From positions 1 to 64,000 of the forward strand of contig UEGR01000015.1 of the NCBI GenBank assembly GCA_900465685.1: DNA of 64,000 bases, written 5' to 3'. This DNA is from Hyphomicrobiales bacterium (GTDB taxonomy: Bacteria; Pseudomonadota; Alphaproteobacteria; Rhizobiales; Rhizobiaceae). Of the stretch, positions 1-64,000 are shown piece after piece. Made by a program: the position numbers and the translations under genes. The notes beneath the pieces were generated by a model. That model had not been told where the DNA came from. It saw only the letters and a program-made list of their open reading frames with translations, and made no database searches. Each line of letters begins with the position of its first letter. Position 1 is the stretch's first letter.

Positions 1-695
1 ATAAGCGGATGCGTGACGAGAGCTTCGCCGACCTTGCGGTCACCGCCCTGAATGAGACTGAACACGCCCTTCGGCATGCCGGTCTTGGCAATGGCGGCCT
101 GAATAGCGTCAGCGACAATCTCGCCAGTGCCAGGATGGGCGGAATGGCCCTTCACAACCACCGGGCAGCCCGCGGCAAGGGCGGCTGCGGTGTCACCGCC
201 CGCAGTCGAGAAAGCGAGCGGAAAGTTGGAAGCGCCGAAAACGGCAACCGGGCCGATCGGACGCTGCATCAGGCGGATTTCCGGACGCGCTGCAGGCTTG
301 CGGTCGGGCTGGGCCTCGTCGACGCGACGGTCGAGATAATCGGCCTTGCGAATATGGTTGGCAAAAAGACGCAGCTGGCCGGTGGTGCGTCCGCGCTCGC
401 CTTCAAGACGGCCGGTCGGCAGGCCGGTTTCCTGCGTACCGATTTCGGTGATGGCAGCGGCACGGGCTTCAATTTCGTCGGCAATGGCTTCAAGGAAGAG
501 AGCGCGTTCTTCACGGCTTGTATAACCATAGGTCCAGAAAGCGTCTTCCGCTGCTTCGCAGGCGCGCGCCACCAGAGCGGGCGTACCGACAGCAAATTCG
601 TGCGATGGGCCTGTCGCCGGTGTTGAAGCGAACGTCGTCTCCCCCGCAACCCACTCGCCAGCTATCAGGTGTTGTCCATGGGGTGTCCAGCTCAT
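1..695 (-). CDS. 2,5-dioxovalerate (2-oxoglutarate semialdehyde) dehydrogenase, cut by window edge
   Basis: The first 231 residues of an NAD(P)-dependent aldehyde dehydrogenase are visible; the catalytic Cys region lies beyond base 1. The start (HGQHLIAGEWV), the long charged N-terminal half and the segment GPVAVFGASNFPLAFS are typical of the 2-oxoglutarate-semialdehyde dehydrogenase subfamily, which oxidises 2,5-dioxopentanoate to 2-oxoglutarate in the last step of oxidative pentose or aldarate pathways. ATG at 695 follows AAAGGAATTGAG. It is the last visible gene of a leftward operon (21 bp after the polyol dehydrogenase). The operon also has a ketodeoxypentonate dehydratase-like protein, which fits a Weimberg-type route. 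Subfamily assignment is from recognisable sequence, substrate from context. Confidence 0.85.
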   Translation of the reverse strand, partial: MSWTPHGQHLIAGEWVAGETTFASTPATGPSHEFAVGTPALVARACEAAEDAFWTYGYTSREERALFLEAIADEIEARAAAITEIGTQETGLPTGRLEGERGRTTGQLRLFANHIRKADYLDRRVDEAQPDRKPAARPEIRLMQRPIGPVAVFGASNFPLAFSTAGGDTAAALAAGCPVVVKGHSAHPGTGEIVADAIQAAIAKTGMPKGVFSLIQGGDRKVGEALVTHPL

Positions 696-716
696 CTCAA
701 TTCCTTTCCGTAGCAA

Positions 717-1754
717 TCACCGCATTGCGATCTGTATTTTCACATCCGTCGGATGAGCCATATCCGCCCGCTTGAATGCTGCAACGCTATCCTTGAAGTC
801 ATATGTCGCAGAGATCATTGGCTTCACATCAATCTTGCCTTCACCCAACAACGCAATGGCGCGTTCATAGACATTTGCGTAGCGAAAGACTGTGACGAGT
901 CGGATTTCCTTGACCTGCAATGAGACGATATCGATAGGTACCGCTTTTTCAGGCATGCCCACACAAGCCAATGTACCCCCTGGACGAATGCAATCGGCAA
1001 TGCCATCAAATGCTTTGGCAGCGCCTGAGCATTCATAGACAATATCGACGCCCCAGCCATCGGTCAGACATCGAACCTGGTCCCTCATGGAACCATCGCC
1101 TGCATGAAGTGGCTGGATGCCTGTATAGCAAGCAGCAATATCGAGCTTGTGTGACGCAGGATCGAAGATCAGGACGCGCGAACACCCGGCGGACAATGCG
1201 CTGAGCGCCACAAGAATGCCGATCGGACCTGCTCCGAGGACAAGAGCGACATCGCCAGCCGCCACTCCGGTTTTATGAACCGCCTGCAGGCCCACCGCTA
1301 AAGGTTCGATCATCGCGCCTTCGGCGAAAGAGACATTGTCGGGCAGTTTATAAGTCAAGTTTGCCGGGTGCACGACGTCTGGTGTCAGACATCCGTGAAC
1401 CGGCGGAGTGGCCCAGAAAGTGAGGGACGGATCAAGATTATAAAGTCCGATGCGGCTCGGCCGGCTCGCAAAATCAGGGACGCCCGGCTCAACACAGACC
1501 CGGTCGCCCACCGTAAGATTGTGAACATTTGCACCACAGGCAATGACATTGCCAGCTCCCTCATGGCCGAGGATCATCGGTTTCTTAACAATGAATGGAC
1601 CGATGCTGCCATGCCGATAATAGTGAACATCGCTGCCACATATGCCAACGACATCCATCGCGACGCGCACATCGCAATCGCCAAGCGTCAAATCGATATC
1701 GATATCGCGCAAAGCCAGTTCGCGTGCCTTTTCCAGAACAAGTGCGAGAGCCAT
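717..1754 (-). CDS. zinc-dependent polyol/xylitol-type dehydrogenase (MDR family)
   Basis: 345-residue medium-chain dehydrogenase that should oxidise a polyol or sugar alcohol with NAD. Visible motifs: catalytic zinc ligand in GICGSDVHYY, GHEGAG with the second ligand, a Rossmann turn GAGPIG and the later VKEIRL segment of the sorbitol/xylitol dehydrogenase group. An upstream in-frame non-ATG extension (to 1796) overlaps the preceding SDR gene, so ATG 1754 was preferred; it has AGGA six bases upstream and lies 7 bp after the SDR stop. The cluster suggests a pentitol or ketopentose substrate, but specificity cannot be read from sequence. The structural-zinc cysteines of the family are not evident, as in some bacterial xylitol dehydrogenases. 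Confidence 0.85.
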   Translation of the reverse strand: MALALVLEKARELALRDIDIDLTLGDCDVRVAMDVVGICGSDVHYYRHGSIGPFIVKKPMILGHEGAGNVIACGANVHNLTVGDRVCVEPGVPDFASRPSRIGLYNLDPSLTFWATPPVHGCLTPDVVHPANLTYKLPDNVSFAEGAMIEPLAVGLQAVHKTGVAAGDVALVLGAGPIGILVALSALSAGCSRVLIFDPASHKLDIAACYTGIQPLHAGDGSMRDQVRCLTDGWGVDIVYECSGAAKAFDGIADCIRPGGTLACVGMPEKAVPIDIVSLQVKEIRLVTVFRYANVYERAIALLGEGKIDVKPMISATYDFKDSVAAFKRADMAHPTDVKIQIAMR

Positions 1755-1761
1755 GTTGATC

Positions 1762-2514
1762 CTAGATACTTGTATAGCCAGCGTCTGCAGTGACAATTGA
1801 GCCAGTCATCAGGCTTGAGGCGTCTGAGGCAAGGAACTGGACAATGGAGGCGATCTCCTCCGGTTTGCCCATGCGACCAGTGGGGGTCAGGTCGAGCCAG
1901 CGCTCAACCAGCCCCGGCTGATTTTCAAGTCCATGCAACAATGGCGTTTCGATATAGGTTGGCGCAACCGCATTCACCCTGACACCTCGTTTGGCCCATT
2001 CGACTGCGAGCGAGCGTGTGAGGTGGTGTACCCCGGCTTTCGAAGCGTTGTAGTGACACTGTGGCTGCGGTACATTGACGATATGTGCCGACATCGAACC
2101 GATATTGATGATCGAACCCTTGCCATTTTCCAGCATTCGACGACCAAAGGCCCGACAGGTGCGGAATACGCCACTGAGATTGACCTCAATGACACGATCC
2201 CATTGATCATCGGTCATGTCTTCAGCAGCGACATTGTTGACGATACCTGCATTGCAGACGAGCACGTCAAGCGGCGGTAAGTCATTCGCCAGCGCGTTCA
2301 ACTGAACGCTGTCAGTAACATCGAGCTGCCGGGCGGTTGCAGACCCACCGATTTCTCCCGCGGTGGTTTCGGCGCGTGACAGATCAATATCCGTGCAGAC
2401 CACCGTCGCCCCGGTTTGCGCCAGTGCCTGCGCACATGCTGCACCTATTCCCTGACCGGATCCTGTTACCAGTGCCAGCCGACCGCTCAAATCCATTCTT
2501 GCACGATAGGACAT
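1762..2514 (-). CDS. short-chain dehydrogenase/reductase
   Basis: 250-residue classical SDR. Cofactor motif TGSGQGIG near residue 16, NAG near residue 88, catalytic Ser in IGSMSA and YNASK in the normal order, and a short C-terminal end. A role as pentose 1-dehydrogenase or ketose/polyol dehydrogenase is likely from its place between the ketodeoxypentonate dehydratase-like gene (15 bp upstream) and the zinc polyol dehydrogenase (7 bp downstream). The start at 2514 is supported by AGGAAC about 12 bases upstream; an internal ATG at 2496 has no ribosome site. The exact substrate is not readable. Confidence 0.85.
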   Translation of the reverse strand: MSYRARMDLSGRLALVTGSGQGIGAACAQALAQTGATVVCTDIDLSRAETTAGEIGGSATARQLDVTDSVQLNALANDLPPLDVLVCNAGIVNNVAAEDMTDDQWDRVIEVNLSGVFRTCRAFGRRMLENGKGSIINIGSMSAHIVNVPQPQCHYNASKAGVHHLTRSLAVEWAKRGVRVNAVAPTYIETPLLHGLENQPGLVERWLDLTPTGRMGKPEEIASIVQFLASDASSLMTGSIVTADAGYTSI

Positions 2515-2529
2515 TTTGTTCTGCCGTTC

Positions 2530-3675
2530 CTAAATCAAACTGCGTTTGGCCATGTCCCGCATCAGCGAGCGCATACCGTAAGCCCATGGACGCGCCTTGT
2601 CCGACGTCGTGACCACATTGCGCAGGGTTCCAAGCGTTGGCGTCGAAATCTCGACGACGTCACCTTCCTTGTGGGTGAAGCCGCTGCCTTTTTCCGCACG
2701 ATCCTGCGTGGGAGCGAACATGGTACCCAAAAATAGCAGGAATCCGTCAGGATATTGATGGCTGGCATTGATGGTTTGTGCGACCAGATCGGCAGGTCTC
2801 CGGCTGATCGCGGCCATATTGGAGCGTCCTGACATTTCAAAGCCGTCTTCTCCTTTGACGGACATTTCAAGTGTTGCGTTCTCTATGTCTCCGAGCGTAA
2901 ATCCAGCATCAAACAGACGGATGAACGGTCCAATGGCACAGGAAGCATTATTGTCCTTGGCCTTGCCGAGCAGGAGAGCTGAGCGACCCTCAACGTCGCG
3001 CAGATTGACGTCATTTCCAAGTGTGGCGCCACGGATATTGCCGTTTTTATCTACCGCTAGCACGATTTCGGGTTCGGGGTTGTTCCACTTCGAAATCCGG
3101 TTGACCCCGACTTGCGCGCCATGGCCAACGGCAGCCATGGGTTGCGATTTGGTGAAGACCTCAGCGTCAGGTCCGATACCCACTTCAAGATATTGTGACC
3201 AAAGTCCTTCTTTCTCCAAGGCAGTCTTTACCTCCGCGGCCTGCTCAGAGCCAGCGCGTATGTTGGACAGGCTTCCGCCGATCAGTTCACTAATGCGCTT
3301 GCGGATCGTGTCGGCTTTTGCCGGGTCGCCTGACGTCCGCTCATCGATGACGCGCTCGATCATGCTTTGCGCAAAAGTGACCCCACATGCCTTGAGCGCC
3401 TGGAAATCACAAGGAGCAAGCCATGAATGGCGAGGCGATTCATAACCTGTTTCGTGTGGAGAAAGAACGAAATCGTCGGGATTGCCGAGCTTTTCGCCCT
3501 GTAGACCATCAAAGCGATCTGCGGGATCATTGTCGAGGAAGTCGCTAACTGAAATCACCGAGTTTGTGACATCAATTACCTCACCATCGCGAATGATGAC
3601 AACACTGGGCGCTGACAGATCGGCGCGCCATACACGCCCGACCAGGCGGGCCTTTTCATGAGAATCGGGAAGCAT
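2530..3675 (-). CDS. fumarylacetoacetate-hydrolase-family 2-keto-3-deoxypentonate dehydratase-like protein
   Basis: 381 residues, the long form of the FAH fold found in 2-keto-3-deoxy-D-xylonate/L-arabonate dehydratases. The C-terminal half carries the metal-binding core: PEPEIVLAV and LGNDVNLRDVEG. Such enzymes convert ketodeoxypentonate to 2-oxoglutarate semialdehyde, exactly the substrate of the dehydrogenase at 1-695. It is the first gene of the leftward operon; ATG 3675 has a strong GGAGG seven bases upstream. A TGTAGT-type operator sits only 17 bp before the start codon. Family sure, reaction inferred from length and context. Confidence 0.85.
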   Translation of the reverse strand: MLPDSHEKARLVGRVWRADLSAPSVVIIRDGEVIDVTNSVISVSDFLDNDPADRFDGLQGEKLGNPDDFVLSPHETGYESPRHSWLAPCDFQALKACGVTFAQSMIERVIDERTSGDPAKADTIRKRISELIGGSLSNIRAGSEQAAEVKTALEKEGLWSQYLEVGIGPDAEVFTKSQPMAAVGHGAQVGVNRISKWNNPEPEIVLAVDKNGNIRGATLGNDVNLRDVEGRSALLLGKAKDNNASCAIGPFIRLFDAGFTLGDIENATLEMSVKGEDGFEMSGRSNMAAISRRPADLVAQTINASHQYPDGFLLFLGTMFAPTQDRAEKGSGFTHKEGDVVEISTPTLGTLRNVVTTSDKARPWAYGMRSLMRDMAKRSLI

Positions 3676-3691
3676 GCTTTTCCTCCTTATA

Positions 3692-3706
3692 TGTAGTAAA
3701 ACTATT
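3692..3706 (+). promoter_or_regulatory. operator copy 1, TGTAGT-AAA-ACTATT
   Basis: Imperfect palindrome of the TGTAGT-N3-ACTA type, located just upstream of the Shine-Dalgarno sequence of the leftward dehydratase gene. MurR/RpiR-family regulators such as HexR bind TGTA/TACA palindromes of this size, and such a regulator is encoded at 7668-8513; the link is inferred. Confidence 0.55.
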
Positions 3707-3887
3707 AAGTTTGTTACTGTTTCGTCAAGGTGTAATCAGCCTTTGCCGCGGACATCCTTGCCGACTTCGACCGAATCCACAGCGAATATCGTTGGAAAAT
3801 CACTATATTCTACTGTTTTTGTCACCTAAAATGATTTCCTGTCGCCGGTCTCTTTTTTCGGATTGGCAAACCAGACGCAACGCGATA

Positions 3888-3902
3888 TGTAGTTATGCTA
3901 TA
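3888..3902 (+). promoter_or_regulatory. operator copy 2, TGTAGT-TAT-GCTATA
   Basis: Second copy, 50 bp upstream of the aldehyde dehydrogenase start. The following bases ATCAACG are shared with copy 3 at 9438-9452, so the common block is about 20 bp. Confidence 0.55.
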
Positions 3903-3951
3903 TCAACGATCCTTGTGAACGTTGACGGCTCGGAATTGGGTGGAGAAAATC

Positions 3952-5421
3952 ATGACCGATGCGATCCTATCGCGACTTGATGGCAAGCTGTTCATCGACG
4001 GAAAATTCATAGAAGGACGCGGCGCGCGTATCGACGTCGAGAATCCGGCGCGTGGCGAAGTCATCGGGCAGATTGCGGCAACGACGCCCGAAGAAATCGA
4101 GCAGGCAGTCGCCAGCGCGCGGGTTGCATTTCGTTCTTGGTCCAAGGTTCCGGCTAGGGAGCGGTCACAAGCTCTCCACAGGCTCGGCGACCTGATATCC
4201 GCCGATGCCCCGCGCATGGCCCAGATCATGACGCTGGAACAGGGCAAACCGCTCAATGAAGCCAAAGGCGAAATCCTCAAACTGGCCGAAGCCTGCCACT
4301 TTTATGGCGAGGAGGCGGTGCGCGTCCTGGGCGAAATCGTACCCAACGATCAGAACGGTTATCAAAGCCAGGTCATCCGCGAACCGATCGGCGTGGTCGG
4401 TGCAATTACACCCTGGAATTATCCTGCTGAGCTTGTTGGGTGGAAACTTTGCGCAAGCCTTGCTGCTGGTTGCACGATCATCATCAAGCCGGCAGAAATC
4501 ACACCCTTTACCGCCCTGGCCATTGCTGAAAAGGTGACGGAGGCCAAGATTCCAGCGGGCGTCGTCAATGTCTTAACCGGCAAGGGCTCGCTCGTTGGCC
4601 AGGCACTCGTCGAGCATCCAGACGTTGACAAGATCGCCTTTACCGGCTCAAGCGCGGTTGGCCTTCATATCCAGAAGTCCTGTCCAACCGTAAAGCGCCT
4701 TTCATTGGAGCTTGGTGGCAATTGTCCGCTCATCATAACCGCCAGCGCCGACATTGATGCGGCAGTGAAGGGGGCCGTGCGCCGTTCCTTCCGCAATATG
4801 GGGCAGATTTGCATTGCAATTAATCGTATCTATGTGGCGCGCTCGCTCTACGAGACTTTTCTCGAAAAATTCGCGGTTGCCGCCAACGCATTGACCATCG
4901 GCGACGGTCTGCTCGAACCGGCTGCCGATATTGGGTCCATGGCTTCGCTTGCGCCCCTTGAAAAAACGCGCGAGCACCTGGCTGATGCATTGCAAAAAGG
5001 TGCAAGCCTCCTCGCCGGCGGCAAGGCGCCGGAAGGTGAAAAATTTGCCAGGGGGTTCTTCTTTTGCCCAACCATTGTCGCCGACTGTACTCATGAAATG
5101 AAGGTCATGAGTGAGGAAACCTTTGGTCCGCTTGTCGGTGTGGCGCCTTTCGACGGGCTGGAAGAGGCTGCGGCCCTAGCAAATGATACGCCTTATGGGC
5201 TTGCATCTTATGTCTATGCGCGCGACTTGCAGGAGATCTATCAGCTATCAAGCGACCTTGATTACGGTAATGTCGCCATCAACAATGTCGACGCGGGTAT
5301 CATGAACGCGCCTTATGGAGGTCGTAAGCAAAGCGGCATCGGCTATGAGCATGGCCGGGAAGGCTTGCTGGAATATTTCAATTTCAAGCATATCCGCCTG
5401 CATCACGGCGTCGGAGCCTGA
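3952..5421 (+). CDS. NAD(P)-dependent aldehyde dehydrogenase
   Basis: 489 residues, full length for the ALDH superfamily. Catalytic Cys287 in GQICIAINR, general-base Glu253 in LELGG, Asn156 in ITPWNYP, cofactor segment IAFTGSSAVG. It resembles the succinate-semialdehyde/glycolaldehyde group. First gene of the rightward operon; it ends 4 bp before the kinase start. ATG 3952 was chosen because GGAG lies eight bases upstream; an earlier non-ATG start at 3922 has no ribosome site. With the HAD phosphatase and Dld in the same run it might oxidise a two- or three-carbon aldehyde released from the sugar; this is inference. Confidence 0.88.
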   Translation: MTDAILSRLDGKLFIDGKFIEGRGARIDVENPARGEVIGQIAATTPEEIEQAVASARVAFRSWSKVPARERSQALHRLGDLISADAPRMAQIMTLEQGKPLNEAKGEILKLAEACHFYGEEAVRVLGEIVPNDQNGYQSQVIREPIGVVGAITPWNYPAELVGWKLCASLAAGCTIIIKPAEITPFTALAIAEKVTEAKIPAGVVNVLTGKGSLVGQALVEHPDVDKIAFTGSSAVGLHIQKSCPTVKRLSLELGGNCPLIITASADIDAAVKGAVRRSFRNMGQICIAINRIYVARSLYETFLEKFAVAANALTIGDGLLEPAADIGSMASLAPLEKTREHLADALQKGASLLAGGKAPEGEKFARGFFFCPTIVADCTHEMKVMSEETFGPLVGVAPFDGLEEAAALANDTPYGLASYVYARDLQEIYQLSSDLDYGNVAINNVDAGIMNAPYGGRKQSGIGYEHGREGLLEYFNFKHIRLHHGVGA

Positions 5422-5425
5422 CTTC

Positions 5426-6946
5426 ATGACGTCCGCACTTCTAGGTATCGACATCGGAACTTCCGGCTGCAAAGCGCTGCTAGTGTCCGTCGAAGGCGAT
5501 ATTCTGGCCTCCAGCACCGCCACCTACGCGCTGTCGCAGCCTCGTGCCGGTTGGACCGAACAAGATCCCGCCCTTTGGATTGAGGGTGCGCGCAAGGCAG
5601 TGGCAAGCGTGATGGCGCAGTGCCCGGAGATTGAACTTCTCTGTGTCGGCCTTTCAGGTCAAATGCATGGCCTTACACCGCTTGACGAAAATAGAAAAAT
5701 TCTGCGTCCGGCAATCTTGTGGAACGATCAGCGCAACGCTGCTGAAGTGGAGGAAATCACAGCAAAGGCTGGCGGACTGGATGCTCTGATCGGCCAGACG
5801 GGCAATCGCATGCTGGTCGGTTATACCGCGGGCAAAATCGTCTGGATGAAAAATCATGAGCCGGATCTGTTTGCAAAACTGCATCATGTGCTCAACCCCA
5901 AAGATTATCTGCGACTGGTTTTGACGGGAGAACTTGAAACGGAAGTATCGGATGCGTCTGGCACCGGGCTTTTCGATGTGCGACAGCGCAAATGGGCATC
6001 GGGGCTGATCGAGACGCTCGGTATTGACCCTTCTTTCTTACCCGACTGCCATGAATCTCATGAGATTTCCGGTCGCATCAACGCTTCAGGCGCAGCACTC
6101 TTCGGGCTTCCGGCAGGGGTACCAGTGGCGGGCGGTGGCGGTGACAGTGTCATTCAAACCATTGGTTCAGGCGTCATTGAACCCGGTCAGTTGCAAACAA
6201 CAATCGGTACTGCTGGCATTTTGGCAGCGGCCCTGGATAAGCCCGTTCCGAGCGCGGACGGTCGCATCCAGATGTTCTGCAACGTCGCCCCTGCCAAATG
6301 GCATGCCATGGGCGTATCACTGAATGCGGGCGGAGCAATGGGCTGGTTCCGGTCAATCCTTGCCGCAACCGGGCATGGTGGCGATCTTACCTTCGATGCG
6401 GTAGCAAAAGCTGCTGCCTCAAGCACGCCAGGTGCGCGCGGACTATTATTCCTGCCTTATCTCAACGGTGAACGTTGTCCGCATCCAGATCCCGCAGCAC
6501 GCGGTGCCATCATCGGTCTCACAGCACGCCACACACTTGGCGATGTCTCGCGCAGTGTCATGGAAGGTGTTGTTCACGCTTTTTATGACATGCATGCGCT
6601 GATGAAATCTATGGGGATCGAGGGCCGGGTGATCAAGGCATCTGGCGGTGGCGCCCGATCACCGTTGTGGCGACAAATTCAGGCCGATATGTTCGGTTGT
6701 GATGTGGTGACGACGGAAGGTGCTGCGGAAGGCGGGGCTTTTGGCGCAGCACTGGTGGCGGGAGTGGGAGTGGGCGTATGGAAGGACACGACTGAAGCAG
6801 CTGGCATCTTGCGCGAATTGACGTGTCAGAAGGCTGATCGTGCTGATAGTGCTGTCTATCACAAGGCACATGAAATCTATCGAGGGCTTTATCCTGCACT
6901 CTCCCGGAGCTTCCACGCTCTCGGTGATCCCGTTTTTGCTGACTGA
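5426..6946 (+). CDS. xylulokinase-type FGGY sugar kinase
   Basis: 506 residues, usual FGGY length. N-terminal phosphate-binding loop LGIDIGTSGCKALL, GLSGQMHGL as in XylB, AILWNDQR, and the C-terminal adenosine motif IKASGGGARSPLWRQIQAD. It should phosphorylate xylulose or a related ketopentose, feeding ribulose/xylulose phosphate chemistry with RpiA encoded downstream. ATG 5426 follows the aldehyde dehydrogenase stop by 4 bp, suggesting coupling. QMHG is strongly associated with xylulokinases, but L- versus D-xylulose cannot be decided. Confidence 0.85.
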   Translation: MTSALLGIDIGTSGCKALLVSVEGDILASSTATYALSQPRAGWTEQDPALWIEGARKAVASVMAQCPEIELLCVGLSGQMHGLTPLDENRKILRPAILWNDQRNAAEVEEITAKAGGLDALIGQTGNRMLVGYTAGKIVWMKNHEPDLFAKLHHVLNPKDYLRLVLTGELETEVSDASGTGLFDVRQRKWASGLIETLGIDPSFLPDCHESHEISGRINASGAALFGLPAGVPVAGGGGDSVIQTIGSGVIEPGQLQTTIGTAGILAAALDKPVPSADGRIQMFCNVAPAKWHAMGVSLNAGGAMGWFRSILAATGHGGDLTFDAVAKAAASSTPGARGLLFLPYLNGERCPHPDPAARGAIIGLTARHTLGDVSRSVMEGVVHAFYDMHALMKSMGIEGRVIKASGGGARSPLWRQIQADMFGCDVVTTEGAAEGGAFGAALVAGVGVGVWKDTTEAAGILRELTCQKADRADSAVYHKAHEIYRGLYPALSRSFHALGDPVFAD

Positions 6947-6982
6947 CTGTCGAACACGCCCAACCAAAGGATTTTTCGAATT

Positions 6983-7639
6983 ATGAAACAATATTCAGCT
7001 TTGATCTTCGATCTGGATGGAACGCTGATCGATAGTGCTCCGGACATCACGGCAGCGGTGAATGTCTATATGGTGTCCAAGGGCTGGCCAGCACTATCCG
7101 TCGGTTATGTCGAAGCCTTTATCGGCAATGGTCCACGTCGCCTGTTGAAGGACATATTCATTGATCAGGGTCTGCCCTTTGACGATGCAACCGTGGATGC
7201 TGCGGTTCAAAGCTATATTGAAAACTATCATCGCAACCCGGCCGAGAAGACACGTTTCTTCAGCCACGTTCGCGAAGATCTGCAAAGCCTGCATGCTGCC
7301 GGTTTCAGGCTGGGCATCTGCACCAACAAGCCCCACGCCTTGACTCAGGAAATTTTGAAAATCCTCGAGCTCGATCGCCTCATCGAGGTGGCGCTTGGTG
7401 CAGACGCGGTGCCAGCCTGCAAGCCCGATCCTGGCCATCTGCGCGCCGTTGTCGAGCGCATGAATCTTAACGGTGCCAACTGGGCCTATGTCGGTGACAC
7501 CAATGTTGACAAGGCGACGGCGGAGGGCGCGGGGGCCACTTTCTTCGTCGTGCCGTGGGGCGGTGGAGCGGATGTAAATGTCGAGCCGCATCAACGGCTT
7601 GCGCGTATCGCCGATCTCATGGAGTATCGTTCACATTAA
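6983..7639 (+). CDS. HAD phosphatase, phosphoglycolate phosphatase-like
   Basis: 218 residues. HAD motif I FDLDGTLIDS at residues 10-19, motif II in LGICTNKPH, Lys in ACKPDPGHL and motif IV YVGDTNVDKATAEGAG. This is the Gph/PGP layout with a helical cap. It would dephosphorylate phosphoglycolate or a small sugar phosphate. AAGGA precedes ATG 6983, 36 bp after the kinase. Its place in a sugar operon suggests removal of an inhibitory side product or a pathway step; a housekeeping role would be unusual here. Confidence 0.85.
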   Translation: MKQYSALIFDLDGTLIDSAPDITAAVNVYMVSKGWPALSVGYVEAFIGNGPRRLLKDIFIDQGLPFDDATVDAAVQSYIENYHRNPAEKTRFFSHVREDLQSLHAAGFRLGICTNKPHALTQEILKILELDRLIEVALGADAVPACKPDPGHLRAVVERMNLNGANWAYVGDTNVDKATAEGAGATFFVVPWGGGADVNVEPHQRLARIADLMEYRSH

Positions 7640-7667
7640 ATAGTGGGACGACGAAGGAACCAATTTC

Positions 7668-8513
7668 ATGACGGTTAGCCTGTTACAGCGGATATTCCAT
7701 GAAACAGACGGAATGGGGGCCGCCGAACGGCGTATCGCCGAATTTGTGAGCACGTCTCCTGGCGAGGTCATTCATATGAGCATGGCCAAATTGTCCGAGC
7801 GCTGTTCGGTCAGTGATCCGACCATCATGCGCTTTTGCCGCCGATTCGGTTTCGATGGCTATCAGGATTTCAAGCTACATCTGGCACAAAGCCTCGTTCC
7901 TTCTGCACCCTTCGCCTATGAACAGATCATCCCCAATGACGGCATAGAAAATATTGTCCGCAAGACCTGTCGCAATTCCCTCAACGCCATCCAGCGTGCT
8001 CTGGAGGATCTCATTCCCCAGCAGGTTGAACAGGCTGCCCTGCTTTTGCGCGATGCCGCATGGACAGGTATCTACGCCAGCGGTATTTCCGAAGTCACAG
8101 CGATTGATGCCGAACACAAGTTCCAGCGCCTCGGCATGCGGTGTGCGGCGATCATGGGGCGCAAGAAGCAGTGGATGCATGTCGAAGGTTCGCGACCGCA
8201 CGAAGTCGCGCTGATCTTTTCGCAGTCTGGTCACACCAAGCAGATGGTGGAGCTGGCCATTGCAGCAAGAGCAGGGGGCGCGCGTGTCGTATCGATCACC
8301 GCAGCCGAAAGTCCGCTCGCCCGTGTCACGGACGCGCTGATTGCCGTTCGTCCCTACGATCAGACCGAGTTGATGACACCGCTCGCATCGCGCCTCAATC
8401 ATCATCTCGTCGTCAACATGCTCGTCACGGCAATAGCAGTGTCGAGCGGCAGTGAATTCCCCGATCAACTGCCAGCCCTCGATTCCTGGCTGACAGACAA
8501 GATACGGGACTAA
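7668..8513 (+). CDS. MurR/RpiR-family transcriptional regulator
   Basis: 281 residues: N-terminal HTH_6 (residues 1-77; SERCSVSDPTIMRFCRRFGFDGYQDFK) followed by a SIS sugar-phosphate-binding domain (about 125-255; IFSQSGHTKQMVELA). It senses a phosphosugar and most likely controls this locus, being encoded inside it between the phosphatase and rpiA. GAAGGA precedes ATG 7668. Candidate operators are the TGTAGT-type palindromes at 3692, 3888 and 9438. Family certain; target sites inferred. Confidence 0.9.
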   Translation: MTVSLLQRIFHETDGMGAAERRIAEFVSTSPGEVIHMSMAKLSERCSVSDPTIMRFCRRFGFDGYQDFKLHLAQSLVPSAPFAYEQIIPNDGIENIVRKTCRNSLNAIQRALEDLIPQQVEQAALLLRDAAWTGIYASGISEVTAIDAEHKFQRLGMRCAAIMGRKKQWMHVEGSRPHEVALIFSQSGHTKQMVELAIAARAGGARVVSITAAESPLARVTDALIAVRPYDQTELMTPLASRLNHHLVVNMLVTAIAVSSGSEFPDQLPALDSWLTDKIRD

Positions 8514-8573
8514 TGATCTAAACAACCGCCGCAGTCGTCCACAACGGCTCCGGCCAATCGGCAGGAAAGACAA

Positions 8574-9278
8574 ATGTCCGCAGAGCAAAATGAAGCCAAG
8601 AAAGTCGCAGGTCGCCGGGTCATTGAGGAATTTGTGCGAGACGGCATGAAGCTTGGCCTTGGATCGGGAACCACCTCGCATTTCTTTGTGCGTGAACTAG
8701 GGAAATATGTGGCTGATGGCATGAAGCTGACCTGCACCACGACGTCACGTTCGACGATTGACGTCGCGCGGGAAGTGGGTATCGCCATTACGGATCCAAA
8801 CGAAATTGGCGAGATCGATCTCACCATCGATGGGCCGGACGAGATCGACCGCCAGTTCAATATGATCAAGGGCGGCGGTGCGTGCCTCTTGTGGGAAAAG
8901 ATCATCGCACATGCATCAAAGCAGATGATTACGGTTTGCGATGAAACAAAAATCGTCGACACGCTCGGGGGCTTTCCTCTCCCCGTGGAAGTTGTGCAGT
9001 TTGCGTGGAAACAGACTGAGCGGATGGTGGATCGCATTTTGTACGAACATGGGATTACTGCCGAGATCGCCCGCCGCATGCGTGACGGTCAGCCTGTGGT
9101 AACCGATAGCGGCAATTTCATTCTTGATTGCAAATGTGGCGCGATCACCAAACCGGCTGCCCTCGAAACTGAACTCAACCGCATACCCGGCGTCGTCGAA
9201 AATGGCCTGTTTACCAGGGAATCCGCCGGTATGGTGGTCGGTTGTTTCGACGGTACGTCCTACGTCAAGTTGCGTTAA
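8574..9278 (+). CDS. rpiA: ribose-5-phosphate isomerase A
   Basis: 234 residues, standard RpiA size. Visible motifs: LGSGTTSHFFVRELG, TTSRSTIDVAREVG, DLTIDGPDEID with the catalytic acid, and KGGGACLLWEK. It interconverts ribose-5-phosphate and ribulose-5-phosphate. AGGAAAG precedes ATG 8574. It lies in a catabolic operon, so it is probably an extra, inducible copy beside a housekeeping one elsewhere; that is inference. Confidence 0.92.
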   Translation: MSAEQNEAKKVAGRRVIEEFVRDGMKLGLGSGTTSHFFVRELGKYVADGMKLTCTTTSRSTIDVAREVGIAITDPNEIGEIDLTIDGPDEIDRQFNMIKGGGACLLWEKIIAHASKQMITVCDETKIVDTLGGFPLPVEVVQFAWKQTERMVDRILYEHGITAEIARRMRDGQPVVTDSGNFILDCKCGAITKPAALETELNRIPGVVENGLFTRESAGMVVGCFDGTSYVKLR

Positions 9279-9475
9279 TCTAGTAAAACTTCAAATGGAC
9301 TGATGTGGCTGGATCCTATCTTGGCTCCAGATAGTATCAAATTTTGCCGAAAATTGGCGTAACATGGCAATTCTATGATCCGGGAGGCGCCGTTTAACCT
9401 GAATTTTTCTGAATTAGCTTGACAAGCTTGCTGCACATGTAGTGAAACTATATCAACGCACTTTGGGAGGTGAAT
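9279..9475 (+). promoter_or_regulatory. internal promoter region with operator copy 3
   Basis: 197 bp between rpiA and the sugar-binding-protein gene. TTGACA at 9419-9424 is a good -35 element. TGTAGT-GAA-ACTATA at 9438-9452 overlaps the expected -10 zone, fitting repression. A weaker partial copy (TAGTAAAACT) lies at 9281-9290, right after the rpiA stop. Confidence 0.6.
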
Positions 9476-10558
9476 ATGGGTATCGATCTTAAACTCAACC
9501 GGCGCCACGTTCTGGTAGGGGGGCTCGCACTTGGAGCGGCGGCATTTGCCGGCCGCGAGGCATTCGCGCAAGACCGCGTCTTTCTGCCGTTCAGCAACAA
9601 AAGTCTTGACTACTATTTTTTCGTTATCGAGGAAGAGGCGGTAAAGCGTGCTGTCGAAAGCCGCAAATGGTCGTTCCAGGCAACCAATGCCAATTTCGAC
9701 AATACTAAGCAGCTCGAACAATGGCAGAGCCTGATGCTGTCCCAGCCAGTCGGTCTGGTTGCCGATCCGATTGATAGCCAGGCGATCGTGAGCGCGATCC
9801 GCCGCTACAATCAGAAAAAGATACCCGTCGCCATCATCGATACGCCTGCAGATGGCGGGGATGTCGCCATCACCGTCAGCTTCGACAACTATCAGGGCGG
9901 TATCATGGCCGCACGCGAGATCATCGACCGGTTGACCAAAAAGCACGGTAGCCCGCGCGGCAAGGTCCTCAATTGCTATGGAGCGCTTGCGAGCGTCGCC
10001 TGGCGTCAACGCAAGGAAGGAATGGACGCCGAATTCGCCAAGTATCCTGACATAACCTATATCAGCCGACCCACCGAAGGTCAGCTTGATCAAATGCTTT
10101 CCGTAACGTTGTCGACGCTTTCCGAACATCCCGATCTTGATGCCGTTCATGCTCCCAGCGACTCGCCCGCACGCGGCATCACAACTGCCCTGCAGCAAAA
10201 GAATCGCTGGAAAAAGGTCGGTGAGGAAGGCCACGTGATTTTCGTCACCATCGATGGCGAGCCGGTTGCAGTCAGAGGCATTCAGGACGGTTACATGGAT
10301 GCCTGCGTGTCACAAGACCCTATTGCCTATGGTGAGATTGCCGTGGAACTCTTGGAAAAGCACGCAATGAAGGGCGAGGAAGTGCCGCTTGGCGCGTATG
10401 AAAATAAGAAATATTTTTGGGAGAAGGGCGAGATCGTCAAGGGTGATACCGGTCCAACCCTCATCATTCCACCTTTCGTCATCAATGGCGACAATGCTGC
10501 CGACAAGCGCCACTGGGGCTACGTCGCAGAAAAGGAATGGGGCGTTCCTTATACCTGA
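9476..10558 (+). CDS. sugar ABC transporter periplasmic binding protein (CUT2 type)
   Basis: 360 residues. Twin-arginine-like signal (NRRHVLVGG, then a hydrophobic stretch ending AFAQ) sends it to the periplasm. The body is a peripla_BP_4/ribose-binding-like fold: NANFDNTKQLEQWQSLM, ADPIDSQAI, DNYQGGIMAA. It binds the imported pentose or pentitol. ATG 9476 has GGGAGG five bases upstream; a GTG two codons earlier overlaps the ribosome site and was rejected. The ATPase and permease follow. Confidence 0.88.
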   Translation: MGIDLKLNRRHVLVGGLALGAAAFAGREAFAQDRVFLPFSNKSLDYYFFVIEEEAVKRAVESRKWSFQATNANFDNTKQLEQWQSLMLSQPVGLVADPIDSQAIVSAIRRYNQKKIPVAIIDTPADGGDVAITVSFDNYQGGIMAAREIIDRLTKKHGSPRGKVLNCYGALASVAWRQRKEGMDAEFAKYPDITYISRPTEGQLDQMLSVTLSTLSEHPDLDAVHAPSDSPARGITTALQQKNRWKKVGEEGHVIFVTIDGEPVAVRGIQDGYMDACVSQDPIAYGEIAVELLEKHAMKGEEVPLGAYENKKYFWEKGEIVKGDTGPTLIIPPFVINGDNAADKRHWGYVAEKEWGVPYT

Positions 10559-10567
10559 TCGTGACAT

Positions 10568-10598
10568 ACGACGCCCGCGCAACAAGGGTGGGCGTCGT
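10568..10598 (+). terminator. intercistronic hairpin after the binding-protein gene
   Basis: Perfect 9-bp stem (ACGACGCCC / GGGCGTCGT) with a 13-base loop, 10 bp after the stop. Such hairpins usually let the binding protein be made in excess over the downstream membrane components by attenuation or mRNA protection. Confidence 0.7.
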
Positions 10599-10642
10599 TT
10601 CGCATGTGATTGGCGTGCGGTCGCAGGCGGCGGAGGAGTATC

Positions 10643-12169
10643 ATGACAAATATCCAGACAAATGGGCGCGAAAAGGATGCTGGCAAAAGCAACATTGCCT
10701 TGCGTGTCGACAACGTTACCAAACGATATGGAACCTTTACGGCGTTGCGCTCCGTTAGCCTCGATATTAATCGCGGCAGTATCCACGGACTGCTCGGCGA
10801 AAACGGCGCCGGCAAAAGCACGCTAGTTGGTATCATCTCTGGGCAGCGCGCACCCAGCAGCGGAACGATCTATCTCGATGATAAACCGGTGCAGGGCGCA
10901 GACGTTAAGGCCATGGAAGAAGCCGGCGTGTTTCTGGTAACGCAAGAGCCTATGATTATCGATCACATCTCTGCCGCCGAGAATCTGATGCTAGGCATTT
11001 GGCCTTCCCGAGGCGGCTTTGTGCGTTGGAAGAAGCTGAAGACAGATGCCGCACGAATGTTGAAAGATTCGGGAATTGATCCAGCCGTCAATGCCGGCAG
11101 GCTCAACGCCGTTGCAAGACGCAAGCTCAATATCCTGCGCGCCATGTTCTCAGGCGGTAAAGTCATCATCCTCGATGAACCGACTGCCGCCCTTACCGTT
11201 CCCGACCGCAGGCAACTGTTCGATTTCATGCGTCAGTTGAAGAGCGAAGGCGTCACCTTCATTTTCATCTCGCATTATAATGACGAGATTCTCGAAATCT
11301 GCGATGCGGTTTCCGTCCTGCGCGACGGCTTTCTTGCCGGTGGCAGCCAGGATGTGCAGGCGATGACGTCCGAGCAACTATCCGAACTGGTGCTCGGGCG
11401 CGGCCTCGACCTGTTTCAGCGCGAGCGCAAAATCTTCGGTTCTCAAACGTCGGCAATCAGTCTGCGCGGTGTTATCGCCCATCATGTCGATCTCGATGAA
11501 CTTGATATCCGGCCAGGCGAGATCGTCGGTTTTACCGGCTTGCCAGGTGCCGGCGCAAAAGAACTTGCGCGGGCGATATTCGGCCTCAACCGTGCGAAGG
11601 CTGGAACGATCAGTTTTGACGGTGGACCACAGGAAAGTCTACCGCAGCATCCAAAGGCAGCTTTCAGCAAGGGTGTCGCCTATCTGTCCGACGATCGGCG
11701 CAAGGATGGCGTTGTTGGCCATTTATCGATCGCTGAAAACATCGCACTGTCCTCACTCGATCGGCGTGCGTTCCTGGGTTTTGTCAAACGCGACCAGGAA
11801 GCGCGTCTTTGCGGCGGATATTTCTCCAGTATGGGTATCAAGGCGCAAAGCGCTGACGCAGCAGTGGATACGTTGAGCGGTGGTAACCAGCAGAAAGTAT
11901 GCCTCGGTCGTGTTCTTGCGACACAACCAAGGCTTCTTATCCTCGACGAGCCGACACGTGGTATCGATGTCGGCGTCAAGCAGGACGTTTTGCGCATCAT
12001 CGATGAACTCAGCAACAAGGGCGTCAGCGTTATCATTGTCTCGACCGATACGGACGAATTGGTGCGCGCAGTCGACCGTGTCTGCGTATTCCGCCAAGGC
12101 TCCATCGAGGAGATCGTGACCGGCGACTACATCACCACCGACAATCTGCGCCGCCTTTCACAGGCGTGA
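10643..12169 (+). CDS. sugar ABC transporter ATP-binding protein (RbsA/MglA type, two NBDs)
   Basis: 508 residues with two nucleotide-binding domains. NBD1: Walker A GENGAGKST (about residues 57-65), Walker B VIILDEPTAAL. NBD2: degenerate Walker A GLPGAGAKELARA, signature LSGGNQQKV, Walker B LLILDEPTRGID. Odd point: NBD1 lacks the LSxGQ signature (the place reads LNAVARRKLNILRA). The signature of NBD1 pairs with the Walker A of NBD2, which is already degenerate in this family, so one composite ATP site looks fully non-canonical while the other is intact. ATG 10643 has GGAGGAG upstream. Works with the proteins encoded at 9476 and 12198. Confidence 0.9.
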   Translation: MTNIQTNGREKDAGKSNIALRVDNVTKRYGTFTALRSVSLDINRGSIHGLLGENGAGKSTLVGIISGQRAPSSGTIYLDDKPVQGADVKAMEEAGVFLVTQEPMIIDHISAAENLMLGIWPSRGGFVRWKKLKTDAARMLKDSGIDPAVNAGRLNAVARRKLNILRAMFSGGKVIILDEPTAALTVPDRRQLFDFMRQLKSEGVTFIFISHYNDEILEICDAVSVLRDGFLAGGSQDVQAMTSEQLSELVLGRGLDLFQRERKIFGSQTSAISLRGVIAHHVDLDELDIRPGEIVGFTGLPGAGAKELARAIFGLNRAKAGTISFDGGPQESLPQHPKAAFSKGVAYLSDDRRKDGVVGHLSIAENIALSSLDRRAFLGFVKRDQEARLCGGYFSSMGIKAQSADAAVDTLSGGNQQKVCLGRVLATQPRLLILDEPTRGIDVGVKQDVLRIIDELSNKGVSVIIVSTDTDELVRAVDRVCVFRQGSIEEIVTGDYITTDNLRRLSQA

Positions 12170-12197
12170 GCGCAACATCGGTAAAGGAATAAGAGAA

Positions 12198-13196
12198 ATG
12201 AGCACTGTCATGACAGCCACTGCGGCCAAAGAGGTCAAACCTAACGAAAAAGCGACACATAAAATCGTCGGCTGGGTTCTGCACAATGTGGTGTGGATCT
12301 GGCTGGTGGCGCTAGTCCTCGGTTTCGGGCTGTTCAATGAGTTCTTTCTGACCGTGATGAACATGCAAAACATCACGGTGCAGGCGACGGTTCTCGGAAT
12401 GCTGGGACTGGCCGTAGCCCTCCCGCTGCTCGTGGCGGAGATTGACCTGTCGATCCCAGCTAATCTCGGATTTTCGTCTGCAATTGGAGCACTGGCCTAT
12501 TCCTATCTCGGAATGCCCTGGTTTCCCGCTATGCTGGTTGGTGTCGCGGTTGCAACGCTCATTGGCTTCTTCAATGGCCTTTGTATCACCAAGCTGCGAA
12601 TGGTCTCGCTCATCCAGACGCTATCGATGATGATCATCCTGCAAGGCGCGCTCCTGGCGCTGACGCAAGGCAAGACCCTGACAAATCTGTCCGACGGATA
12701 TGTCTGGATCGGTCAGGCATCGGTTGCCGGATGGCCCGTTATGCCGTTGATTTTCGTTGTCGCTCTGATCGCGATCGGCGTCCTGCTACGCATGACCATT
12801 CTTGGACGCTCCATCTACGCAGTTGGCGGTAACCCGCAGGCATCCAATTCCGCAGGTATTCGCGTGGACCGTATCAAGATTATTGCCTATACGATCTCCG
12901 GCTTCCTAGCAGGTGTGGCTGGATTCCTACTTGCCTCGTGGCAGATGGCGATCACTTCGAACCAGGGCTCCAGCTATCTTCTTTATGCAATCGCAGCACC
13001 GATCATCGGTGGCGTCAGCGTTTTCGGCGGACGGGGAAACGTGGTTGGGATTCTTGGAGGCGTTCTGCTTCTTACCGTCATTCAGGTCGGACTGGCGATC
13101 ATCAATATACCCTCCTTTTATGTCGGCATGATTGGCGGCTTCATGATCTTTATCGCTGTTGCCATCGATGCAATCAGGGTGCGCTACTTCGCTTGA
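12198..13196 (+). CDS. sugar ABC transporter permease (RbsC type)
   Basis: 332 residues of inner-membrane permease, BPD_transp_2 family. Many hydrophobic helices; LPLLVAEIDLSIPANLGFS and the family signature AVGGNPQASNSAGIRVDRIKIIAYTISG are cut to AVGGNPQASNSAGI for recognition. Start ATG 12198 follows a GGAATAAGAGAA ribosome site, 28 bp after the ATPase stop. Forms the channel of the CUT2 importer of this locus. Confidence 0.88.
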   Translation: MSTVMTATAAKEVKPNEKATHKIVGWVLHNVVWIWLVALVLGFGLFNEFFLTVMNMQNITVQATVLGMLGLAVALPLLVAEIDLSIPANLGFSSAIGALAYSYLGMPWFPAMLVGVAVATLIGFFNGLCITKLRMVSLIQTLSMMIILQGALLALTQGKTLTNLSDGYVWIGQASVAGWPVMPLIFVVALIAIGVLLRMTILGRSIYAVGGNPQASNSAGIRVDRIKIIAYTISGFLAGVAGFLLASWQMAITSNQGSSYLLYAIAAPIIGGVSVFGGRGNVVGILGGVLLLTVIQVGLAIINIPSFYVGMIGGFMIFIAVAIDAIRVRYFA

Positions 13197-13231
13197 CCGG
13201 CCTCGATACTGCCTGCAGGAACTAAACAAAC

Positions 13232-14938
13232 ATGCCTGATCTCGTCGCAAAACTCCGCCATATCGTCGGTCGTCGCCATGTCTTGATCGGCGATACGCAA
13301 ACCCGGCGCTTTCGCCAGGGATATCGGTATGGTGGAGGCAAGGCTCTTGCAGTCGTGCGTCCGGGCACGCTTCTGGAGATGTGGCATGTGCTTGAAGCAT
13401 GCCACAAGGCGGGAACGATTATCATTTGTCAGGCCGCAAATACCGGACTGACCGGCGGTTCCACGCCGGTACCGGAAGGCTACGATCGGCAAGTTGTCAT
13501 CATCAATACGATGCGCCTACGCCGCCTTGATCTTATCGCCGAGGGCGCGCAAGTCATTTCGCAACCCGGCGTCACTCTTGATCAGCTTGAAAAGTCACTG
13601 CGTCCCATCGGAAGAGAGCCGCATTCGGTGATCGGCTCTAGTTGTATCGGTGCTTCAGTTACTGGTGGAATATGCAATAATTCTGGCGGGTCACTGATAA
13701 GACGTGGACCAGCCTATACGCAACTTGCCCTGTTCGCCCGAATTGATGCCAATGGCGATTTAAAACTGGTCAATCATCTGGGCATCGATCTGGGGAAAAC
13801 AGCTGAGGAAATACTGAGCAGACTGGATAAAGGTGATATTCCTGCTGCCAACGTAGACCAATCCTCGAATCTTTGTGCCTCGGATCACGAATATTGCAAT
13901 CATGTGCGCGATATTTCGGCCACCACGCCGGCGCGTTACAACGCCGATCCACGTAGGCTCTATGGGGCCTCGGGATCGGCAGGCAAGCTTGCAGTATTCG
14001 CATTGCGGATCGACACATTCCAAGCTGACGACAAGACACAGGTTTTCTACATCGGTTCCAACGATCCAGGAGAATTGGAAAGCATTCGTCGCGATATGCT
14101 TTCAACCTTTGAAAATCTCCCCGTCGCGGGCGAATATATGCATCGCTCAGCTTATGATCTGTCACGACGCTACGGCAAGGACCTCTTCCTATTCCTTCAA
14201 GCTTTTGGCACAGACAAGATCCCCTTGGCTTTCGGCATCAAAAGTCGTTTTGACGGCATAACAGAAAAGCTTCGTCTCGGCAGCGCAATCAGCGATCGCC
14301 TCTTGCAATTCGTAACCGGTCTGTTACCCGATCATCTGCCAACCAGGCTCAACAGTTTCCGAGATGGTTACGAACATCACCTGCTTTTGAAAATGGGAAA
14401 CGAGGGTATCGATGAAGCGCGCCGCTATCTGGCCGAACGCTTTCCAACCTCACATGGAAATTACTTTGAGTGCACCGACGAAGAAGGCAAGGCGGCTTTC
14501 CTCAATCGGTTTGCTGTCGGCGGGTCGGTAGTTCGGTATCGCGCTGTTCATGCAAAGACAGTGGAAGATATCGTAGCCCTCGATATTGCCTTGCCGCGCA
14601 ACGCGCTCGACTGGTTCGAACGTCTGCCTGCCGAAATCGAAAAGAAAATCGATGTCACCATGTACTGCGGCCACTTCTTCTGCCACGTTCTGCATCAAGA
14701 ATATCTGGTCAAGAAGGGGCAGGATTGCCAGGCTTTGAAAAAGGACATTCTTGCCCTGCTGGAGCAACGCGGAGCGAAGTACCCCGCTGAACATAATGTG
14801 GGGCATATGTATGAGGCTGAGGAATGCCTCAAGCAGTTTTATCGGGACCTGGACCCCACCAACACCTTCAATCCGGGGATAGGCCAAACAAGCCGTCTCT
14901 TAAATTGGCAGGAAGCCGGACATCATTCGCGCTGTTAG
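13232..14938 (+). CDS. dld: quinone-dependent D-lactate dehydrogenase
   Basis: 568 residues, almost the length of E. coli Dld and recognisably the same protein along its whole length: FAD-binding segment IICQAANTGLTGGSTP, GREPHSVIGSSCIGASV, GGICNNSGGSL, ARYNADPRRLYGASG, and the C-terminal membrane-binding domain ending in PAEHNVGHMYEA and NPGIGQTSRLLNW. A peripheral membrane flavoenzyme passing electrons from D-lactate (or another D-2-hydroxyacid) to quinone. Last gene of the sugar operon, 35 bp after the permease; D-lactate or glycolate as a pathway product would explain its position. Confidence 0.92.
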   Translation: MPDLVAKLRHIVGRRHVLIGDTQTRRFRQGYRYGGGKALAVVRPGTLLEMWHVLEACHKAGTIIICQAANTGLTGGSTPVPEGYDRQVVIINTMRLRRLDLIAEGAQVISQPGVTLDQLEKSLRPIGREPHSVIGSSCIGASVTGGICNNSGGSLIRRGPAYTQLALFARIDANGDLKLVNHLGIDLGKTAEEILSRLDKGDIPAANVDQSSNLCASDHEYCNHVRDISATTPARYNADPRRLYGASGSAGKLAVFALRIDTFQADDKTQVFYIGSNDPGELESIRRDMLSTFENLPVAGEYMHRSAYDLSRRYGKDLFLFLQAFGTDKIPLAFGIKSRFDGITEKLRLGSAISDRLLQFVTGLLPDHLPTRLNSFRDGYEHHLLLKMGNEGIDEARRYLAERFPTSHGNYFECTDEEGKAAFLNRFAVGGSVVRYRAVHAKTVEDIVALDIALPRNALDWFERLPAEIEKKIDVTMYCGHFFCHVLHQEYLVKKGQDCQALKKDILALLEQRGAKYPAEHNVGHMYEAEECLKQFYRDLDPTNTFNPGIGQTSRLLNWQEAGHHSRC

Positions 14939-15419
14939 TCAGTTTGTTGAATGAAACGGTAAATCCGTGCCAATTGGTCGAATGCTTTCCTTTAAGAAAA
15001 GCAAATTCCTGATGCGGCTATTTTCGGCCTCACAACACCTGTCTTTAAGCGAAGAATGCAATGCGACGTCTCATGCTGTTAGACGATCGGCGGTCGCTGG
15101 AGAATAGTAGCATTTTTGCAGTCGAAGTATGACTGCGTGCCCATCACAGTTAAACGAACAGGAGAATTCGTTACGATTCTTGACTGGCAATCAGATCCGC
15201 ACGTGACCGCTTTGCGCTTTAATTCGGTCATTTCAACAGATAGGTGATTTCCTGAAAGCTGTCATTGTTGCAAATTAACGTGACTGAGAGATTAGAACGA
15301 TACCTATCGGATGGTTTGCTTTTTTCCGTTAACCCTTTCCGGTCCGATAATATAAGCGTTGTATTTAGTCTGTTTTCTTGCAAGAAAAACATCAGCCGGG
15401 GCGAGGGAGAAGAGATGCA
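14939..15419. other. intergenic region with one copy of a short dispersed repeat
   Basis: 481 bp without a convincing gene. It contains GATTCTTGACTGGCAATCAG at 15176-15195, the best copy of a short sequence also present near 21319, 33970 and 50007, always between genes. No strong terminator was seen after dld. The promoter of the AraC-type gene must lie in its right half. Confidence 0.5.
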
Positions 15420-16445
15420 ATGGCCAACATCCCTTTAGCGCGCAGCCAGTTTCTTCTTCCATTCATGGGTATACTTGATGAATTGGGAGCGCCTACGAGC
15501 AGGCTTTTGGAAAAAGCCCTGCTGCCATCCTCTCTTGAAACGAAGAATGACCACTATGTTCCCTTATTGCCAGCTATCCGGTTTATTGAAACCGCCCAAA
15601 GCTCTCAAGGCATCGTAGATTTCGGCTTTCTCGCCAGCCAAAGACTGCATTTTGCTCATCTGAGAGAAAAAACCAGGGCCCTGATCGCTCATTCTCCGAC
15701 CTTGCTTGTGGCGTTGCGACACGCATGTAGTGAGGCTTCGAGAGAGGATACGATCCTCAGCATGTGGATCGAACACGATAACGATTACGTGCGGATTTGC
15801 AGCAAGCTCGCAATGACAAAAGCGCTTCGGCACCTGGAACATGCACAATGGCTTCAGAATATTTTCTCGATCTATATCGTCCGGCAGTTCACCGGTCCCA
15901 ACTGGATGCCGCCGGCAATGGCTTTCGAAGCTAACTATACGCCGAGTGAGGCGACCCAATCCTTGTGGCCAAATGTGCGTTTTCTTTCCGGGCAACACGC
16001 GGCATGGATCAGCATACCCGTTTCATGCCTTGGTTTTTCCAATCTTGCGCCCGGGGCCTTTCATCCGATGTCTGATCGGGAGAACGGTCCTTCCGGCTAT
16101 GATATTGTGGAACTTCTCAAGCTGATGTTGCCGCCTTATCTTGACGGCGGCGTTCCCACGCTTGCCGAGATCGCGGAAATGGCGGGGGTCAGCACCCGAA
16201 CATTCCAGCGCAAACTCTCAAATGTCGGCTTTGTATACTCAGATATACTGGACACTGTCAGATTCGAGCGCGCAAGCAGTTTGCTGCGAGATTCCCACTC
16301 CAAGATCATCGACATCGCTTTTGCATCGGGCTATTCCGACCCGGCTCATTTCACGCGAGCGTTTCGCCGTATTTCTGGCTTAACGCCACGTCAGTTTCGT
16401 GAGCAGTCCGATAAGTTTCCCTCTGGAATATCGACAGCAGACTAA
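15420..16445 (+). CDS. AraC/XylS-family transcriptional regulator
   Basis: 341 residues: an N-terminal Arabinose_bd-like domain (about 20-205) as in OruR/ArgR-type AraC proteins and a C-terminal double HTH (about 235-330; VSTRTFQRKLSNVGF, IAFASGYSDPAHFTRAFRRISG). An earlier TTG start (15378) was rejected because ATG 15420 has a purine-rich ribosome site (GAGGGAGAAGAG). It sits upstream of four genes for exported envelope proteins and probably activates them through the paired TGGCAAGA/TGCTAGAA elements at 16452 and 17416; that link is inference. Confidence 0.88.
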   Translation: MANIPLARSQFLLPFMGILDELGAPTSRLLEKALLPSSLETKNDHYVPLLPAIRFIETAQSSQGIVDFGFLASQRLHFAHLREKTRALIAHSPTLLVALRHACSEASREDTILSMWIEHDNDYVRICSKLAMTKALRHLEHAQWLQNIFSIYIVRQFTGPNWMPPAMAFEANYTPSEATQSLWPNVRFLSGQHAAWISIPVSCLGFSNLAPGAFHPMSDRENGPSGYDIVELLKLMLPPYLDGGVPTLAEIAEMAGVSTRTFQRKLSNVGFVYSDILDTVRFERASSLLRDSHSKIIDIAFASGYSDPAHFTRAFRRISGLTPRQFREQSDKFPSGISTAD

Positions 16446-16451
16446 GCCTGA

Positions 16452-16490
16452 CACGAAATGGCAAGACTAACGATCCGCTCCTGCTAGAAA
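16452..16490 (+). promoter_or_regulatory. 39-bp element, copy A (candidate AraC-type site)
   Basis: Matches the block at 17416-17454 at 30 of 39 positions without gaps: the first 15 bases are identical, 12 of the last 14 agree and the middle varies. It carries two similar half-sites, TGGCAAGA and TGCTAGAA, 23 bp apart, as expected for an AraC dimer. It lies 76 bp before the beta-barrel gene at 16566. Confidence 0.6.
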
Positions 16491-16565
16491 CCTTCCCATG
16501 GGAATTCGTCCAGCGACCACTTCAGGTCAGCTGGATGCTATCAGTATCTATACAAAGGGGCGGAT

Positions 16566-17396
16566 ATGCAGGGCATAAAAGGCTCTTCCGGTAAGCTCAA
16601 GCGATCCGGTGCCGTGATTATTTCGGTCGCCGGTTTTATTGCGTTTAATACTGGCGCGTCTTGGTCTCAATCCTCGGCCGATGATCTCTCGCAACAGCTC
16701 GCTAATCCTCTCGCTAGCCTGATCAGTGTTCCCCTGCAGAATAACTTTGATTTCAGGGCTGGCGCCAACAAGGACGGTTTTGCCTACGGCCTCAACATCC
16801 AGCCGGTCATTCCATTCAGCTTGAACGATGAGTGGAACATCATATCGCGCACAATTATACCAATCGCCTATAAAGATTACATGCCGGGTGGCAGCGTTTC
16901 CGGCCTGGGCGATATAAATGCCAGCTTTTTTCTATCTCCAAAAAAAGCAGACCCCGGCGGTCTGATATGGGGCGTGGGGCCCGTGTTTCTTTTGCCGACC
17001 GCCACCGGCGATTATCTTGGCAGCGGCAAACTTGGACTTGGTCCGACGGCGGTTGTGCTTATTCAGGAAAAAGCGTGGACCATCGGCGCATTGGGTAACC
17101 ATATCTGGTCCGTTGCCGGTCCGTCAGACAGGCGAGACGTTAGCGCCAGCTATTTGCAGCCTTTTGTTTCCTATAATCTTGGTCAGGGCCGATCCGTGTC
17201 GCTCAGCGTGGATTCAACTTATGACTGGGAAGCCAAGCAATGGACCGTACCGATTAATCTCGGCGCCGCCCAGGTTTTCAAAGTCAACGACCAGATTATG
17301 AGCTTGCAGGTTGGCGGACGTTACTATGCCGACGGCCCCGCCGGTACCCCGGAGTGGGGATTGCGCACGACCCTGACCTTCCTGTTCCCCGAATAG
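16566..17396 (+). CDS. outer-membrane beta-barrel protein, MetA-pathway/transporter-like
   Basis: 276 residues with an N-terminal signal peptide (hydrophobic VIISVAGFIAFNTGA, cleavage near SWSQ). The rest alternates short polar and aromatic strands (LNIQPVIPFSLNDEWNIISRT-like strands, GLGDINASFFLSP, VGPVFLLPTATGDYLGSGKLG) and ends in a terminal strand with a final Phe region (TTLTFLFPE). This matches the Phenol_MetA_deg/outer-membrane transporter type seen beside aromatic or lipid-like substrate genes. AGGGGCGG precedes ATG 16566. First of four envelope genes; preceded by the 39-bp element copy A. Confidence 0.7.
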   Translation: MQGIKGSSGKLKRSGAVIISVAGFIAFNTGASWSQSSADDLSQQLANPLASLISVPLQNNFDFRAGANKDGFAYGLNIQPVIPFSLNDEWNIISRTIIPIAYKDYMPGGSVSGLGDINASFFLSPKKADPGGLIWGVGPVFLLPTATGDYLGSGKLGLGPTAVVLIQEKAWTIGALGNHIWSVAGPSDRRDVSASYLQPFVSYNLGQGRSVSLSVDSTYDWEAKQWTVPINLGAAQVFKVNDQIMSLQVGGRYYADGPAGTPEWGLRTTLTFLFPE

Positions 17397-17415
17397 TCAG
17401 TCGAACAAAGAATGG

Positions 17416-17454
17416 CACGAAATGGCAAGATTGATAACTTGCTCATGCTAGAAG
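17416..17454 (+). promoter_or_regulatory. 39-bp element, copy B (candidate AraC-type site)
   Basis: Second copy of the element described at 16452, placed 121 bp before the DUF1254/DUF1214 start at 17575 and 20 bp after the preceding stop, so the second gene seems to have its own regulated promoter. Confidence 0.6.
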
Positions 17455-17574
17455 CTATCTGAATAGACCGTGTCAGTTGGCCAGACAATGAACCTGCTGG
17501 CCGTGTCGAGCTTGATCTCTGCCGCATTCTGCGGAAGGGGCGCCGTGGTTGTTCGTTTGAATGAAGAGGTATTC

Positions 17575-18612
17575 ATGTTCCGTTGGGTTGGGATCAGTTT
17601 CGCAGTTGCTTCGATTGCATGGACGAGTGGAGCATACGCCGATACCTCTGGTGGCAAAGTGCCGGTCACCATTGACAGTTTCATTCGGGCGGAGACCGAC
17701 CATTACCTGGCGGCGAACGTCAAGGATATCGGTGCGCTCGGTCAGTTCAAGCATTCACGGGAACCTGTGGCGATCGATAAGCAAACCGTAATCCGCATGA
17801 ACCGCGATACGCTTTATTCGTTTGCTGTGTTTGATCTCGCTGCGGGACCGGTAACGATCTCTCTGCCTGAGACGGGCACACGTTACATGTCAATGATGGT
17901 CGTTGATCAGGACCATTATCTGCCAATCGTCGCCTATGGCACGAAGCCGGTGACGCTGACGCAGGAATCGGTCGGCACGCGCTATGCCTTTGTCGCTGTC
18001 CGCACGCTGGTCGACCCCAATAATTCCAAGGATCTCGATGAGGTCCACAAGCTTCAGGATGCCATCAAGGTCAGCCAGAAGGAGTCGGGTCGGCTCGAAC
18101 TTCCGAACTGGGATGAGGCGAGCCTCACGGATATCCGTAATGGACTGCTGACGCTGGCCAAGCACCAATCGTCATATGATCATTCCTTTGGAGCGCGCGG
18201 CAAGGTCGATCCGGTCCGTCACTTGATCGGGACCGCTTCCGGCTGGGGCGGCATTCCGGAAACGGACGCGATGTATCCGAGTTTTACACCGGAGAAAAAC
18301 GACGGAAAGACGGTTTACACTCTTAACATTCCAAAGGACATTCCGGTGAAAGCTTTCTGGTCAGTTAGCGCCTACAACGCTGCCGGCTTTTTCGAGAAAA
18401 ACGAATACAATGCCTATTCGATTAACAATCTCACGGCCACAAAGAGCGCAGATGGATCGGTGACGGTGCAATTCGGTGGTTGTGACGGAAAAATCGCAAA
18501 CTGCCTGCCGGTCTCGGATGGCTGGAACTACACCGTGCGCCTTTATCGTCCCGATCAATCGGTTATTAGCGGCCAATGGAAGCTTCCCGAGGCCCAGCCA
18601 AAATTGAACTGA
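17575..18612 (+). CDS. exported DUF1254/DUF1214 domain protein
   Basis: 345 residues. Signal peptide MFRWVGISFAVASIAWTSG ending AYA. The body shows the DUF1254 part (FIRAETDHYLAANV, NRDTLYSFAVFDL, RYMSMMVVDQDHY) and the DUF1214 part (PVKAFWSVSAYNAAGFF, NAYSINNLT, NYTVRLYRP). Proteins of this family are periplasmic or secreted and of uncertain function, often annotated as exported with a role in lipid or envelope metabolism. GAAGAGGT precedes ATG 17575; an upstream non-ATG start at 17470 would spoil the signal peptide. Confidence 0.85.
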   Translation: MFRWVGISFAVASIAWTSGAYADTSGGKVPVTIDSFIRAETDHYLAANVKDIGALGQFKHSREPVAIDKQTVIRMNRDTLYSFAVFDLAAGPVTISLPETGTRYMSMMVVDQDHYLPIVAYGTKPVTLTQESVGTRYAFVAVRTLVDPNNSKDLDEVHKLQDAIKVSQKESGRLELPNWDEASLTDIRNGLLTLAKHQSSYDHSFGARGKVDPVRHLIGTASGWGGIPETDAMYPSFTPEKNDGKTVYTLNIPKDIPVKAFWSVSAYNAAGFFEKNEYNAYSINNLTATKSADGSVTVQFGGCDGKIANCLPVSDGWNYTVRLYRPDQSVISGQWKLPEAQPKLN

Positions 18613-18635
18613 GCCTGTCAGTCAGCGCTTCAAGA

Positions 18636-18673
18636 GAGCGGTGAGCATAGTGCCCTATGGGCTTTCACCGCTC
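18636..18673 (+). terminator. hairpin after the DUF1254/DUF1214 gene
   Basis: 9-bp stem GAGCGGTGA / TCACCGCTC enclosing a second paired segment (GCATAG...CTATG). No clean T tract follows, so it could be a terminator or an mRNA-stability hairpin between the DUF1254 and acid phosphatase genes. Confidence 0.6.
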
Positions 18674-18784
18674 CTCCGCCGCTTTTGTGCGGTGGTAAGT
18701 GGGGCGTTTGTCTATCGACTGTCTGCGGGTAGCGGGGCTGAGGGCGCCCGATGAATGGCCTGAATCTCCTTTGAGGAAACTGAA

Positions 18785-19606
18785 ATGTTTGCAAATATCT
18801 GTCGGCTGGCCTTGGTAAGTGCCGCCGTGCTTTCTGGCCCGTTCCAAAATTCCGCCATGGCAGAGAATGCTGCCGGACCGAAAGTAACCGATCCGCATTT
18901 TCATCTGGCTCCGGGTTATCTACAACCTGACGAGCTTCCGGACAGTCTCGTTTTGTTGGGAGCCCCGCCAGCGGAGGGAAGCGCAGCGCTGGGGCGCGAT
19001 GAGGCGGCAAGAGAGGCTGCAATCGCGCTACGCGGGAAAGCGCGCTGGGAGCTGGCCCGGACAGATGCCGATTTGCAGTTCCCGCGGCCTGCGAAGAATT
19101 TCTCTTGCGCCATCGGCGCGGACATCAGCGAAGACAAAACCCCCCATCTTTATAATTTGATGCGGCGCGTTCTCACCGATGCGGGGCTTTCGACCTATGG
19201 CGTCAAGAACAAATATAACAGGACCCGTCCTTTCGTCGTGCACAATGAGGGCACCTGTCAGCCGGACGAAGAAGCTGTATTGCGCCAGGATGGGTCCTAC
19301 CCGTCCGGACACACGGCTGCAGGCTGGGCATGGGCCCTCACTCTGGCTGAAGTCAAGCCAGAGCGCGCCGATAATCTGCTGAAGCGAGGATTGTCCTTTG
19401 GGCAAAGCCGGGTGATCTGCAATGCGCACTGGCAAAGCGATGTTGATGCCGGACGTATCATGGGAGCAGCAACGGTTGCGAGACTGCATAGCAATCCCGA
19501 ATTTCTCGCTGACATTCAGGCAGCACGCAAGGAACTGGAAACGGCAAGCAGCCCCACCGTCGATTGCGCTGTTGAGGATCAGGCGTTGTCAGAGCAAACC
19601 CAATGA
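18785..19606 (+). CDS. class A nonspecific acid phosphatase (PAP2 superfamily)
   Basis: 273 residues with signal peptide (MFANICRLALVSAAVLSG ... AMA). The PAP2 signature is complete: K-x6-RP in KNKYNRTRP, PSGH in SYPSGHTAAGWAW and S-R-x5-H-x3-D in SRVICNAHWQSD. A periplasmic phosphomonoesterase that releases phosphate from organic phosphates, with the catalytic His in the last motif. TGAGGAAA precedes ATG 18785. Third of the four envelope genes. Confidence 0.9.
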   Translation: MFANICRLALVSAAVLSGPFQNSAMAENAAGPKVTDPHFHLAPGYLQPDELPDSLVLLGAPPAEGSAALGRDEAAREAAIALRGKARWELARTDADLQFPRPAKNFSCAIGADISEDKTPHLYNLMRRVLTDAGLSTYGVKNKYNRTRPFVVHNEGTCQPDEEAVLRQDGSYPSGHTAAGWAWALTLAEVKPERADNLLKRGLSFGQSRVICNAHWQSDVDAGRIMGAATVARLHSNPEFLADIQAARKELETASSPTVDCAVEDQALSEQTQ

Positions 19607-19654
19607 CAGCACTCTCCCTTCCACTGATCACGAAAGCGGAACTTCGAGGGAATA

Positions 19655-20452
19655 ATGCGTCATTCTAGACTTTGCGCGATGTCGCTGGCTGCTCTGATTG
19701 GAAGTCAGCATATGGCCGTCGCTGCCGATAGTCCGGCAGCCCCTGTTTACTCCGGCTATTCACAACAAGAGATCGCAGCAGACGGGTGGCATTTTAGTGC
19801 AAGTCCTTATTTCTGGGCCGCTGGCATCAGCGGCACTGCGGGGCAGTTTGGGTTGCCACCTGTAAAGATGAAATCTGATTTCGGGAGCCTGCTTAAGGAA
19901 CTCGACTTTTCCTTCATGGGAGTTATCGAAGGACGGCATGATCGCTACAGCCTGTTCAGCGATATCATCTATACAAAAATATCGACGGGTGGTCAGACCC
20001 CTTACGGAGTATTGAGCAACAGCATTGACATTAAATCAGAGACGTTTTCCGGTTTTTTCGGTGGTGGTTATAGTTTGCTTGAAGCGGGCGCCAGCCGTCT
20101 TGATGTCGTGGCAGGCGGGCGCGTCTGGTACGCGAGTACGGAAATCTCATTCGATGGTGGATTGTTCGACGGGCGGAGGGGACGCGACAGTGCTGCTTGG
20201 GTTGACGCCGTCGCCGGAATACGGGGCAAGTATTTTCTGACGGACGATCTTTACCTCAGCGGCTGGGGCGTCGTGGGGGCGGGGCAAGCCAAAATCGATT
20301 GGGATGTCGCCGGAACGTTCGGTTATCAGTTCAGGGAAAATCTATCTGCCGTTGCTGGCTATCGGGCGCTTGGTGTCGACTATAGTCGAGATGGATTCGT
20401 TTACGATGTGGTCCAGAAAGGGCCAATACTCGGGTTGGTGGTGCATTTCTAA
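19655..20452 (+). CDS. outer-membrane beta-barrel protein of unknown function
   Basis: 265 residues; signal peptide MRHSRLCAMSLAALIGSQ up to AVAAD. Strand-like segments with aromatic girdles (WHFSASPYFWAAGISGT, RYSLFSDIIYTKIS, SGWGVVGAGQAKIDWD, LSAVAGYRALGVDYS) and a final strand ILGLVVHF ending in Phe, a classic outer-membrane insertion signal. GAGGGAATA precedes ATG 19655, 48 bp after the phosphatase. No characterised family recognised beyond the barrel type. Confidence 0.75.
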   Translation: MRHSRLCAMSLAALIGSQHMAVAADSPAAPVYSGYSQQEIAADGWHFSASPYFWAAGISGTAGQFGLPPVKMKSDFGSLLKELDFSFMGVIEGRHDRYSLFSDIIYTKISTGGQTPYGVLSNSIDIKSETFSGFFGGGYSLLEAGASRLDVVAGGRVWYASTEISFDGGLFDGRRGRDSAAWVDAVAGIRGKYFLTDDLYLSGWGVVGAGQAKIDWDVAGTFGYQFRENLSAVAGYRALGVDYSRDGFVYDVVQKGPILGLVVHF

Positions 20453-20764
20453 TGTGGGATCGAAATTAGTGTGAACCATTGAAATAGAAGTCAAGCAAAC
20501 CGTTGATTAACGGCTCTAGTGTTTATCGACTGAAAAGCAGTCATTCTCCTTTCGGCCCCATTCCGGACGTTAGAATCTGACGCCTTTGTCCGACAAACAG
20601 CGATAGGAATGCTGATCTGAGGGCCCACATATCACGCCTACAGATGTCCTGTTCATAGCTCGACTTTCACGTCTTTTTTGTTGTGCGAGATCAAAACAGG
20701 TTTTAGGTACTCTATCGGTCTATTTAACGTCCGTTTGATCCTCGTGTATTATCATGGGAATAAA
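20453..20764. other. intergenic region with direct-repeat copy 1
   Basis: 312 bp, no gene seen. Positions 20553-20580 (CGGCCCCATTCC then GGACGTTAGAATCTGA) match 21289-21316 at about 24 of 28 bases in the same orientation, so the two small genes at 20765 and 21091 lie between direct repeats. Confidence 0.5.
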
Positions 20765-21010
20765 ATGAAAATCTTGTTCAATACCGTTATCGTCACCCTT
20801 GCGCTAACTTCCTTAGCCAATGCTGAACGAAAGCCAACCATTCTGGATCTCGTCGAGAAAGGATATGAAATCAAGTCGTCAACAGGTAACTACGTTTTTC
20901 TCCAGAATGAAGAAAATATCTATATATGTTCATTTCTCCAGGTAAGTGAATATAACGTCGCTTCAGGGGAGATTGATGCCATCAAATTCGATTGCGCTGC
21001 TGTTAAGTGA
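20765..21010 (+). CDS. small exported protein
   Basis: 81 residues beginning with a textbook signal peptide (MKILFNTVIVTLALTSLANA). The mature part of about 60 residues has two cysteines (ICSF, FDCA) that could form a disulfide. ATG 20765 has TGGGAA upstream; an earlier non-ATG start (20678) would bury the signal. No family recognised. It lies with the small membrane protein gene at 21091 between 28-bp direct repeats. Confidence 0.6.
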   Translation: MKILFNTVIVTLALTSLANAERKPTILDLVEKGYEIKSSTGNYVFLQNEENIYICSFLQVSEYNVASGEIDAIKFDCAAVK

Positions 21011-21090
21011 TGCAATCGGCTATTTTGGCGGCCGACGGCCTCGATACTTGTGTTGTTCAATATCCAACCAGCACAGGCGGATGAAAAATA

Positions 21091-21288
21091 ATGAAGTTCG
21101 TGGTTTTCATTCTTGGATTGGTTCAGATCCTAATTGGGTTGTTATTCATTGTTGATGCGTCGTCATTACAACGACTGATGCTGGGCACATTATCATTTGG
21201 GCTTGGATCTATTTGTTTCGGCATAGCAGTGATCATTAGTCAGTTGGAAAGAATTCGCGCAAGTTTGAAGGATTCCGGCCTCCAATAA
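21091..21288 (+). CDS. small membrane protein, two transmembrane helices
   Basis: 65 residues with two hydrophobic stretches (FVVFILGLVQILIGLLFIV, LMLGTLSFGLGSICFGIAV) and a charged tail (QLERIRASLKDSGLQ). GGCGGATG precedes the ATG. No family recognised. The stop codon abuts the second direct-repeat copy at 21289. Confidence 0.55.
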   Translation: MKFVVFILGLVQILIGLLFIVDASSLQRLMLGTLSFGLGSICFGIAVIISQLERIRASLKDSGLQ

Positions 21289-21316
21289 CGGCTCCATTCC
21301 GGTCGTTAGAATTCGA
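21289..21316 (+). repeat. direct-repeat copy 2 of the 20553 element
   Basis: CGGCTCCATTCC then GGTCGTTAGAATTCGA; same orientation and about 24/28 identity to 20553-20580. Immediately followed by CTTGACTGGCAATCTG, a copy of the short dispersed repeat also at 15176, 33970 and 50007. Confidence 0.55.
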
Positions 21317-21566
21317 TGACTTGACTGGCAATCTGAAGGCCAGATCGGATTGATTAGGACAGTTCTTCGAAAGCGATTATTGTCAGCCGTCTTCAGTCGA
21401 GCACTGCGGAATACGCGTAACGCCAACTGTCCGAGCGTCAGACGTGACAGTTTCTGACCAAATTCGCCGCGCTTTGAAAAATGAGAGTGCAATGTGCATG
21501 TGGTTACCACTCCGCCCGATGCACGAACCCAAAATGACGATCTGATGCGGTAGCCATGCATGTAGT

Positions 21567-22463
21567 CTAATCAACTCCTGGTAGGTCTGTGAACGCATTT
21601 TTCAGAAAGGCGACTAATCCGTCAATAAGATCTGATTTCTTGCGAATTTTGGATCGTAAGATCCATACACCAAATTCGATTTTGGGCTCGAAATGCCGAA
21701 CACAGATATCGTCCGTCGGAAAATCTTGAGCGCTGAGTGCGTCAATGACTGAAACACCAACCTTCTGGCCAACCAGGACCAGGGCTGCATCAGATTGGCC
21801 CGTCTCGATCTGAAGATGTCGGATGACGCCGTGATCGGAAAACACCTTATCGATTTGCATCCGCGCACGATCTTGTTTTCCTAGCGATATGAATCTTTCA
21901 CCTTCAAGATCACCTGCATGGATAACCGCTTTGCCTGTCAGAGGATGGTTGTTCGGAAGAATGCATACCGCTCTCACTTTTTTGATGTGAATGCTTTCGA
22001 TTTCTTCGCGGTCTGCAGGCAAAAAGCTAACAGCGAGATCCAGTTGCTGTGATGCGATCGCGTCTATCAGGCTTATACTGCGCATGCTTTGAAGCTGGAG
22101 CTCAAGATTGGGGCGTTCGGAAACAAAAGAAGCTATCATATGCGGTAAGATTCTTTTTGCCACAGCGGGGAATGAACCCACACTGATGGCCCCCCATTTT
22201 TGTTGCCGAAGAGCTTCCGTTACGCGGGAAACCCGATGGAGCCCGTCAAAAATGCGATCCACTTCAATCAGTAAAGCTTCGGCTTCGCGAGTCGGGTGAA
22301 GCCTCTTTTTTACACGTTCAAATAAACTGAACCGGCAACTCTGTTCGAGCAAGATGATCTGCTGGCTAATCGCCGGTTGAGATACATTTAACATTTGTGC
22401 AGCGCCGCTCACACTCCCGCACGACATGACTGCTCTAAACGCTTCCAGTTGTCTTATATTCAT
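21567..22463 (-). CDS. LysR-family transcriptional regulator
   Basis: 298 residues: N-terminal winged HTH (MNIRQLEAFRAVMSCGSVSG; VSQPAISQQIILLEQ) and a LysR substrate-binding domain. ATG 22463 was chosen because GGGGAG lies eight bases upstream; a GTG five codons earlier has no ribosome site. It is divergent from the polar-amino-acid-type ABC operon at 22599 and likely regulates it. The intergenic region carries the inverted repeat TCTTA-N8-TAAGA. Confidence 0.9.
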   Translation of the reverse strand: MNIRQLEAFRAVMSCGSVSGAAQMLNVSQPAISQQIILLEQSCRFSLFERVKKRLHPTREAEALLIEVDRIFDGLHRVSRVTEALRQQKWGAISVGSFPAVAKRILPHMIASFVSERPNLELQLQSMRSISLIDAIASQQLDLAVSFLPADREEIESIHIKKVRAVCILPNNHPLTGKAVIHAGDLEGERFISLGKQDRARMQIDKVFSDHGVIRHLQIETGQSDAALVLVGQKVGVSVIDALSAQDFPTDDICVRHFEPKIEFGVWILRSKIRKKSDLIDGLVAFLKNAFTDLPGVD

Positions 22464-22598
22464 CCGCTTACTCCCCACTCTCCGAAATCTATAATATTAG
22501 AGTATCTTATCAAATTGTAAGAAAACAGTATTATCATTTATGGTCTTGAGTTGCTAGATTGCCCTTCAGCTCACTGCCAAATAAAAGGGGATTAGCGC
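22464..22598. promoter_or_regulatory. divergent promoter region with LysR-type inverted repeat
   Basis: 135 bp, AT-rich. TCTTA (22505-22509) and TAAGA (22518-22522) form an interrupted palindrome of LysR-box size near the middle. Which promoter it controls cannot be told. Confidence 0.5.
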
Positions 22599-23429
22599 GT
22601 GATAAAGAAATCTTTTGCGGTGTTTTGCGGCGCTGCAGCACTCATAACCTTCAGTGCAGTGACGACGTTCGCCGACCAGTTGGACGAAGTGAAGGCCCGG
22701 GGCAAAATAATTGTTGGCATCAAAAACGACTACCGCCCGTTTGGTTTTCTTGACAAGGATGCAGTGCTCAAGGGGTATGAAATCGATCTGGCGAAACAGG
22801 TCGCAAAGAAGCTCTTGGGTTCGGAAGATGCGCTGGAATTCGTGCCAGTGATCGCCTCAAACCGTATCGAGCTGCTGAATGCTGGTCGTATCGACCTTAT
22901 CCTTGCAACTCTTGGCCAGAATGCTGAACGCGCCCGAGTCATCGATTTTACAGAGGCCTACTATATGATGGCCGGTATCGAGTTGCTTGGCCCACAGAAC
23001 ATGACAGTCAAGTCGTGGGATGAGGTTAAGGGCAAAAAACTCTGCGGGGTCCAGGGCAATCTTTACAACAAGACATTGACCGAAAAATACGGTGGTGAGA
23101 CCGTTTTGTTCACTGGAACGGCTGAAATGTTCAAGGCATTTCAAGACGGACGATGCGAGGCAATCGCTTTTGATGGGCCGATCTTGCGCCAGAAAATAGC
23201 CGACCCCGAATGGGCTGCGAAATACAAAATCGCGCTTGAAACCTTCAACTACATCCCCATCGCTGGCGGTGTCCGGAAGAATGAAGAAGCTTTCTTGAAG
23301 GCCGTCAACGATGGGATATTGTCCGCTGAAGCGAATGGCGTGCTGGTGAATGCTGAGAAAGAATTCTCCATGGGTGAAAGCGATTACGTAAAAAAGCGGG
23401 CCGCCGACGCAAAGACTGCGGGTTTTTGA
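22599..23429 (+). CDS. polar amino-acid-type ABC transporter substrate-binding protein
   Basis: 276 residues, SBP_bac_3 family. Signal peptide KKSFAVFCGAAALITFS up to TFADQ; then LDEVKARGKIIVGIKNDYRP, GYEIDLAKQVAKKL, RIELLNAGRIDLILATLGQ and RARVIDFTEAYY, the typical ligand-contacting segments including the Arg that binds an alpha-carboxylate. The start codon is GTG at 22599, ten bases after GGGG. Ligand unknown; the downstream hydroxyacid dehydrogenase and RraA protein suggest an amino or organic acid. Confidence 0.88.
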   Translation: MIKKSFAVFCGAAALITFSAVTTFADQLDEVKARGKIIVGIKNDYRPFGFLDKDAVLKGYEIDLAKQVAKKLLGSEDALEFVPVIASNRIELLNAGRIDLILATLGQNAERARVIDFTEAYYMMAGIELLGPQNMTVKSWDEVKGKKLCGVQGNLYNKTLTEKYGGETVLFTGTAEMFKAFQDGRCEAIAFDGPILRQKIADPEWAAKYKIALETFNYIPIAGGVRKNEEAFLKAVNDGILSAEANGVLVNAEKEFSMGESDYVKKRAADAKTAGF

Positions 23430-23529
23430 TCGTCGGTTACAAAGCTTTCTGCTGACGTTTAATCATTAAGCCGTGGCTCATAGCGAGTGCAAGGCTGCGA
23501 AACTTATCGTAAATGCAGGACCAGCATCC

Positions 23530-24255
23530 ATGATGTTTGGATTGGACTTCAACTGGCTAGCTGACCCGCTATATCTTCACTGGTTATTGAAGGGCCTTTG
23601 GATCACAATTGCGCTGGCTGTGATGGGTACGGCGGCGATGTTGGTCGCTGGTATAGCGGGCGCGGCAGTCGTCCACTTCAAAGTGCCGTTCCTTTTTCCA
23701 TTGACTATCGTCCTCGTTGATCTTTTCAGGAATACACCCCCGCTGGTACAGCTGTTCTTCCTTTACTTCATGCTGTCCGATCTAGGTATTACTTTCACCG
23801 ATCATGCGACCGGCACGCAAGTCCCGTTGTTTTCCGGCTTTGCATGCGTGGTCATATCACTAGCATTGTACAATGGTTCCATAGCCGTTGAGATCATTCG
23901 CTCTGGTATTGAGGCTGTGCCTCCTCAGACGGTTGAGGGTGCCAAGGCACTAGGATATTCGCGAGGCGCTATCTTTCGCTTGGTCGAACTGCCGTTGGCT
24001 TTGCGCATGACCGTTCCCAACATGACGAGCAATGTTGTGAGCCTGATCAAGACATCGGCGCAAGCTTCACTTGTGGCTGTGACTGACATTATGTTCTACG
24101 CGACTCAGATCAGCCTCGAAACCTTCCTGAATCTGGAAGTGATGATCGTGATCTGGATAATCTATCTGGTGATCGCATCCATCGCGACGCTTCTGGCGAA
24201 GGCGATTGCGGAGCGCTTTGCGGTACCGGGATTTTCTGGAGGCGTCGAAGTATAA
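23530..24255 (+). CDS. amino-acid-type ABC transporter permease 1
   Basis: 241 residues, HisM/GlnP family with about five helices and the EAA loop (VEGAKALGYSRGAIFRLVELP) that docks on the ATPase. RNTPPLVQLFFLYF is the family hallmark. ATG 23530 follows AGGACC; a GTG further upstream (23473) would add a non-family extension. Its stop TAA overlaps the ATG of the next permease (TAATG), so the two are translationally coupled. Confidence 0.87.
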   Translation: MMFGLDFNWLADPLYLHWLLKGLWITIALAVMGTAAMLVAGIAGAAVVHFKVPFLFPLTIVLVDLFRNTPPLVQLFFLYFMLSDLGITFTDHATGTQVPLFSGFACVVISLALYNGSIAVEIIRSGIEAVPPQTVEGAKALGYSRGAIFRLVELPLALRMTVPNMTSNVVSLIKTSAQASLVAVTDIMFYATQISLETFLNLEVMIVIWIIYLVIASIATLLAKAIAERFAVPGFSGGVEV

Positions 24256-25052
24256 TGAAGCATTCCAGAAATGCGCTGTTTGGCTTTCTCGGTGTCGTTG
24301 TCTTTTTAGTCTTGGTGTTTATCACCACCTATCGCGGCGACAGTGTCAAAGCATTAGCAGTCCTTTTAGATCGGTCTTCTCTGCTGCTTGTTGGAGCCCC
24401 AGGCTTTTCAACGGTTAATGGCGGTTTTGCAATCAATCTCCTCGTGAGCTTTGTAGTCATGACTATCGCAACAGTTGCTGGCTTTTTAGTAGGAACGATG
24501 ATGGTGGCTCAATCGGCAGTAACGCGCAGATGTGCTATTCTGGTGATGAACATCATGAGGAATTCGCCTTGGTTGGTTGTCCTATACGCGATGCTCTATC
24601 TTCTGCCGTTTAAGTTTTCGCTGCTCGGACATACGTTCTATCTGTCTCCTTTCTTTAAAGCGGTGATAGGGTTGTCCGTCCCCGTCACGGCCTATATGGC
24701 GGAGGTCGTCCGCTCCGGCATACGCTCCATCCCCGATGGCCAGTGGGAATCGGCCCGCGCGCTCGGCTACACTCATCACCAGATCATGTGCTCGATCATC
24801 CTGCCACAGGCCTTACCTGCGATGGTCCCGAATATCATGACCACCTATGCAATGTTGTTCATTGGAACTAGTCTTATAGTCGTCACTGGCACCTCCGACG
24901 TCATGTCGATTGGCAAAACGGTGATTGCAGCCGACGGCGACAAGTATGCGACTGCCATCTATCTCTACATTCTGCTCATGTTTTTCGTGTTTGCCTATCC
25001 GTTGGCGACATGGAGCCGGGCTTTGGAACGCCGTCTGAGGATGCGACACTGA
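24255..25052 (+). CDS. amino-acid-type ABC transporter permease 2
   Basis: 265 residues, same family as the preceding gene, with which it should form the heterodimeric channel. RNSPWLVVLYAML and the EAA loop (WESARALGYTHHQIMCSIILPQALPA, shown in part) are present. A longer N-terminal region with an extra helix is visible. It starts by overlapping the upstream stop codon and ends two bases before the ATPase start. Confidence 0.87.
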   Translation: MKHSRNALFGFLGVVVFLVLVFITTYRGDSVKALAVLLDRSSLLLVGAPGFSTVNGGFAINLLVSFVVMTIATVAGFLVGTMMVAQSAVTRRCAILVMNIMRNSPWLVVLYAMLYLLPFKFSLLGHTFYLSPFFKAVIGLSVPVTAYMAEVVRSGIRSIPDGQWESARALGYTHHQIMCSIILPQALPAMVPNIMTTYAMLFIGTSLIVVTGTSDVMSIGKTVIAADGDKYATAIYLYILLMFFVFAYPLATWSRALERRLRMRH

Positions 25053-25054
25053 CC

Positions 25055-25807
25055 ATGACCATCAGTATGATCAAACCGATTATTGAAATCTCGAACATCC
25101 ACAAATCCTATGGAGCGGTGAAAGTACTGAACGGCGTTTCTATGTCAGTCAAACCTGGCAGCGTCGTCTGCATTATTGGCCCATCGGGTTCCGGTAAATC
25201 GACGCTTCTGCGATGCATCAATGCGCTTGTTCCGATCGACGAAGGCACAATCCGTGTGGGTGCGTTTCAGGTGGAAAAACTGCGCACCGAAAAAGAGCTG
25301 GTGCTGCTTCGACACAAAGTTTCGATGGTGTTTCAACAGTATAATCTATTTCCGCATCGCACAGTTCTGGAAAACGTCGTTATGGCGCCCGTCAAGGTTC
25401 TGGGTCAAAACAGTACTGAGGTAAAAAAGCGAGCGTTGGATTTGCTTAGCAAAGTCAAGCTATCTGGCCGCGCGGATTCTTATCCCGGCCAGTTGTCAGG
25501 CGGCCAGCAACAGCGTGTGGCAATTGCCCGCGCGCTGGCAATGCAGCCGCAGATCATTCTGTTCGACGAAGTTACGGCGGCGCTTGATCCAGAAATGGTC
25601 AAGGAAGTACTGAACGTCATCCGCGATCTGGCCAGCGAGGGCATGACCTGCGTTCTCGTCACTCATGAGATGCGCTTCGCGGAGGAAGTCGCCGACGAAG
25701 TTTTCTTCACCGACGGTGGCGTGATCGTCGAGCATGGCCCACCGAAAGAAATGTTCAAAAACCCCAAAGATGAACGCTTCCGCGAATTCCTTTCAAAGGT
25801 TCTATGA
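25055..25807 (+). CDS. amino-acid-type ABC transporter ATP-binding protein
   Basis: 250 residues. Walker [11 protein letters not shown]-loop [10 protein letters not shown], signature [15 protein letters not shown], Walker [15 protein letters not shown] and H-loop THEM, all intact. Note EVTAALD where DEPTSALD is commoner, as in GlnQ/GltL relatives. ATG 25055 is two bases after the permease stop; an upstream in-frame start inside the permease gene was rejected. Energises import by the proteins encoded at 22599-25052. Confidence 0.9.
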
Positions 25808-25817
25808 GGTCTAAACT

Positions 25818-26840
25818 ATGAAGAGATATAAGGTTCTCGTTCCTGATGCGCATCAGCGCGATCTTGAAATCGAAAAAGCCATAACTGGCGACCATTTCGA
25901 CTATGTCATCTACGATGAGACTGACCCCTCTGCGATCCCTGATGACGAGTGGCGTTCCTGCGATGCGATACTCGTGTGGCACCGTATGCGCATCCAGCTG
26001 GAAACCATTGCTAAGCTGAAGAATTGCAAGCATATCGTCCGTGTCGGAGTTGGCTACGACAATGTCAATGTGGCCGCCTGCGGCGATGCTGGCATTCCGG
26101 TTTCCAATGTACCGAACTATGGAACTACCGAGGTTGCCGATCATGCGCTTGCTATGATCCTATATCTTGTCCGAGGCCTTGGCAGTTACGAGAAGCGCAT
26201 GAAAGCTGATCCGGTTGCGGGATTTGTGGCGGAAAATGTTCCTGTGGTGCGACGTATTCGTGGAAGTCGTTTCGCGGCCATCGGGCTTGGCCGCATCGGT
26301 ACTGCTGTAGCGCGTCGTGCCGCTGCTTTTGACATGAATGTCGCTTATTACGATCCCTATCTGCCGGAAGGCCATGATTTAGGTATAGGTTTTGAGCGTC
26401 GCCACTCGCTGAAGGAGCTGCTTGCAGATGCCGATGTAATAAGCATCCACACGCCGCTGAATGACGAAACGCGCAGCATGGTGAACGACGATTTGTTGGC
26501 GATGTGCAAAGATGGTGCGGTGTTCGTCAATATTGCTCGTGGAGGACTGGTCGATATCGAGGCACTCGAGCGGGCGCTGCGTAGCGAAAAGCTCGCCGCA
26601 GCGGGTCTTGATGTGCTTCCCCAAGAACCACCAGTGAACGAGCCAACGCTACTGACTGCTTGGCGCAATGAAGAAAAATGGTTGGCTGGCCGGTTTATTG
26701 TATCTCCACATGCTGCCTTCTATTCCGAGGCTGGTTACGTTGATATGCGTACCTTCTCCGCAGAAATCCTGATGGATTTCTTGTTGAAAGAGAAGATTCG
26801 CAACAACGTTAATCCCGGTTGGCAGACCGTAGCTCGCTAA
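25818..26840 (+). CDS. D-isomer-specific 2-hydroxyacid dehydrogenase
   Basis: 340 residues, NAD-dependent, close in layout to the CtBP/phosphoglycerate dehydrogenase group. NAD loop AIGLGRIGTAVA, catalytic Arg in VNIARGG, Glu in DVLPQEPP and His in VSPHAAFYSE. It interconverts a 2-oxoacid and its D-hydroxyacid. Ten bp after the ABC ATPase and 15 bp before the RraA-like gene, so one operon; probably acts on the imported compound or its deaminated product. Confidence 0.87.
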   Translation: MKRYKVLVPDAHQRDLEIEKAITGDHFDYVIYDETDPSAIPDDEWRSCDAILVWHRMRIQLETIAKLKNCKHIVRVGVGYDNVNVAACGDAGIPVSNVPNYGTTEVADHALAMILYLVRGLGSYEKRMKADPVAGFVAENVPVVRRIRGSRFAAIGLGRIGTAVARRAAAFDMNVAYYDPYLPEGHDLGIGFERRHSLKELLADADVISIHTPLNDETRSMVNDDLLAMCKDGAVFVNIARGGLVDIEALERALRSEKLAAAGLDVLPQEPPVNEPTLLTAWRNEEKWLAGRFIVSPHAAFYSEAGYVDMRTFSAEILMDFLLKEKIRNNVNPGWQTVAR

Positions 26841-26855
26841 CGTTGGAGAACGACA

Positions 26856-27530
26856 ATGGCATTCATTCGTATAAACCAGTCATTTCATCCGCTCAGCGAC
26901 GACGTTCTCAACGCGTGGAAGGAGATACCACCTGCGGTCGCGTCGGATTGCATGAATCGCACGCAATCACTTGGAGCAGCATTGAAGCCGATTACGCCGG
27001 GTCTAACCATCTGCGGGCAGGCACGGACAGCCGAAGTGATGGTCGGCGATTGTGCCAGTATTTGCGAGTTGATCAGTACTGCGCGGCCAGGCGAAGTCAT
27101 CGTTGTTGACGCTGGTGGCTTTGAAGACACCGCAGTTTGGGGCGGCATCATGGCGACGGAAGCTACTCATCGTTGTATTGGTGGCGCTGTTGTTTACGGG
27201 GCAATACGTGACGTCGCCGAGATCCGTCAGCTTGGTTTCGCGATGTTCTGCAAGTCTATTGTACCGAAGGGACCCCATCACGGGTTTGGTGGGGTCATTG
27301 ACGGAAGTATCGCCATTAATGGTGCCACAATCCGTCCAGGCGATTTGGTTCTAGGCAACGATGATGGGGTAGTCGTTATCCCCCTGGAGCGGACAAGTGA
27401 AATTCTCGCTGCGGCTCAAGCGCATCTGAAAAAGGAAGCTATCTATATCGATGGAATCCGCAATGGCCATACAATTATGGATATGTATCAGATGACACCC
27501 TCCAAAGTCTTGGAGCCTCACTCGTTATAA
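26856..27530 (+). CDS. RraA-like / HMG-aldolase family protein
   Basis: 224 residues. Recognisable segments: TICGQARTAEVM, GEVIVVDAGGFEDTAVWGG, GAVVYGAIRDVAEIRQLGF and NDDGVVVIP; the GxIRD motif carries the Arg and Asp that bind pyruvate and metal in 4-hydroxy-4-methyl-2-oxoglutarate aldolases. In catabolic operons such proteins act as class II aldolases or decarboxylases on oxaloacetate-like compounds rather than as RNase E regulators. Last gene of the operon; a hairpin follows. Confidence 0.82.
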   Translation: MAFIRINQSFHPLSDDVLNAWKEIPPAVASDCMNRTQSLGAALKPITPGLTICGQARTAEVMVGDCASICELISTARPGEVIVVDAGGFEDTAVWGGIMATEATHRCIGGAVVYGAIRDVAEIRQLGFAMFCKSIVPKGPHHGFGGVIDGSIAINGATIRPGDLVLGNDDGVVVIPLERTSEILAAAQAHLKKEAIYIDGIRNGHTIMDMYQMTPSKVLEPHSL

Positions 27531-27948
27531 TGGACGAACGAACATGCCGGCTTCTATAAGGTCGGCTTGTTCACGCTTAATATTCCCTCAGATGGAACTC
27601 ATTTGAGCATAAATTCGGAAATTAACGTTAAGACGTCAGAAGGCTGCACTAGCTACTCGCAAACACGGGCCTTTTTCAATTCGGCTTGAAGAAAGAGTGT
27701 GTCTTTCACATCGGTTATAAATAGTCCACTACTTCAGCTTTCGCTGTCTTTTTCATAGCTGAACGCCAAACCGCTGGCAGCGCCGTTGGGTGACTGTCTG
27801 GCTAACAGGAGAAAGGGAGAACTTTCTTTTCATTAAATAGTCGATCTAACATTTCAATATCTCGCTGCTGGACGGATGTCCGCGTTGCCGGCCCGCATAG
27901 CCATCGCGGCCGCACAAGCGAATGTTGATAAACAGACTTTGTTGTCCC
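27531..27948. other. intergenic region between convergent operons
   Basis: 418 bp. Apart from the hairpin at 27540-27572 nothing was recognised: no credible gene, repeat or RNA motif. Confidence 0.5.
27540..27572 (+). terminator. hairpin after the RraA-like gene
   Basis: 12-bp stem with one mismatch (GAACATGCCGGC / GTCGGCTTGTTC) and a nine-base loop, ten bases after the stop. The T tract is weak. Confidence 0.65.
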
Positions 27949-29166
27949 TCAGTCAGGCCAAGCCAACGCCGACGAACTGCTCTTTCCCGGCCGCATAAGC
28001 GCATATTCTGGCCGTGTATCCGCCAACGTCTTCTTCAGTGCTTCTGCGACGATTTCGGCTTCGCCTTCATGCAGGTTGCAGGGGTCGAGATAGAAATGGT
28101 CGCGCTCGACTTCGTGATTGCGGACGATGATCGGCGGTTCGGCGAGCGACAGCGCTTTTGCGAAACCTGCCGCCGAGAACCCGGATTCGGGCGTGACGCG
28201 AATTTCCAGTCGGTCGAGCGGATTGTCGGTCGGGTCGGGCACAATGTCGGCTTTGATGCCCTTATGGCCCTCTAACGTCGCGCGCCAGAGCTCAAGCGCC
28301 GCCGTTTCCCGTTCGCGGATCCCCGCGTGATCGCGGCTTTCCCAAGCTTCTAGCGCTGCTATCACCCCGGCAACGCTTTCCTTACCGACCTTCATGCCGC
28401 GGCCTATACCGCGATTCTGCAAAAAGGCCGCGCGCACCAGATCTTTGCGGCCCGCAACGACGCCGGTGGTCGGTCCGCCCAGGAACTTGTGGCCGCTATA
28501 GATGACAATATCGGCACCCTCCTTGAGGAACCGTTGAAGGTCGTACTCGGAGGCTGCATCCACGATCACAGGCACGCCTTTGAGGTGGCAAATTTCGGCG
28601 AATTGCTCCAGCGACAGCATGCCGTATTGGACGGTATGGTGGGAGACGACAAAGAGTGCCGCCGCCGTCTTGTCGGTAATCGCGTTCGCGACATGGTAAT
28701 CATGCGTGACACTGACGGTGCCAGCTTGTATGACTTTGCCTCCCGCAAGCCGGATCGATTGGTCTATATTGCCGCCGAAATTCACCAGATGACCGAGTTG
28801 GACGATGATCTCATCCTTAGCGCCGGGAGCGACGTCAGGCAGACGTTCGATGGCGAGGAGATCGGTTCCGGTGATCGCGCCAGCTAGCGCCAGCGATATC
28901 CCGCTGGCGCAGGACGCGGTGACGAAGCCTGCTTCGCCACCGGTCAGTCGCGCGACGACGTTGCTCGCGGTGCGGTGAAGGTCGTCCATCTCAACGAACT
29001 GTGGTGCGATCTCGGCCATGGCGCGAATGGCTTCAGGAACGATGATGGACGCGCCAAGCGCTGTCATCGTGCCGGAGACATTGATGATTGGGCGCAGACC
29101 GAAGCGTTCGCGGATCGTCTGGTTGGGACGTCGAGGATTAGTCTTATCCATTGCCGTGACTTTCAT
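27949..29166 (-). CDS. SelA-fold PLP enzyme (D-glucosaminate-6-P ammonia-lyase/aminotransferase-like)
   Basis: 405 residues. PLP-binding Lys in [18 protein letters not shown], Asp in [12 protein letters not shown], Gly-rich N-terminal segment GTMTALGAS. This is the SelA-like group that includes DgaE-type ammonia lyases; no Sec biosynthesis genes are near, so a catabolic lyase is more likely. The start is uncertain: ATG 29166 or ATG 29151, both overlapping or touching the RidA stop at 29144, which implies translational coupling. RidA proteins remove reactive enamine/imine intermediates made by PLP lyases, so the pairing makes biochemical sense. Confidence 0.82.
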
Positions 29167-29635
29167 TGTGTTCTTCAGAAAAGATTTCAACGATCGCCTC
29201 TATTTCGACCGTGATGTTGTTGGGTAGCGAGGCGACGCCGATAGATGAACGGGCGTGCACCCCGTCGTCGCCGAAGACCTCGACCAGAAAATCGGAACAG
29301 CCGTTGATGACGCGTGGATGTTCTTCGAAATCGTCGACCGCGTTTACGAAACCGAGCAGTTTTACGACCCGCTTCACGCGTCGCAAGTCGCCCAGATGCG
29401 CCGTCAGCACCGCGAGTAGGTTCAGGCCGACAAGGCGGGCGTGTTGGTTCGCCGTTTCGGTGCTGACGTCTCGGCCAACCTTGCCTTTGTGCAGGACTCC
29501 TTCTTGGTCCAGCGGTCCCTGACCGGAAATATAGAGCATATTGCCGACCTCCAGCACGTTGCGAAACGTGCCAATCGGTTTGGGAGCAGAGGGAAGCTCG
29601 CGCTCCAGCGCGGCATTGGGGCGATAACGAGGCAT
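29144..29635 (-). CDS. RidA-family enamine/imine deaminase
   Basis: 163 residues. Family segments: [43 protein letters not shown] and [24 protein letters not shown] with the conserved Arg. It should hydrolyse reactive 2-aminoacrylate-type intermediates. Longer than minimal RidA (about 130) and thus of the YjgF-like paralogue type found in amino-acid catabolic operons. ATG 29635 lies 12 bp after the ABC ATPase stop, with AGGA upstream; its 3' end overlaps the PLP enzyme gene. Confidence 0.87.
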
Positions 29636-29647
29636 GCGCACGCGGTC

Positions 29648-30436
29648 CTAGTTCAAATGGGAGGTTCTGAAACGCGACAGGAAGGTGTTCAGGCGCATGT
29701 TTTGGCCAGCCTGTGCCATTAGTTGCACCGGGGGGCCTTCAGCCGCAACCCGGCCCTCGTCCATGAAGACGATGCGGTCGCTGGCGTCGCGGGCGAAGGC
29801 GATCTCGTGCGTCACCATCAGCATCGTCATACCCTCCTGCGCCAACTCGCGCACCACGTCGAGCACCTCACCGACCAGTTCGGGATCGAGCGCCGAGGTG
29901 ATTTCGTCCAGCAGCAGGATTTTCGGCTCCATAGCCACTGCGCGGGCGATGCCCACGCGCTGCTGTTGGCCGCCCGACAGTTCGGATGGCAGGTTGTCGA
30001 TGCGGTGACCGAGGCCGACCCGCTTGAGCCAGTGTTCGGCGATGGCGCGTGCTTCCGGCTTCGGCTTCCCGCGCACTTTCGTCAGGCCCAGCATGACATT
30101 TTGCGCCGCCGTCAGGTGGGGAAAGAGGTTGAAGCCCTGAAACACCATGCCGGTTTCGGCGCGCATCCGGGCAAGGTCTGTTTCGCCTCGGCGCTTCCGG
30201 TTGCCGGTGTCAGAATAGCCTACTTCCCGCCCTTCGATTTGGATCGATCCGGTATCGTAAGTTTCCAGAAAATTCACGCAGCGCAGCAGCGTGGTCTTGC
30301 CGCTGCCTGAAGGGCCGATCACAGCCACGACCTCCCCCTTCTTCACCTGCATGTCGATGCCCTTTAGCACTGATACGGCGCCGAAGGCTTTTTCCAGACG
30401 CTCAATCCTGAGAAGCGGCTTGTCAGTTGCAGTCAT
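29648..30436 (-). CDS. amino-acid-type ABC transporter ATP-binding protein
   Basis: 262 residues. Walker A GPSGSGKTT, Q-loop VFQGFNLFPH, signature [14 protein letters not shown], Walker B ILLLDEITSALDPE, H-loop THEI. Starts four bases after the permease stop. Couples ATP hydrolysis to the importer formed by 30441-32783. Confidence 0.9.
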   Translation of the reverse strand: MTATDKPLLRIERLEKAFGAVSVLKGIDMQVKKGEVVAVIGPSGSGKTTLLRCVNFLETYDTGSIQIEGREVGYSDTGNRKRRGETDLARMRAETGMVFQGFNLFPHLTAAQNVMLGLTKVRGKPKPEARAIAEHWLKRVGLGHRIDNLPSELSGGQQQRVGIARAVAMEPKILLLDEITSALDPELVGEVLDVVRELAQEGMTMLMVTHEIAFARDASDRIVFMDEGRVAAEGPPVQLMAQAGQNMRLNTFLSRFRTSHLN

Positions 30437-30440
30437 GGCG

Positions 30441-31088
30441 TTAGTCCCGGATATATGCGTAGCGTCGCTCTACTGAGCGGCTGACCAGCGAGAGTGAATA
30501 ATTGATTGCGAAATAAATGAACGCGCCGAGCAGGTAGAGCGCCATGGCCTCATAAGTGCGACCGATGACTTCGTTGATCGACTGCATGAGATCGACCACG
30601 CCGAGGAGCGAAACAAGTGCGCTACCCTTGACTGCGTCGGTGACGCCGTTGATCCATGGAGGTAGGAAGCGGCGGATGGCCTGCGGGAAAATCACGTAAC
30701 GCAGGCGTGATACGAAGGTCAGGCCGATAGCCTTGGCGGCTTCCATCTGCCCCTTCGGGATCGAGACAATGGCGCCACGCACATATTCGATGACCTGCGC
30801 GGCCTTGAATAGCGTCAGCGCCACCACACCCGCCCAAAAGGAATTGATCGAAACGCCGAGCGGCGGAAAACCGTAATAGACCACGAAGATCAAAACGAGG
30901 ATCGGGATACCGCGTATGCAGTCGCTGAACAGGCGTATGAGCCATTGTAGAGGGCGTGGGCCATAGATTAACCCGACGCCGAGGATGACGCCAGAGACCA
31001 GCGAAAAAAGGACGACAAGCGCGGACACGAGCAGCGTGATCGCAAGACCTTTGCCGAGGAAGGGAAGGGCGTACAGGATGGACGACAT
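30441..31088 (-). CDS. amino-acid-type ABC transporter permease 2
   Basis: 215 residues, HisM/GltK family. Five hydrophobic helices; RGIPILVLIFVVYYGFP and the EAA loop (KGQMEAAKAIGLTFVSRLRY) are clear. Begins three bases after the stop of the other permease. Together they form the membrane channel. Confidence 0.88.
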   Translation of the reverse strand: MSSILYALPFLGKGLAITLLVSALVVLFSLVSGVILGVGLIYGPRPLQWLIRLFSDCIRGIPILVLIFVVYYGFPPLGVSINSFWAGVVALTLFKAAQVIEYVRGAIVSIPKGQMEAAKAIGLTFVSRLRYVIFPQAIRRFLPPWINGVTDAVKGSALVSLLGVVDLMQSINEVIGRTYEAMALYLLGAFIYFAINYSLSLVSRSVERRYAYIRD

Positions 31089-31091
31089 GGT

Positions 31092-31757
31092 TCAGCGCTC
31101 CGACCTGAAGCGGCGTTCCAGCTGGCGTAGGCCGAGCAGGATGCCATATCCTGTTATGAGATACATCACCGTCGTCACGATATAGACCTCGACGATTCGG
31201 AACGTGTTGAAATTGATCCACTGTGCGCCGTAGGTGAGTTCAGGCACAGCGATCACCGACGCCACGGACGTATCCTTAAACAGCGAGATGAAGGTGTTGG
31301 ACAGAGCGGGAAGCGTAATGCGCGTCATGGTAGGCAGGCGCACGTAAAGCAGCCGCTGCCATGGAGTCAGGCCGATGGCCTTGCCGGCGTCGATCTGTCC
31401 GCGTGGAACCGCCTCCAGCCCAGAGCGAAACACCTCGACCAAATAGGCCCCGGCATAGAGGGACAGCGTGGCAACAAAGGAAACGGTCGGGCTGTAGGCG
31501 ATGTTGACGACAGTAGGGATGCCATAAAAGACGATATAGACCAGGAGGATCAGCGGTACGTTGCGCAAAACCTCAACATAGGCCGAGATCAGCGCGCGCG
31601 CGACCTTGCCGGCCGACACATACCAGATGGCGAGCGCCAACCCGATGATCCCGCCAATCAGGATCGAGAGCACCGCAAGCTCAAGGCTGAGTACAAGGCC
31701 CTGCCACAGCTTGTCGAAATGTCGCCAGATCAAGTTGAAATTGATGTGATAGTTCAT
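31092..31757 (-). CDS. amino-acid-type ABC transporter permease 1
   Basis: 221 residues, HisM/GltJ family. RNVPLILLVYIVFYG and the EAA loop (RGQIDAGKAIGLTPWQRLLY) are clear. The ribosome site GGGAGG lies rather far (about 14 bases) from ATG 31757. A GC-rich hairpin separates it from the upstream binding-protein gene. Confidence 0.88.
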   Translation of the reverse strand: MNYHINFNLIWRHFDKLWQGLVLSLELAVLSILIGGIIGLALAIWYVSAGKVARALISAYVEVLRNVPLILLVYIVFYGIPTVVNIAYSPTVSFVATLSLYAGAYLVEVFRSGLEAVPRGQIDAGKAIGLTPWQRLLYVRLPTMTRITLPALSNTFISLFKDTSVASVIAVPELTYGAQWINFNTFRIVEVYIVTTVMYLITGYGILLGLRQLERRFRSER

Positions 31758-31874
31758 GTGCGGGCGCTTGCCTCCCGGCGCATTGAATCAGTTTGGTTTC
31801 GGGTGCAAACCGCATTCCGTTCCAGCTCCCTTCGGGAAGGCGGATCGCAATGTGCGGGGGCCGCGCCCCAAAAT

Positions 31875-31898
31875 GCCCGACCGCGGATACGGTCGGGC
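31875..31898 (-). terminator. intercistronic hairpin after the binding-protein gene
   Basis: Perfect 9-bp stem GCCCGACCG / CGGTCGGGC with a six-base loop, 10 bp after the binding-protein stop. Likely partial terminator or 3' mRNA stabiliser that raises binding-protein level over the permeases. Confidence 0.7.
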
Positions 31899-31907
31899 GC
31901 TCCAGAC

Positions 31908-32783
31908 TCAGATGGACGGGAAGCCCGGCTTGCGTTCCGGCGGCTCCATGCCGAAATATTCCTTGAAGCCAGCATCGTACAAGGCGTTGTCATGGCCGAA
32001 CATAGCAATAGAGAAGGCGGTGTTTACGAACGTCAGCCAGTCGATGTCGTCCTGACGCACACCGCCGCCGTAGAGCATGGCGTTCCATTGCTTGCCAGCG
32101 TCGAAATAACGGTCCGGGTTTTTGGCGACCAGCCATCGCACGTTTGACAGGTCGACGGCGGAGGCATCGGCTCGATTGGAGTCCAGCGCTTGGAACACAT
32201 TGGCCTGCGTGTCGATCTGCATGACCTGCGCTTCCGGCAGTACTGCGTGTACGGTCGTCTCTGCGTCAACATTTTGCAGGATCGCGATGCGCGCGCCGCT
32301 TCCCTTGGCCTTCAATTGGTCGAATGTCTTGGCTGCGGCGTCCGGTTTGGTCAGAAGGGCGACGCCCTCGACGTAATAGGGACGCGTGAAGTTAATAAGC
32401 TGGGCGCGCGCGCCGGAGATCGTCATGAACTGGAGCGTGATGTCGACCTTGCCGGTGACGATGTTGGGAATGCGCTGCTGTGCGTCTTGCTTCACGAATT
32501 CGACCTTGGTTGGGTCGTCAAACAGGGCCTTCGCGATGATGCGGCCCATGGTGATGTCCATGCCGACCAATTCGCCGGCGTCGTTTTCGAAGTGCCACGG
32601 CGCATTGGTACTACCGGTGCCGACGATCAGGTGTCCTCGATCCAGAACGGTGCGCAGCAGGCTGTCGCTCGCCGACTGCGCTGCCGCTTCCTTCGCATTC
32701 AGTGTCACGGCGGCAGCCGCTCCGAGCGCTACTCCACCCAGGCCGAGTTTAAGGAATTCACGCCGCTCATTACCCGCAGTCAT
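31908..32783 (-). CDS. amino-acid-type ABC transporter substrate-binding protein
   Basis: 291 residues. Twin-arginine signal (NERREFLKLGLGGVALG, cleavage after AAAQ) suggests Tat export. The mature part is SBP_bac_3: LRTVLDRGHLIVGTGSTNAP, LVGMDITMGRIIAKAL, GKVDITLQFMTISGARAQ. ATG 32783 has GGAGG eight bases upstream. Heads the leftward ABC-RidA-PLP operon, divergent from the IclR gene at 32925. Confidence 0.88.
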   Translation of the reverse strand: MTAGNERREFLKLGLGGVALGAAAAVTLNAKEAAAQSASDSLLRTVLDRGHLIVGTGSTNAPWHFENDAGELVGMDITMGRIIAKALFDDPTKVEFVKQDAQQRIPNIVTGKVDITLQFMTISGARAQLINFTRPYYVEGVALLTKPDAAAKTFDQLKAKGSGARIAILQNVDAETTVHAVLPEAQVMQIDTQANVFQALDSNRADASAVDLSNVRWLVAKNPDRYFDAGKQWNAMLYGGGVRQDDIDWLTFVNTAFSIAMFGHDNALYDAGFKEYFGMEPPERKPGFPSI

Positions 32784-32924
32784 TTTTTGCCTCCACGTAA
32801 GTTTGTCTATCTGTTCCCTTGATATGTGTTATAGTCTTATATATTGGACCATAATCTTATATTTAGGACGATATTATAAGATGTACGGTTTGGCAACCGT
32901 GATAGCACCAGAAAGGACCAACGC
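32784..32924. promoter_or_regulatory. IclR/ABC divergent promoter region
   Basis: 141 bp, AT-rich. It holds two adjacent 20-bp direct repeats, 32831-32850 (ATAGTCTTATATATTGGACC) and 32851-32870 (ATAATCTTATATTTAGGACG), identical at 16 of 20 positions, followed by ATATTATAAGAT, which is nearly the inverse of their left half. Tandem sites exactly two helical turns apart are a plausible IclR operator. Confidence 0.65.
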
Positions 32925-33707
32925 ATGAGTTCGGTGGAGATTGCAGCCAGCACACGCGTGGCACGGGGAGGGCGCGAACGCGGGATAGACCGTATTCTCA
33001 AGCTCTTTTCATATTTGCAGGACCATGGCGGGCCTGCGCGCCTGGCGGATTTGCCCCGGGCGCTCGACGCGCCGAAATCGACGATCTACGATCTGGTGAA
33101 TATTCTGAGCGAGGCGGGCCTGCTCGAAATCAGGGACGCGCACGTCTATTTCGGCAAAGTAATGCAACTTTATGGCGCGAGCTACCTGCGCGCCAACGAT
33201 ATCGTGGCGCGCGGTCGCGAGATGGTGGATCAACTGGTCAAGGAAACGGGTGAGACGTGCGAACTCTGCATCCGCCTGCGAGGCAAGCAGGTCATCATCC
33301 ATGCCCGGCCCGGCTCTCGACCGCTGCGTATCAGCTCGGAAGTCGGGTCGCAGATACCGATCCCGTGGACGGCTTCGGGTCGATTGATGCTATCTGACTT
33401 ATCGGGGGAAGAAATCGAAACAGTGCTCGGGCCGGAAGACCGCCTTCAACCAAATGGGCAGGCGGCGGATATAGCCGCCTTCATTGCCGAATGTCACGCG
33501 CATCGCAATCAGCAACTGGCTCGCACCGTCGGTGCCATCAACAATTTCACGCAATGTCTGGCGTCTCCTTTGGTCAATGCGCGTGGTGCAGTGGAGGCGA
33601 CGATTTGCTTCGTTCTGCCCATCGATATGCCGGAGGTCGAACGCCGGAGGTTGGAAGCCCGACTTATTGAGGTCGCGAGCGAAATTTCCATCGCGGCCCA
33701 CACGTGA
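32925..33707 (+). CDS. IclR-family transcriptional regulator
   Basis: 260 residues: winged HTH at 20-80 (GIDRILKLFSYLQDHGG; LDAPKSTIYDLVNILSEAGLL) and an IclR effector domain (LVKETGETCELCIRLRGKQV; GSQIPIPWTASGRLMLSDL). AAGGA precedes ATG 32925. Divergently placed from the ABC-RidA-PLP operon, of which it is the probable regulator. Confidence 0.9.
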   Translation: MSSVEIAASTRVARGGRERGIDRILKLFSYLQDHGGPARLADLPRALDAPKSTIYDLVNILSEAGLLEIRDAHVYFGKVMQLYGASYLRANDIVARGREMVDQLVKETGETCELCIRLRGKQVIIHARPGSRPLRISSEVGSQIPIPWTASGRLMLSDLSGEEIETVLGPEDRLQPNGQAADIAAFIAECHAHRNQQLARTVGAINNFTQCLASPLVNARGAVEATICFVLPIDMPEVERRRLEARLIEVASEISIAAHT

Positions 33708-34070
33708 GGTGATCCACGGGCCGTATACCGTCTAACTTCCGCGTGAGATCGGCAGGAAAGCCGTACTGGTAAGCACTCCAGTTCTCAGTGATTGACCGAC
33801 CTGGACCAGCCGGGCAATCCGGAGCTGTCACGGCGTCGTTTGGCGACCGTGCCAATTCAACTCTTCCGCTACCTCTTCAATTAAAGCAGCGAATTCGCAG
33901 CAACCGACAATTATCATCTAATCTTCGATCGCGAGGAAACTGCGCTTTAGGTGAGATAGATTCTGACTGGCAATCAGATCAACCGGACTTCTCCCCTGTC
34001 AATTGAGAATCCTGACTTGATTTCAGGAAATGGTAACCGGACAGAGAGCCTTAGTGCAAGCAGCACGATC
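33708..34070. other. intergenic region with a copy of the short dispersed repeat
   Basis: 363 bp between convergent regulators. GATTCTGACTGGCAATCAGA at 33959-33978 is a copy of the repeat at 15176, with TCTGACT in place of TCTTGACT. Otherwise nothing recognised. Confidence 0.5.
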
Positions 34071-34988
34071 TTAGACGTGGGTTCTGGTGCCGCTGCCTAC
34101 ATAATCTAGATTCTGAATGATCTTGCGGATGATCCGGCTTACGGCGATCACCTTTGTGTCCTCGACGCCGGTTCTGGAAGCGATGAAAAGGCGACCGTTC
34201 TCTACGGGCGGATCGGTTGCGACCATGCGCATTCCGCCGTCCTTCACATATCGTTCCGCCATGCGAACAGGGAGTATCGCCGCGCCCAATCCTCCCGCGA
34301 CAAGTTCTGCGATCACGGCAACGCTGGTACAAATGCTAACCTGTGCGGGAAACAGCGCCTCGGTGGCGAACCATCCGGTCACCTGTCGATACATCGCGGA
34401 AGGTGCGGGATTGGTGACGACATGGCGCAACCATAAATCCCTTGGCGTCACCGGCTGAGACATATGCCACGCCGAAGGAATGACCCATGTGGTGGGTTGC
34501 ACGCCCAGCGGCTGTAGGGTCATTTTCTCATGCCCTGTCGGGTTGAGAATAACAGCTAGATCAAGCCTGTCTTCCAAAATCGCAGCTTCCAGACCGGTGC
34601 TGATGGATATGCTCCATTCTGGTGTCAGTTGCGGATGTTCGCGCTGCAATGTATCCAGCAGCAGCGGAAGGCAATTGACGGCAAAACCTTCCGCCAGACC
34701 CACGCGCACAGGCCCAATAAGAGGCAATGCGGTGTTTTTTTGCCGGATTTCTGCAATTTCACCCATGATAGCGGAGATATGTGGAAGCAAGCTTTTGCCG
34801 TCGGGAGTTATCGTCAGCCCGTTGGCGCTCCGCTCGAACAGCTCTGTCCGTAAGGCGTCGCGCAATTCCTTCAAACGTAACGAAGCCGTTGGCTGCGCAA
34901 TGTTCAGGTGAGTGGCTGCCTTCTGAACGGAACCAAGCTGTGAAACCCAATAGAATGTTTCCAGCTGAGAGAATGTCAGTCGCGTCAT
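34071..34988 (-). CDS. LysR-family transcriptional regulator
   Basis: 305 residues. HTH at 1-60 (LTFSQLETFYWVSQLGSVQK; LNIAQPTASLRLKELRDAL) and LysR substrate domain. AGGATTTTAA precedes ATG 34988. Divergent from the MFS transporter and acid-sugar enzyme genes at 35084-37527, which are its likely targets. The intervening 95 bp include ATAG-TTG-CTAT at 35041-35051. Confidence 0.9.
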   Translation of the reverse strand: MTRLTFSQLETFYWVSQLGSVQKAATHLNIAQPTASLRLKELRDALRTELFERSANGLTITPDGKSLLPHISAIMGEIAEIRQKNTALPLIGPVRVGLAEGFAVNCLPLLLDTLQREHPQLTPEWSISISTGLEAAILEDRLDLAVILNPTGHEKMTLQPLGVQPTTWVIPSAWHMSQPVTPRDLWLRHVVTNPAPSAMYRQVTGWFATEALFPAQVSICTSVAVIAELVAGGLGAAILPVRMAERYVKDGGMRMVATDPPVENGRLFIASRTGVEDTKVIAVSRIIRKIIQNLDYVGSGTRTHV

Positions 34989-35083
34989 TTAAAATCCTGA
35001 TATTGGTCCCTCAGATATTCAGATTTGATCAGTTATGGCAATAGTTGCTATCGAACTGCTTCTGTCTCAGGAGGAGATCATCA

Positions 35084-36397
35084 ATGACGACTGAAAACGC
35101 GGTCATCAGAAAAGCGGCATGGCGAATCCTGCCCATCATCATGATATGTTACTTTGCGGCGTTCCTGGATCGGGTGAATATCGGGTTCGCTTCGCTGACC
35201 ATGAATCAGGATCTGGGGTTCACGGCAGCCCAGTTTGGCTTCGGCGCTGGTATATTTTTTCTCGGCTACATCGTATTTGAACTGCCGAGTAATCTGGTTC
35301 TCGCGAAAGTTGGGGCGCGGCGCTGGATTGCCAGAATTCTGATCACTTGGGGAATACTTTCTGCCGCAACTGCCTTCGTCTGGAACCCGACGAGTTTCTA
35401 TGTCGTCCGCGTTCTGTTGGGTGCTGCAGAAGCCGGGTTCTTTCCGGGCATCATCTTTTTCATGACGCTTTGGTTCCCGGCAGAATATCGCGCGCGCATG
35501 TTCGCGACATTCAATATTGCGGTGCCTTTTTCCTCCGTCATCGGTGCGCCGCTGTCGGGATTTATTCTCGAATATATGAATGGCGTTGCAGGCCTCAGCG
35601 GCTGGCAGTGGATGTTCGTCATCGAGGCGATGCCTGCCATCGTGATGGGCTTCGTGGTTTTCTTCTGGCTTCCGGATTCACCTGAAAAAGCCACTTTCCT
35701 GTCACCTGACGAGAAGAAAATACTGAGTTCCCGCATCGCCAAAGAGCGCGAGGCACGCGAAGCGACCGAGAAATTCACTATTGGCAAAGCCCTTCGCGAT
35801 CCGCGTGTTCTTCTCATGTGCCTTATCGCAGTGGGTCTGGTCATGGGAACAACCGGTATTGCGATCTGGATGCCGCAATTCGTCAAATCATTCGGTCTGA
35901 GCAATCTGCAAACGAGCTTCGTCGTCGCTATCCCGTCGATTTTTATGGCTGCAGCCATGATTCTGGTCGGTCGCAGTGCTGACCGTACCGGCGAGCGCGT
36001 GTGGCATGCAGCCGGGCCATTCATCGTCAGTGCTTTCGGCTTTGCGCTGGCCGCTTTTGCTACATCGCCCGTGGTCAACCTCATCGGTCTTACCATCGGC
36101 GCGGCGGGTATCGGTGGAGCATCGCCGAATATCTGGATTTTCCCCTCGACCTTGCTGACCGGAAGTGCAGCCGCCGCAGGGATCGCATTAATCAATTCGG
36201 TCGGGAGCACCGGTGGCTTCTTTGGTCCGACAATCATTGGCTGGGTCAGGGATACAACGGGCGGCTTCCAAGGCTCACTGCTGTTCCTTGCATTTGCGAT
36301 GCTCGTGACCGCAGGCGCTATTCTAATCCTCGGCAAGTCCATGCGTGAAATGCTGCACAGGTCGCAAGCTCAACACGGTACGAGAGAAAAAGCGTGA
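35084..36397 (+). CDS. MFS carboxylate/sugar-acid transporter (ACS family)
   Basis: 437 residues with 12 predicted helices and a central cytoplasmic loop (about 195-235). The segment FLDRVNIGFASLTMNQDLG near residue 25 is the anion:cation symporter (GudP/TtuB-like) hallmark. It imports an organic or sugar acid. ATG 35084 has AGGAGGAG upstream; earlier in-frame starts lack a site. Its stop overlaps the GTG of the enolase-superfamily gene. Confidence 0.87.
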   Translation: MTTENAVIRKAAWRILPIIMICYFAAFLDRVNIGFASLTMNQDLGFTAAQFGFGAGIFFLGYIVFELPSNLVLAKVGARRWIARILITWGILSAATAFVWNPTSFYVVRVLLGAAEAGFFPGIIFFMTLWFPAEYRARMFATFNIAVPFSSVIGAPLSGFILEYMNGVAGLSGWQWMFVIEAMPAIVMGFVVFFWLPDSPEKATFLSPDEKKILSSRIAKEREAREATEKFTIGKALRDPRVLLMCLIAVGLVMGTTGIAIWMPQFVKSFGLSNLQTSFVVAIPSIFMAAAMILVGRSADRTGERVWHAAGPFIVSAFGFALAAFATSPVVNLIGLTIGAAGIGGASPNIWIFPSTLLTGSAAAAGIALINSVGSTGGFFGPTIIGWVRDTTGGFQGSLLFLAFAMLVTAGAILILGKSMREMLHRSQAQHGTREKA

Positions 36398-37527
36398 AAA
36401 TCAGCGAAATCCGACTTTATCATCTGAGTGCACCCCTTGCCGAGCCGATCGGTAATGCCAAGGTTTTCTTTGATCGGCGAGAAACGCTGCTTGTAGAAGT
36501 TGTAGCAGGTTCGGATAGTGGCTGGGGCGAGACCTGGGCATTGCCAGTCGCCGCCGCAAGTCTGATTGAAGTCAGTCTGGCCCCGCATGTACTTGGACAG
36601 GATGCGCAGCACTATCGTCGTATCTGGCAGGATATGTGCCGAGCATTCGAAACGAGGAGCGGTGTCGCCATGATGGCGATATCGGCTCTCGATATGGCAA
36701 TTCACGACCTTGCTGCCAAGCAGCAAGGTATTCCTCTCCATGTTTTGTTGGGAGGCGCGCGCCGGGACCGGGTGCCGACTTACGCGAGCGGGCCTTTCTT
36801 TAAGCCCGGCGGGCACCCCTATCGGGATTTCGAACGTGATGTGGAAAGCTACCTCGCCGATGGCTTCAAGTCGATTAAACTGCGGAGCGGTTATCGTCCT
36901 GCAGACGATGCGAGCGCAGCCCTGACCGTTCGCAAAATGATCGGCGGCGACGGCGACTTGATGATTGATTTCAACCAATCAATCACTGTCCGCAACGCGA
37001 TTTCGACATTTGAACTGCTTGCTGAGGCTCAGCCGCTCTGGATTGAGGAGCCCACGGCGCCGGTTGATTTGGAAGGATACAAGCAAGCCGCAGCGCATCT
37101 CAAATGCGCTATCGCGGGCGGAGAAACCTTTGGCTCGGCACGAGATTTTATGCCCTTCTTGGCTGAAGGCGTAATGGATATCCTGCAGCCGGATATTGCC
37201 ATTTGTGGTGGTTTGAGTGGTGTCGCGCAGGTCGCAGTTCTCGCGGACCTGTATGGCCGTCCGCTTATACCTCACGTATGGGGTAGCATCGTGAATTTTC
37301 AGGCGGCATTGCACCTCACTGCAACGCTACCCCCTTATAGGGGTGGAAAATCTGAGTTTCCATTCATGGAATTTGATGTCGGTCCAAATCCTCTTCTTGA
37401 TTTGGCGGGACGTCCCTGCGTCGGGGCTGATGGCACGTTGCCAGTGCCCAGTACGCCTGGTCTGGGTATAGACATTTCCCAAGATCTAATAGCGCCATAT
37501 ATTGTTCGAAGCTATCAGGTCGTCTAG
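36394..37527 (+). CDS. mandelate racemase/muconate lactonizing enzyme family (enolase superfamily) dehydratase
   Basis: 377 residues. N-terminal capping domain, then barrel: FKSIKLRSG (Lys-x-Arg), metal ligands in LMIDFNQ, LWIEEP and AGGETF, and His in LIPHVWGS. This fits an acid-sugar dehydratase or racemase acting on the compound brought in by the MFS carrier. Starts at GTG 36394 inside the MFS stop codon (GTGA overlap), so coupled translation. Substrate not readable. Confidence 0.85.
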   Translation: MKISEIRLYHLSAPLAEPIGNAKVFFDRRETLLVEVVAGSDSGWGETWALPVAAASLIEVSLAPHVLGQDAQHYRRIWQDMCRAFETRSGVAMMAISALDMAIHDLAAKQQGIPLHVLLGGARRDRVPTYASGPFFKPGGHPYRDFERDVESYLADGFKSIKLRSGYRPADDASAALTVRKMIGGDGDLMIDFNQSITVRNAISTFELLAEAQPLWIEEPTAPVDLEGYKQAAAHLKCAIAGGETFGSARDFMPFLAEGVMDILQPDIAICGGLSGVAQVAVLADLYGRPLIPHVWGSIVNFQAALHLTATLPPYRGGKSEFPFMEFDVGPNPLLDLAGRPCVGADGTLPVPSTPGLGIDISQDLIAPYIVRSYQVV

Positions 37528-38435
37528 AGCAAATTGAACAGAATTGTTATGCGGACAACATGGGGTGCTCATCTGGTGCTAAGCATCCCGATTGGCAATG
37601 TTCAATCCCGCTATCGCAGAGTGACAGCGAAATGGAAAAGAGACCATACTCAATAGAGAGTTTATGAAACGTCGAAGCTAATCTTTGCCGCAAGTCTGGA
37701 ATTAAGCCCAAGTTTCACCTTGTGTTCCGACATATAAGTCCTTTACTTTTACCAGCGAAAATCTCGCCCTTCTTCACTAAGGACGTCGAAAAGAGCCTCA
37801 TTATATTAGTTGTCGGATCGCCTTCCATAGTGATGATAACGGCTAATTTCATCCAGGGCGAAGGTGGGAACCTGCATCATCGCCCAAGCATGATACCGGT
37901 CATGTACACCGCCCTTTGATAATCCGAACTTGATGAAGTGCGAGCCCGCCCGCACGCGTTCACGAACTGTCTGGCGCAGAGCCATTGACCCATCCCCGAG
38001 TTCACCGCTCGGACGGGCCTTTGCCCGCTCCGTCGGTGTGACGCCTGCCGAGTATCGCAGGCGCTTCGGCGATTCACTTTGTGACGTGCGAGAAGGAGCC
38101 GGGATGGTGCGAGTTGGTAATTGTGCCGCTCGTCGTGAATGGCAGCCTACTGGTAAGCTTGCAGCATATGAGACATTAGTGGTTAAGCCAGATTCAAATT
38201 CTGGGTTTAGACATATGATAGGATAGAGAGATCTGTGCTGCTTAGTAGTGTAGTCTATGAAATCCGCCCGTCTCCGTCTTCTATGCTTCTACTTGCGAAA
38301 CCAATGACGCGCCCCGGAGTGCTGTGGAATCGCAACCATTCAAACCCATGTCTTCAAAACTGCCCTGATCGGAGTACCACTAAAGAGATACGGGGCTCTT
38401 GATTAAAAACTAACGTAAAATTCGGTTAATCTAGC
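37528..38435. other. gene-poor stretch with a regulator remnant
   Basis: 908 bp without an intact gene. The only recognisable coding trace is the C-terminal piece of an AraC-family HTH at about 37987-38095. The rest shows no credible start, ribosome site or family resemblance. Confidence 0.55.
37987..38095 (+). pseudogene. remnant of an AraC-family regulator C-terminus
   Basis: In one frame the sequence reads RAFARSVGVTPAEYRRRF, the second recognition helix region and typical end of GlxA/FtrA-type AraC regulators. The residues just before (PEFT) are in another frame, so a frameshift separates the two halves. No N-terminal domain is present upstream. A decayed gene fragment. Confidence 0.6.
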
Positions 38436-39170
38436 TCACATTTTCAGATGTTCGCGTCTGGTGGAATCGACCAGATCACCCAGAGTTTCCAACTGTGCGT
38501 CACGGATATTGTGCCTGTTAAGACCACTGATTGTACGGAACAAATAATCAGCAGCTGACCCCCAACTTCCCTTGGCAACAGCGATCCGCCGTACTTTTTC
38601 GTACTGCGGTAGCATGCCGACGTAGTGCTCGTGAGTTCGGTCAACCGTGAACGCAATCGCGGCCCCAAACTTCGCGTTATTCTCTCCGATCACGTCAACC
38701 CAGATTGGTTTATAACCGCCGATAAGCATCTCCCGGTTCCACAATATTGCCAGTTCGGTGTCGATATCCCGCTCGGTGATCTGGTAGGCCACACCCTTAC
38801 AGACACCGCCAAGTTCGAGTGCCAGCATCAGACCCGGTTCGTCAGGCGTACCTCGCCCTACCATAGACGACAGGCAAAACGAACGATGCCATCCCCTTAC
38901 TTCTGCAATTCTGCTGTCTGCAATCTTCAAGGCAGGATTCCAGATCAACGATCCATAGGCAAATATCCAGAGATCGCCGATAGGACGGTGTTTCATGAAG
39001 TCAGCGAGCGAACGCCTGCGCTCCGCCTCTGAAAGCAGCCGAACGCCCGGTTCGTCCTGACGAAGCAAAGCCAATGCACCATCCGCTTCTAACAACTCGC
39101 GGGTCAAGATCGATGGACTTGACTGCGTCATCGAGAGCCTTGGATTACGGGTAGATTGAGCCATGCGCAT
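38436..39170 (-). CDS. chaC: glutathione-specific gamma-glutamylcyclotransferase (ChaC family)
   Basis: About 244 residues. WIFAYGSLIWNP is the glycine-rich substrate loop of ChaC; GWHRSFCLSSMVGRGTP and LWNREMLIGGYKP follow in the E. coli ChaC order, with the catalytic Glu expected in the last part. It cleaves glutathione to 5-oxoproline and Cys-Gly in the cytoplasm. Start uncertain: ATG 39170 has GGAGG 11 bases upstream, ATG 39131 would give the E. coli length. A copy of the island's 22-bp element lies 78 bp upstream (39248-39269), linking it to the alkylation response. Confidence 0.87.
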   Translation of the reverse strand: MRMAQSTRNPRLSMTQSSPSILTRELLEADGALALLRQDEPGVRLLSEAERRRSLADFMKHRPIGDLWIFAYGSLIWNPALKIADSRIAEVRGWHRSFCLSSMVGRGTPDEPGLMLALELGGVCKGVAYQITERDIDTELAILWNREMLIGGYKPIWVDVIGENNAKFGAAIAFTVDRTHEHYVGMLPQYEKVRRIAVAKGSWGSAADYLFRTISGLNRHNIRDAQLETLGDLVDSTRREHLKM

Positions 39171-39247
39171 GGACGTTATTGCCTCCGTTGTTAGAGGCGG
39201 CAAAATTGCGGCCTTGGCGCGACTTTTAAAGAAACACTTCCAGTCAA

Positions 39248-39269
39248 CACTCCGGTTGCTATCCTCAAA
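39248..39269 (-). promoter_or_regulatory. 22-bp island element, copy 1 (before chaC)
   Basis: TTTGA, ten variable bases, CGGAGTG, reading leftwards toward chaC. Spacing identical to the other eight copies. Confidence 0.75.
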
Positions 39270-39297
39270 TCGAGAAAAGCTTCTACAGCGCAGGAAA

Positions 39298-39741
39298 TCA
39301 AAGGGCGTGGTCAACGCGTATCTCGCGAAGAAAATCAAGCCAGAAGGTGATTTCCTTATCGGCTGGGGCAAACTTAAACGCCTTCTGGGTGATAACGAGC
39401 TTTCCATCGATTATAAGTAGTTTAAACCACGTATATTCGGGCATTCCGGTATTCTTGTTCAACGGGCAGTCTTGCCGCCAAAGAAGTGTCGATTGGTGTT
39501 GTTCGCACCCGCGCTCAATGATTTCAGTCGAGCCGCAAGGACACATTTCCGCCCATGCCTCACTCATGCCAGCATAGAAGCTCGCAAGGGTGTATTCATT
39601 AGTATTGCGAAAGACCTGAACGGTCAGCATTTCCGACCATTCCGGCAGAGTTTCGTCCTTGGGAATCATCTCAAGGATTGCACCTTTATTCGTCTTCGCG
39701 TGGTAGGCTACCTTGTAACCTTGAGGCATTTTTGAAAGCAT
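39298..39741 (-). CDS. uncharacterised protein of the alkylation island
   Basis: 147 residues, soluble, no signal peptide. Cysteines in EMCPCGSTEI and RGCEQHQ, then WRQDCPLNKNTG; the C-P-C pattern may bind metal. No family recognised. Start 39741 follows TTTGGGAAA; a second ATG lies four codons in. It is preceded at only 32 bp by copy 2 of the 22-bp element, so it is probably induced together with ada. Coding status is supported by this promoter element and by a sensible, non-repetitive protein. Confidence 0.65.
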   Translation of the reverse strand: MLSKMPQGYKVAYHAKTNKGAILEMIPKDETLPEWSEMLTVQVFRNTNEYTLASFYAGMSEAWAEMCPCGSTEIIERGCEQHQSTLLWRQDCPLNKNTGMPEYTWFKLLIIDGKLVITQKAFKFAPADKEITFWLDFLREIRVDHAL

Positions 39742-39772
39742 TTTCCCAAATTGCGGCGAACGGGACTATCGA

Positions 39773-39794
39773 CACTCCGCTTCTTACTTTCAAA
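39773..39794 (-). promoter_or_regulatory. 22-bp island element, copy 2
   Basis: TTTGA-N10-CGGAGTG on the minus strand, 32 bp before the uncharacterised gene starting at 39741. Confidence 0.75.
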
Positions 39795-39847
39795 TTGAGA
39801 AAATCTGAGAAATCCACCGCAATTCAGCCTCGCGGCATCGTTTCCAG

Positions 39848-39869
39848 TTTGAAGGTAAGAACCGGAGTT
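39848..39869 (+). promoter_or_regulatory. 22-bp island element, copy 3
   Basis: TTTGA-N10-CGGAGTT on the plus strand, 86 bp before the SnoaL-like gene. Copies 2 and 3 stand back to back 53 bp apart, giving a divergent control region. Confidence 0.75.
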
Positions 39870-39954
39870 TGGGGTGGGTCAATGTCGAATATTCCTTCCT
39901 TCAGGTCGTCGAGAAGACTCGATGGTCCCTGAAGATCAAAGAAGGAGCCATATT

Positions 39955-40410
39955 ATGAGCAAAGAAGAAGACAATAAAGCCGTTGTCGTTCGCTGGTTTA
40001 CCGAGTTTTGGGGCAAGGACGTTAATCTTGATGTGATTGACGAAATCGCGCATCCCGACATGCTCCTCCATTATTCGCTCCACGAACCGCGTCGCGGTCG
40101 CGACGATATCAGAGCCTTCATGACAGATTTTCGTGCGGCGTTCCCTGATCTTAACTTCTGGGGCACGGCTGATCTGATCGCCGAGGGTGACTATGTGGTT
40201 GGTCAGTGGGAAGGCGGCGGCACGCAAACCGGTGCTGCCTGGAATGATGTTCTGCCCGGCTACGAGGGTCTTCCTGCCGCGTCTGGCCGTAAAATGCACT
40301 TCACCGGCAAGACCGTTCTGAAGGTCGTTGACGGCTTGATCGTAGAAGAGAACGGTCTGGATGACGGCCTGACGGCAATGATGCAGCTCGGGCTGATCAA
40401 GAAGATCTGA
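39955..40410 (+). CDS. SnoaL-like (NTF2-fold) protein
   Basis: 151 residues, a single SnoaL/ester-cyclase domain: VVVRWFTEFWGKDVNLDVIDEI, a HY...RGRDDIRAFMTDFRAAFPDL segment (given in part), and VVGQWEGGGTQTG. Such proteins are small hydrolases, isomerases or binding proteins; the reaction cannot be read. ATG 39955 has AAGGAG upstream. Its upstream 22-bp element places it in the alkylation regulon, and a strong terminator follows. Confidence 0.82.
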   Translation: MSKEEDNKAVVVRWFTEFWGKDVNLDVIDEIAHPDMLLHYSLHEPRRGRDDIRAFMTDFRAAFPDLNFWGTADLIAEGDYVVGQWEGGGTQTGAAWNDVLPGYEGLPAASGRKMHFTGKTVLKVVDGLIVEENGLDDGLTAMMQLGLIKKI

Positions 40411-40452
40411 TCGACACGGGCCACAGTAGCCTTTCAACAAGAAGATCGTATA

Positions 40453-40488
40453 GATGAGGCTGGCACTTAAACAAGTGCCAGCCTCATC
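40453..40488 (+). terminator. rho-independent terminator after the SnoaL-like gene
   Basis: Perfect 16-bp stem (GATGAGGCTGGCACTT and its complement) with an AAAC loop, followed by GATTTTG. Very strong. Confidence 0.85.
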
Positions 40489-40769
40489 GATTTTGTGCCC
40501 GGATATCCTACCATTTCCCAGGTAAAAAACGGGAACACTATAACTGTTAGACTGAATGTTATGCGAGGGTCTGAAATCCAGCACCAGGATGGGGGGCATG
40601 GAGCAGCCCAACAGCCGTACGCACGATCCGGCCACTATATGGAAGGCGAGGCGAGGCTATTCCAGTCTTCCGCATAGCGGGATATTACGCGCCACTTTTA
40701 AATCCCCGATAAGTGTTTTTCGATCATCAGATATCCGCAAACCGCGGGCAATGGGTGGAATTATTCCGA

Positions 40770-40791
40770 TTTGAAAGCAAGGATCGGAGTG
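40770..40791 (+). promoter_or_regulatory. 22-bp island element, copy 4 (before ada)
   Basis: TTTGA-N10-CGGAGTG, 56 bp before the ada start. Its inner part AAAGCAAG resembles the core of the enterobacterial Ada box, which makes Ada autoregulation plausible. Confidence 0.78.
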
Positions 40792-40846
40792 TGTTCGACG
40801 CGGAGAGAAGACATTGTCGATCAAGATCATTTACGGGTAGAAGACA

Positions 40847-41944
40847 ATGTCCAAGAATTTTCAATCGACATCAATATCGCACACCTCGACAGTTTCCGTT
40901 GCGGATGATCCACGCTGGGCACGCATTGTCGCTCGCGATAAGTCTGCAGATGGTCATCTCTGGTATTCCGTCTCCACGACCGGGATTTATTGCCGGCCCT
41001 CATGCCCGTCGCGTACGGCAAACCCGAAGAACGTGGCCTTGCATGATACAATTATGAGCGCACGAGCGACCGGGTTTCGCCCTTGCAAGAGGTGCAATCC
41101 CGAAGGTCTCTCGCTTGACAGTGAAAACGCGGCACTGGTAGCGAAGGCTTGCCGCCTCATAGAGGACAGTGAGGAAGAACTGTCGCTAGAGGCGCTCGCT
41201 GCTGCTGTTGATCGCAGTCCAAGTTATTTCCATCGGATGTTCAAAACCTCAACGGGCTTGACGCCGAAGGTTTACGCCTCCGGTCATCGTGCAAAGAAGT
41301 TGCGCGAGGGCCTTGAAACCGGAACGAGCGTTACGGAGGCGATGTATGATGCCGGGTTCAATTCAAGTGGCCGTTTTTATGAGAAGTCGACCGGAATGCT
41401 TGGCATGACCCCGACACAATATCGGGCAGGCGGTCTCAATGAGGAAATCAAATTTGCTGTCGGACAGTCCAGTTTGGGAGCAATCCTAGTGGCATCCAGC
41501 AAAAAAGGCGTGGCCGCGATCCTGCTTGGTGATGATCCGGATGCATTGGTTCGCGATCTTCAGGATCGTTTTCAGAAGGCGCGGTTGATCGGCATGGATC
41601 GCGAATATGAGGCGCTGATAGCCAGTGTCTGCGGTTTCGTCGAAAATCCGGGTATAGGTCTTGATCTGCCTCTTGACGTCCGTGGCACGGCCTTTCAACG
41701 CCGTGTCTGGCAGGCATTGCAGGAAATTCCAGTCGGCGAGCGTGTCTCTTACTCGGAAATCGCTCGGCGCATCGGATCGCCAAGAGCAACGCGGGCGGTT
41801 GCCGGAGCGTGTGCCGCAAACAATATAGCGATCGCCATTCCATGCCATCGCGTCGTGCGTAACGACGGTGCTCTTTCCGGCTATGCGTGGGGTGTCGATC
41901 GAAAGCGCGCACTCCTGGACCGGGAGGCGTCTCACGTCATCTGA
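40847..41944 (+). CDS. ada: Ada, bifunctional methyl-phosphotriester/O6-methylguanine methyltransferase and activator
   Basis: 365 residues with all three parts of Ada. N-terminal zinc/methyl-acceptor domain: Cys49, Cys53, Cys80 and Cys83, the same 4-27-3 spacing as Cys38/42/69/72 of E. coli. AraC HTH at about 95-190 (LAAAVDRSPSYFHRMFKTST; MYDAGFNSSGRFYEKS). C-terminal alkyltransferase with IPCHRVVR, acceptor Cys near 333. It repairs phosphotriesters and O6-methylguanine and, once methylated at Cys49, activates its regulon. Central gene of the island; element copy 4 precedes it. Confidence 0.95.
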   Translation: MSKNFQSTSISHTSTVSVADDPRWARIVARDKSADGHLWYSVSTTGIYCRPSCPSRTANPKNVALHDTIMSARATGFRPCKRCNPEGLSLDSENAALVAKACRLIEDSEEELSLEALAAAVDRSPSYFHRMFKTSTGLTPKVYASGHRAKKLREGLETGTSVTEAMYDAGFNSSGRFYEKSTGMLGMTPTQYRAGGLNEEIKFAVGQSSLGAILVASSKKGVAAILLGDDPDALVRDLQDRFQKARLIGMDREYEALIASVCGFVENPGIGLDLPLDVRGTAFQRRVWQALQEIPVGERVSYSEIARRIGSPRATRAVAGACAANNIAIAIPCHRVVRNDGALSGYAWGVDRKRALLDREASHVI

Positions 41945-42069
41945 CGCAGGAGCTCGAAAGCACTGCGCTTTACCGCAGGCTGTTGTTGAACCCAATTGTA
42001 ACACGGCCTCGATATGGTCATCTCAAACCGGCTGCGCTTTGCGATCGCCGGCGAATGCAAGGCATCCAT

Positions 42070-42711
42070 ATGAACTTACTCTCACGCTACGACCAATCCG
42101 TCGCCTTCCTATCCGCTCATGACGATGACTGGGCAAAATTGATAGAGCTGGTTGGTCCTTGTCGACATGACCCCAAGGCCGCCCGCGAACCATACGAAGC
42201 TTTGGTGCGGGCAATTGCGTACCAACAACTGACGGCCAAAGCCGGCGATGCGATCATAGCTCGTCTCAAGGCTCTTTTCGTTGAGCGCGATTTTCCAACC
42301 CCGCACGATCTCATAGGGGCCGAGTTCGACCTGCTGCGGCAGTGTGGTTTCTCAGCCAGCAAGATTGCTACTATCAAGGCAATTGCTCAAGGAACCTTGG
42401 AAGGGATTGTCCCCACCCGTGAGATCGCCGCGACCATGGACGATGAAGCACTGATCGACAGAATGGTCGGTATCAAGGGCATTGGCCGGTGGACCGTCGA
42501 GATGTTGTTGATGTATTCGCTGGAGCGAATGGACGTATTGCCCGTGGACGACTTTGGTGTCCGTGAAGGCTATCGCGTCCTTAAATCGCTATCTGAACAG
42601 CCCAAACCTAAGCAACTGCGTGAAATTTCAAAAGCCTGGTCGCCCCATCGCACGGTTGCTGCCTGGTATTTGTGGCGCATACCTCGTGAACGCGGAAACG
42701 TCCTCAAATAA
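42070..42711 (+). CDS. alkA: DNA-3-methyladenine glycosylase II
   Basis: 213 residues, HhH-GPD superfamily: YEALVRAIAYQQLTAKAG, the hairpin KGIGRWTVEMLLMYSL and catalytic Asp in LPVDDFGVREGY. It excises 3-methyladenine and related lesions. Shorter than E. coli AlkA because the N-terminal TBP-like domain is missing, as in many alphaproteobacterial relatives. ATG 42070 has AAGG seven bases upstream; it follows ada by 125 bp. No clear element copy lies in that gap, so it is probably read through from ada. Confidence 0.9.
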   Translation: MNLLSRYDQSVAFLSAHDDDWAKLIELVGPCRHDPKAAREPYEALVRAIAYQQLTAKAGDAIIARLKALFVERDFPTPHDLIGAEFDLLRQCGFSASKIATIKAIAQGTLEGIVPTREIAATMDDEALIDRMVGIKGIGRWTVEMLLMYSLERMDVLPVDDFGVREGYRVLKSLSEQPKPKQLREISKAWSPHRTVAAWYLWRIPRERGNVLK

Positions 42712-42832
42712 ACGTTCATCGGAGTGATCGCAGGTTTGGCATCAAGCCCTGAAACGCGGATCGCGATCCATCGTCGTGCATTGCGGGGAACCCAAGCAGA
42801 ACGTGTCCAGGCGCAAGGCAAGGTAGAAAAGC

Positions 42833-43465
42833 ATGCATCTTCAAAACCGTGTCACGCCATTTGGCGCGATCGTCGCCATTTCACAGCGTGGTACATTTAC
42901 TGGCAACCGCGGCATCATCCATGATCCAGTGACGAGGACCTTACTGAACAAGCGGTGGGCGAGCCGGACATGGCTTGTGTGTGAGTGTGAATTCAACGGG
43001 CGTCGTAGGGAGGTAATGACAGGCCGTAAATGGACCGAATTGTTCTTCCTTGACGAAGCGGTGGCACTCGCTGCAGGCCATCGTCCCTGTTTTCTGTGCC
43101 GACGCCAGGCGGCGGAAAAGTTCCGGGCGTGCTGGGCATCGGCAAAGGCAGAGGCGTATCCCTCAGCCAGACATATGGATGCTGTCCTTCACGCCGAACG
43201 TCTTGATCACAATCGCAAGCGATTGCACTGCATCACGCGCCTCATCAACGAACTGCCGAACGGTGCGGTCGTTGCTGTCGGGGAGGAGGCTTACACATTG
43301 CAAGACGGTCTTGCACATCGATGGACTGTTGAGGGCTATGACGGGCCCGAAATCCTCCATGAAGCGGACTGGTTGCTGACGCCGCCGTCGACAGTCATGG
43401 CGCTCATCGCGGGCTACCAGCCCGTTCTCCACCCTTCGATTCACACCAAACTCAATAGGTCTTGA
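42833..43465 (+). CDS. uncharacterised four-cysteine protein coupled to alkB
   Basis: 210 residues, no signal, no transmembrane segment. Cys50-x-Cys52 (WLVCECEF) and Cys86-x2-Cys89 (GHRPCFLCRR) could form a zinc site; GHRPCFLC recalls the GFRPCKRC of Ada, though the rest does not match. Followed by histidine-rich stretches (ARHMDAVLHAERLDHNRKRLHC, quoted in part). Its stop is one base from the alkB start, so they form one translational unit. A half-conserved element (only ATCGGAGTG) lies at 42718-42726. No family name known to me. Confidence 0.75.
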   Translation: MHLQNRVTPFGAIVAISQRGTFTGNRGIIHDPVTRTLLNKRWASRTWLVCECEFNGRRREVMTGRKWTELFFLDEAVALAAGHRPCFLCRRQAAEKFRACWASAKAEAYPSARHMDAVLHAERLDHNRKRLHCITRLINELPNGAVVAVGEEAYTLQDGLAHRWTVEGYDGPEILHEADWLLTPPSTVMALIAGYQPVLHPSIHTKLNRS

Positions 43466-43466
43466 G

Positions 43467-44117
43467 ATGCCTGATCTTTTTGACACGCTATCGCCGCTCG
43501 GTCCGGCAACAGAAATCATGGCGGAAGGAGCCCGGCTGTTGCGCGGCGTGGCACTTCCCTATGAGAAGGATTTGCTGGCGGCACTGAGCGAAATAGTCAG
43601 ACGGTCCCCCTTTCGCCATATGGTAACGCCAGGTGGATACACCATGTCAGTGGCAATGACGAACTGCGGTACTGCTGGTTGGATAACAGATCGAACAGGT
43701 TATCGCTATGATCGCAACGACCCTGAGTCAGGTCAGCCTTGGCCTGTAATGCCTGAATGTTTCATGAATCTGGCAGTTGAGGCAGCGGGTCGTGCGGGTT
43801 ATCCGGATTTTCGTCCTGACGCGTGCCTGATCAATCGCTATGAACCGGGTGCCCGCCTGTCCCTGCATCAAGACAAGAACGAACGCGACTTCGCCAATCC
43901 GATCGTATCGGTCTCGCTCGGTCTGCCGGCGACCTTCCAGTTTGGAGGTCTGAAGCGAAACGACCCAGTCAGGAAATACGCACTGCTACACCGCGACGTT
44001 GCCGTTTGGGGCGGCTCGTCAAGACTCTTCTATCATGGCGTTCCCGAATTAAAGGAGGGCGTCCACGAGACCGTCGGGCGGATGCGCATAAACCTTACAT
44101 TTCGTGGAGCACTATAG
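43467..44117 (+). CDS. alkB: AlkB, 2OG-Fe(II) DNA/RNA demethylase
   Basis: 216 residues, same length as E. coli AlkB. Iron ligands His134 and Asp136 (LSLHQDKNE) and His190 (LFYHGV); 2-oxoglutarate Arg207 and the second Arg213 in RINLTFR; substrate segment PVMPECF. Oxidatively removes methyl groups from 1-methyladenine and 3-methylcytosine. One base after the four-cysteine gene. All key residues present. Confidence 0.95.
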   Translation: MPDLFDTLSPLGPATEIMAEGARLLRGVALPYEKDLLAALSEIVRRSPFRHMVTPGGYTMSVAMTNCGTAGWITDRTGYRYDRNDPESGQPWPVMPECFMNLAVEAAGRAGYPDFRPDACLINRYEPGARLSLHQDKNERDFANPIVSVSLGLPATFQFGGLKRNDPVRKYALLHRDVAVWGGSSRLFYHGVPELKEGVHETVGRMRINLTFRGAL

Positions 44118-44136
44118 CTTCAGATGTTTCTTTCAG

Positions 44137-44158
44137 TTTGATGACAATAACCGGAGTG
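44137..44158 (+). promoter_or_regulatory. 22-bp island element, copy 5
   Basis: TTTGA-N10-CGGAGTG, 20 bp after the alkB stop and 50 bp before the ATG at 44208. Confidence 0.72.
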
Positions 44159-44207
44159 CCATAAGAATTGTCTTGTGGCTAGGTATGTTATCATTCGTAG
44201 AGTGGAC

Positions 44208-44522
44208 ATGCGATTGTCAGGTTTCAACGATCTGCCCTCCGCAACGACCAGAACAGGGAAACCCGCTACCATGTTTACGCGCGGCGGATTCTATACCAAA
44301 ACGAGCCGGCGCAAGTCACGCGGGTCTGAAGAGGTTATCGACATACTCATGGCGTTTGCGCACGGCGACCCTGACAAGACGCTTGTGATGAAACATATCG
44401 GTCAACTGCTTGTGGCTGGGCACGCCGATGTTGAACTGCTCGATAATGGCGAAGCTGAAGTCCGCTTCACCTCGGGTGAAACCTTTCTCCTTGCAGCGAC
44501 ATCGATCCTCAGACTTACTTGA
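44208..44522 (+). CDS. uncharacterised small basic protein of the alkylation island
   Basis: 104 residues. Basic N-terminal part (TKTSRRKSRGSEE), then HGDPDKTLVMKHIGQLLVAGHADVELLDNGEAEVRFTSG-like sequence with alternating strands. No family recognised. A GTG start at 44175 is possible, but ATG 44208 has GAGTGGAC upstream. Directly downstream of element copy 5, so likely induced with the rest. Confidence 0.6.
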   Translation: MRLSGFNDLPSATTRTGKPATMFTRGGFYTKTSRRKSRGSEEVIDILMAFAHGDPDKTLVMKHIGQLLVAGHADVELLDNGEAEVRFTSGETFLLAATSILRLT

Positions 44523-44675
44523 CCGACCAATGGGACCGACGGCCCGCCAGAGCAAGGCTCAAGCCGATTACAGTGCAATATGTTGACCACGACAGTCCGC
44601 CTCTGGTCGTTTCGACCTCTAAGGGAGCCGGATCAATTAATATGGCGGCGGCATCCGATTGTGCCAGAAATGCAC

Positions 44676-44697
44676 TTTGAAAGTATGAACCGGAGTG
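44676..44697 (+). promoter_or_regulatory. 22-bp island element, copy 6
   Basis: TTTGA-N10-CGGAGTG, 137 bp before the first Oxygenase-NA paralogue. The flanking 311-bp gap (44523-44833) contains nothing else that was recognised. Confidence 0.73.
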
Positions 44698-44833
44698 CGG
44701 GCGCCCATTCACAAAGATAGCCAATAATATCAAGAGAGCTCGGCGGATTGTCACCATCCGATGGTGCTCGATTTCAACAGACAATCGTCCGTCAGCTTAT
44801 TCCTCGACGGCGTCGTTCGAAAGAAAATTGATC

Positions 44834-45586
44834 ATGAAAGCGCAACTGGATCCCGCTAGTCTCGATCTTCCATCCTCACGTTACATCGCACGCATTGCTC
44901 AATATCGATGGGACCGCATCGCGACGGATTTAGACGCTTATGGCGCCTCAGTTCTTCCCGGCCTCTTATCGACTGATGAATGTATCGCCGCAGAACAACT
45001 GCTTACCGGTGGATCACTGTCTCGCGTGCCGTCAGTCGAAGAACAGCGCGCCTGGGGAAATGGAAACTATCGTTATACCCGCTACCCCATGCCTGATCTG
45101 ATGTCAGAATTGAGGGCTGTCATCTATCCGTATCTGGTGACTATCGCCAATGGCTGGAACGAGAAGATGGAAATAGATGAACGCTACCCCATCAGCCATA
45201 GTGAATATCTTGGGATTTGTCGTCAAGCACGCCAGACCGTTCCGACTTCAATGATGCTTGAGCACATCGTCGACCAACAATGTCTGCTGCACCAGGACGT
45301 ATTCGGAGAACAGGTATTTCCTCTTCAGATGGTCATTATGCTCTCGCAACGCGGTACGGAATACGCTGGCGGCGAATTCGTCATCACAGAACAGCGCCCG
45401 CGCATGCAGACACGTCCCGAGGTCGTCACCCTCAACAAGGGTGACGCGGTGGTGTTTGCAGTATCAAACCGGCCTGTGACGGGAACGCGTGGCACGTATC
45501 GCGTTAATTTACGTCACGGTTTCAGTAAGGTTCGCGAAGGTCGGCAACGCGCGCTCAGCATTACCTTTCACGACGCAGTTGCGTAA
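44834..45586 (+). CDS. 2OG-Fe(II) oxygenase, Oxygenase-NA type, paralogue 1
   Basis: 250 residues. Iron triad His153, Asp155 (LLHQDVFG) and His228 (RVNLRHGFSK); double-stranded beta-helix segments VFPLQMVIML, GGEFVITEQRPRMQ. The family (PF09859) is described as an oxygenase acting on damaged DNA and often lies beside ada. This copy is the most divergent of three: its middle region (RVPSVEEQRAWGNGNYRYT) differs from the GFGKGEY type of the other two. ATG 44834 preferred over TTG 44828. Paralogue 2 follows after 38 bp. Confidence 0.85.
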   Translation: MKAQLDPASLDLPSSRYIARIAQYRWDRIATDLDAYGASVLPGLLSTDECIAAEQLLTGGSLSRVPSVEEQRAWGNGNYRYTRYPMPDLMSELRAVIYPYLVTIANGWNEKMEIDERYPISHSEYLGICRQARQTVPTSMMLEHIVDQQCLLHQDVFGEQVFPLQMVIMLSQRGTEYAGGEFVITEQRPRMQTRPEVVTLNKGDAVVFAVSNRPVTGTRGTYRVNLRHGFSKVREGRQRALSITFHDAVA

Positions 45587-45624
45587 CGGCCCCTTGTCCG
45601 CACCAGGTGTATGGAGAATAAATC

Positions 45625-46371
45625 ATGTCCACACTCCAGAATGAACATGTTCTGAAGTCCAGGCTTTCGCCAACAGAACGTATTGAACAGATCGATTGGG
45701 ATCGAATGTCCAATGATCTGGCCAACGGCGGTTCTGCTGTGGCCCGGCAACTTCTGACGTCCGAGGAATGCGAAGCGCTCACAGCGCTGTATCCTCAGAA
45801 CGGACTTTTCAGGAGCCGCGTCGTTATGGCTCGATATGCTTTCGGTAAAGGCGAGTACCAATATTTCAGTTACCCGCTTCCTGATCTCGTCAGTGAGCTG
45901 CGGACGGCGCTTTACCGTCACCTGGCGCCAATCGCGAATAACTGGAACAACCGGATGCGTATTAATACCGCGTATCCTTCAGAGCACGCTGATTATCTCG
46001 ATATTTGCCATCGCGCTGGCCAAAAAAGACCGACGCCGTTGCTGCTGGAATACAATGCCGGAGACTATTGTTGCATGCACCAGGACCTTTACGGAGAACT
46101 TGCGTTCCCGATGCAGGTTGCGATCCTCCTGGCCGAGCCGGAACGCGACTTTACTGGCGGAGAGTTTCTACTGGTTGAACAGAACCCGCGGGGTCTTTCA
46201 AAGGCGGAAGTGGTCCCGCTTCGTCAAGGCGACGCAGTGGCCTTCGCGGTCAATCACCGCCCGGCAAAGAGCGCTCGAGGTTCCGCGCGTGTAAATCTCC
46301 GCCACGGCGTCAGCCGACTGCACTCAGGGCATCGGCATACCCTCGGCATCATCTTCCACGATGCGAAGTAG
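45625..46371 (+). CDS. 2OG-Fe(II) oxygenase, Oxygenase-NA type, paralogue 2
   Basis: 248 residues, clearly homologous to the genes on both sides and closest to paralogue 3 (shared FGKGEY, YPLPDL, RPTPLLL, PERDFTGGEF). Iron triad His152, Asp154 (MHQDLYG), His227 (RVNLRHGVSR). Same operon as paralogue 1. ATG 45625 with GGAGAATAAATC upstream. Product of an old tandem duplication. Confidence 0.85.
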   Translation: MSTLQNEHVLKSRLSPTERIEQIDWDRMSNDLANGGSAVARQLLTSEECEALTALYPQNGLFRSRVVMARYAFGKGEYQYFSYPLPDLVSELRTALYRHLAPIANNWNNRMRINTAYPSEHADYLDICHRAGQKRPTPLLLEYNAGDYCCMHQDLYGELAFPMQVAILLAEPERDFTGGEFLLVEQNPRGLSKAEVVPLRQGDAVAFAVNHRPAKSARGSARVNLRHGVSRLHSGHRHTLGIIFHDAK

Positions 46372-46481
46372 TTTTGCGGCTGACCAAGCGAGTTGTCTTG
46401 TTCGAGGCATAGTGAAGTGTCAGCTCATAAACCGGTCGCAGCAGTGCCCGGTATTTTTCACCCCCGAAAGCAAAACTTCGA

Positions 46482-46503
46482 TTTGAAAACAAGGATCGGA
46501 GTT
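46482..46503 (+). promoter_or_regulatory. 22-bp island element, copy 7
   Basis: TTTGA-N10-CGGAGTT, 56 bp before the PCQR alkyltransferase homologue; same distance as copy 4 to ada. Confidence 0.75.
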
Positions 46504-46558
46504 TGGCGACGCAACGGGGAATGTAACTTTGATCGCCAGAATAGAGCAAGGAGTTACG

Positions 46559-47128
46559 ATGATGAACCGCACGATCAAAGCGGACACTCCGGGGTCTGAT
46601 CCGCAGTTGAATTTAACTTCAACAGCTGCTGACGTTCTATCGTATGCGATCGCTGACAGCGATCTCGGAAAGGTGCTGATTGCACGCAGCAAGATGGGCG
46701 TCTGCTCAATTCTACTCGGCGACGATGCCGAAGAGCTGACGGCGGACTTGGCCAGCCGTTTTCCGCAGTCCACACTCGTTCCGGGCGAAGCGATGCTGAA
46801 GGATGATATTGCAACGGTGCTGCGCTACATCAGCAAACCGTCCAGCGGCCTTCACCTGCCACTCGATATGCGTGGCACGCCCTTCCAGTGTCAGGTCTGG
46901 GAAAAACTGCAGGCGATCGACCCCGGCAAGACCCACAGCTACACGCAACTTGCGATGTCGATCAATCCTCTTACAAGTCCGCGCGCAGTTGCGCGTGCAT
47001 GCGCCGCAAATCCGATAGCACTCGCCATTCCGTGTCAACGCATCATCCGGACCAACGGTGACTTGGCTGGCTATCGCTGGGGACTTGATCGTAAGCGCGA
47101 ATTAATCCGTAGGGAGAAACTTTCATGA
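46559..47128 (+). CDS. O6-alkylguanine-DNA alkyltransferase homologue with PCQR active site
   Basis: 189 residues, an alkyltransferase-fold protein resembling the C-terminal half of Ada (RGTPFQCQVWEKLQAI; SPRAVARACAANPIALAIPC; DLAGYRWGLDRK). The acceptor Cys (about 159) is present but the next residue is Gln instead of the His of PCHR, the residue that activates the Cys through water; the usual Asn/Glu relay may therefore be impaired. It could be a slow transferase or a lesion-binding alkyltransferase-like factor. AAGGAG six bases before ATG 46559. Overlaps the start of oxygenase paralogue 3 (ATGA), so they are co-translated. Confidence 0.88.
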   Translation: MMNRTIKADTPGSDPQLNLTSTAADVLSYAIADSDLGKVLIARSKMGVCSILLGDDAEELTADLASRFPQSTLVPGEAMLKDDIATVLRYISKPSSGLHLPLDMRGTPFQCQVWEKLQAIDPGKTHSYTQLAMSINPLTSPRAVARACAANPIALAIPCQRIIRTNGDLAGYRWGLDRKRELIRREKLS

Positions 47129-47877
47129 ATCAGTCACTTGTTAATCTTGCTGTCCCGGCCAATGAGGATGTATCCGCTGAGGCTCGAGTTGCCGCCTACG
47201 ACTGGAAAGCTCTAGCTGATGAGCTAAACAGCTACGGATGCGCTGTCCTGCCCAAACTTCTAACACCAGTAGAATGCAGCAGCATCGCCGCGCTATATTC
47301 CGATGAGAGTCATTTCCGCAGTCATATTATCATGGCACGGCACGGCTTTGGAAAAGGCGAATATCGCTATTTCAAGTATCCGCTACCCGATCTGATCGGC
47401 GGAATGCGCACGGCACTCTATCCGCGCCTCGCTGACGTTGCCAACCACTGGAACGAGCGGATGGGAATGGATCATCGATTCCCAAACGATCACGCCTCAT
47501 ATCTTAGCCACTGTCATGATGCTGGTCAGACGCGGCCGACGCCCTTGCTACTGCAATACGTCCCCGGCGATTTCAACTGTCTGCACCATGATTTGTACGG
47601 CGATCTGTCATTCCCAATCCAGGTAGCTATCCTGTTGTCGGAACCTGACCGAGATTTTACAGGAGGGGAGTTCGCGCTGACCGAGCAACGACCGCGGATG
47701 CAGAGCAGGGTTGAAGTTGTCCCACTGAGACAGGGCGACGCGGTGGCATTTGCCGTCCATAACCGTCCAGTTCAGGGAACGAAAGGCAATTACCGTGTGA
47801 ATCTGCGTCACGGTGTTAGTCGCATACGATCCGGCATGCGTCACACCGTCGGGATCATTTTCCACGACGCTCGCTAA
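47125..47877 (+). CDS. 2OG-Fe(II) oxygenase, Oxygenase-NA type, paralogue 3
   Basis: 250 residues. Iron triad His154 and Asp156 in LHHDLYG (the x position is His instead of Gln) and His229 in RVNLRHGVSR. Otherwise very close to paralogue 2. Its ATG overlaps the stop of the PCQR alkyltransferase homologue, pointing to stoichiometric synthesis and possibly joint action. A strong terminator lies nine bases after the stop. Confidence 0.86.
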   Translation: MNQSLVNLAVPANEDVSAEARVAAYDWKALADELNSYGCAVLPKLLTPVECSSIAALYSDESHFRSHIIMARHGFGKGEYRYFKYPLPDLIGGMRTALYPRLADVANHWNERMGMDHRFPNDHASYLSHCHDAGQTRPTPLLLQYVPGDFNCLHHDLYGDLSFPIQVAILLSEPDRDFTGGEFALTEQRPRMQSRVEVVPLRQGDAVAFAVHNRPVQGTKGNYRVNLRHGVSRIRSGMRHTVGIIFHDAR

Positions 47878-47885
47878 TAACATGA

Positions 47886-47920
47886 CCCCGGCTCCCAAAA
47901 TGACATTGAGCCGGGGTTTT
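47886..47920 (+). terminator. rho-independent terminator after paralogue 3
   Basis: Nine-bp stem CCCCGGCTC / GAGCCGGGG, 13-base loop, then TTTT. It may also work for the convergent gene at 47999. Confidence 0.85.
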
Positions 47921-47998
47921 CCAAAACTTGGCCTCTATATAGGAAAGAGATAAACGCAGGTCGCGTGGTTTATGGAGTGCAGGCATTGACAGTTTGTT

Positions 47999-48298
47999 TC
48001 AGGGGGAAAGATTGTTGAGCAGCGTACATTTCACAACAGCACAGGCACCCGTTGCCGTTGGTACACTGGCGGGGATTCCATATTTTCCTGGACCGCACTG
48101 AGCACTGGTCGAGATGTAACGATCATAAAGCGTCATGCGTTTGTCTTTAGAAGGAAAGCGAAGGATTGCCTCACCTTTTTTCGCTAGCAAACTCTGGACG
48201 TTGGCACAGGATCGTGTGTGAATATCGAACCTATCGATCGCAATCGCAGGCACAGTCAGGCCAAATGTCAACATGAAAGGTAATATCGGTTTCCACAT
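47999..48298 (-). CDS. small exported cysteine-containing protein
   Basis: 99 residues with a signal peptide (MWKPILPFMLTFGLTVPAIA). The mature part has four cysteines (RSCANV, AQCGPG, GACAVVKC), suggesting two disulfides in the periplasm. ATG 48298 has a strong AAGGAG upstream; a TTG further upstream (48445) was rejected because it would bury the signal. Copy 8 of the 22-bp element lies 214 bp upstream in the right orientation, the longest distance in the set, so its regulation by the element is less certain. No family recognised. Confidence 0.65.
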   Translation of the reverse strand: MWKPILPFMLTFGLTVPAIAIDRFDIHTRSCANVQSLLAKKGEAILRFPSKDKRMTLYDRYISTSAQCGPGKYGIPASVPTATGACAVVKCTLLNNLSP

Positions 48299-48511
48299 AT
48301 GCTTCTCCTTACTGAGTAATTGCGGTGGGGCTGCATCGCCATAAAAAGACGTGATCCGCACAATGTTTGCGATATCCACGATTGGCGTTGATTTTCTGAA
48401 GTGATTAACACCAGTCGCGGAATTCATATTTACTTTGTGCGTCAATCATAACTATCGATGGCGGGCTTTTTTACTCACATCGCAATAGTACCTTATTATA
48501 CCGATGACACC

Positions 48512-48533
48512 CACTCCGTTTATTACTTTTAAA
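48512..48533 (-). promoter_or_regulatory. 22-bp island element, copy 8
   Basis: TTTAA-N10-CGGAGTG reading leftwards; the only copy with TTTAA. TATAAT follows 11 bases downstream. It lies 70 bp beyond the end of the leftward 48603 gene and before the 47999 gene. Confidence 0.68.
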
Positions 48534-48602
48534 TCGAAAATTGCTCGCTCGAATACGCTTTATCGGTCTATGGATATCTACATCGCCATCGATCCAGTTC
48601 AG

Positions 48603-49211
48603 CTACCAACCTGGATAAAAGGCGTAAAGCCTTGCCCAATCATCCAAAGCATCGGTCGCTTTTAAAGTGACGATTGCATCTGCGGCATGCCACGTGCACG
48701 GTACACGCCGAAGCCAGACATTGTCTTTCCCGGCCCTATAGAGCCACACAATCGATGCAGCAATCATTTGCCGGACATCTGTCATCTCGCGGTAGTCCGC
48801 GCGCCAATGCTCCATACCTGTTGGATGCACTTCGTCGCGCTGAAAATCATAGCCTTTTGGTCGTATCGCGTGATGATAGAGACCATGACCGTCATCACCG
48901 AAAAGCGCACTAAGCTCAAAGCGATTGATCATGTGACGTAACTGATATTCAAATGGCCTTGCCACGCCAGATAGCGGCCGCAAGAGATCGACGCCGATGA
49001 TATGCGACATATGCTTCATATCAGCGTCCTCCAGTTCAAGCCGTGCGCCGACCAATCGCGTGAACCGATAACCGGGAAACCGTTCTCGCGCCATCGCAGT
49101 AGAATTGAGCGATAATTGAACGAGCTCAAGCGGTTCAGCTAAATTTTCGCCCAACGCAACGGTGTGCCGAATGCCGTCATCTTTACGGCGATCATGACTT
49201 GAATCAGTCAT
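48603..49211 (-). CDS. uncharacterised protein coupled to an ogt-like gene
   Basis: 202 residues, soluble, rich in Arg, His and Trp, no known motif recognised. Segments such as HMSHIIGVDLLRPLSGVA, RHMINRFELSALFGDDGHG and the C-terminal WHAADAIVTLKATDALDDWA look like a compact alpha/beta protein. Starts one base after the stop of the alkyltransferase gene at 49213, so both are one unit under element copy 9. A role in handling alkylation damage is implied only by context. Confidence 0.72.
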   Translation of the reverse strand: MTDSSHDRRKDDGIRHTVALGENLAEPLELVQLSLNSTAMARERFPGYRFTRLVGARLELEDADMKHMSHIIGVDLLRPLSGVARPFEYQLRHMINRFELSALFGDDGHGLYHHAIRPKGYDFQRDEVHPTGMEHWRADYREMTDVRQMIAASIVWLYRAGKDNVWLRRVPCTWHAADAIVTLKATDALDDWARLYAFYPGW

Positions 49212-49212
49212 C

Positions 49213-49722
49213 TTACTGCACCTTGAAATGATGCTCGCGTCCCAGAAGAGCGCGCTTGCGATGCACTCCCCAACGATATCCTGAAATAGAGCCGTCCTTC
49301 TTGATCACGCGATGACAGGGAACGATCACGGCAATCGGGTTGTTAGCAATGGCGGCCGTAACTTCGCGCGCATCGCGAGAGCCTAGTTTTGCCGCTAGCG
49401 CACCGTAGCTTATCGTTTCGCCGATGGGAATTTCACGTAGCATTTGCCAGACTTCCACTTCATACGGCGTCCCTCGCAGATCAAGTGGCAAATCGCTTAT
49501 GTTTAACGGGTTATCGATCACGCTTGTGACGGTATCGATGACGTCGGAGAGTTCTTTTTGATTATGTTCCAGATCAGCATCAGGAAATCGGATGCGCAGC
49601 GCGCTTTCCATCGCCGTGTGTAACGAGGCAAATTCGAGTGCCACGATACCTTTCTCAGTCATGGCAACGATAAAGTCACCGAGTGAGCTCTTTCCCCACG
49701 CAAAGCGAATAATCTCCTGCAT
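49213..49722 (-). CDS. methylated-DNA-protein-cysteine methyltransferase (Ogt-like)
   Basis: 169 residues. RGTPYEVEVWQMLREIPIGE, SYGALAAKLGSRDAREVTAA and IVPCHRVIKKDGSISGYRWG give a complete alkyltransferase with acceptor Cys near 136 and the standard PCHRV. Repairs O6-alkylguanine by irreversible transfer. ATG 49722 has GGTAAGGTG upstream; the TTG at 49776 overlaps the promoter element and was rejected. Copy 9 of the 22-bp element lies 57 bp upstream. Contrast with the PCQR homologue at 46559. Confidence 0.92.
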   Translation of the reverse strand: MQEIIRFAWGKSSLGDFIVAMTEKGIVALEFASLHTAMESALRIRFPDADLEHNQKELSDVIDTVTSVIDNPLNISDLPLDLRGTPYEVEVWQMLREIPIGETISYGALAAKLGSRDAREVTAAIANNPIAVIVPCHRVIKKDGSISGYRWGVHRKRALLGREHHFKVQ

Positions 49723-49778
49723 CACCTTACCTTCCGAATCTATTGGATATCGAAGATAGGCGTACGTTTGGTTCAACG

Positions 49779-49800
49779 CGCTCCGATCCTTGCTCTCAAA
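49779..49800 (-). promoter_or_regulatory. 22-bp island element, copy 9
   Basis: TTTGA-N10-CGGAGCG reading leftwards, 57 bp before the ogt-like start; the rightmost copy and the edge of the island. Confidence 0.73.
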
Positions 49801-50702
49801 CTAAATAATCCTGAGACTGAAATTTTCGCGCGGAAGGGGAAATATGAAGTGCTATTTTTTTAATAAAATTAATACGATAATTCTATAATATACAATATAC
49901 CTCACGGCTCGTAGGTCTAAAATCGCGAGAAAAACTAGGATTATTTCAACTCTATTTCTATGTGAGGCGAGAGACAGTTTTTGTGACGAGGCGGAAGCGC
50001 CGAATCTTGACTGGCAATCTGGAATTGGAGCTACATCCAATTACAAGGGGCTGTTTGAGCCTGTTATTGGCTCTTACTCTGTATGAGTATTCTGTCATTC
50101 ATTTTGCCCCGCTTACCTATGCCGCTTGAAATTCGAGGCGGACCGGACGGAAATGCTCTATCGAACCAGAATTGCGACTGGGGGTGCCCCGACGCTACAG
50201 GATAGCAAGTATATCCGTGTTGCCTGCATTCATCCGGCGTAGTGAAAAGCGAGCTTGCCGACACGGACACCAACCCTATCGGCCAAGGCGATGAAGGGCT
50301 ATCGCGCGATCGGATTTCAACGGACACTATTTGGTCGGGCGCTGGGTTATGCGATCGAGCAGCCGCAAAGAAGTCGACGTCAATAAGACCGTAAGTGCGC
50401 TTGGCCTAGGCAGGTCAGAGGATCGCGTTAATTCCGTTGCGCTAAAAGACGCCGGCCAAGCGATTTAACTGTTCGGTTTGATTACGGGTTACTTGAAAGA
50501 CCTGGCGTCGTCAGTCAGCTGGAAGACGGCTTAAAGTCGGGCGCGCGAAAGAAACAAGCGTTCGCCGACTACAATTGCGTTGGCGTGTTCGAGCAAATCA
50601 ATCGACGTTTTCCAGAGTCTCGGCGAAGCTGGTAGTTTCAGGACGCATCCGCGACGTTGGGCTTAGTTTCGTCGTCGAACCTACCAGCGGTATCGCCTTT
50701 CG
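49801..50702. other. gene-poor boundary of the island, with a dispersed-repeat copy
   Basis: 902 bp. AT-rich at its left side, then a copy of the short dispersed repeat, GAATCTTGACTGGCAATCTG, at 50002-50021. The right half (about 50240-50700) is GC-rich and has broken coding-like stretches in several frames, but I could not identify a gene or a family in it. Confidence 0.5.
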
Positions 50703-51692
50703 CTAGACCGTTACCACCACCTTTCCCAGATGTTCGTTCGTCTCGAGAAACCGGTGCGCGTCAGCAATTTCCTCAAAGGCAAATTTCCTCGCGATCACGG
50801 GCTTCAAAGCCTCTGAGGCGAGGGCATCAAGAATAAAGCACTTTGCGTTTTCTAGTCGTATCGGATCTCGAACGATTTCATGAACAAGGTATCCCTTCAA
50901 TGTCAGACTTTTCGAAAGCACGGGCCCGACCGGGAACGGTGTTGCATGTGGGCTTAGTCCGCCGTATTCGATCAGAATGCCACCCACAGCCATAGCAGTG
51001 GTGATTGCCGTGAAAGCCGGACCCGCTACGGGATCAAACACAACCCGAAATCCGTTTTTTCCACCGGCGGCGATAAGCTGGGCCTGGAAGTCATCGTCTT
51101 CCGAGAAGATCACATCGTGAGCGCCAGCATCCCGGAGCGCTTGCGCTTTGGCTCTGCCGCGAGTGACCGCTATCGGGCGGGCTCCTATCAGGTTCGCGAT
51201 CTGGATGGCCGCAAGTCCAACACTGCTGGATGCAGCAGTCACGAGGACAGGTTCGTCCGCACCCAATGAGGCAACGTCAATCAGCGCGCCGTACGCTGTC
51301 AGGTACTGCATCCAACTTGCTGCTGCCTCTTCGAAACTGATCGACGACGGATGTTTGACGACAAGATGCGCTGGAAAAATGGCCATATCCCCGTAAGCCG
51401 GCCACCTCTCCATGGAAACGGAGGGAATTACGCTGGCCCTGTCTCCGGGTAAAAGGCCTTCGACACCCGGACCGATCTCGTCAACAAAACCTGCAGCTTC
51501 AAGTCCCAAACCACTGGGAAGAGAAGGTGTCTGGATGTAAGTGCCGGAACGCATCAGAACATCGGCACGATTCACGCCGATGGCTTTGACCCTGATACGC
51601 ACTTCGCCGGGACCGGGCCGCGCAGGGGCAACATCTTCAATGCGCAGGACTTCTGGTCCGCCGAACTTGTGGAAACGTACTATTCGCGACAT
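50703..51692 (-). CDS. zinc-independent quinone oxidoreductase (MDR family)
   Basis: 329 residues. Typical NADPH:quinone reductase/enoyl-reductase type: FHKFGGPEVLRIEDV, PGPGEVRIRVKAIGVNRADV, LGLEAAGFV and cofactor segment VTAASSSVGLAAIQIANLIGA (shown in part). No catalytic zinc ligands. ATG 51692 has AGGAG seven bases upstream; longer in-frame extensions run into the divergent LysR gene. It probably reduces a quinone or enone and is controlled by the LysR protein at 51793. Confidence 0.87.
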   Translation of the reverse strand: MSRIVRFHKFGGPEVLRIEDVAPARPGPGEVRIRVKAIGVNRADVLMRSGTYIQTPSLPSGLGLEAAGFVDEIGPGVEGLLPGDRASVIPSVSMERWPAYGDMAIFPAHLVVKHPSSISFEEAAASWMQYLTAYGALIDVASLGADEPVLVTAASSSVGLAAIQIANLIGARPIAVTRGRAKAQALRDAGAHDVIFSEDDDFQAQLIAAGGKNGFRVVFDPVAGPAFTAITTAMAVGGILIEYGGLSPHATPFPVGPVLSKSLTLKGYLVHEIVRDPIRLENAKCFILDALASEALKPVIARKFAFEEIADAHRFLETNEHLGKVVVTV

Positions 51693-51792
51693 GGGCAACT
51701 CCTGATATTCATTTTCGAATGGATTGATGTCAGATTGCAAATCTTCAAAAAATCCCCTTATTGGCAATTCTGAGGAAACCAGGAATTTCGAA

Positions 51793-52695
51793 TTGGACCG
51801 AATTGAGAGCATGACAGCCTTTGTCAGGGCAGTAGAAACGGGCTCTTTCGCCCGAGCCGCTGATGTACTTGGTCTCTCTGCACCTATGGTGGGCAAACAC
51901 GTTCGTTCCCTTGAGCAGCGGCTGGGAGTGCGCCTGATCAATCGCACGACCAGACGTCAATCATTCACCGAGGCCGGCCGGATCTACTACGAACACTGCC
52001 GGACCATACTGGCCGACGTCGAGGCGGCCGAGACCGCAGCCTCGGAAAATCTTGCCGCGCCACAAGGCAGACTACGCGTCAAGATGCCAAGCTTGCTTGG
52101 CCGGGTCTGTATCGCACCTCTCCTGCTGAAAATGGCGGTTGCTTTTCCCAAGCTTAAACTTGAAATGTCGTTCACCGACGATATCGTCGATCTCGACGAC
52201 TATGATTTGGCAATCAGGAGTGTCGGCGAACATCATGACGCCATCGCCGGAGGTGCCGGAATGATGACACGGCGTCTGTGCACCCATCGAATGCTGATAT
52301 GTGGCTCACCGACCTATCTGTCCCATTGTGGGGAGACGGTAGATCTTGCAAGCATCGGCGCTCATGAGACCATCGCATTCGGCAGAACCGGGCGACCGCA
52401 GAAATGGCGTTTCAGCGACGAGGGTGGCACGCCCATTGATATCGAGCCACAGGGTCGTTTCATGATGGACGATCTTGCCGCGATCGCAGATGCTGCTGCG
52501 GCGGGACTCGGGGTGGCCTGGCTGCCAAGCTGGCTGGTTCGGGAGCGTATTGAACAAAGAGAGCTTGTGGCGGCTCCCGTTGCTGGCCGGAGTTACTCCT
52601 ATCATAACCACGCTCTTTGGCACAAAGACGTACTGACCCCGAAGATCCGCATTGCCCTTGATCATCTGGCTCTTGAGCTGCCCCGCCTCATGTAG
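51793..52695 (+). CDS. LysR-family transcriptional regulator
   Basis: About 300 residues. HTH: DRIESMTAFVRAVETGSFAR and LGLSAPMVGKHVRSLEQRLG; substrate domain ends in a PCP_red-like C-terminus. The start is uncertain. TTG 51793 gives the usual family beginning and has GGAA nearby; ATG 51811 is shorter and ATG 51727 gives an atypical 29-residue extension. Divergent from the quinone oxidoreductase, its likely target. Confidence 0.87.
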   Translation: MDRIESMTAFVRAVETGSFARAADVLGLSAPMVGKHVRSLEQRLGVRLINRTTRRQSFTEAGRIYYEHCRTILADVEAAETAASENLAAPQGRLRVKMPSLLGRVCIAPLLLKMAVAFPKLKLEMSFTDDIVDLDDYDLAIRSVGEHHDAIAGGAGMMTRRLCTHRMLICGSPTYLSHCGETVDLASIGAHETIAFGRTGRPQKWRFSDEGGTPIDIEPQGRFMMDDLAAIADAAAAGLGVAWLPSWLVRERIEQRELVAAPVAGRSYSYHNHALWHKDVLTPKIRIALDHLALELPRLM

Positions 52696-53198
52696 GCACG
52701 GTCATCGTATAGACAGGGTCTTGATTGCGCGGGTTTCTCCCATCCGGTTCCCGGCTGCATCATGCCGATGTCCGGCAATCGGGCATATCAGCCAACGAGG
52801 GCTTGCGGCATCGCGGCGTTCAATCTCATGCTCCAGCGCCGCGAAGATTCTCGCGTTTTAGCGAAATCAAGGATCGACAGCAGCCCGCTCGAAGTGATGA
52901 TATCACCTTGGCCAATAAATATTTTGCGAACATTCCAACGCATAACAGAACGCGGTGCATCGCATCGTTCGTCTCGCTGCGGTGGGGGTGTGACCTCGCG
53001 CCCATCGAACAAGCCGGCGATAGCGCGGATAGATAGCGGGCGCTCTGCTGCCGGGAAGGTCGGTCAAGGAGGTTGCCCAGCGATTTGAACACGCGCGGTC
53101 GGCGGCATATCGCACATCGTTAATGTACCACTCGGCGTTTTTCCCCCGGGATCAAAAGAGCGCGCAGTATTTGGTGTCCGGTTCGGGCGGCTGTTCAC
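52696..53198. other. intergenic region without recognised features
   Basis: 503 bp between convergent genes. Only short overlapping reading frames with atypical composition are present; nothing could be supported. Confidence 0.45.
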
Positions 53199-54419
53199 CT
53201 AGGATCTGACGAAGTCGGCAAGTAACGCCAGGAAGCCGAAACCTGCCAAGCATAAACACACAAGCTCCCAGCCGCCGAAACTCCAAGCCGCACCCGCCAG
53301 TGCCGATCCGAGTGCGCCGCCCAGAAAGAAGGTACCGACGAAAATCCCGTTCAGGCGCCCGCGAGCTTCCGGGCGCAAGAGATTGATGTCCCTGCGCCCC
53401 AGAGTCTGGTCGCCAGTCGTGCCAATATCGAGCACTATTGCGGCCAACCCCAAAAGAAGAAGTGCCGGCCATGGACTGGCCGTATGGGTGGAATCGGCGC
53501 GAAGCGCAAGCAGTGCTGCTATAATGACCAGGATGTGGGAGATGATCTTTACAACTCGTCCATGGCCGCGATCTCCGAGCCGTCCGACCAGGGGTGTCAC
53601 CGCAGCGCCTCCAGCCCCCACGAGTGCGAAGATTGCGATGTCATTCGGGTCGAGGTTGAAGGGCGATGTGGTAAGACGCAATGCGACTGCTGTCCAGAAG
53701 AGGCTGAAGCTCGCCATCACCATCGCAGCTGAAAACGCCCGTGAACGGAGAACCGGCTCGTCGCGCAGCAACTGCCAAAGTGAAGCAATCAAAGCCGTGT
53801 AGGGCAGTGAGCCGACGGGCCGGCGCTCGGGAAGAAACTTCCACAACAAACAGACGAGTAGCATCATCGCAGCACTACTGATCTGATAAAAGCTGCGCCA
53901 CCCCCATGTGTCGGCGACGACACCAGCCACGGGCCGCGACAGGAGTATGCCGACCATCAACCCACTCATGACATTGCCGATAACCCGGCCACGCTGTTCC
54001 GGCGGTGCCATCGACGCAGCGATGGGTACCAGAATTTGAATGCAGGAGCATGCCGAGCCAAGCAGGAAAAGTAATGCAGTAAATACCCATCCGGACGATG
54101 TGAGAGAAGCGGCGAGCGCCGTTGCGGCACCGCAGGTGAGCATTCGCAATACGAGGGTGCGGTTCTCCGTGAGGTCGGCGAGCGGAACCAAAAAGAACAG
54201 GCCAGTTGCGTAGCCGAGGAGCGTGGCCATGGCCACCAGACTGCCATAGGCTGGCGGAAACCCGAACGAAACGGCGAGCGTCGCGACGAGAGTCTGGCAC
54301 GCGAAGAGATTTGTGACGATGATGCCGGTCGCGACTGCAAACAGCATCGTCATTGCTTCAGAAAATGACGTCTCTAGCTCTACATGCGGCTTCTCGGAAG
54401 AAAGGGGTGGTACTGACAT
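53199..54419 (-). CDS. MFS efflux transporter (DHA1-like)
   Basis: 406 residues, 12 predicted helices. MFS motif in PLADLTENRTLVLRML (motif A variant after helix 2) and LVGRLGDRGHGRVV in the second half, GVVADTWGWRSFYQISS. Resembles the YnfM/arabinose-efflux-like drug:H+ antiporters. ATG 54419. Divergent from the LysR gene at 54523, a common pair for an inducible exporter. Substrate unknown. Confidence 0.85.
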   Translation of the reverse strand: MSVPPLSSEKPHVELETSFSEAMTMLFAVATGIIVTNLFACQTLVATLAVSFGFPPAYGSLVAMATLLGYATGLFFLVPLADLTENRTLVLRMLTCGAATALAASLTSSGWVFTALLFLLGSACSCIQILVPIAASMAPPEQRGRVIGNVMSGLMVGILLSRPVAGVVADTWGWRSFYQISSAAMMLLVCLLWKFLPERRPVGSLPYTALIASLWQLLRDEPVLRSRAFSAAMVMASFSLFWTAVALRLTTSPFNLDPNDIAIFALVGAGGAAVTPLVGRLGDRGHGRVVKIISHILVIIAALLALRADSTHTASPWPALLLLGLAAIVLDIGTTGDQTLGRRDINLLRPEARGRLNGIFVGTFFLGGALGSALAGAAWSFGGWELVCLCLAGFGFLALLADFVRS

Positions 54420-54522
54420 GAAATCACCAGATTGAATAAAAGATATAGTGTTTGGAGAAAATATAAATTAATGGCATATTGAGACAAATGAATAGTTCGT
54501 ATAACGATTATGAGAGATGGTG

Positions 54523-55431
54523 ATGAACATTCGTGATCTGGAAGCGTTTGTAGCGGTCGTCGAAACCGGGTCGATCGTTGCAGCATCGGCTCGCATCCAC
54601 CTCACTCAACCCGGCATCACGCGGCGAATTCAGGCGCTCGAAGAAAGTCTTGGCGTGACCTTGCTCCACCGGCAATCGAAGCCGCTCAAACCGACGATCG
54701 CTGGCCGTGAAGCCTATGAACATGGTCGCAGAGTTCTACGTTCGCTGGAGGATTTGAGGTCGGGTGTTTCTCCCGACGGGGAGATACGAGGAGAGTTTCG
54801 CCTCGGTTTAATGCCCTATCTTTCGCAAGTGGCGTTGACCGACCCGCTTGATCGATTGCGGAAGGACTATCCTGAGCTCACTTTGCGACTCGGAACCGGG
54901 TGGTCACCAACCCTCTTGGACCAGGTTCTCCGCAGTCAGCTTGATGCGGCGGCGGTTTGCCTTCCTGAGGGCGTTCGGCCACCTGATGAGCTGGCGGCTG
55001 ACGATCTGGGTGGGCAGGACATCCTTATCATTTCATCCAAAGCGTTGAATGTACCAAGATCCTGTCATCTTGAGGATCTGGCGCGCTTTTCCTGGGTGAT
55101 GAACGAAAGCGGATGCGGCTTCCGTGCCTATATCCGCCACCGTTTCGAACGAGCCCACTTGCCGTTCGATGTGGCCGTCGAGGCGCTAAGCGTCGACTTG
55201 CGTCTGTCGTTGGTGGCAAGGGGACTGGGCATCGGGATTGTTACACCCGGCGCTCTTGCAGCGAGCTCCTGGCTTGATCAGCTCGAAACTATAAACCCGG
55301 TCGATTTTTCGCCGCGCGTCAATACCTGGCTGGTGCATCGGGCACCGGCAGGGCGACTGACGTCACCAATTGCCGTCTTCCGCGAAGCGCTCGTGGAAGC
55401 GTTGGATCAAGGGCGGTCATTCTCCGCCTGA
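54523..55431 (+). CDS. LysR-family transcriptional regulator
   Basis: 302 residues. HTH MNIRDLEAFVAVVETGSIVA and LTQPGITRRIQALEESLGV, followed by the substrate domain. ATG 54523 was preferred over ATG 54517 because GAGAGATGG lies at a better distance. The 103-bp gap to the divergent MFS gene is AT-rich and must contain both promoters. Confidence 0.9.
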   Translation: MNIRDLEAFVAVVETGSIVAASARIHLTQPGITRRIQALEESLGVTLLHRQSKPLKPTIAGREAYEHGRRVLRSLEDLRSGVSPDGEIRGEFRLGLMPYLSQVALTDPLDRLRKDYPELTLRLGTGWSPTLLDQVLRSQLDAAAVCLPEGVRPPDELAADDLGGQDILIISSKALNVPRSCHLEDLARFSWVMNESGCGFRAYIRHRFERAHLPFDVAVEALSVDLRLSLVARGLGIGIVTPGALAASSWLDQLETINPVDFSPRVNTWLVHRAPAGRLTSPIAVFREALVEALDQGRSFSA

Positions 55432-55527
55432 TTTATGCCCGGACCCGTCCTTGGAGGAAGTGTGCTTCTGATTGTCTACGGCTAAATATGTCTAGCTCGC
55501 CCTCAGGGGCAATCGAACTGAAGGCGC

Positions 55528-55559
55528 GGCCCGACACTTGCATAAGTAAATGTCGGGCC
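55528..55559. terminator. bidirectional terminator between convergent genes
   Basis: Nine-bp stem GGCCCGACA / TGTCGGGCC, then AGCATTGTTTTCTTT on the plus strand. Serves the LysR gene (plus) and possibly the MFS gene at 55573 (minus). Confidence 0.8.
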
Positions 55560-55572
55560 AGCATTGTTTTCT

Positions 55573-57003
55573 TTAATCGACCTTGACCGCCTTTGGCAGT
55601 GCGAAAGCTGCAAGAAGGCTGACGAGAATTCCGGCGACGGCGAGCCAGAAGGCGAGTTGTATGCCTTGTGACATGGCGCCGGTCAGTGCCTCACCTTCCA
55701 GTCCGCCGAGATGGCGGTTAGCAAGGGCGATCAAAACGGCGAGGCCGATGGAATTGCCGACACTGAGCGTGGTGGACGCCATGCCTGAAGCTACTCCCTG
55801 TTCTTCCTGACGCACGCCGGTGGCGGCTGCGATCCACATACCGGTCCAGACAATGCCCTGTCCGATACCCGAAATGATAAGACCGGGAACGATAGCCAGA
55901 TAATCGCTGCCGATCGCTGCGCCAGGCACCATCAGCGCCGTCCCGGCCGCGCCCACCACCATCCCGGTTACCAGCGTGGCGCGCATCGAAAGCCGCCGTA
56001 CCAGCCGTTCGCCCAGCTGAGTGCCGATGACGATGGCGACGGATGGAACCAGGAAGGTGAAACCTGTCTGCAACGCGGTCAGTCCCTGCACGTTCTGGAA
56101 CAGGACGGTCAGGAAGTAAGGCAGGGCGCCGAAAGTCCCCATGAACAGGAAGGTGATGATCATGCTGGCGACGAGATTGCGGTTTGTGAACAGCCGCAAC
56201 GGCATCAGCGGATCAGCGCTGCGCGCTTCGATCAAAGCAAAAGTGATCAAGGACACTGCGGAGAGGATGAGCGCGCCGATGACGCTGGTGGCCTGCCAGC
56301 CGATCTCAGGTCCTTCCACCAGAGCGAAGACCAATGCGGTCGCGCCAATGGTGACGCTCAGTGCTCCCGGAAGGTCGAAATTGCGGCGCTCATGACGCAC
56401 TGGGTCGCGCGGGATGACGAGAAAGGCCGCTATGATCGCGATGCCGGCGAGCACGACATTGACGTAAAAGACAGCAGGCCAGCCCCATGTCGCGGTTAGA
56501 AAACCACCTGCCAGCGCGCCGACGCTTAAGCCGCTTGCACCGGCGCCACCCCACACGGCCAGGGCCTTGTTGCGCTCCCGACCCTCGGCAAAGAGGCGGT
56601 TGATGAGCGAGAGCGTCGCCGGGAACAGGAAAGCGCCGCCGATACCCTGAACCGCGCGCGCTACAATGATGATCTCCGGCGACCCGGCCAATCCCCCGGC
56701 GAGCGAAGACAACGCATAGAGGCATAGCGCAAAGATGAACATGCGCCGCTGGCCGATCAGGTCGGCTGCGCGCCCGCCAAACAGCAAGAAGCCGCCACAC
56801 AGGACCATATAGGCGCTGACTACCCATTGCAGGGTCTGGCCGGAAAAGCCCAGCCCCGCGCCGATCTCCGGCAGGGCGACAAAAACGATGTTGATGTCGA
56901 GCGAATAGATGAGTTGGGCGAAGGCGAGCAGCACCAGCGCTCCACTTCGCCGCGTATTGACGCTTGAGGCCGGTATTTCGCCAGCCCGATACGACACATT
57001 CAT
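55573..57003 (-). CDS. MFS drug transporter, DHA2 (14-helix) type
   Basis: 476 residues, long enough for 14 helices. Helix 1 LLAFAQLIYSLDINIVFVALP and motif C-like segments GGAGASGLSVGALAGGFL and LPFLTV-type loops are typical of EmrB/QacA exporters. ATG 57003 has GGAGATC upstream; an upstream extension covers the operator and was rejected. Exports a hydrophobic or cationic compound; controlled by the divergent TetR protein through the palindrome at 57023-57046. Confidence 0.88.
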   Translation of the reverse strand: MNVSYRAGEIPASSVNTRRSGALVLLAFAQLIYSLDINIVFVALPEIGAGLGFSGQTLQWVVSAYMVLCGGFLLFGGRAADLIGQRRMFIFALCLYALSSLAGGLAGSPEIIIVARAVQGIGGAFLFPATLSLINRLFAEGRERNKALAVWGGAGASGLSVGALAGGFLTATWGWPAVFYVNVVLAGIAIIAAFLVIPRDPVRHERRNFDLPGALSVTIGATALVFALVEGPEIGWQATSVIGALILSAVSLITFALIEARSADPLMPLRLFTNRNLVASMIITFLFMGTFGALPYFLTVLFQNVQGLTALQTGFTFLVPSVAIVIGTQLGERLVRRLSMRATLVTGMVVGAAGTALMVPGAAIGSDYLAIVPGLIISGIGQGIVWTGMWIAAATGVRQEEQGVASGMASTTLSVGNSIGLAVLIALANRHLGGLEGEALTGAMSQGIQLAFWLAVAGILVSLLAAFALPKAVKVD

Positions 57004-57022
57004 GTTGATCTCCAATCCTATG

Positions 57023-57046
57023 ATTCTTTGTCGATCAACAAAGAAT
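57023..57046. promoter_or_regulatory. palindromic TetR-type operator
   Basis: Perfect inverted repeat ATTCTTTGT-N6-ACAAAGAAT in the 105-bp gap between the MFS and TetR genes, close to the MFS start. A looser relative, TTTGT...AAACAA at 57078-57096, overlaps the TetR promoter zone, so autoregulation is likely. Confidence 0.75.
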
Positions 57047-57108
57047 AGAAGCTTGCAACATGTGGTCAAGCGAATTATTTGTTGTTCGTTAAACAATGGA
57101 GAAGGTTG

Positions 57109-57726
57109 ATGGCAGGACGGCCACGCGAATTCGACCGGGAGAAGGTTTTGGCAAAGGCGCGCGATGCCTTTTGGTCGCGGGGATATGAAGCCGTGTCCAT
57201 GGCGGACCTGGTGGAAACGATGGGTATCGCATCGGCGCGGATTTATGCGGCCTTTGGCTCGAAGGAGGAGTTGTTTCGCGAAGCCGTGGAGCTTTATGCG
57301 GCTGAAGAGGGGAGCTTTGCCGAACGCGCTATGGCCGAAGAACCAACGGCATCGCTTGCAATCGAGCGGAGCCTCACGGAAGCGATCGAGAACTGTACGC
57401 GAAAAGACCGCCCCGCTGGCTGTATGGTGGTATCGGCGGCGACCAACTGCACAGCCGAGAATGCGAATGTGCGGGAATTTCTCGCGGATTATCGCCGTAA
57501 GCGAAGGGATGTGCTGATGACGCGATTAAAGCGCGCTATTGCTGACGGCGAATTGCGCCCGGATAGTGACGTTGCGGCATTGGCCGACCATTATGCAGCA
57601 ATTCTTATTGGCGTCGCAGTGCAAGCACGCGATGGCGTGCCCAGAAAACGGCTGCTGGCGACCATTCCCGCGGCTATGCTTGCACTTCGCGCCGCTGTTT
57701 GCGCGCAGCCGCCGAGCCAGCACTGA
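57109..57726 (+). CDS. TetR-family transcriptional regulator
   Basis: 205 residues. HTH at 5-60: RPREFDREKVLAKARDAFWS, SMADLVETMGIASARIYAAF; effector domain with CTRKDRPAGCMVVSAATNC as in AcrR/NemR-like proteins. GGAGAAGG precedes ATG 57109. Divergent from the DHA2 exporter. The last residues (AAVCAQPPSQH) may derive from the rearrangement joint that begins here. Confidence 0.9.
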   Translation: MAGRPREFDREKVLAKARDAFWSRGYEAVSMADLVETMGIASARIYAAFGSKEELFREAVELYAAEEGSFAERAMAEEPTASLAIERSLTEAIENCTRKDRPAGCMVVSAATNCTAENANVREFLADYRRKRRDVLMTRLKRAIADGELRPDSDVAALADHYAAILIGVAVQARDGVPRKRLLATIPAAMLALRAAVCAQPPSQH

Positions 57727-58857
57727 CCGAAGTTGCAATCAGCCGTCAGATCGGTCGGCTGGAGGCGTTCTTTGGCGTGACTTACAACATCGCCCTTTCG
57801 GCAACCCAGAACCATGTCCTGACCTCGCTCGACACATTCCATGAGCGTCTGGGTGAATTGCGCGCCGAAGAGCTGCAGGATGGCTACCATGCCTGGATGC
57901 GCGGCATTGGTAAGACGGGTTCCTATTCGCCAAAGAGCATCACCGGTTATAATGGCCATGGCTTTGACATGACGACGGCCGGCGTTCAGATCGGCGCTGA
58001 CTATTCGAAGAGCGATGTGTTTGTTGCTGGCGACAAGCTCACCATTGGCATGTTCAGTGAATATGCCAATTCGAGCTTCGATGTGCGTGGCCGTACCGCT
58101 GACGGTTCGATCTCATCGAAAGGTCTGGGTGGCTATGTGACCTGGCAGCAGAAGGCTCCAACCGATCGCAAGCCTGGTACCGGCGCTTATGTCGACGCCG
58201 TGGTGAAGCAGGACTGGCTCGAATTTGGTGTCAACGCCAAGTCTGTCTCTGGATTTGACCTGCAAAACGGTTATAAGGGCAAGGCTACCACCGCTTCTAT
58301 TGAAACGGGCTATGGCTTCGATCTTGGCAACAATGTCGTGCTGCAGCCTCAGGCTCAGCTGACCTGGTCGAAGGTGAAGGCCGATAGCTTCACCGACAGT
58401 TACGGCATTGCCGTGCACGGTCAGGAAGCTGAATCGCTGATTGGTCGCGTCGGTGTGCGTCTGGAAAAGACCTTCTACTTCGGTGATGAAGAAGGGACGG
58501 TTGAAGCAGCCCCTGTTCCTGCACCAGGCGCAGAAGCAGGTGAAGGGCAAGAAGGGCAAAGCCGCCAAGGCTGTTCCTGCTGTCCTGCCGGAAGCGCCGA
58601 AGAAGAAGAAGTTTGTCAAGTCGGTTACAACTTATGCGGACGCCCATGTGAAGCATGAGTTCAAGGGGAAGAACGGTCTTGTTGCTTCCAACACCGGCAT
58701 TGGCAATGACATGGGTGGCACGCGTTATGACGTCGGCGTTGGCGTGGTTGCCCGCGTGTCGGAAAATGTCAGCCTGTTCGGGCGTGGCTCTGTCGAATTC
58801 GGCGGCTCCACCAATGTTGCAGGCAAGGTCTCTGGCGGTCTCAAGATTACCTGGTGA
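57727..58857 (+). pseudogene. autotransporter beta-barrel remnant with LysR scrap at its left joint
   Basis: The left joint (57699-57785) reads ALTEVAISRQIGRLEAFFGV, a LysR HTH, and then passes into an autotransporter translocator: LTSLDTFHERLGELRAEELQ, HAWMRGIGKTGSYSPKS, GYVTWQQKAPT. The barrel runs to about 58535, where a one-base frameshift breaks it; the other frame continues (KGKKGKAAKAVPAVLPEAPK, FVKSVTTYADAHVKHEFKG) and ends in the proper terminal strand KVSGGLKITW at 58857. It lacks a passenger, signal peptide and start, so it is a dead fragment. The barrel start resembles that of the intact autotransporter at 59009. Confidence 0.75.
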
Positions 58858-58979
58858 CCAGGCACTCGGCTCGCTCTAAATTACCCCCGCTAACCCAAGG
58901 CGAGCCGGGAACATTGCCCTCGCCGTATTTCATGGCAGGGGCTCAATCACCGCTTATTCCAGACTGGTCTGGAAAAGCA

Positions 58980-59003
58980 AATGGCGGCTCAAAAGCCGCC
59001 ATT
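58980..59003. terminator. bidirectional terminator
   Basis: Ten-bp stem AATGGCGGCT / AGCCGCCATT with a CAAA loop, six bases beyond the autotransporter stop (minus strand). T-rich on the plus side (TTTTC), TTTGC on the minus side. Confidence 0.8.
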
Positions 59004-59008
59004 TTCAA

Positions 59009-61753
59009 TCACCACTTCACGTTCAAACCGATATTGCCTTCCCATAGGCGGTTGCGCTCGCCACCGAGATTGGTGGTGTAATCGGCAGTCGCGTAAAGAC
59101 TTGCCTTCTCGGTGATGTCGAGGGTGAGGCCGCCACCAACTTCCAGCGAAGTACCTTTCAAGTCCGTCACAATCGGATCAGTGGCAAAACGCACAGTCTG
59201 ATCGGACGAGAAATTCTGCCAGAGATTAGCTTTCAGATAGGGACGCAGCTTGCCGATGGATGTGTCCTCAGCGCCCTGCAGACGCATTCCGATGCGCCCG
59301 GTCCAGGCATTGTCTGAATCAAAAGATACCGATGAATAACGGTCTGCCTGATCATCAAGCGAGAGGCTCTGCCAGATGAGCTGTGCCTGCGGCTCCAGCG
59401 TCCAGCTTTCACTCAGCGCTATCGGGTATCCGCCTTCCAGCGAAGCCGTTACGCCATGACCATCGACATCGATGCTCTGCCCTTCATTCGAACTCGCATC
59501 GCCGCCATACCATGTGCCCATCAGCACGGCATCGAGATACCAGCCTTGCGGGCCGATATGCGTCCAGTAACCGCCAAAGCTGGTGCCGGTTATTTCGAGA
59601 TCACCCACGGCAAGATCATTCCAGCCGAGCGCCTGACCTGTAATATCACCTGTCACACGGGTATAACCGAAGAACAGGCCGAAGCGGTCGGAATGGCCGC
59701 TATCTGTTTCGCGGCCCCAAAGATCCTGACCAGCCTGAATACCAAAGAGCTTGCCATCAAGGCCCGGTGCAACTGTACCCTTCCACTTTGTATCGATATC
59801 CTGCCCGAACAGACGCGCCCAGGTCGCAGGCAGATAACCGCCACTTCTGAGAAGATCCTGTTCGCCACGGCGCTCGTGGAATGTTCCAAGTGTTGTCAGT
59901 GCCAGATGATGCGCGACTGGGGGTAGAGCGGAATAGACAGGCACCTCCTCGCGATAAAGTGTTACCGCATCGCCTTCCACGCGCGTTGCACCTGGCGAGG
60001 GCGGAGCAACGCCTGCCACCGGCAAAGGTGGCTGTCCCGGCAGGCCCGTCGAATTATCCGGTGGATTCGGTGCTTCCGCGGCCGGGGGAGGAGGCGGAGA
60101 GGATGGTGCCGTTGCATCTTCCGTGACCGGCGCGGAATTATCTTCTGGATCGGGGTCGTTCGGATCAACCGGTAGTGTTGCCGGTGGCTGCTCGAGAGCC
60201 GGTGGTGGCGGCGCGGTTTCGGGGGTTTCTGCAACTGGCTTTTCTTCAGTTACAGCGCCCGGCTGGCTACCGCTGACCAAGGTCGAACGCAAATACCAGT
60301 TTTCGGATGTATTGGCAGACACGCCCCCTTTGAACAGGAAATATTCATAAGCACCGGCTGCAACGCGACCATCGAGCGAGAACGCTCCGGTAGCAGTGGT
60401 TGCACCGTTTAGCGCCTGCACGACCATGATGCCGTCAGAGACGGTAGATGCGCCAGCGCCGCCAACATTGTTGACCACGATACCGGTCGAGCCGGATGCG
60501 TTACCTGTATCAATGACCAGTTTGTCAGATGGGGATGCATCGGCGCCCAGCACAGTATCAACGAACAGAAGACCGTTCTGGCCGGTGTAGTTGCCCTTGA
60601 TGGTGAAGGTATCGCTTGTGCTGGAGCCACCATTGGTCAGATCGATACGACCGGCGTTGAAAACCGAAGCAAGCTGACCGGCCGAAAAAGCGTTGATGCC
60701 GCTTTGTGCCGAACCGCCATAGATCGTGCTGGCAGCATCGACATTCAACGTCCCAGTGGCTGTACCGGCATCGCCCAGGGTTAGGGTCGTATCCAAAATC
60801 AGGCGCGTATCATTGGTGAGATTGATCGTCTCCCAACTGTCAAACCGACCAACCTTGCCTGTTTTAACATTGTTGAACGTCAGTGCATCGACACCCTCGC
60901 CACCGGTCAGGCGCTTGGTTGCGCCAATATTGGCATCAGTCAGATTGGCAAGCACAGCCGTATCACTGTCAGCACCCATATCGATATTGCCATAGACAAT
61001 GCCGCCGCCGTTCCAGGTGAACTGGTCATTGCCAAAGCTCATAAGAATGTCGCCAGCCACCGTCCCGCCAGTGATCGTGACACTATCCGTCCCGCCGCTG
61101 ACGCTGATATTGCCACCGATCATGCCATCGGAAATAATGATCGTATCATTGCCAAAACCCGCCACCAGATTGCGATCGATGGTGCCGCCGGACATATTGA
61201 AATAATTGTTGTCGAGTTTCATGTTGACGCGACCGATGCGGCCCCCCGTCATAACGGCGTAATCACCGTCATCAAAAGCATCGACAATTCTGCCGCCAGA
61301 CATGAAGAACGTATCGAGCGCGTCGCCCTGATTAAGCGAGCCAATCTCGCCGCCCGTCATGCGAAAATCATCAATACCGCTGCCCTGTTGGATATTGCCG
61401 GTCACGGTTCCGCCAGAAATCACGAAAGCATCCGCACCGTCGCCCTGAACGACATTGCCCGCGATCGTGCCGGAATGAACCTCAATCCGGTCAGTGCCTG
61501 CGCCAAATGTTACATTGCCATTGAGTGTGCCGCTTCCGCCGGAAGGCAACAGCAGCGTGTTATTGCCATTCGTATCAGTCAAACCGCCCACTGATGTTCC
61601 GCTATCGCAGATATAGGTGTCGTTTCCTAACGACGGAGAAAACGAACACGCTGCTAAAGCCGGATCGGCCTTCAGTATAAAGCTACTGATTGTAATAATC
61701 GCAGTACTGGAAAGAAAAAGCACTTTGGAGAAAGTAAACGAACTACCTTGCAT
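59009..61753 (-). CDS. type Va autotransporter with repeat passenger
   Basis: 914 residues. Signal peptide to about 35 (VLFLSSTAIITISSFILKAD, then PALA). Passenger about 36-510 contains, at 80-270, roughly eight imperfect repeats of about 20 residues built on GxGxDxFxxSGGTIxGNI, likely a beta-helix. A Pro/Glu-rich linker follows (about 515-600; APPPPALEQPPATLP, SSPPPPPAAEAPNPP). The C-terminal barrel (630-914) starts LTTLGTFHERRGEQDL and ends GNIGLNVKW. The final Trp is normal for the outer-membrane insertion signal. Surface-exposed or secreted; adhesion is a common role but unproven. ATG 61753. Confidence 0.9.
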   Translation of the reverse strand: MQGSSFTFSKVLFLSSTAIITISSFILKADPALAACSFSPSLGNDTYICDSGTSVGGLTDTNGNNTLLLPSGGSGTLNGNVTFGAGTDRIEVHSGTIAGNVVQGDGADAFVISGGTVTGNIQQGSGIDDFRMTGGEIGSLNQGDALDTFFMSGGRIVDAFDDGDYAVMTGGRIGRVNMKLDNNYFNMSGGTIDRNLVAGFGNDTIIISDGMIGGNISVSGGTDSVTITGGTVAGDILMSFGNDQFTWNGGGIVYGNIDMGADSDTAVLANLTDANIGATKRLTGGEGVDALTFNNVKTGKVGRFDSWETINLTNDTRLILDTTLTLGDAGTATGTLNVDAASTIYGGSAQSGINAFSAGQLASVFNAGRIDLTNGGSSTSDTFTIKGNYTGQNGLLFVDTVLGADASPSDKLVIDTGNASGSTGIVVNNVGGAGASTVSDGIMVVQALNGATTATGAFSLDGRVAAGAYEYFLFKGGVSANTSENWYLRSTLVSGSQPGAVTEEKPVAETPETAPPPPALEQPPATLPVDPNDPDPEDNSAPVTEDATAPSSPPPPPAAEAPNPPDNSTGLPGQPPLPVAGVAPPSPGATRVEGDAVTLYREEVPVYSALPPVAHHLALTTLGTFHERRGEQDLLRSGGYLPATWARLFGQDIDTKWKGTVAPGLDGKLFGIQAGQDLWGRETDSGHSDRFGLFFGYTRVTGDITGQALGWNDLAVGDLEITGTSFGGYWTHIGPQGWYLDAVLMGTWYGGDASSNEGQSIDVDGHGVTASLEGGYPIALSESWTLEPQAQLIWQSLSLDDQADRYSSVSFDSDNAWTGRIGMRLQGAEDTSIGKLRPYLKANLWQNFSSDQTVRFATDPIVTDLKGTSLEVGGGLTLDITEKASLYATADYTTNLGGERNRLWEGNIGLNVKW

Positions 61754-62124
61754 GGAAACCCCTCAGTTCATGCAGAAATCTGTCGGACCCAGTTAAGTAC
61801 TGACGTCATCACGGTGGCAAGAAATAATTTTATTATCGCTAGGCTCAGTGGATGGTTTCCCGAGGATGTGTTCTACCGGACACGCTTCCGTTTTGGAGTG
61901 TTCCAAATATGAACATAGCGGTTGAAGCAGAACTGATGGCACGATTGGCGAAACAGCGACTGATGTTGCTGCCTCATGTCATAATATCCGACCCAACTTT
62001 ATCCGCACCCCAGTCCGCATCTGATGTAGGTGAACTGGCCGATCGCTACTTTTCATGGGTGCAGGCTTGTCATTTTCTGAGATTTTGATAGATCGGAATT
62101 CCGGCCAACTCGAAGGAAAACGAT
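61754..62124. other. intergenic region upstream of the autotransporter
   Basis: 371 bp. It must contain the leftward autotransporter promoter (AT-rich part near 61760-61850) and the promoter of the truncated LysE gene. No defined motif was recognised. Confidence 0.45.
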
Positions 62125-62439
62125 ATGCCGGATTTCTCCACAATCATGCTTTTTTCCGCTGCGTGCGTAGTTCTCACTGCCACGCCCGGACCCGATATGC
62201 TCCTCATTGCATCACGCAGTATCAGCCAAGGGCGCGTTGCAGGGTTTCTGACCTATGCCGGTATAGCGCTCGGTACATATTGCCACGCCCTCGCTGCAGC
62301 GTTGGGACTTTCACAGCTTTTTGTCGCAGTTCCAATGACCTACGAGGCCATTCGCTGGGCTGGCTGCGCCTATTTGGTGTACCTGGCGTGGAAAACTATT
62401 CGCTCCGAAAGGGTTCTGTTGCAAACTTTTCGTCAATGA
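62125..62439 (+). pseudogene. LysE-family exporter gene truncated by IS6
   Basis: Begins with AAGGAAAACGAT then ATG 62125. The first 95 residues are a good LysE/RhtB N-terminus: FSAACVVLTATPGPDMLLIA and GFLTYAGIALGTYCHALAAAL, helix 3 up to WKTIRSE. The IS boundary at 62411 then cuts it, and only ten foreign residues follow. About half of a 200-residue exporter is missing, so it is inactive. Confidence 0.85.
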
Positions 62440-63223
62440 ACACGATTTAGGTTTCTAGCTTTCAAAACGCTGGGTTGTTCGATGTTCAAAGGCCGCCATT
62501 TCGATAAGTCCGTTATCCTTCTGTGTGTTCGATGGTATTTGGCTTACAACCTGAGCCTGCGCAATCTGAAGGAAATGATGGCTGAGCGCGGTATTGCGAT
62601 GGACCATTCGACGGTGCATCGGTGGGTTTTGCATTTCAGCCCTAAATTGCTTGAGCGCTTCAATCGGAGGAAGCGCCAAGTCACGCGAAAATGGAACCTG
62701 GACGAGACCTATGTGAAGGTCAAAGGCGAATGGCTTTATCTATACCGTGCCATCGACAGCAATGGCGATACGGTCGAGTTCCTGTTTAGCCGAAACCGCG
62801 ATCTGCGAGCTGCAAAGCGCTTCTTGCGAAAGGCTCTGGTCCGTCATGGCAGGCCGGCGAGGATCACCATTGATGGCAGCCAGACCAACCGTATGGCAAT
62901 CATGCAGTGCGATGCAGAGAACCAGTTACGACAGGGTGGACAGCCTATCACCATCCGCTCCAGTAAATATATGAACAACACCATCGAGCAGGATCATCGC
63001 CGTGTCAAACGGCGGATACGATCCATGCTCGGCTTCAATTCTGAAGCCGCTGCCGGGATCACTCTGGCTGGTATCGAACTCGTTCACATGATGCGAAAGC
63101 AGCAGGGCGGCTTTGCCTCAACGGCGCCGCTAACCCTCAAGCAACAATTTTCAGCGCTCGCACCGTAATTGCATCTCCAGATAGAGCACCTTCCCTGCTA
63201 AACAAATTTTTGCAACACAGCCC
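62411..63223 (+). mobile_element. IS6-family insertion sequence, complete
   Basis: 813 bp bounded by inverted repeats: left GGGTTCTGTTGCAAACTTTT (62411-62430) and right, read inward, GGGCTGTGTTGCAAAAATTT (63204-63223), 16 of 20 positions equal. It encodes one transposase. The flanking octamers differ (CTCCGAAA left, ACGAAGCT right), so there is no 8-bp target duplication; the two flanks probably come from different places, joined by IS6-style replicative rearrangement. Confidence 0.9.
62482..63168 (+). CDS. IS6-family transposase
   Basis: 228 residues. RNase H-fold catalytic residues Asp74 (WNLDETYVKVKG), Asp131 (ITIDGSQTN) and Glu169 (NNTIEQDHRRVKRR), followed by IRSMLGF; N-terminal HTH DHSTVHRWVLHF. 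Intact, so potentially active. Catalyses replicative transposition producing cointegrates or adjacent deletions. Confidence 0.95.
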   Translation: MFKGRHFDKSVILLCVRWYLAYNLSLRNLKEMMAERGIAMDHSTVHRWVLHFSPKLLERFNRRKRQVTRKWNLDETYVKVKGEWLYLYRAIDSNGDTVEFLFSRNRDLRAAKRFLRKALVRHGRPARITIDGSQTNRMAIMQCDAENQLRQGGQPITIRSSKYMNNTIEQDHRRVKRRIRSMLGFNSEAAAGITLAGIELVHMMRKQQGGFASTAPLTLKQQFSALAP

Positions 63224-63580
63224 ACGAAGCTCCTTACCATCAAAGGTGCATGTGATCGCCTTTGCCGCGTTCATTATCAAATCCGACGATCCATTCGCCA
63301 TTGCGAATATAGACCATTCGGTACTTAAAGCGTGTGAGCTGGGAGGAACGGGGACAGGCACTTTCCAGAAAACAAACTGGATGATGCTACCGTCTGCCTC
63401 GACACCCTTATGCGCTGTGATTAACTGCGCCTGCATGTTGTCCAGAATGCCAACACGTGCTTGCGTTGTCAATAACGCCAACGGTACTGTCACATTCCAT
63501 GAGCCACAATAGAGATTGGAAAGCAATAATTTCTGTACGTCAGCGTCTGCTTGTTCATGAAACTCAAATACCGCGGGCAC
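63224..63580 (-). CDS. uncharacterised gene fragment interrupted by IS6
   Basis: Starts at GTG 63580 and reads about 119 residues (HEQADADVQKLLLSNLYCG ... ITCTFDGKELRG) before entering the IS end; the in-frame continuation into the IS is not native. No family recognised. Both ends are suspect: it is bordered on the right by a decayed IS6 fragment. Confidence 0.4.
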
Positions 63581-63599
63581 GTTGACGATTAATCAATGT

Positions 63600-63745
63600 G
63601 ACGGTACCCAATGGACCAGTCGACGGTGCATCAGTGGGTTCGCATTTCAGCCGCAAACTGCTTGAGCGCATTAATCGGAGAGAGCGCCAAGTCACGCGAA
63701 AATCGAGCCTGGACAAGGCCCATGTGCAGGTTAATGGCGGATGAG
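63600..63745 (+). mobile_element. decayed IS6-family transposase fragment
   Basis: Closely similar at DNA level to 62595-62730 of the intact IS (GGACCA-TCGACGGTGCATC, CGCCAAGTCACGCGAAAAT), with substitutions and a missing base that destroy the frame. Represents an older copy of a related element; ends are missing. Confidence 0.8.
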
Positions 63746-63965
63746 ATTTGGCGGCTTGGATTGGCATCACACCAAGGACTAATTCCGGCGGGGAAAGGAG
63801 AGGCTCGGCAAGATGTCAAATCAGGGCAATAAACAGTTGCGAACTCTATTAATTCTCGAGGCGACATCAATTCTTAAACAATTACGCCGAGGTGTGACGT
63901 TGCGTGCATCGGTGATCTTCCTGATTGCGCGCCGATTGACGATAGAAGGAAATCTCTGGGACGGC
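63745..63965 (+). mobile_element. IS110-family transposase fragment
   Basis: LAAWIGITPRTNSGG in one frame, and after a one-base shift near 63800 KERLGKMSNQGNKQLRTLL then ILEATSILKQLRRG in another. This is the C-terminal Transposase_20 region of IS110/IS1111 elements, frameshifted and incomplete. It directly follows the IS6 fragment. Confidence 0.8.
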
Positions 63966-64000
63966 CGATGTTCCATAACATACGTTACGCGATTTATACT

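What the first reader, a model, noticed from the sequence alone, without database searches (positions are those of the whole stretch)
38436..49800. A compact alkylation-damage island with about fourteen genes on both strands
Seen: ada, alkA, alkB, an Ogt-like gene, a second alkyltransferase homologue, three Oxygenase-NA paralogues, chaC, a SnoaL-like gene and five uncharacterised genes in 11.4 kb. Known: ada/alkA/alkB form the adaptive response. Inference: this is an expanded adaptive-response system combining direct reversal, base excision, oxidative demethylation, thiol metabolism (ChaC) and unknown functions. The density of redundant alkyl-damage functions in one regulon is unusual.
Basis: partly seen in the sequence, partly recalled or inferred. 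Interest (0 to 1): 0.9.

Follow-up and report, generated by a model that had tools for sequence, protein, structure and literature searches.

The report
Alkylation-repair island with shared switch
Fifteen neighbouring genes, most of them for repairing methylated DNA, share one DNA control site in front of almost every transcription unit, so they probably form a self-contained, transferable repair kit switched on by the damage sensor Ada, much larger than the textbook version and holding five genes of unknown function.

Summary
In detail: 15 genes at 38436-49800, namely ada, alkA, alkB, ogt, a second alkyltransferase, three Oxygenase-NA genes, chaC, a SnoaL-like gene and five unknowns. A box, TTTGA-N10-CGGAG, lies upstream of 9 inferred transcription units (the chaC copy is weak). 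At up to 2 mismatches, 9 of 10 matches in the 5.14 Mb genome lie here. Related islands in 15 other genomes or plasmid records (Rhizobium, Ensifer, Pseudosulfitobacter, unnamed kin) keep much of the gene order and many boxes. The island Ada groups with theirs, not with the genome's core Ada, and the same-genus genomes searched lack u147 (0 of 34), so lateral acquisition is likely. The genome has the most boxes and Oxygenase-NA genes of 394 family genomes. u210 weakly resembles part of the Ada methyl-accepting zinc domain. Closest known: the E. coli and Caulobacter adaptive responses. New variant of a known kind. Induction by methylating agents is untested.

The parts
38436..39164 (-). chaC: ChaC-like gamma-glutamylcyclotransferase (probable start 39164; ORF open to 39407)
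   Evidence: PF04752 E 2.6e-36; start inferred
39250..39269 (-). box 1 (weak), upstream of chaC
   Evidence: 2 mismatches, PWM score 18.4; no good box at chaC in the 2 other ChaC-bearing loci
39298..39741 (-). u147: uncharacterised gene
   Evidence: ORF; relative with box in L128, 61% identity; 0 of 34 same-genus genomes
39775..39794 (-). box 2, upstream of u147
   Evidence: exact pattern match, score 33.1
39848..39867 (+). box 3, upstream of the SnoaL-like gene
   Evidence: score 34.5
39874..40410 (+). SnoaL-like / ester cyclase gene (a likely start is MSKEEDN, about 39955)
   Evidence: PF07366 E 1.7e-26
40770..40789 (+). box 4, upstream of ada-alkA-u210-alkB
   Evidence: score 37.9
40847..41944 (+). 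ada: four-Cys zinc domain, AraC HTH, O6-meG methyltransferase (PCHR)
   Evidence: motifs CRPSC, CKRC, IPCHRV; no RLHD
42070..42711 (+). alkA: 3-methyladenine DNA glycosylase
   Evidence: PF00730; start, and 76-90% identity in 10 locus rows (9 distinct, L080 and L126 are one island)
42833..43465 (+). u210: uncharacterised; weak similarity to part of the Ada N-terminal zinc domain
43467..44117 (+). alkB: oxidative demethylase
   Evidence: PF13532 E 7.9e-56; PRK15401
44137..44156 (+). box 5, upstream of u115
   Evidence: score 28.3
44175..44522 (+). u115: uncharacterised gene (a start at 44271 is possible)
   Evidence: ORF; relatives in 8 island loci
44676..44695 (+). box 6, upstream of oxyA-oxyB
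   Evidence: 1 mismatch; score 31.3
44828..45586 (+). oxyA: Oxygenase-NA 2OG-Fe(II) oxygenase
   Evidence: PF09859 E 4.6e-67; HxD...H motif
45625..46371 (+). oxyB: Oxygenase-NA paralogue
   Evidence: PF09859 E 5.2e-81; HxD...H motif
46482..46501 (+). box 7, upstream of mgmt2-oxyC
   Evidence: score 36.0
46529..47128 (+). mgmt2: second alkyltransferase homologue with PCQR in place of PCHR
   Evidence: PF01035 E 1.7e-27; PCHR in 12 of 12 other rows labelled mgmt2
47125..47877 (+). oxyC: Oxygenase-NA paralogue, overlaps mgmt2 by 4 bases
   Evidence: PF09859 E 1.2e-84; HxD...H motif
47999..48445 (-). sec148: small, probably secreted Cys-containing protein (likely start about 48303; secretion judged by eye)
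   Evidence: ORF; relatives in L076, L077, L145, also L148
48514..48533 (-). box 8, upstream of sec148
   Evidence: 1 mismatch; score 27.4
48603..49211 (-). u202: uncharacterised gene, 1 base downstream of ogt
   Evidence: 4 of 394 family genomes, all in islands
49213..49776 (-). ogt: O6-alkylguanine-DNA alkyltransferase
   Evidence: PF01035 E 2.4e-29, PF02870; PCHR
49781..49800 (-). box 9, upstream of ogt-u202
   Evidence: score 33.2

Best explanation
A horizontally transferable, self-contained adaptive-response island. Methylation of the zinc-domain Cys of the island Ada turns it into an activator (inferred from E. coli Ada). It then binds the shared box TTTGA-N2-RYAA-N4-CGGAG in front of 9 inferred transcription units: chaC; u147; SnoaL; ada-alkA-u210-alkB; u115; oxyA-oxyB; mgmt2-oxyC; sec148; ogt-u202 (boxes shown; units, binding and activation inferred). 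The products remove O6- and O4-alkyl groups (Ada, Ogt, perhaps Mgmt2), excise 3-methyladenine (AlkA), oxidise N1/N3-methyl groups (AlkB) and presumably hydroxylate other alkyl lesions (the three Oxygenase-NA proteins). The rest are co-induced accessory genes. ChaC, if induced, would lower glutathione or degrade S-alkyl-glutathione; from general knowledge, thiols activate nitrosoguanidines (speculative).
For: Nine boxes in the island, each 5' of a first gene. At up to 2 mismatches 10 matches in the genome, 9 in the island, the tenth before the core ada on C33; reversed-pattern control 3. In 19 loci outside the matrix training the box (score 20 or more) precedes mgmt2 in 9 of 9, ogt 4 of 4, ada 13 of 18, u115 3 of 4, SnoaL 4 of 8, u147 1 of 1; genes internal to the window's units: alkA 0 of 5, u210 0 of 6, alkB 0 of 6, u202 0 of 2, oxyC 2 of 14; control windows 0 of 4000. 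Synteny in 15 other genomes or records. The island Ada groups with other islands' Ada at 100/99; its own core Ada lies far away. Ada keeps both acceptor-site motifs. Published precedent: the Caulobacter Cada2 regulon uses GCAA + CGG boxes, and its reporter promoter drives a co-operonic MGMT-domain and dioxygenase pair (PMC10957082).
Against: No expression or binding data. The 19 loci are not all independent of the box: 13 were chosen through box, PF09859 or own-genome hits, and the 6 chosen by DNA similarity (L079, L080, L145-L148) give mgmt2 4 of 4, ogt 1 of 1, ada 2 of 6, SnoaL 1 of 3. Counting only the islands proper among the 19, ada has its own box in 6 of 11 (missing in L140, L145-L148); the other positive ada rows are core-type or small loci. 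In the training locus L074 a box (32.8) precedes u210, a gene that is internal in the window. The chaC box is weak, and chaC is 0 of 1 held out. Two more Ada-type genes exist in the genome, and the core one carries the same box, so which Ada drives the island is open. In Brucella abortus two ada genes were not induced by MMS (PMC6813329, passages), so an alphaproteobacterial ada need not mean a working response.
Confidence: 0.82

Rival explanations
1. The island is one regulon, but the box is read by another regulator: the core Ada on C33, the third Ada on C26, or an unrelated AraC-type protein. The island ada is then a passenger alkyltransferase.
For: The same type of box precedes the core ada in the two core loci read (L143, L144), and its sequence recurs in many same-genus genomes. 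Five islands show no box immediately before ada.
Against: The island ada itself has the best-scoring box in the window (37.9), and ada travels with the island on the six named plasmid records.
Confidence: 0.12
2. The genes are only a loose cluster of repair genes put together by transfer on plasmids; the box is a promoter element of general use, not a damage-specific operator.
For: u210 is common without the island. The island lies on large plasmids in 6 named records and has lost genes in several loci.
Against: In this genome the box is nearly confined to the island and one ada locus: 9 of 10 matches in the island and the tenth before the core ada. Box occurrence mostly follows first genes and not internal ones.
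Confidence: 0.05

Closest known systems
Escherichia coli Ada regulon (ada-alkB, alkA, aidB)
   Same: Ada of the same domain order with the four-Cys zinc site and PCHR; alkA and alkB under the same control; a GCAA-type core in the operator with an A/T-rich element 5' of it (E. coli operator form recalled).
   Different: 15 genes in 9 inferred units at one place rather than 4 genes in three operons (PMC4437013, abstract and passages); an invariant CGGAG 3' of the core; none of the 15 proteins was named as an AidB/acyl-CoA dehydrogenase; three Oxygenase-NA, ogt, chaC, SnoaL and five unknowns added.
Caulobacter Cada2 adaptive response (PMC10957082; abstract, passages and sections 5 and 10 read)
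   Same: GCAA + CGG elements in the operator; MGMT-domain gene co-operonic with a 2OG dioxygenase gene, like mgmt2-oxyC.
   Different: The regulator here is of the E. coli kind (zinc domain, no RLHD motif) although the box has an X-box-like CGG. That paper reports that EcAda-like proteins go with A+B boxes and Cada2-like proteins with B+X boxes. The core-to-CGG spacer is 4 bases here, 3 there. That regulon has 6 genes.
Core ada-Oxygenase-NA locus of the same genus (L144 in the same genome, L143 in another)
   Same: Same type of box, EcAda-like Ada and one Oxygenase-NA gene nearby.
   Different: Ada 60-61% identical, one oxygenase, none of the other island genes found.

Membership tests
Ada-dependent adaptive response regulon | Ada with methyl-accepting four-Cys zinc domain, AraC HTH and MGMT domain | tested here: met
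   Pfam; motifs CRPSC, CKRC, SPSYFHR, IPCHRV
Ada-dependent adaptive response regulon | shared Ada-type operator before the ada gene and its targets | tested here: met
   9 boxes by sequence; conserved in many other loci, not before ada in 5 of 11 held-out islands; that Ada binds it is not shown
Ada-dependent adaptive response regulon | repair genes alkA and alkB among the targets | tested here: met
   inferred operon behind box 4
Ada-dependent adaptive response regulon | induction by methylating agents through Ada | not testable with these tools
   needs RNA-seq or reporter assays
E. coli-type operator (A-box AAT, B-box GCAA) | AAT-N6-GCAA (recalled form) | tested here: inconclusive
   Over 9 boxes the A-box position reads AAT, GAT, AGT or ACT; the B-box position reads GTAA (3), GCAA (2), ACAA (2), GTAT (1), ATAG (1)
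Cada2-type system | regulator with RLHD domain and without four-Cys zinc domain | tested here: not met
Cada2-type system | B-box + X-box (GCAA, 3-base spacer, CGG) in promoters | tested here: inconclusive
   CGG present in 9 of 9 boxes, spacer 4 bases rather than 3, exact GCAA in 2 of 9
Ada_Zn_binding family (for u210) | score above the Pfam cut-off and four zinc cysteines | tested here: not met
   window u210 no match; 4 of 18 members match weakly, best E 0.017; 3 conserved Cys
Functional O6-alkylguanine alkyltransferase (for mgmt2) | PCHR active site | tested here: not met
   PCQR in the window, PCHR in 12 of 12 other rows labelled mgmt2

The most novel reading that the evidence does not exclude
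The island is a mobile adaptive-response kit with a composite operator that joins E. coli-type and Caulobacter-type half-sites under one EcAda-like protein. u210 would be a stand-alone derivative of the Ada methyl-acceptor domain (C50 aligned with Cys38, C86 and C89 with Cys69 and Cys72) that takes up or senses methyl phosphotriesters beside AlkB. The remaining unknowns u202, u115, u147 and sec148 would be new families of alkylation-damage proteins.
Probability: 0.25. Interest if true: 0.78.

Novelty: new variant of a known kind. Interest (0 to 1): 0.6.

Why it matters
The published Ada regulons that I looked at have 4 genes (E. coli) or 6 (Caulobacter). Here a shared box ties 15 genes, five of them unnamed, to an Ada protein in one small island that also lies on plasmids of plant-associated and marine bacteria. 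That makes each unknown a concrete, testable candidate for alkylation defence, and the box gives a simple handle for finding more members: it also precedes an SDR-like gene (named by eye) in three other loci. It bears on the published split between EcAda-type and Cada2-type operators. Eight literature searches (open-licence PMC only, 1 to 20 papers listed per search out of up to 188) showed no title or abstract start describing such an island in Hyphomicrobiales; I read listings, and passages or sections of four papers.

Tried and rejected

AlphaFold model of u210: mean pLDDT 47.9 from 7 sequences, too poor for a fold search; not used.

Direct BLASTP of u210 with the island Ada: nothing meaningful. 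Only profile methods show the link, and weakly (PDB E 0.039-0.099 for N-Ada chains; hhalign 70.8%, against 0.1% for two control alignments).

Neighbours of u210 outside the island: the recurring neighbours printed come from 14 related loci; no functional lead. Two plasmid contexts of u210 relatives show no alkylation genes in their annotation.

Distant u202 relatives on Aromatoleum and Pseudomonas plasmids: the two contexts viewed show no alkylation genes in their annotation.

No match: u147 in plasmids and phages, oxyC in the PDB. PHROGs gave nothing for four of the five unknowns and one weak hit for sec148 (E 0.062).

Mobile origin by base composition: GC 0.531 in the island against 0.545 in the rest of the window; not informative. 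No integrase or conjugation gene was looked for systematically.

Errors of mine, corrected: the alkA query was out of frame (fixed; ignore the alkA identities; one search has no alkA row). The oxygenase motif pattern was too short (fixed: motif in all three window paralogues and in 15 of 20 other rows listed for oxyC; L144, L131, L143, L130 and L075 did not match the pattern).
Full report
What is there. Fifteen genes lie in 38436-49800. Ten have recognisable families: ChaC, SnoaL-like, Ada, AlkA, AlkB, three Oxygenase-NA (PF09859), an MGMT-domain protein and Ogt. Five match no Pfam family above its cut-off: u147, u210, u115, sec148 and u202. Comparison with relatives in other islands gives pN/pS below 1 for all five, though u147 rests on one pair.

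The control site. Reading the intergenic DNA showed a repeated element, TTTGA...CGGAG. With a position weight matrix there are nine sites in the island at scores of 18.4 to 37.9 (eight of them, all but the chaC site, were used to make the matrix) and one further window site at 17.2 outside it; the reversed window gave one hit above 15. Over the nine sites TTT, the A of TTTGA and CGGAG are invariant; the core position reads RYAA in 7 of 9. At up to two mismatches the assembly of 5.14 Mb holds 10 matches, against 3 for the reversed pattern: nine are in the island (the one before chaC with two mismatches) and the tenth precedes the core ada on contig C33. Each island box precedes the first gene of an inferred unit: chaC, u147, SnoaL, ada-alkA-u210-alkB, u115, oxyA-oxyB, mgmt2-oxyC, sec148, ogt-u202. 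Unit boundaries are inferred from strand and spacing.

Conservation. The search for related loci with u210 gave 6 loci, 5 of them with further island genes; plasmid and genome searches added more. I count 15 other genomes or records with an Ada at least 74% identical to the window's and at least three other island genes: L074, L075, L076, L077, L079, L080 (fetched again as L126), L125, L127, G664 (L128, L129), L136, L140, L145, L146, L147, L148. The SnoaL gene of L147 is taken from its record annotation, 'ester cyclase'. Not counted: L131, L133 and L139 (more divergent or fewer genes) and L073 (Camelimonas fluminis, decayed, no ada on its contig). Gene order is mostly shared, but L136 and the sec148 gene of L145 and L148 are placed differently. 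L147 and L075 also carry chaC. Six of the 15 are named plasmid records (L079, L080, L145-L148). G633 (L126) has a contig of the same length as the plasmid behind L080, so that record belongs to the window's family in this collection although it is labelled Roseateles.

Box test. Scoring 300 bases upstream of each gene, in 19 loci not used for the matrix: mgmt2 9 of 9, ogt 4 of 4, ada 13 of 18, u115 3 of 4, SnoaL 4 of 8, u147 1 of 1, chaC 0 of 1. Genes internal to the window's units: alkA 0 of 5, u210 0 of 6, alkB 0 of 6, u202 0 of 2, oxyC 2 of 14 (L139 and L148, where a box directly precedes it). Random windows from 40 u210 contexts outside islands: 0 of 4000. Thirteen of the 19 loci had been found through box, oxygenase or own-genome searches, so they are not independent. 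In the six found by DNA similarity the counts are mgmt2 4 of 4, ogt 1 of 1, ada 2 of 6, SnoaL 1 of 3. Of the 18 ada rows, 11 are in counted islands and 6 of these 11 have a box (not L140, L145-L148); the other 7 rows (L131, L133, L138, L139, L141, L143, L144) all have one. In the training set, L074 has a strong box (32.8) before u210 and L076 only a weak one before ada (15.3). For sec148 a box is seen in the window, L077, L145 and L148 but not in L076.

Rarity and origin. In 394 family genomes a looser pattern gave 86 sites in 54 genomes by my count of the list, against 20 control matches, so a good part of the single sites may be chance; the window genome has the most (8), the next 5. Oxygenase-NA occurs in 69 of 394, and only the window genome has four. 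u202 occurs in 4 of 394, each time in an island (one is a fragment). u147 is in 0 of 34 same-genus genomes and, at 26-36% identity, in 3 of the other 65. Same-genus genomes show at most three box matches at one mismatch and at most one Oxygenase-NA gene (22 of 34 have one). The Ada tree (23 rows) puts the window Ada with those of L079, L080/L126, L125, L127 and L139 at 100/99 and the core Ada of the same genome far away. Lateral acquisition is the simplest reading. Remnants of oxyB in L073 and L074 suggest that the larger form was present in other lineages and decayed.

u210. 142 of 397 order genomes have a relative. Of 40 contexts fetched, one (L102) had AlkB next to it and 39 had no other island gene (alkA rechecked). 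A profile of 18 sequences finds N-Ada chains as its four best PDB matches (E 0.039-0.099), 4 of 18 members weakly match Ada_Zn_binding, and hhalign aligns C50, C86 and C89 with Ada cysteines (70.8%, against 0.1% for the u202 and u115 alignments). The numbers Cys38, 69 and 72 are E. coli numbering from recall. This is a lead, not membership.

mgmt2. The window copy has PCQR where 12 of 12 other rows labelled mgmt2 have PCHR, so it may have lost alkyl transfer and act otherwise, or be failing.

Comparison with the known. PMC6813329 (passages) reports two ada genes in Brucella abortus that are not induced by MMS. PMC10957082 (abstract, passages, sections 5 and 10) describes the Cada2 regulon of 6 genes, GCAA + CGG boxes, and the co-operonic ccna_00745 and ccna_00746 (2OG dioxygenase and MGMT domain). 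PF09859 is found in Caulobacter vibrioides, the only one of 14 control genomes, but that ccna_00745 is that gene is my inference. PMC4437013 (abstract and passages) gives the four-gene E. coli regulon. PMC3925955 (passages) notes an alkB gene on a Paracoccus replicon. The island works like these systems; it differs in size, in gene content, in its self-contained form and in the composite look of its operator.

Noticed in passing
window 62482-63168: IS240/IS6-type transposase (PF13610) about 13 kb from the island.
   Followed up: no
window 59009-61753: Autotransporter protein (PF03797, PF18883).
   Followed up: no
L151 694-1752 (own genome, contig C26): A third Ada-type gene with a four-Cys motif in the same genome; no box match lies on that contig.
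   Followed up: partly
   Followed up: partly
L134 4754-4797, L135 8737-8780: Two diverging boxes remain where ogt is only a fragment: apparent scar of a lost island end.
   Followed up: no
window 49800-50700: Stretch without convincing genes; a 180-base part resembles Sinorhizobium plasmids at 73%.
   Followed up: partly
L102 7123-8388: u210 directly beside alkB without the rest of the island in an unnamed order relative.
   Followed up: no
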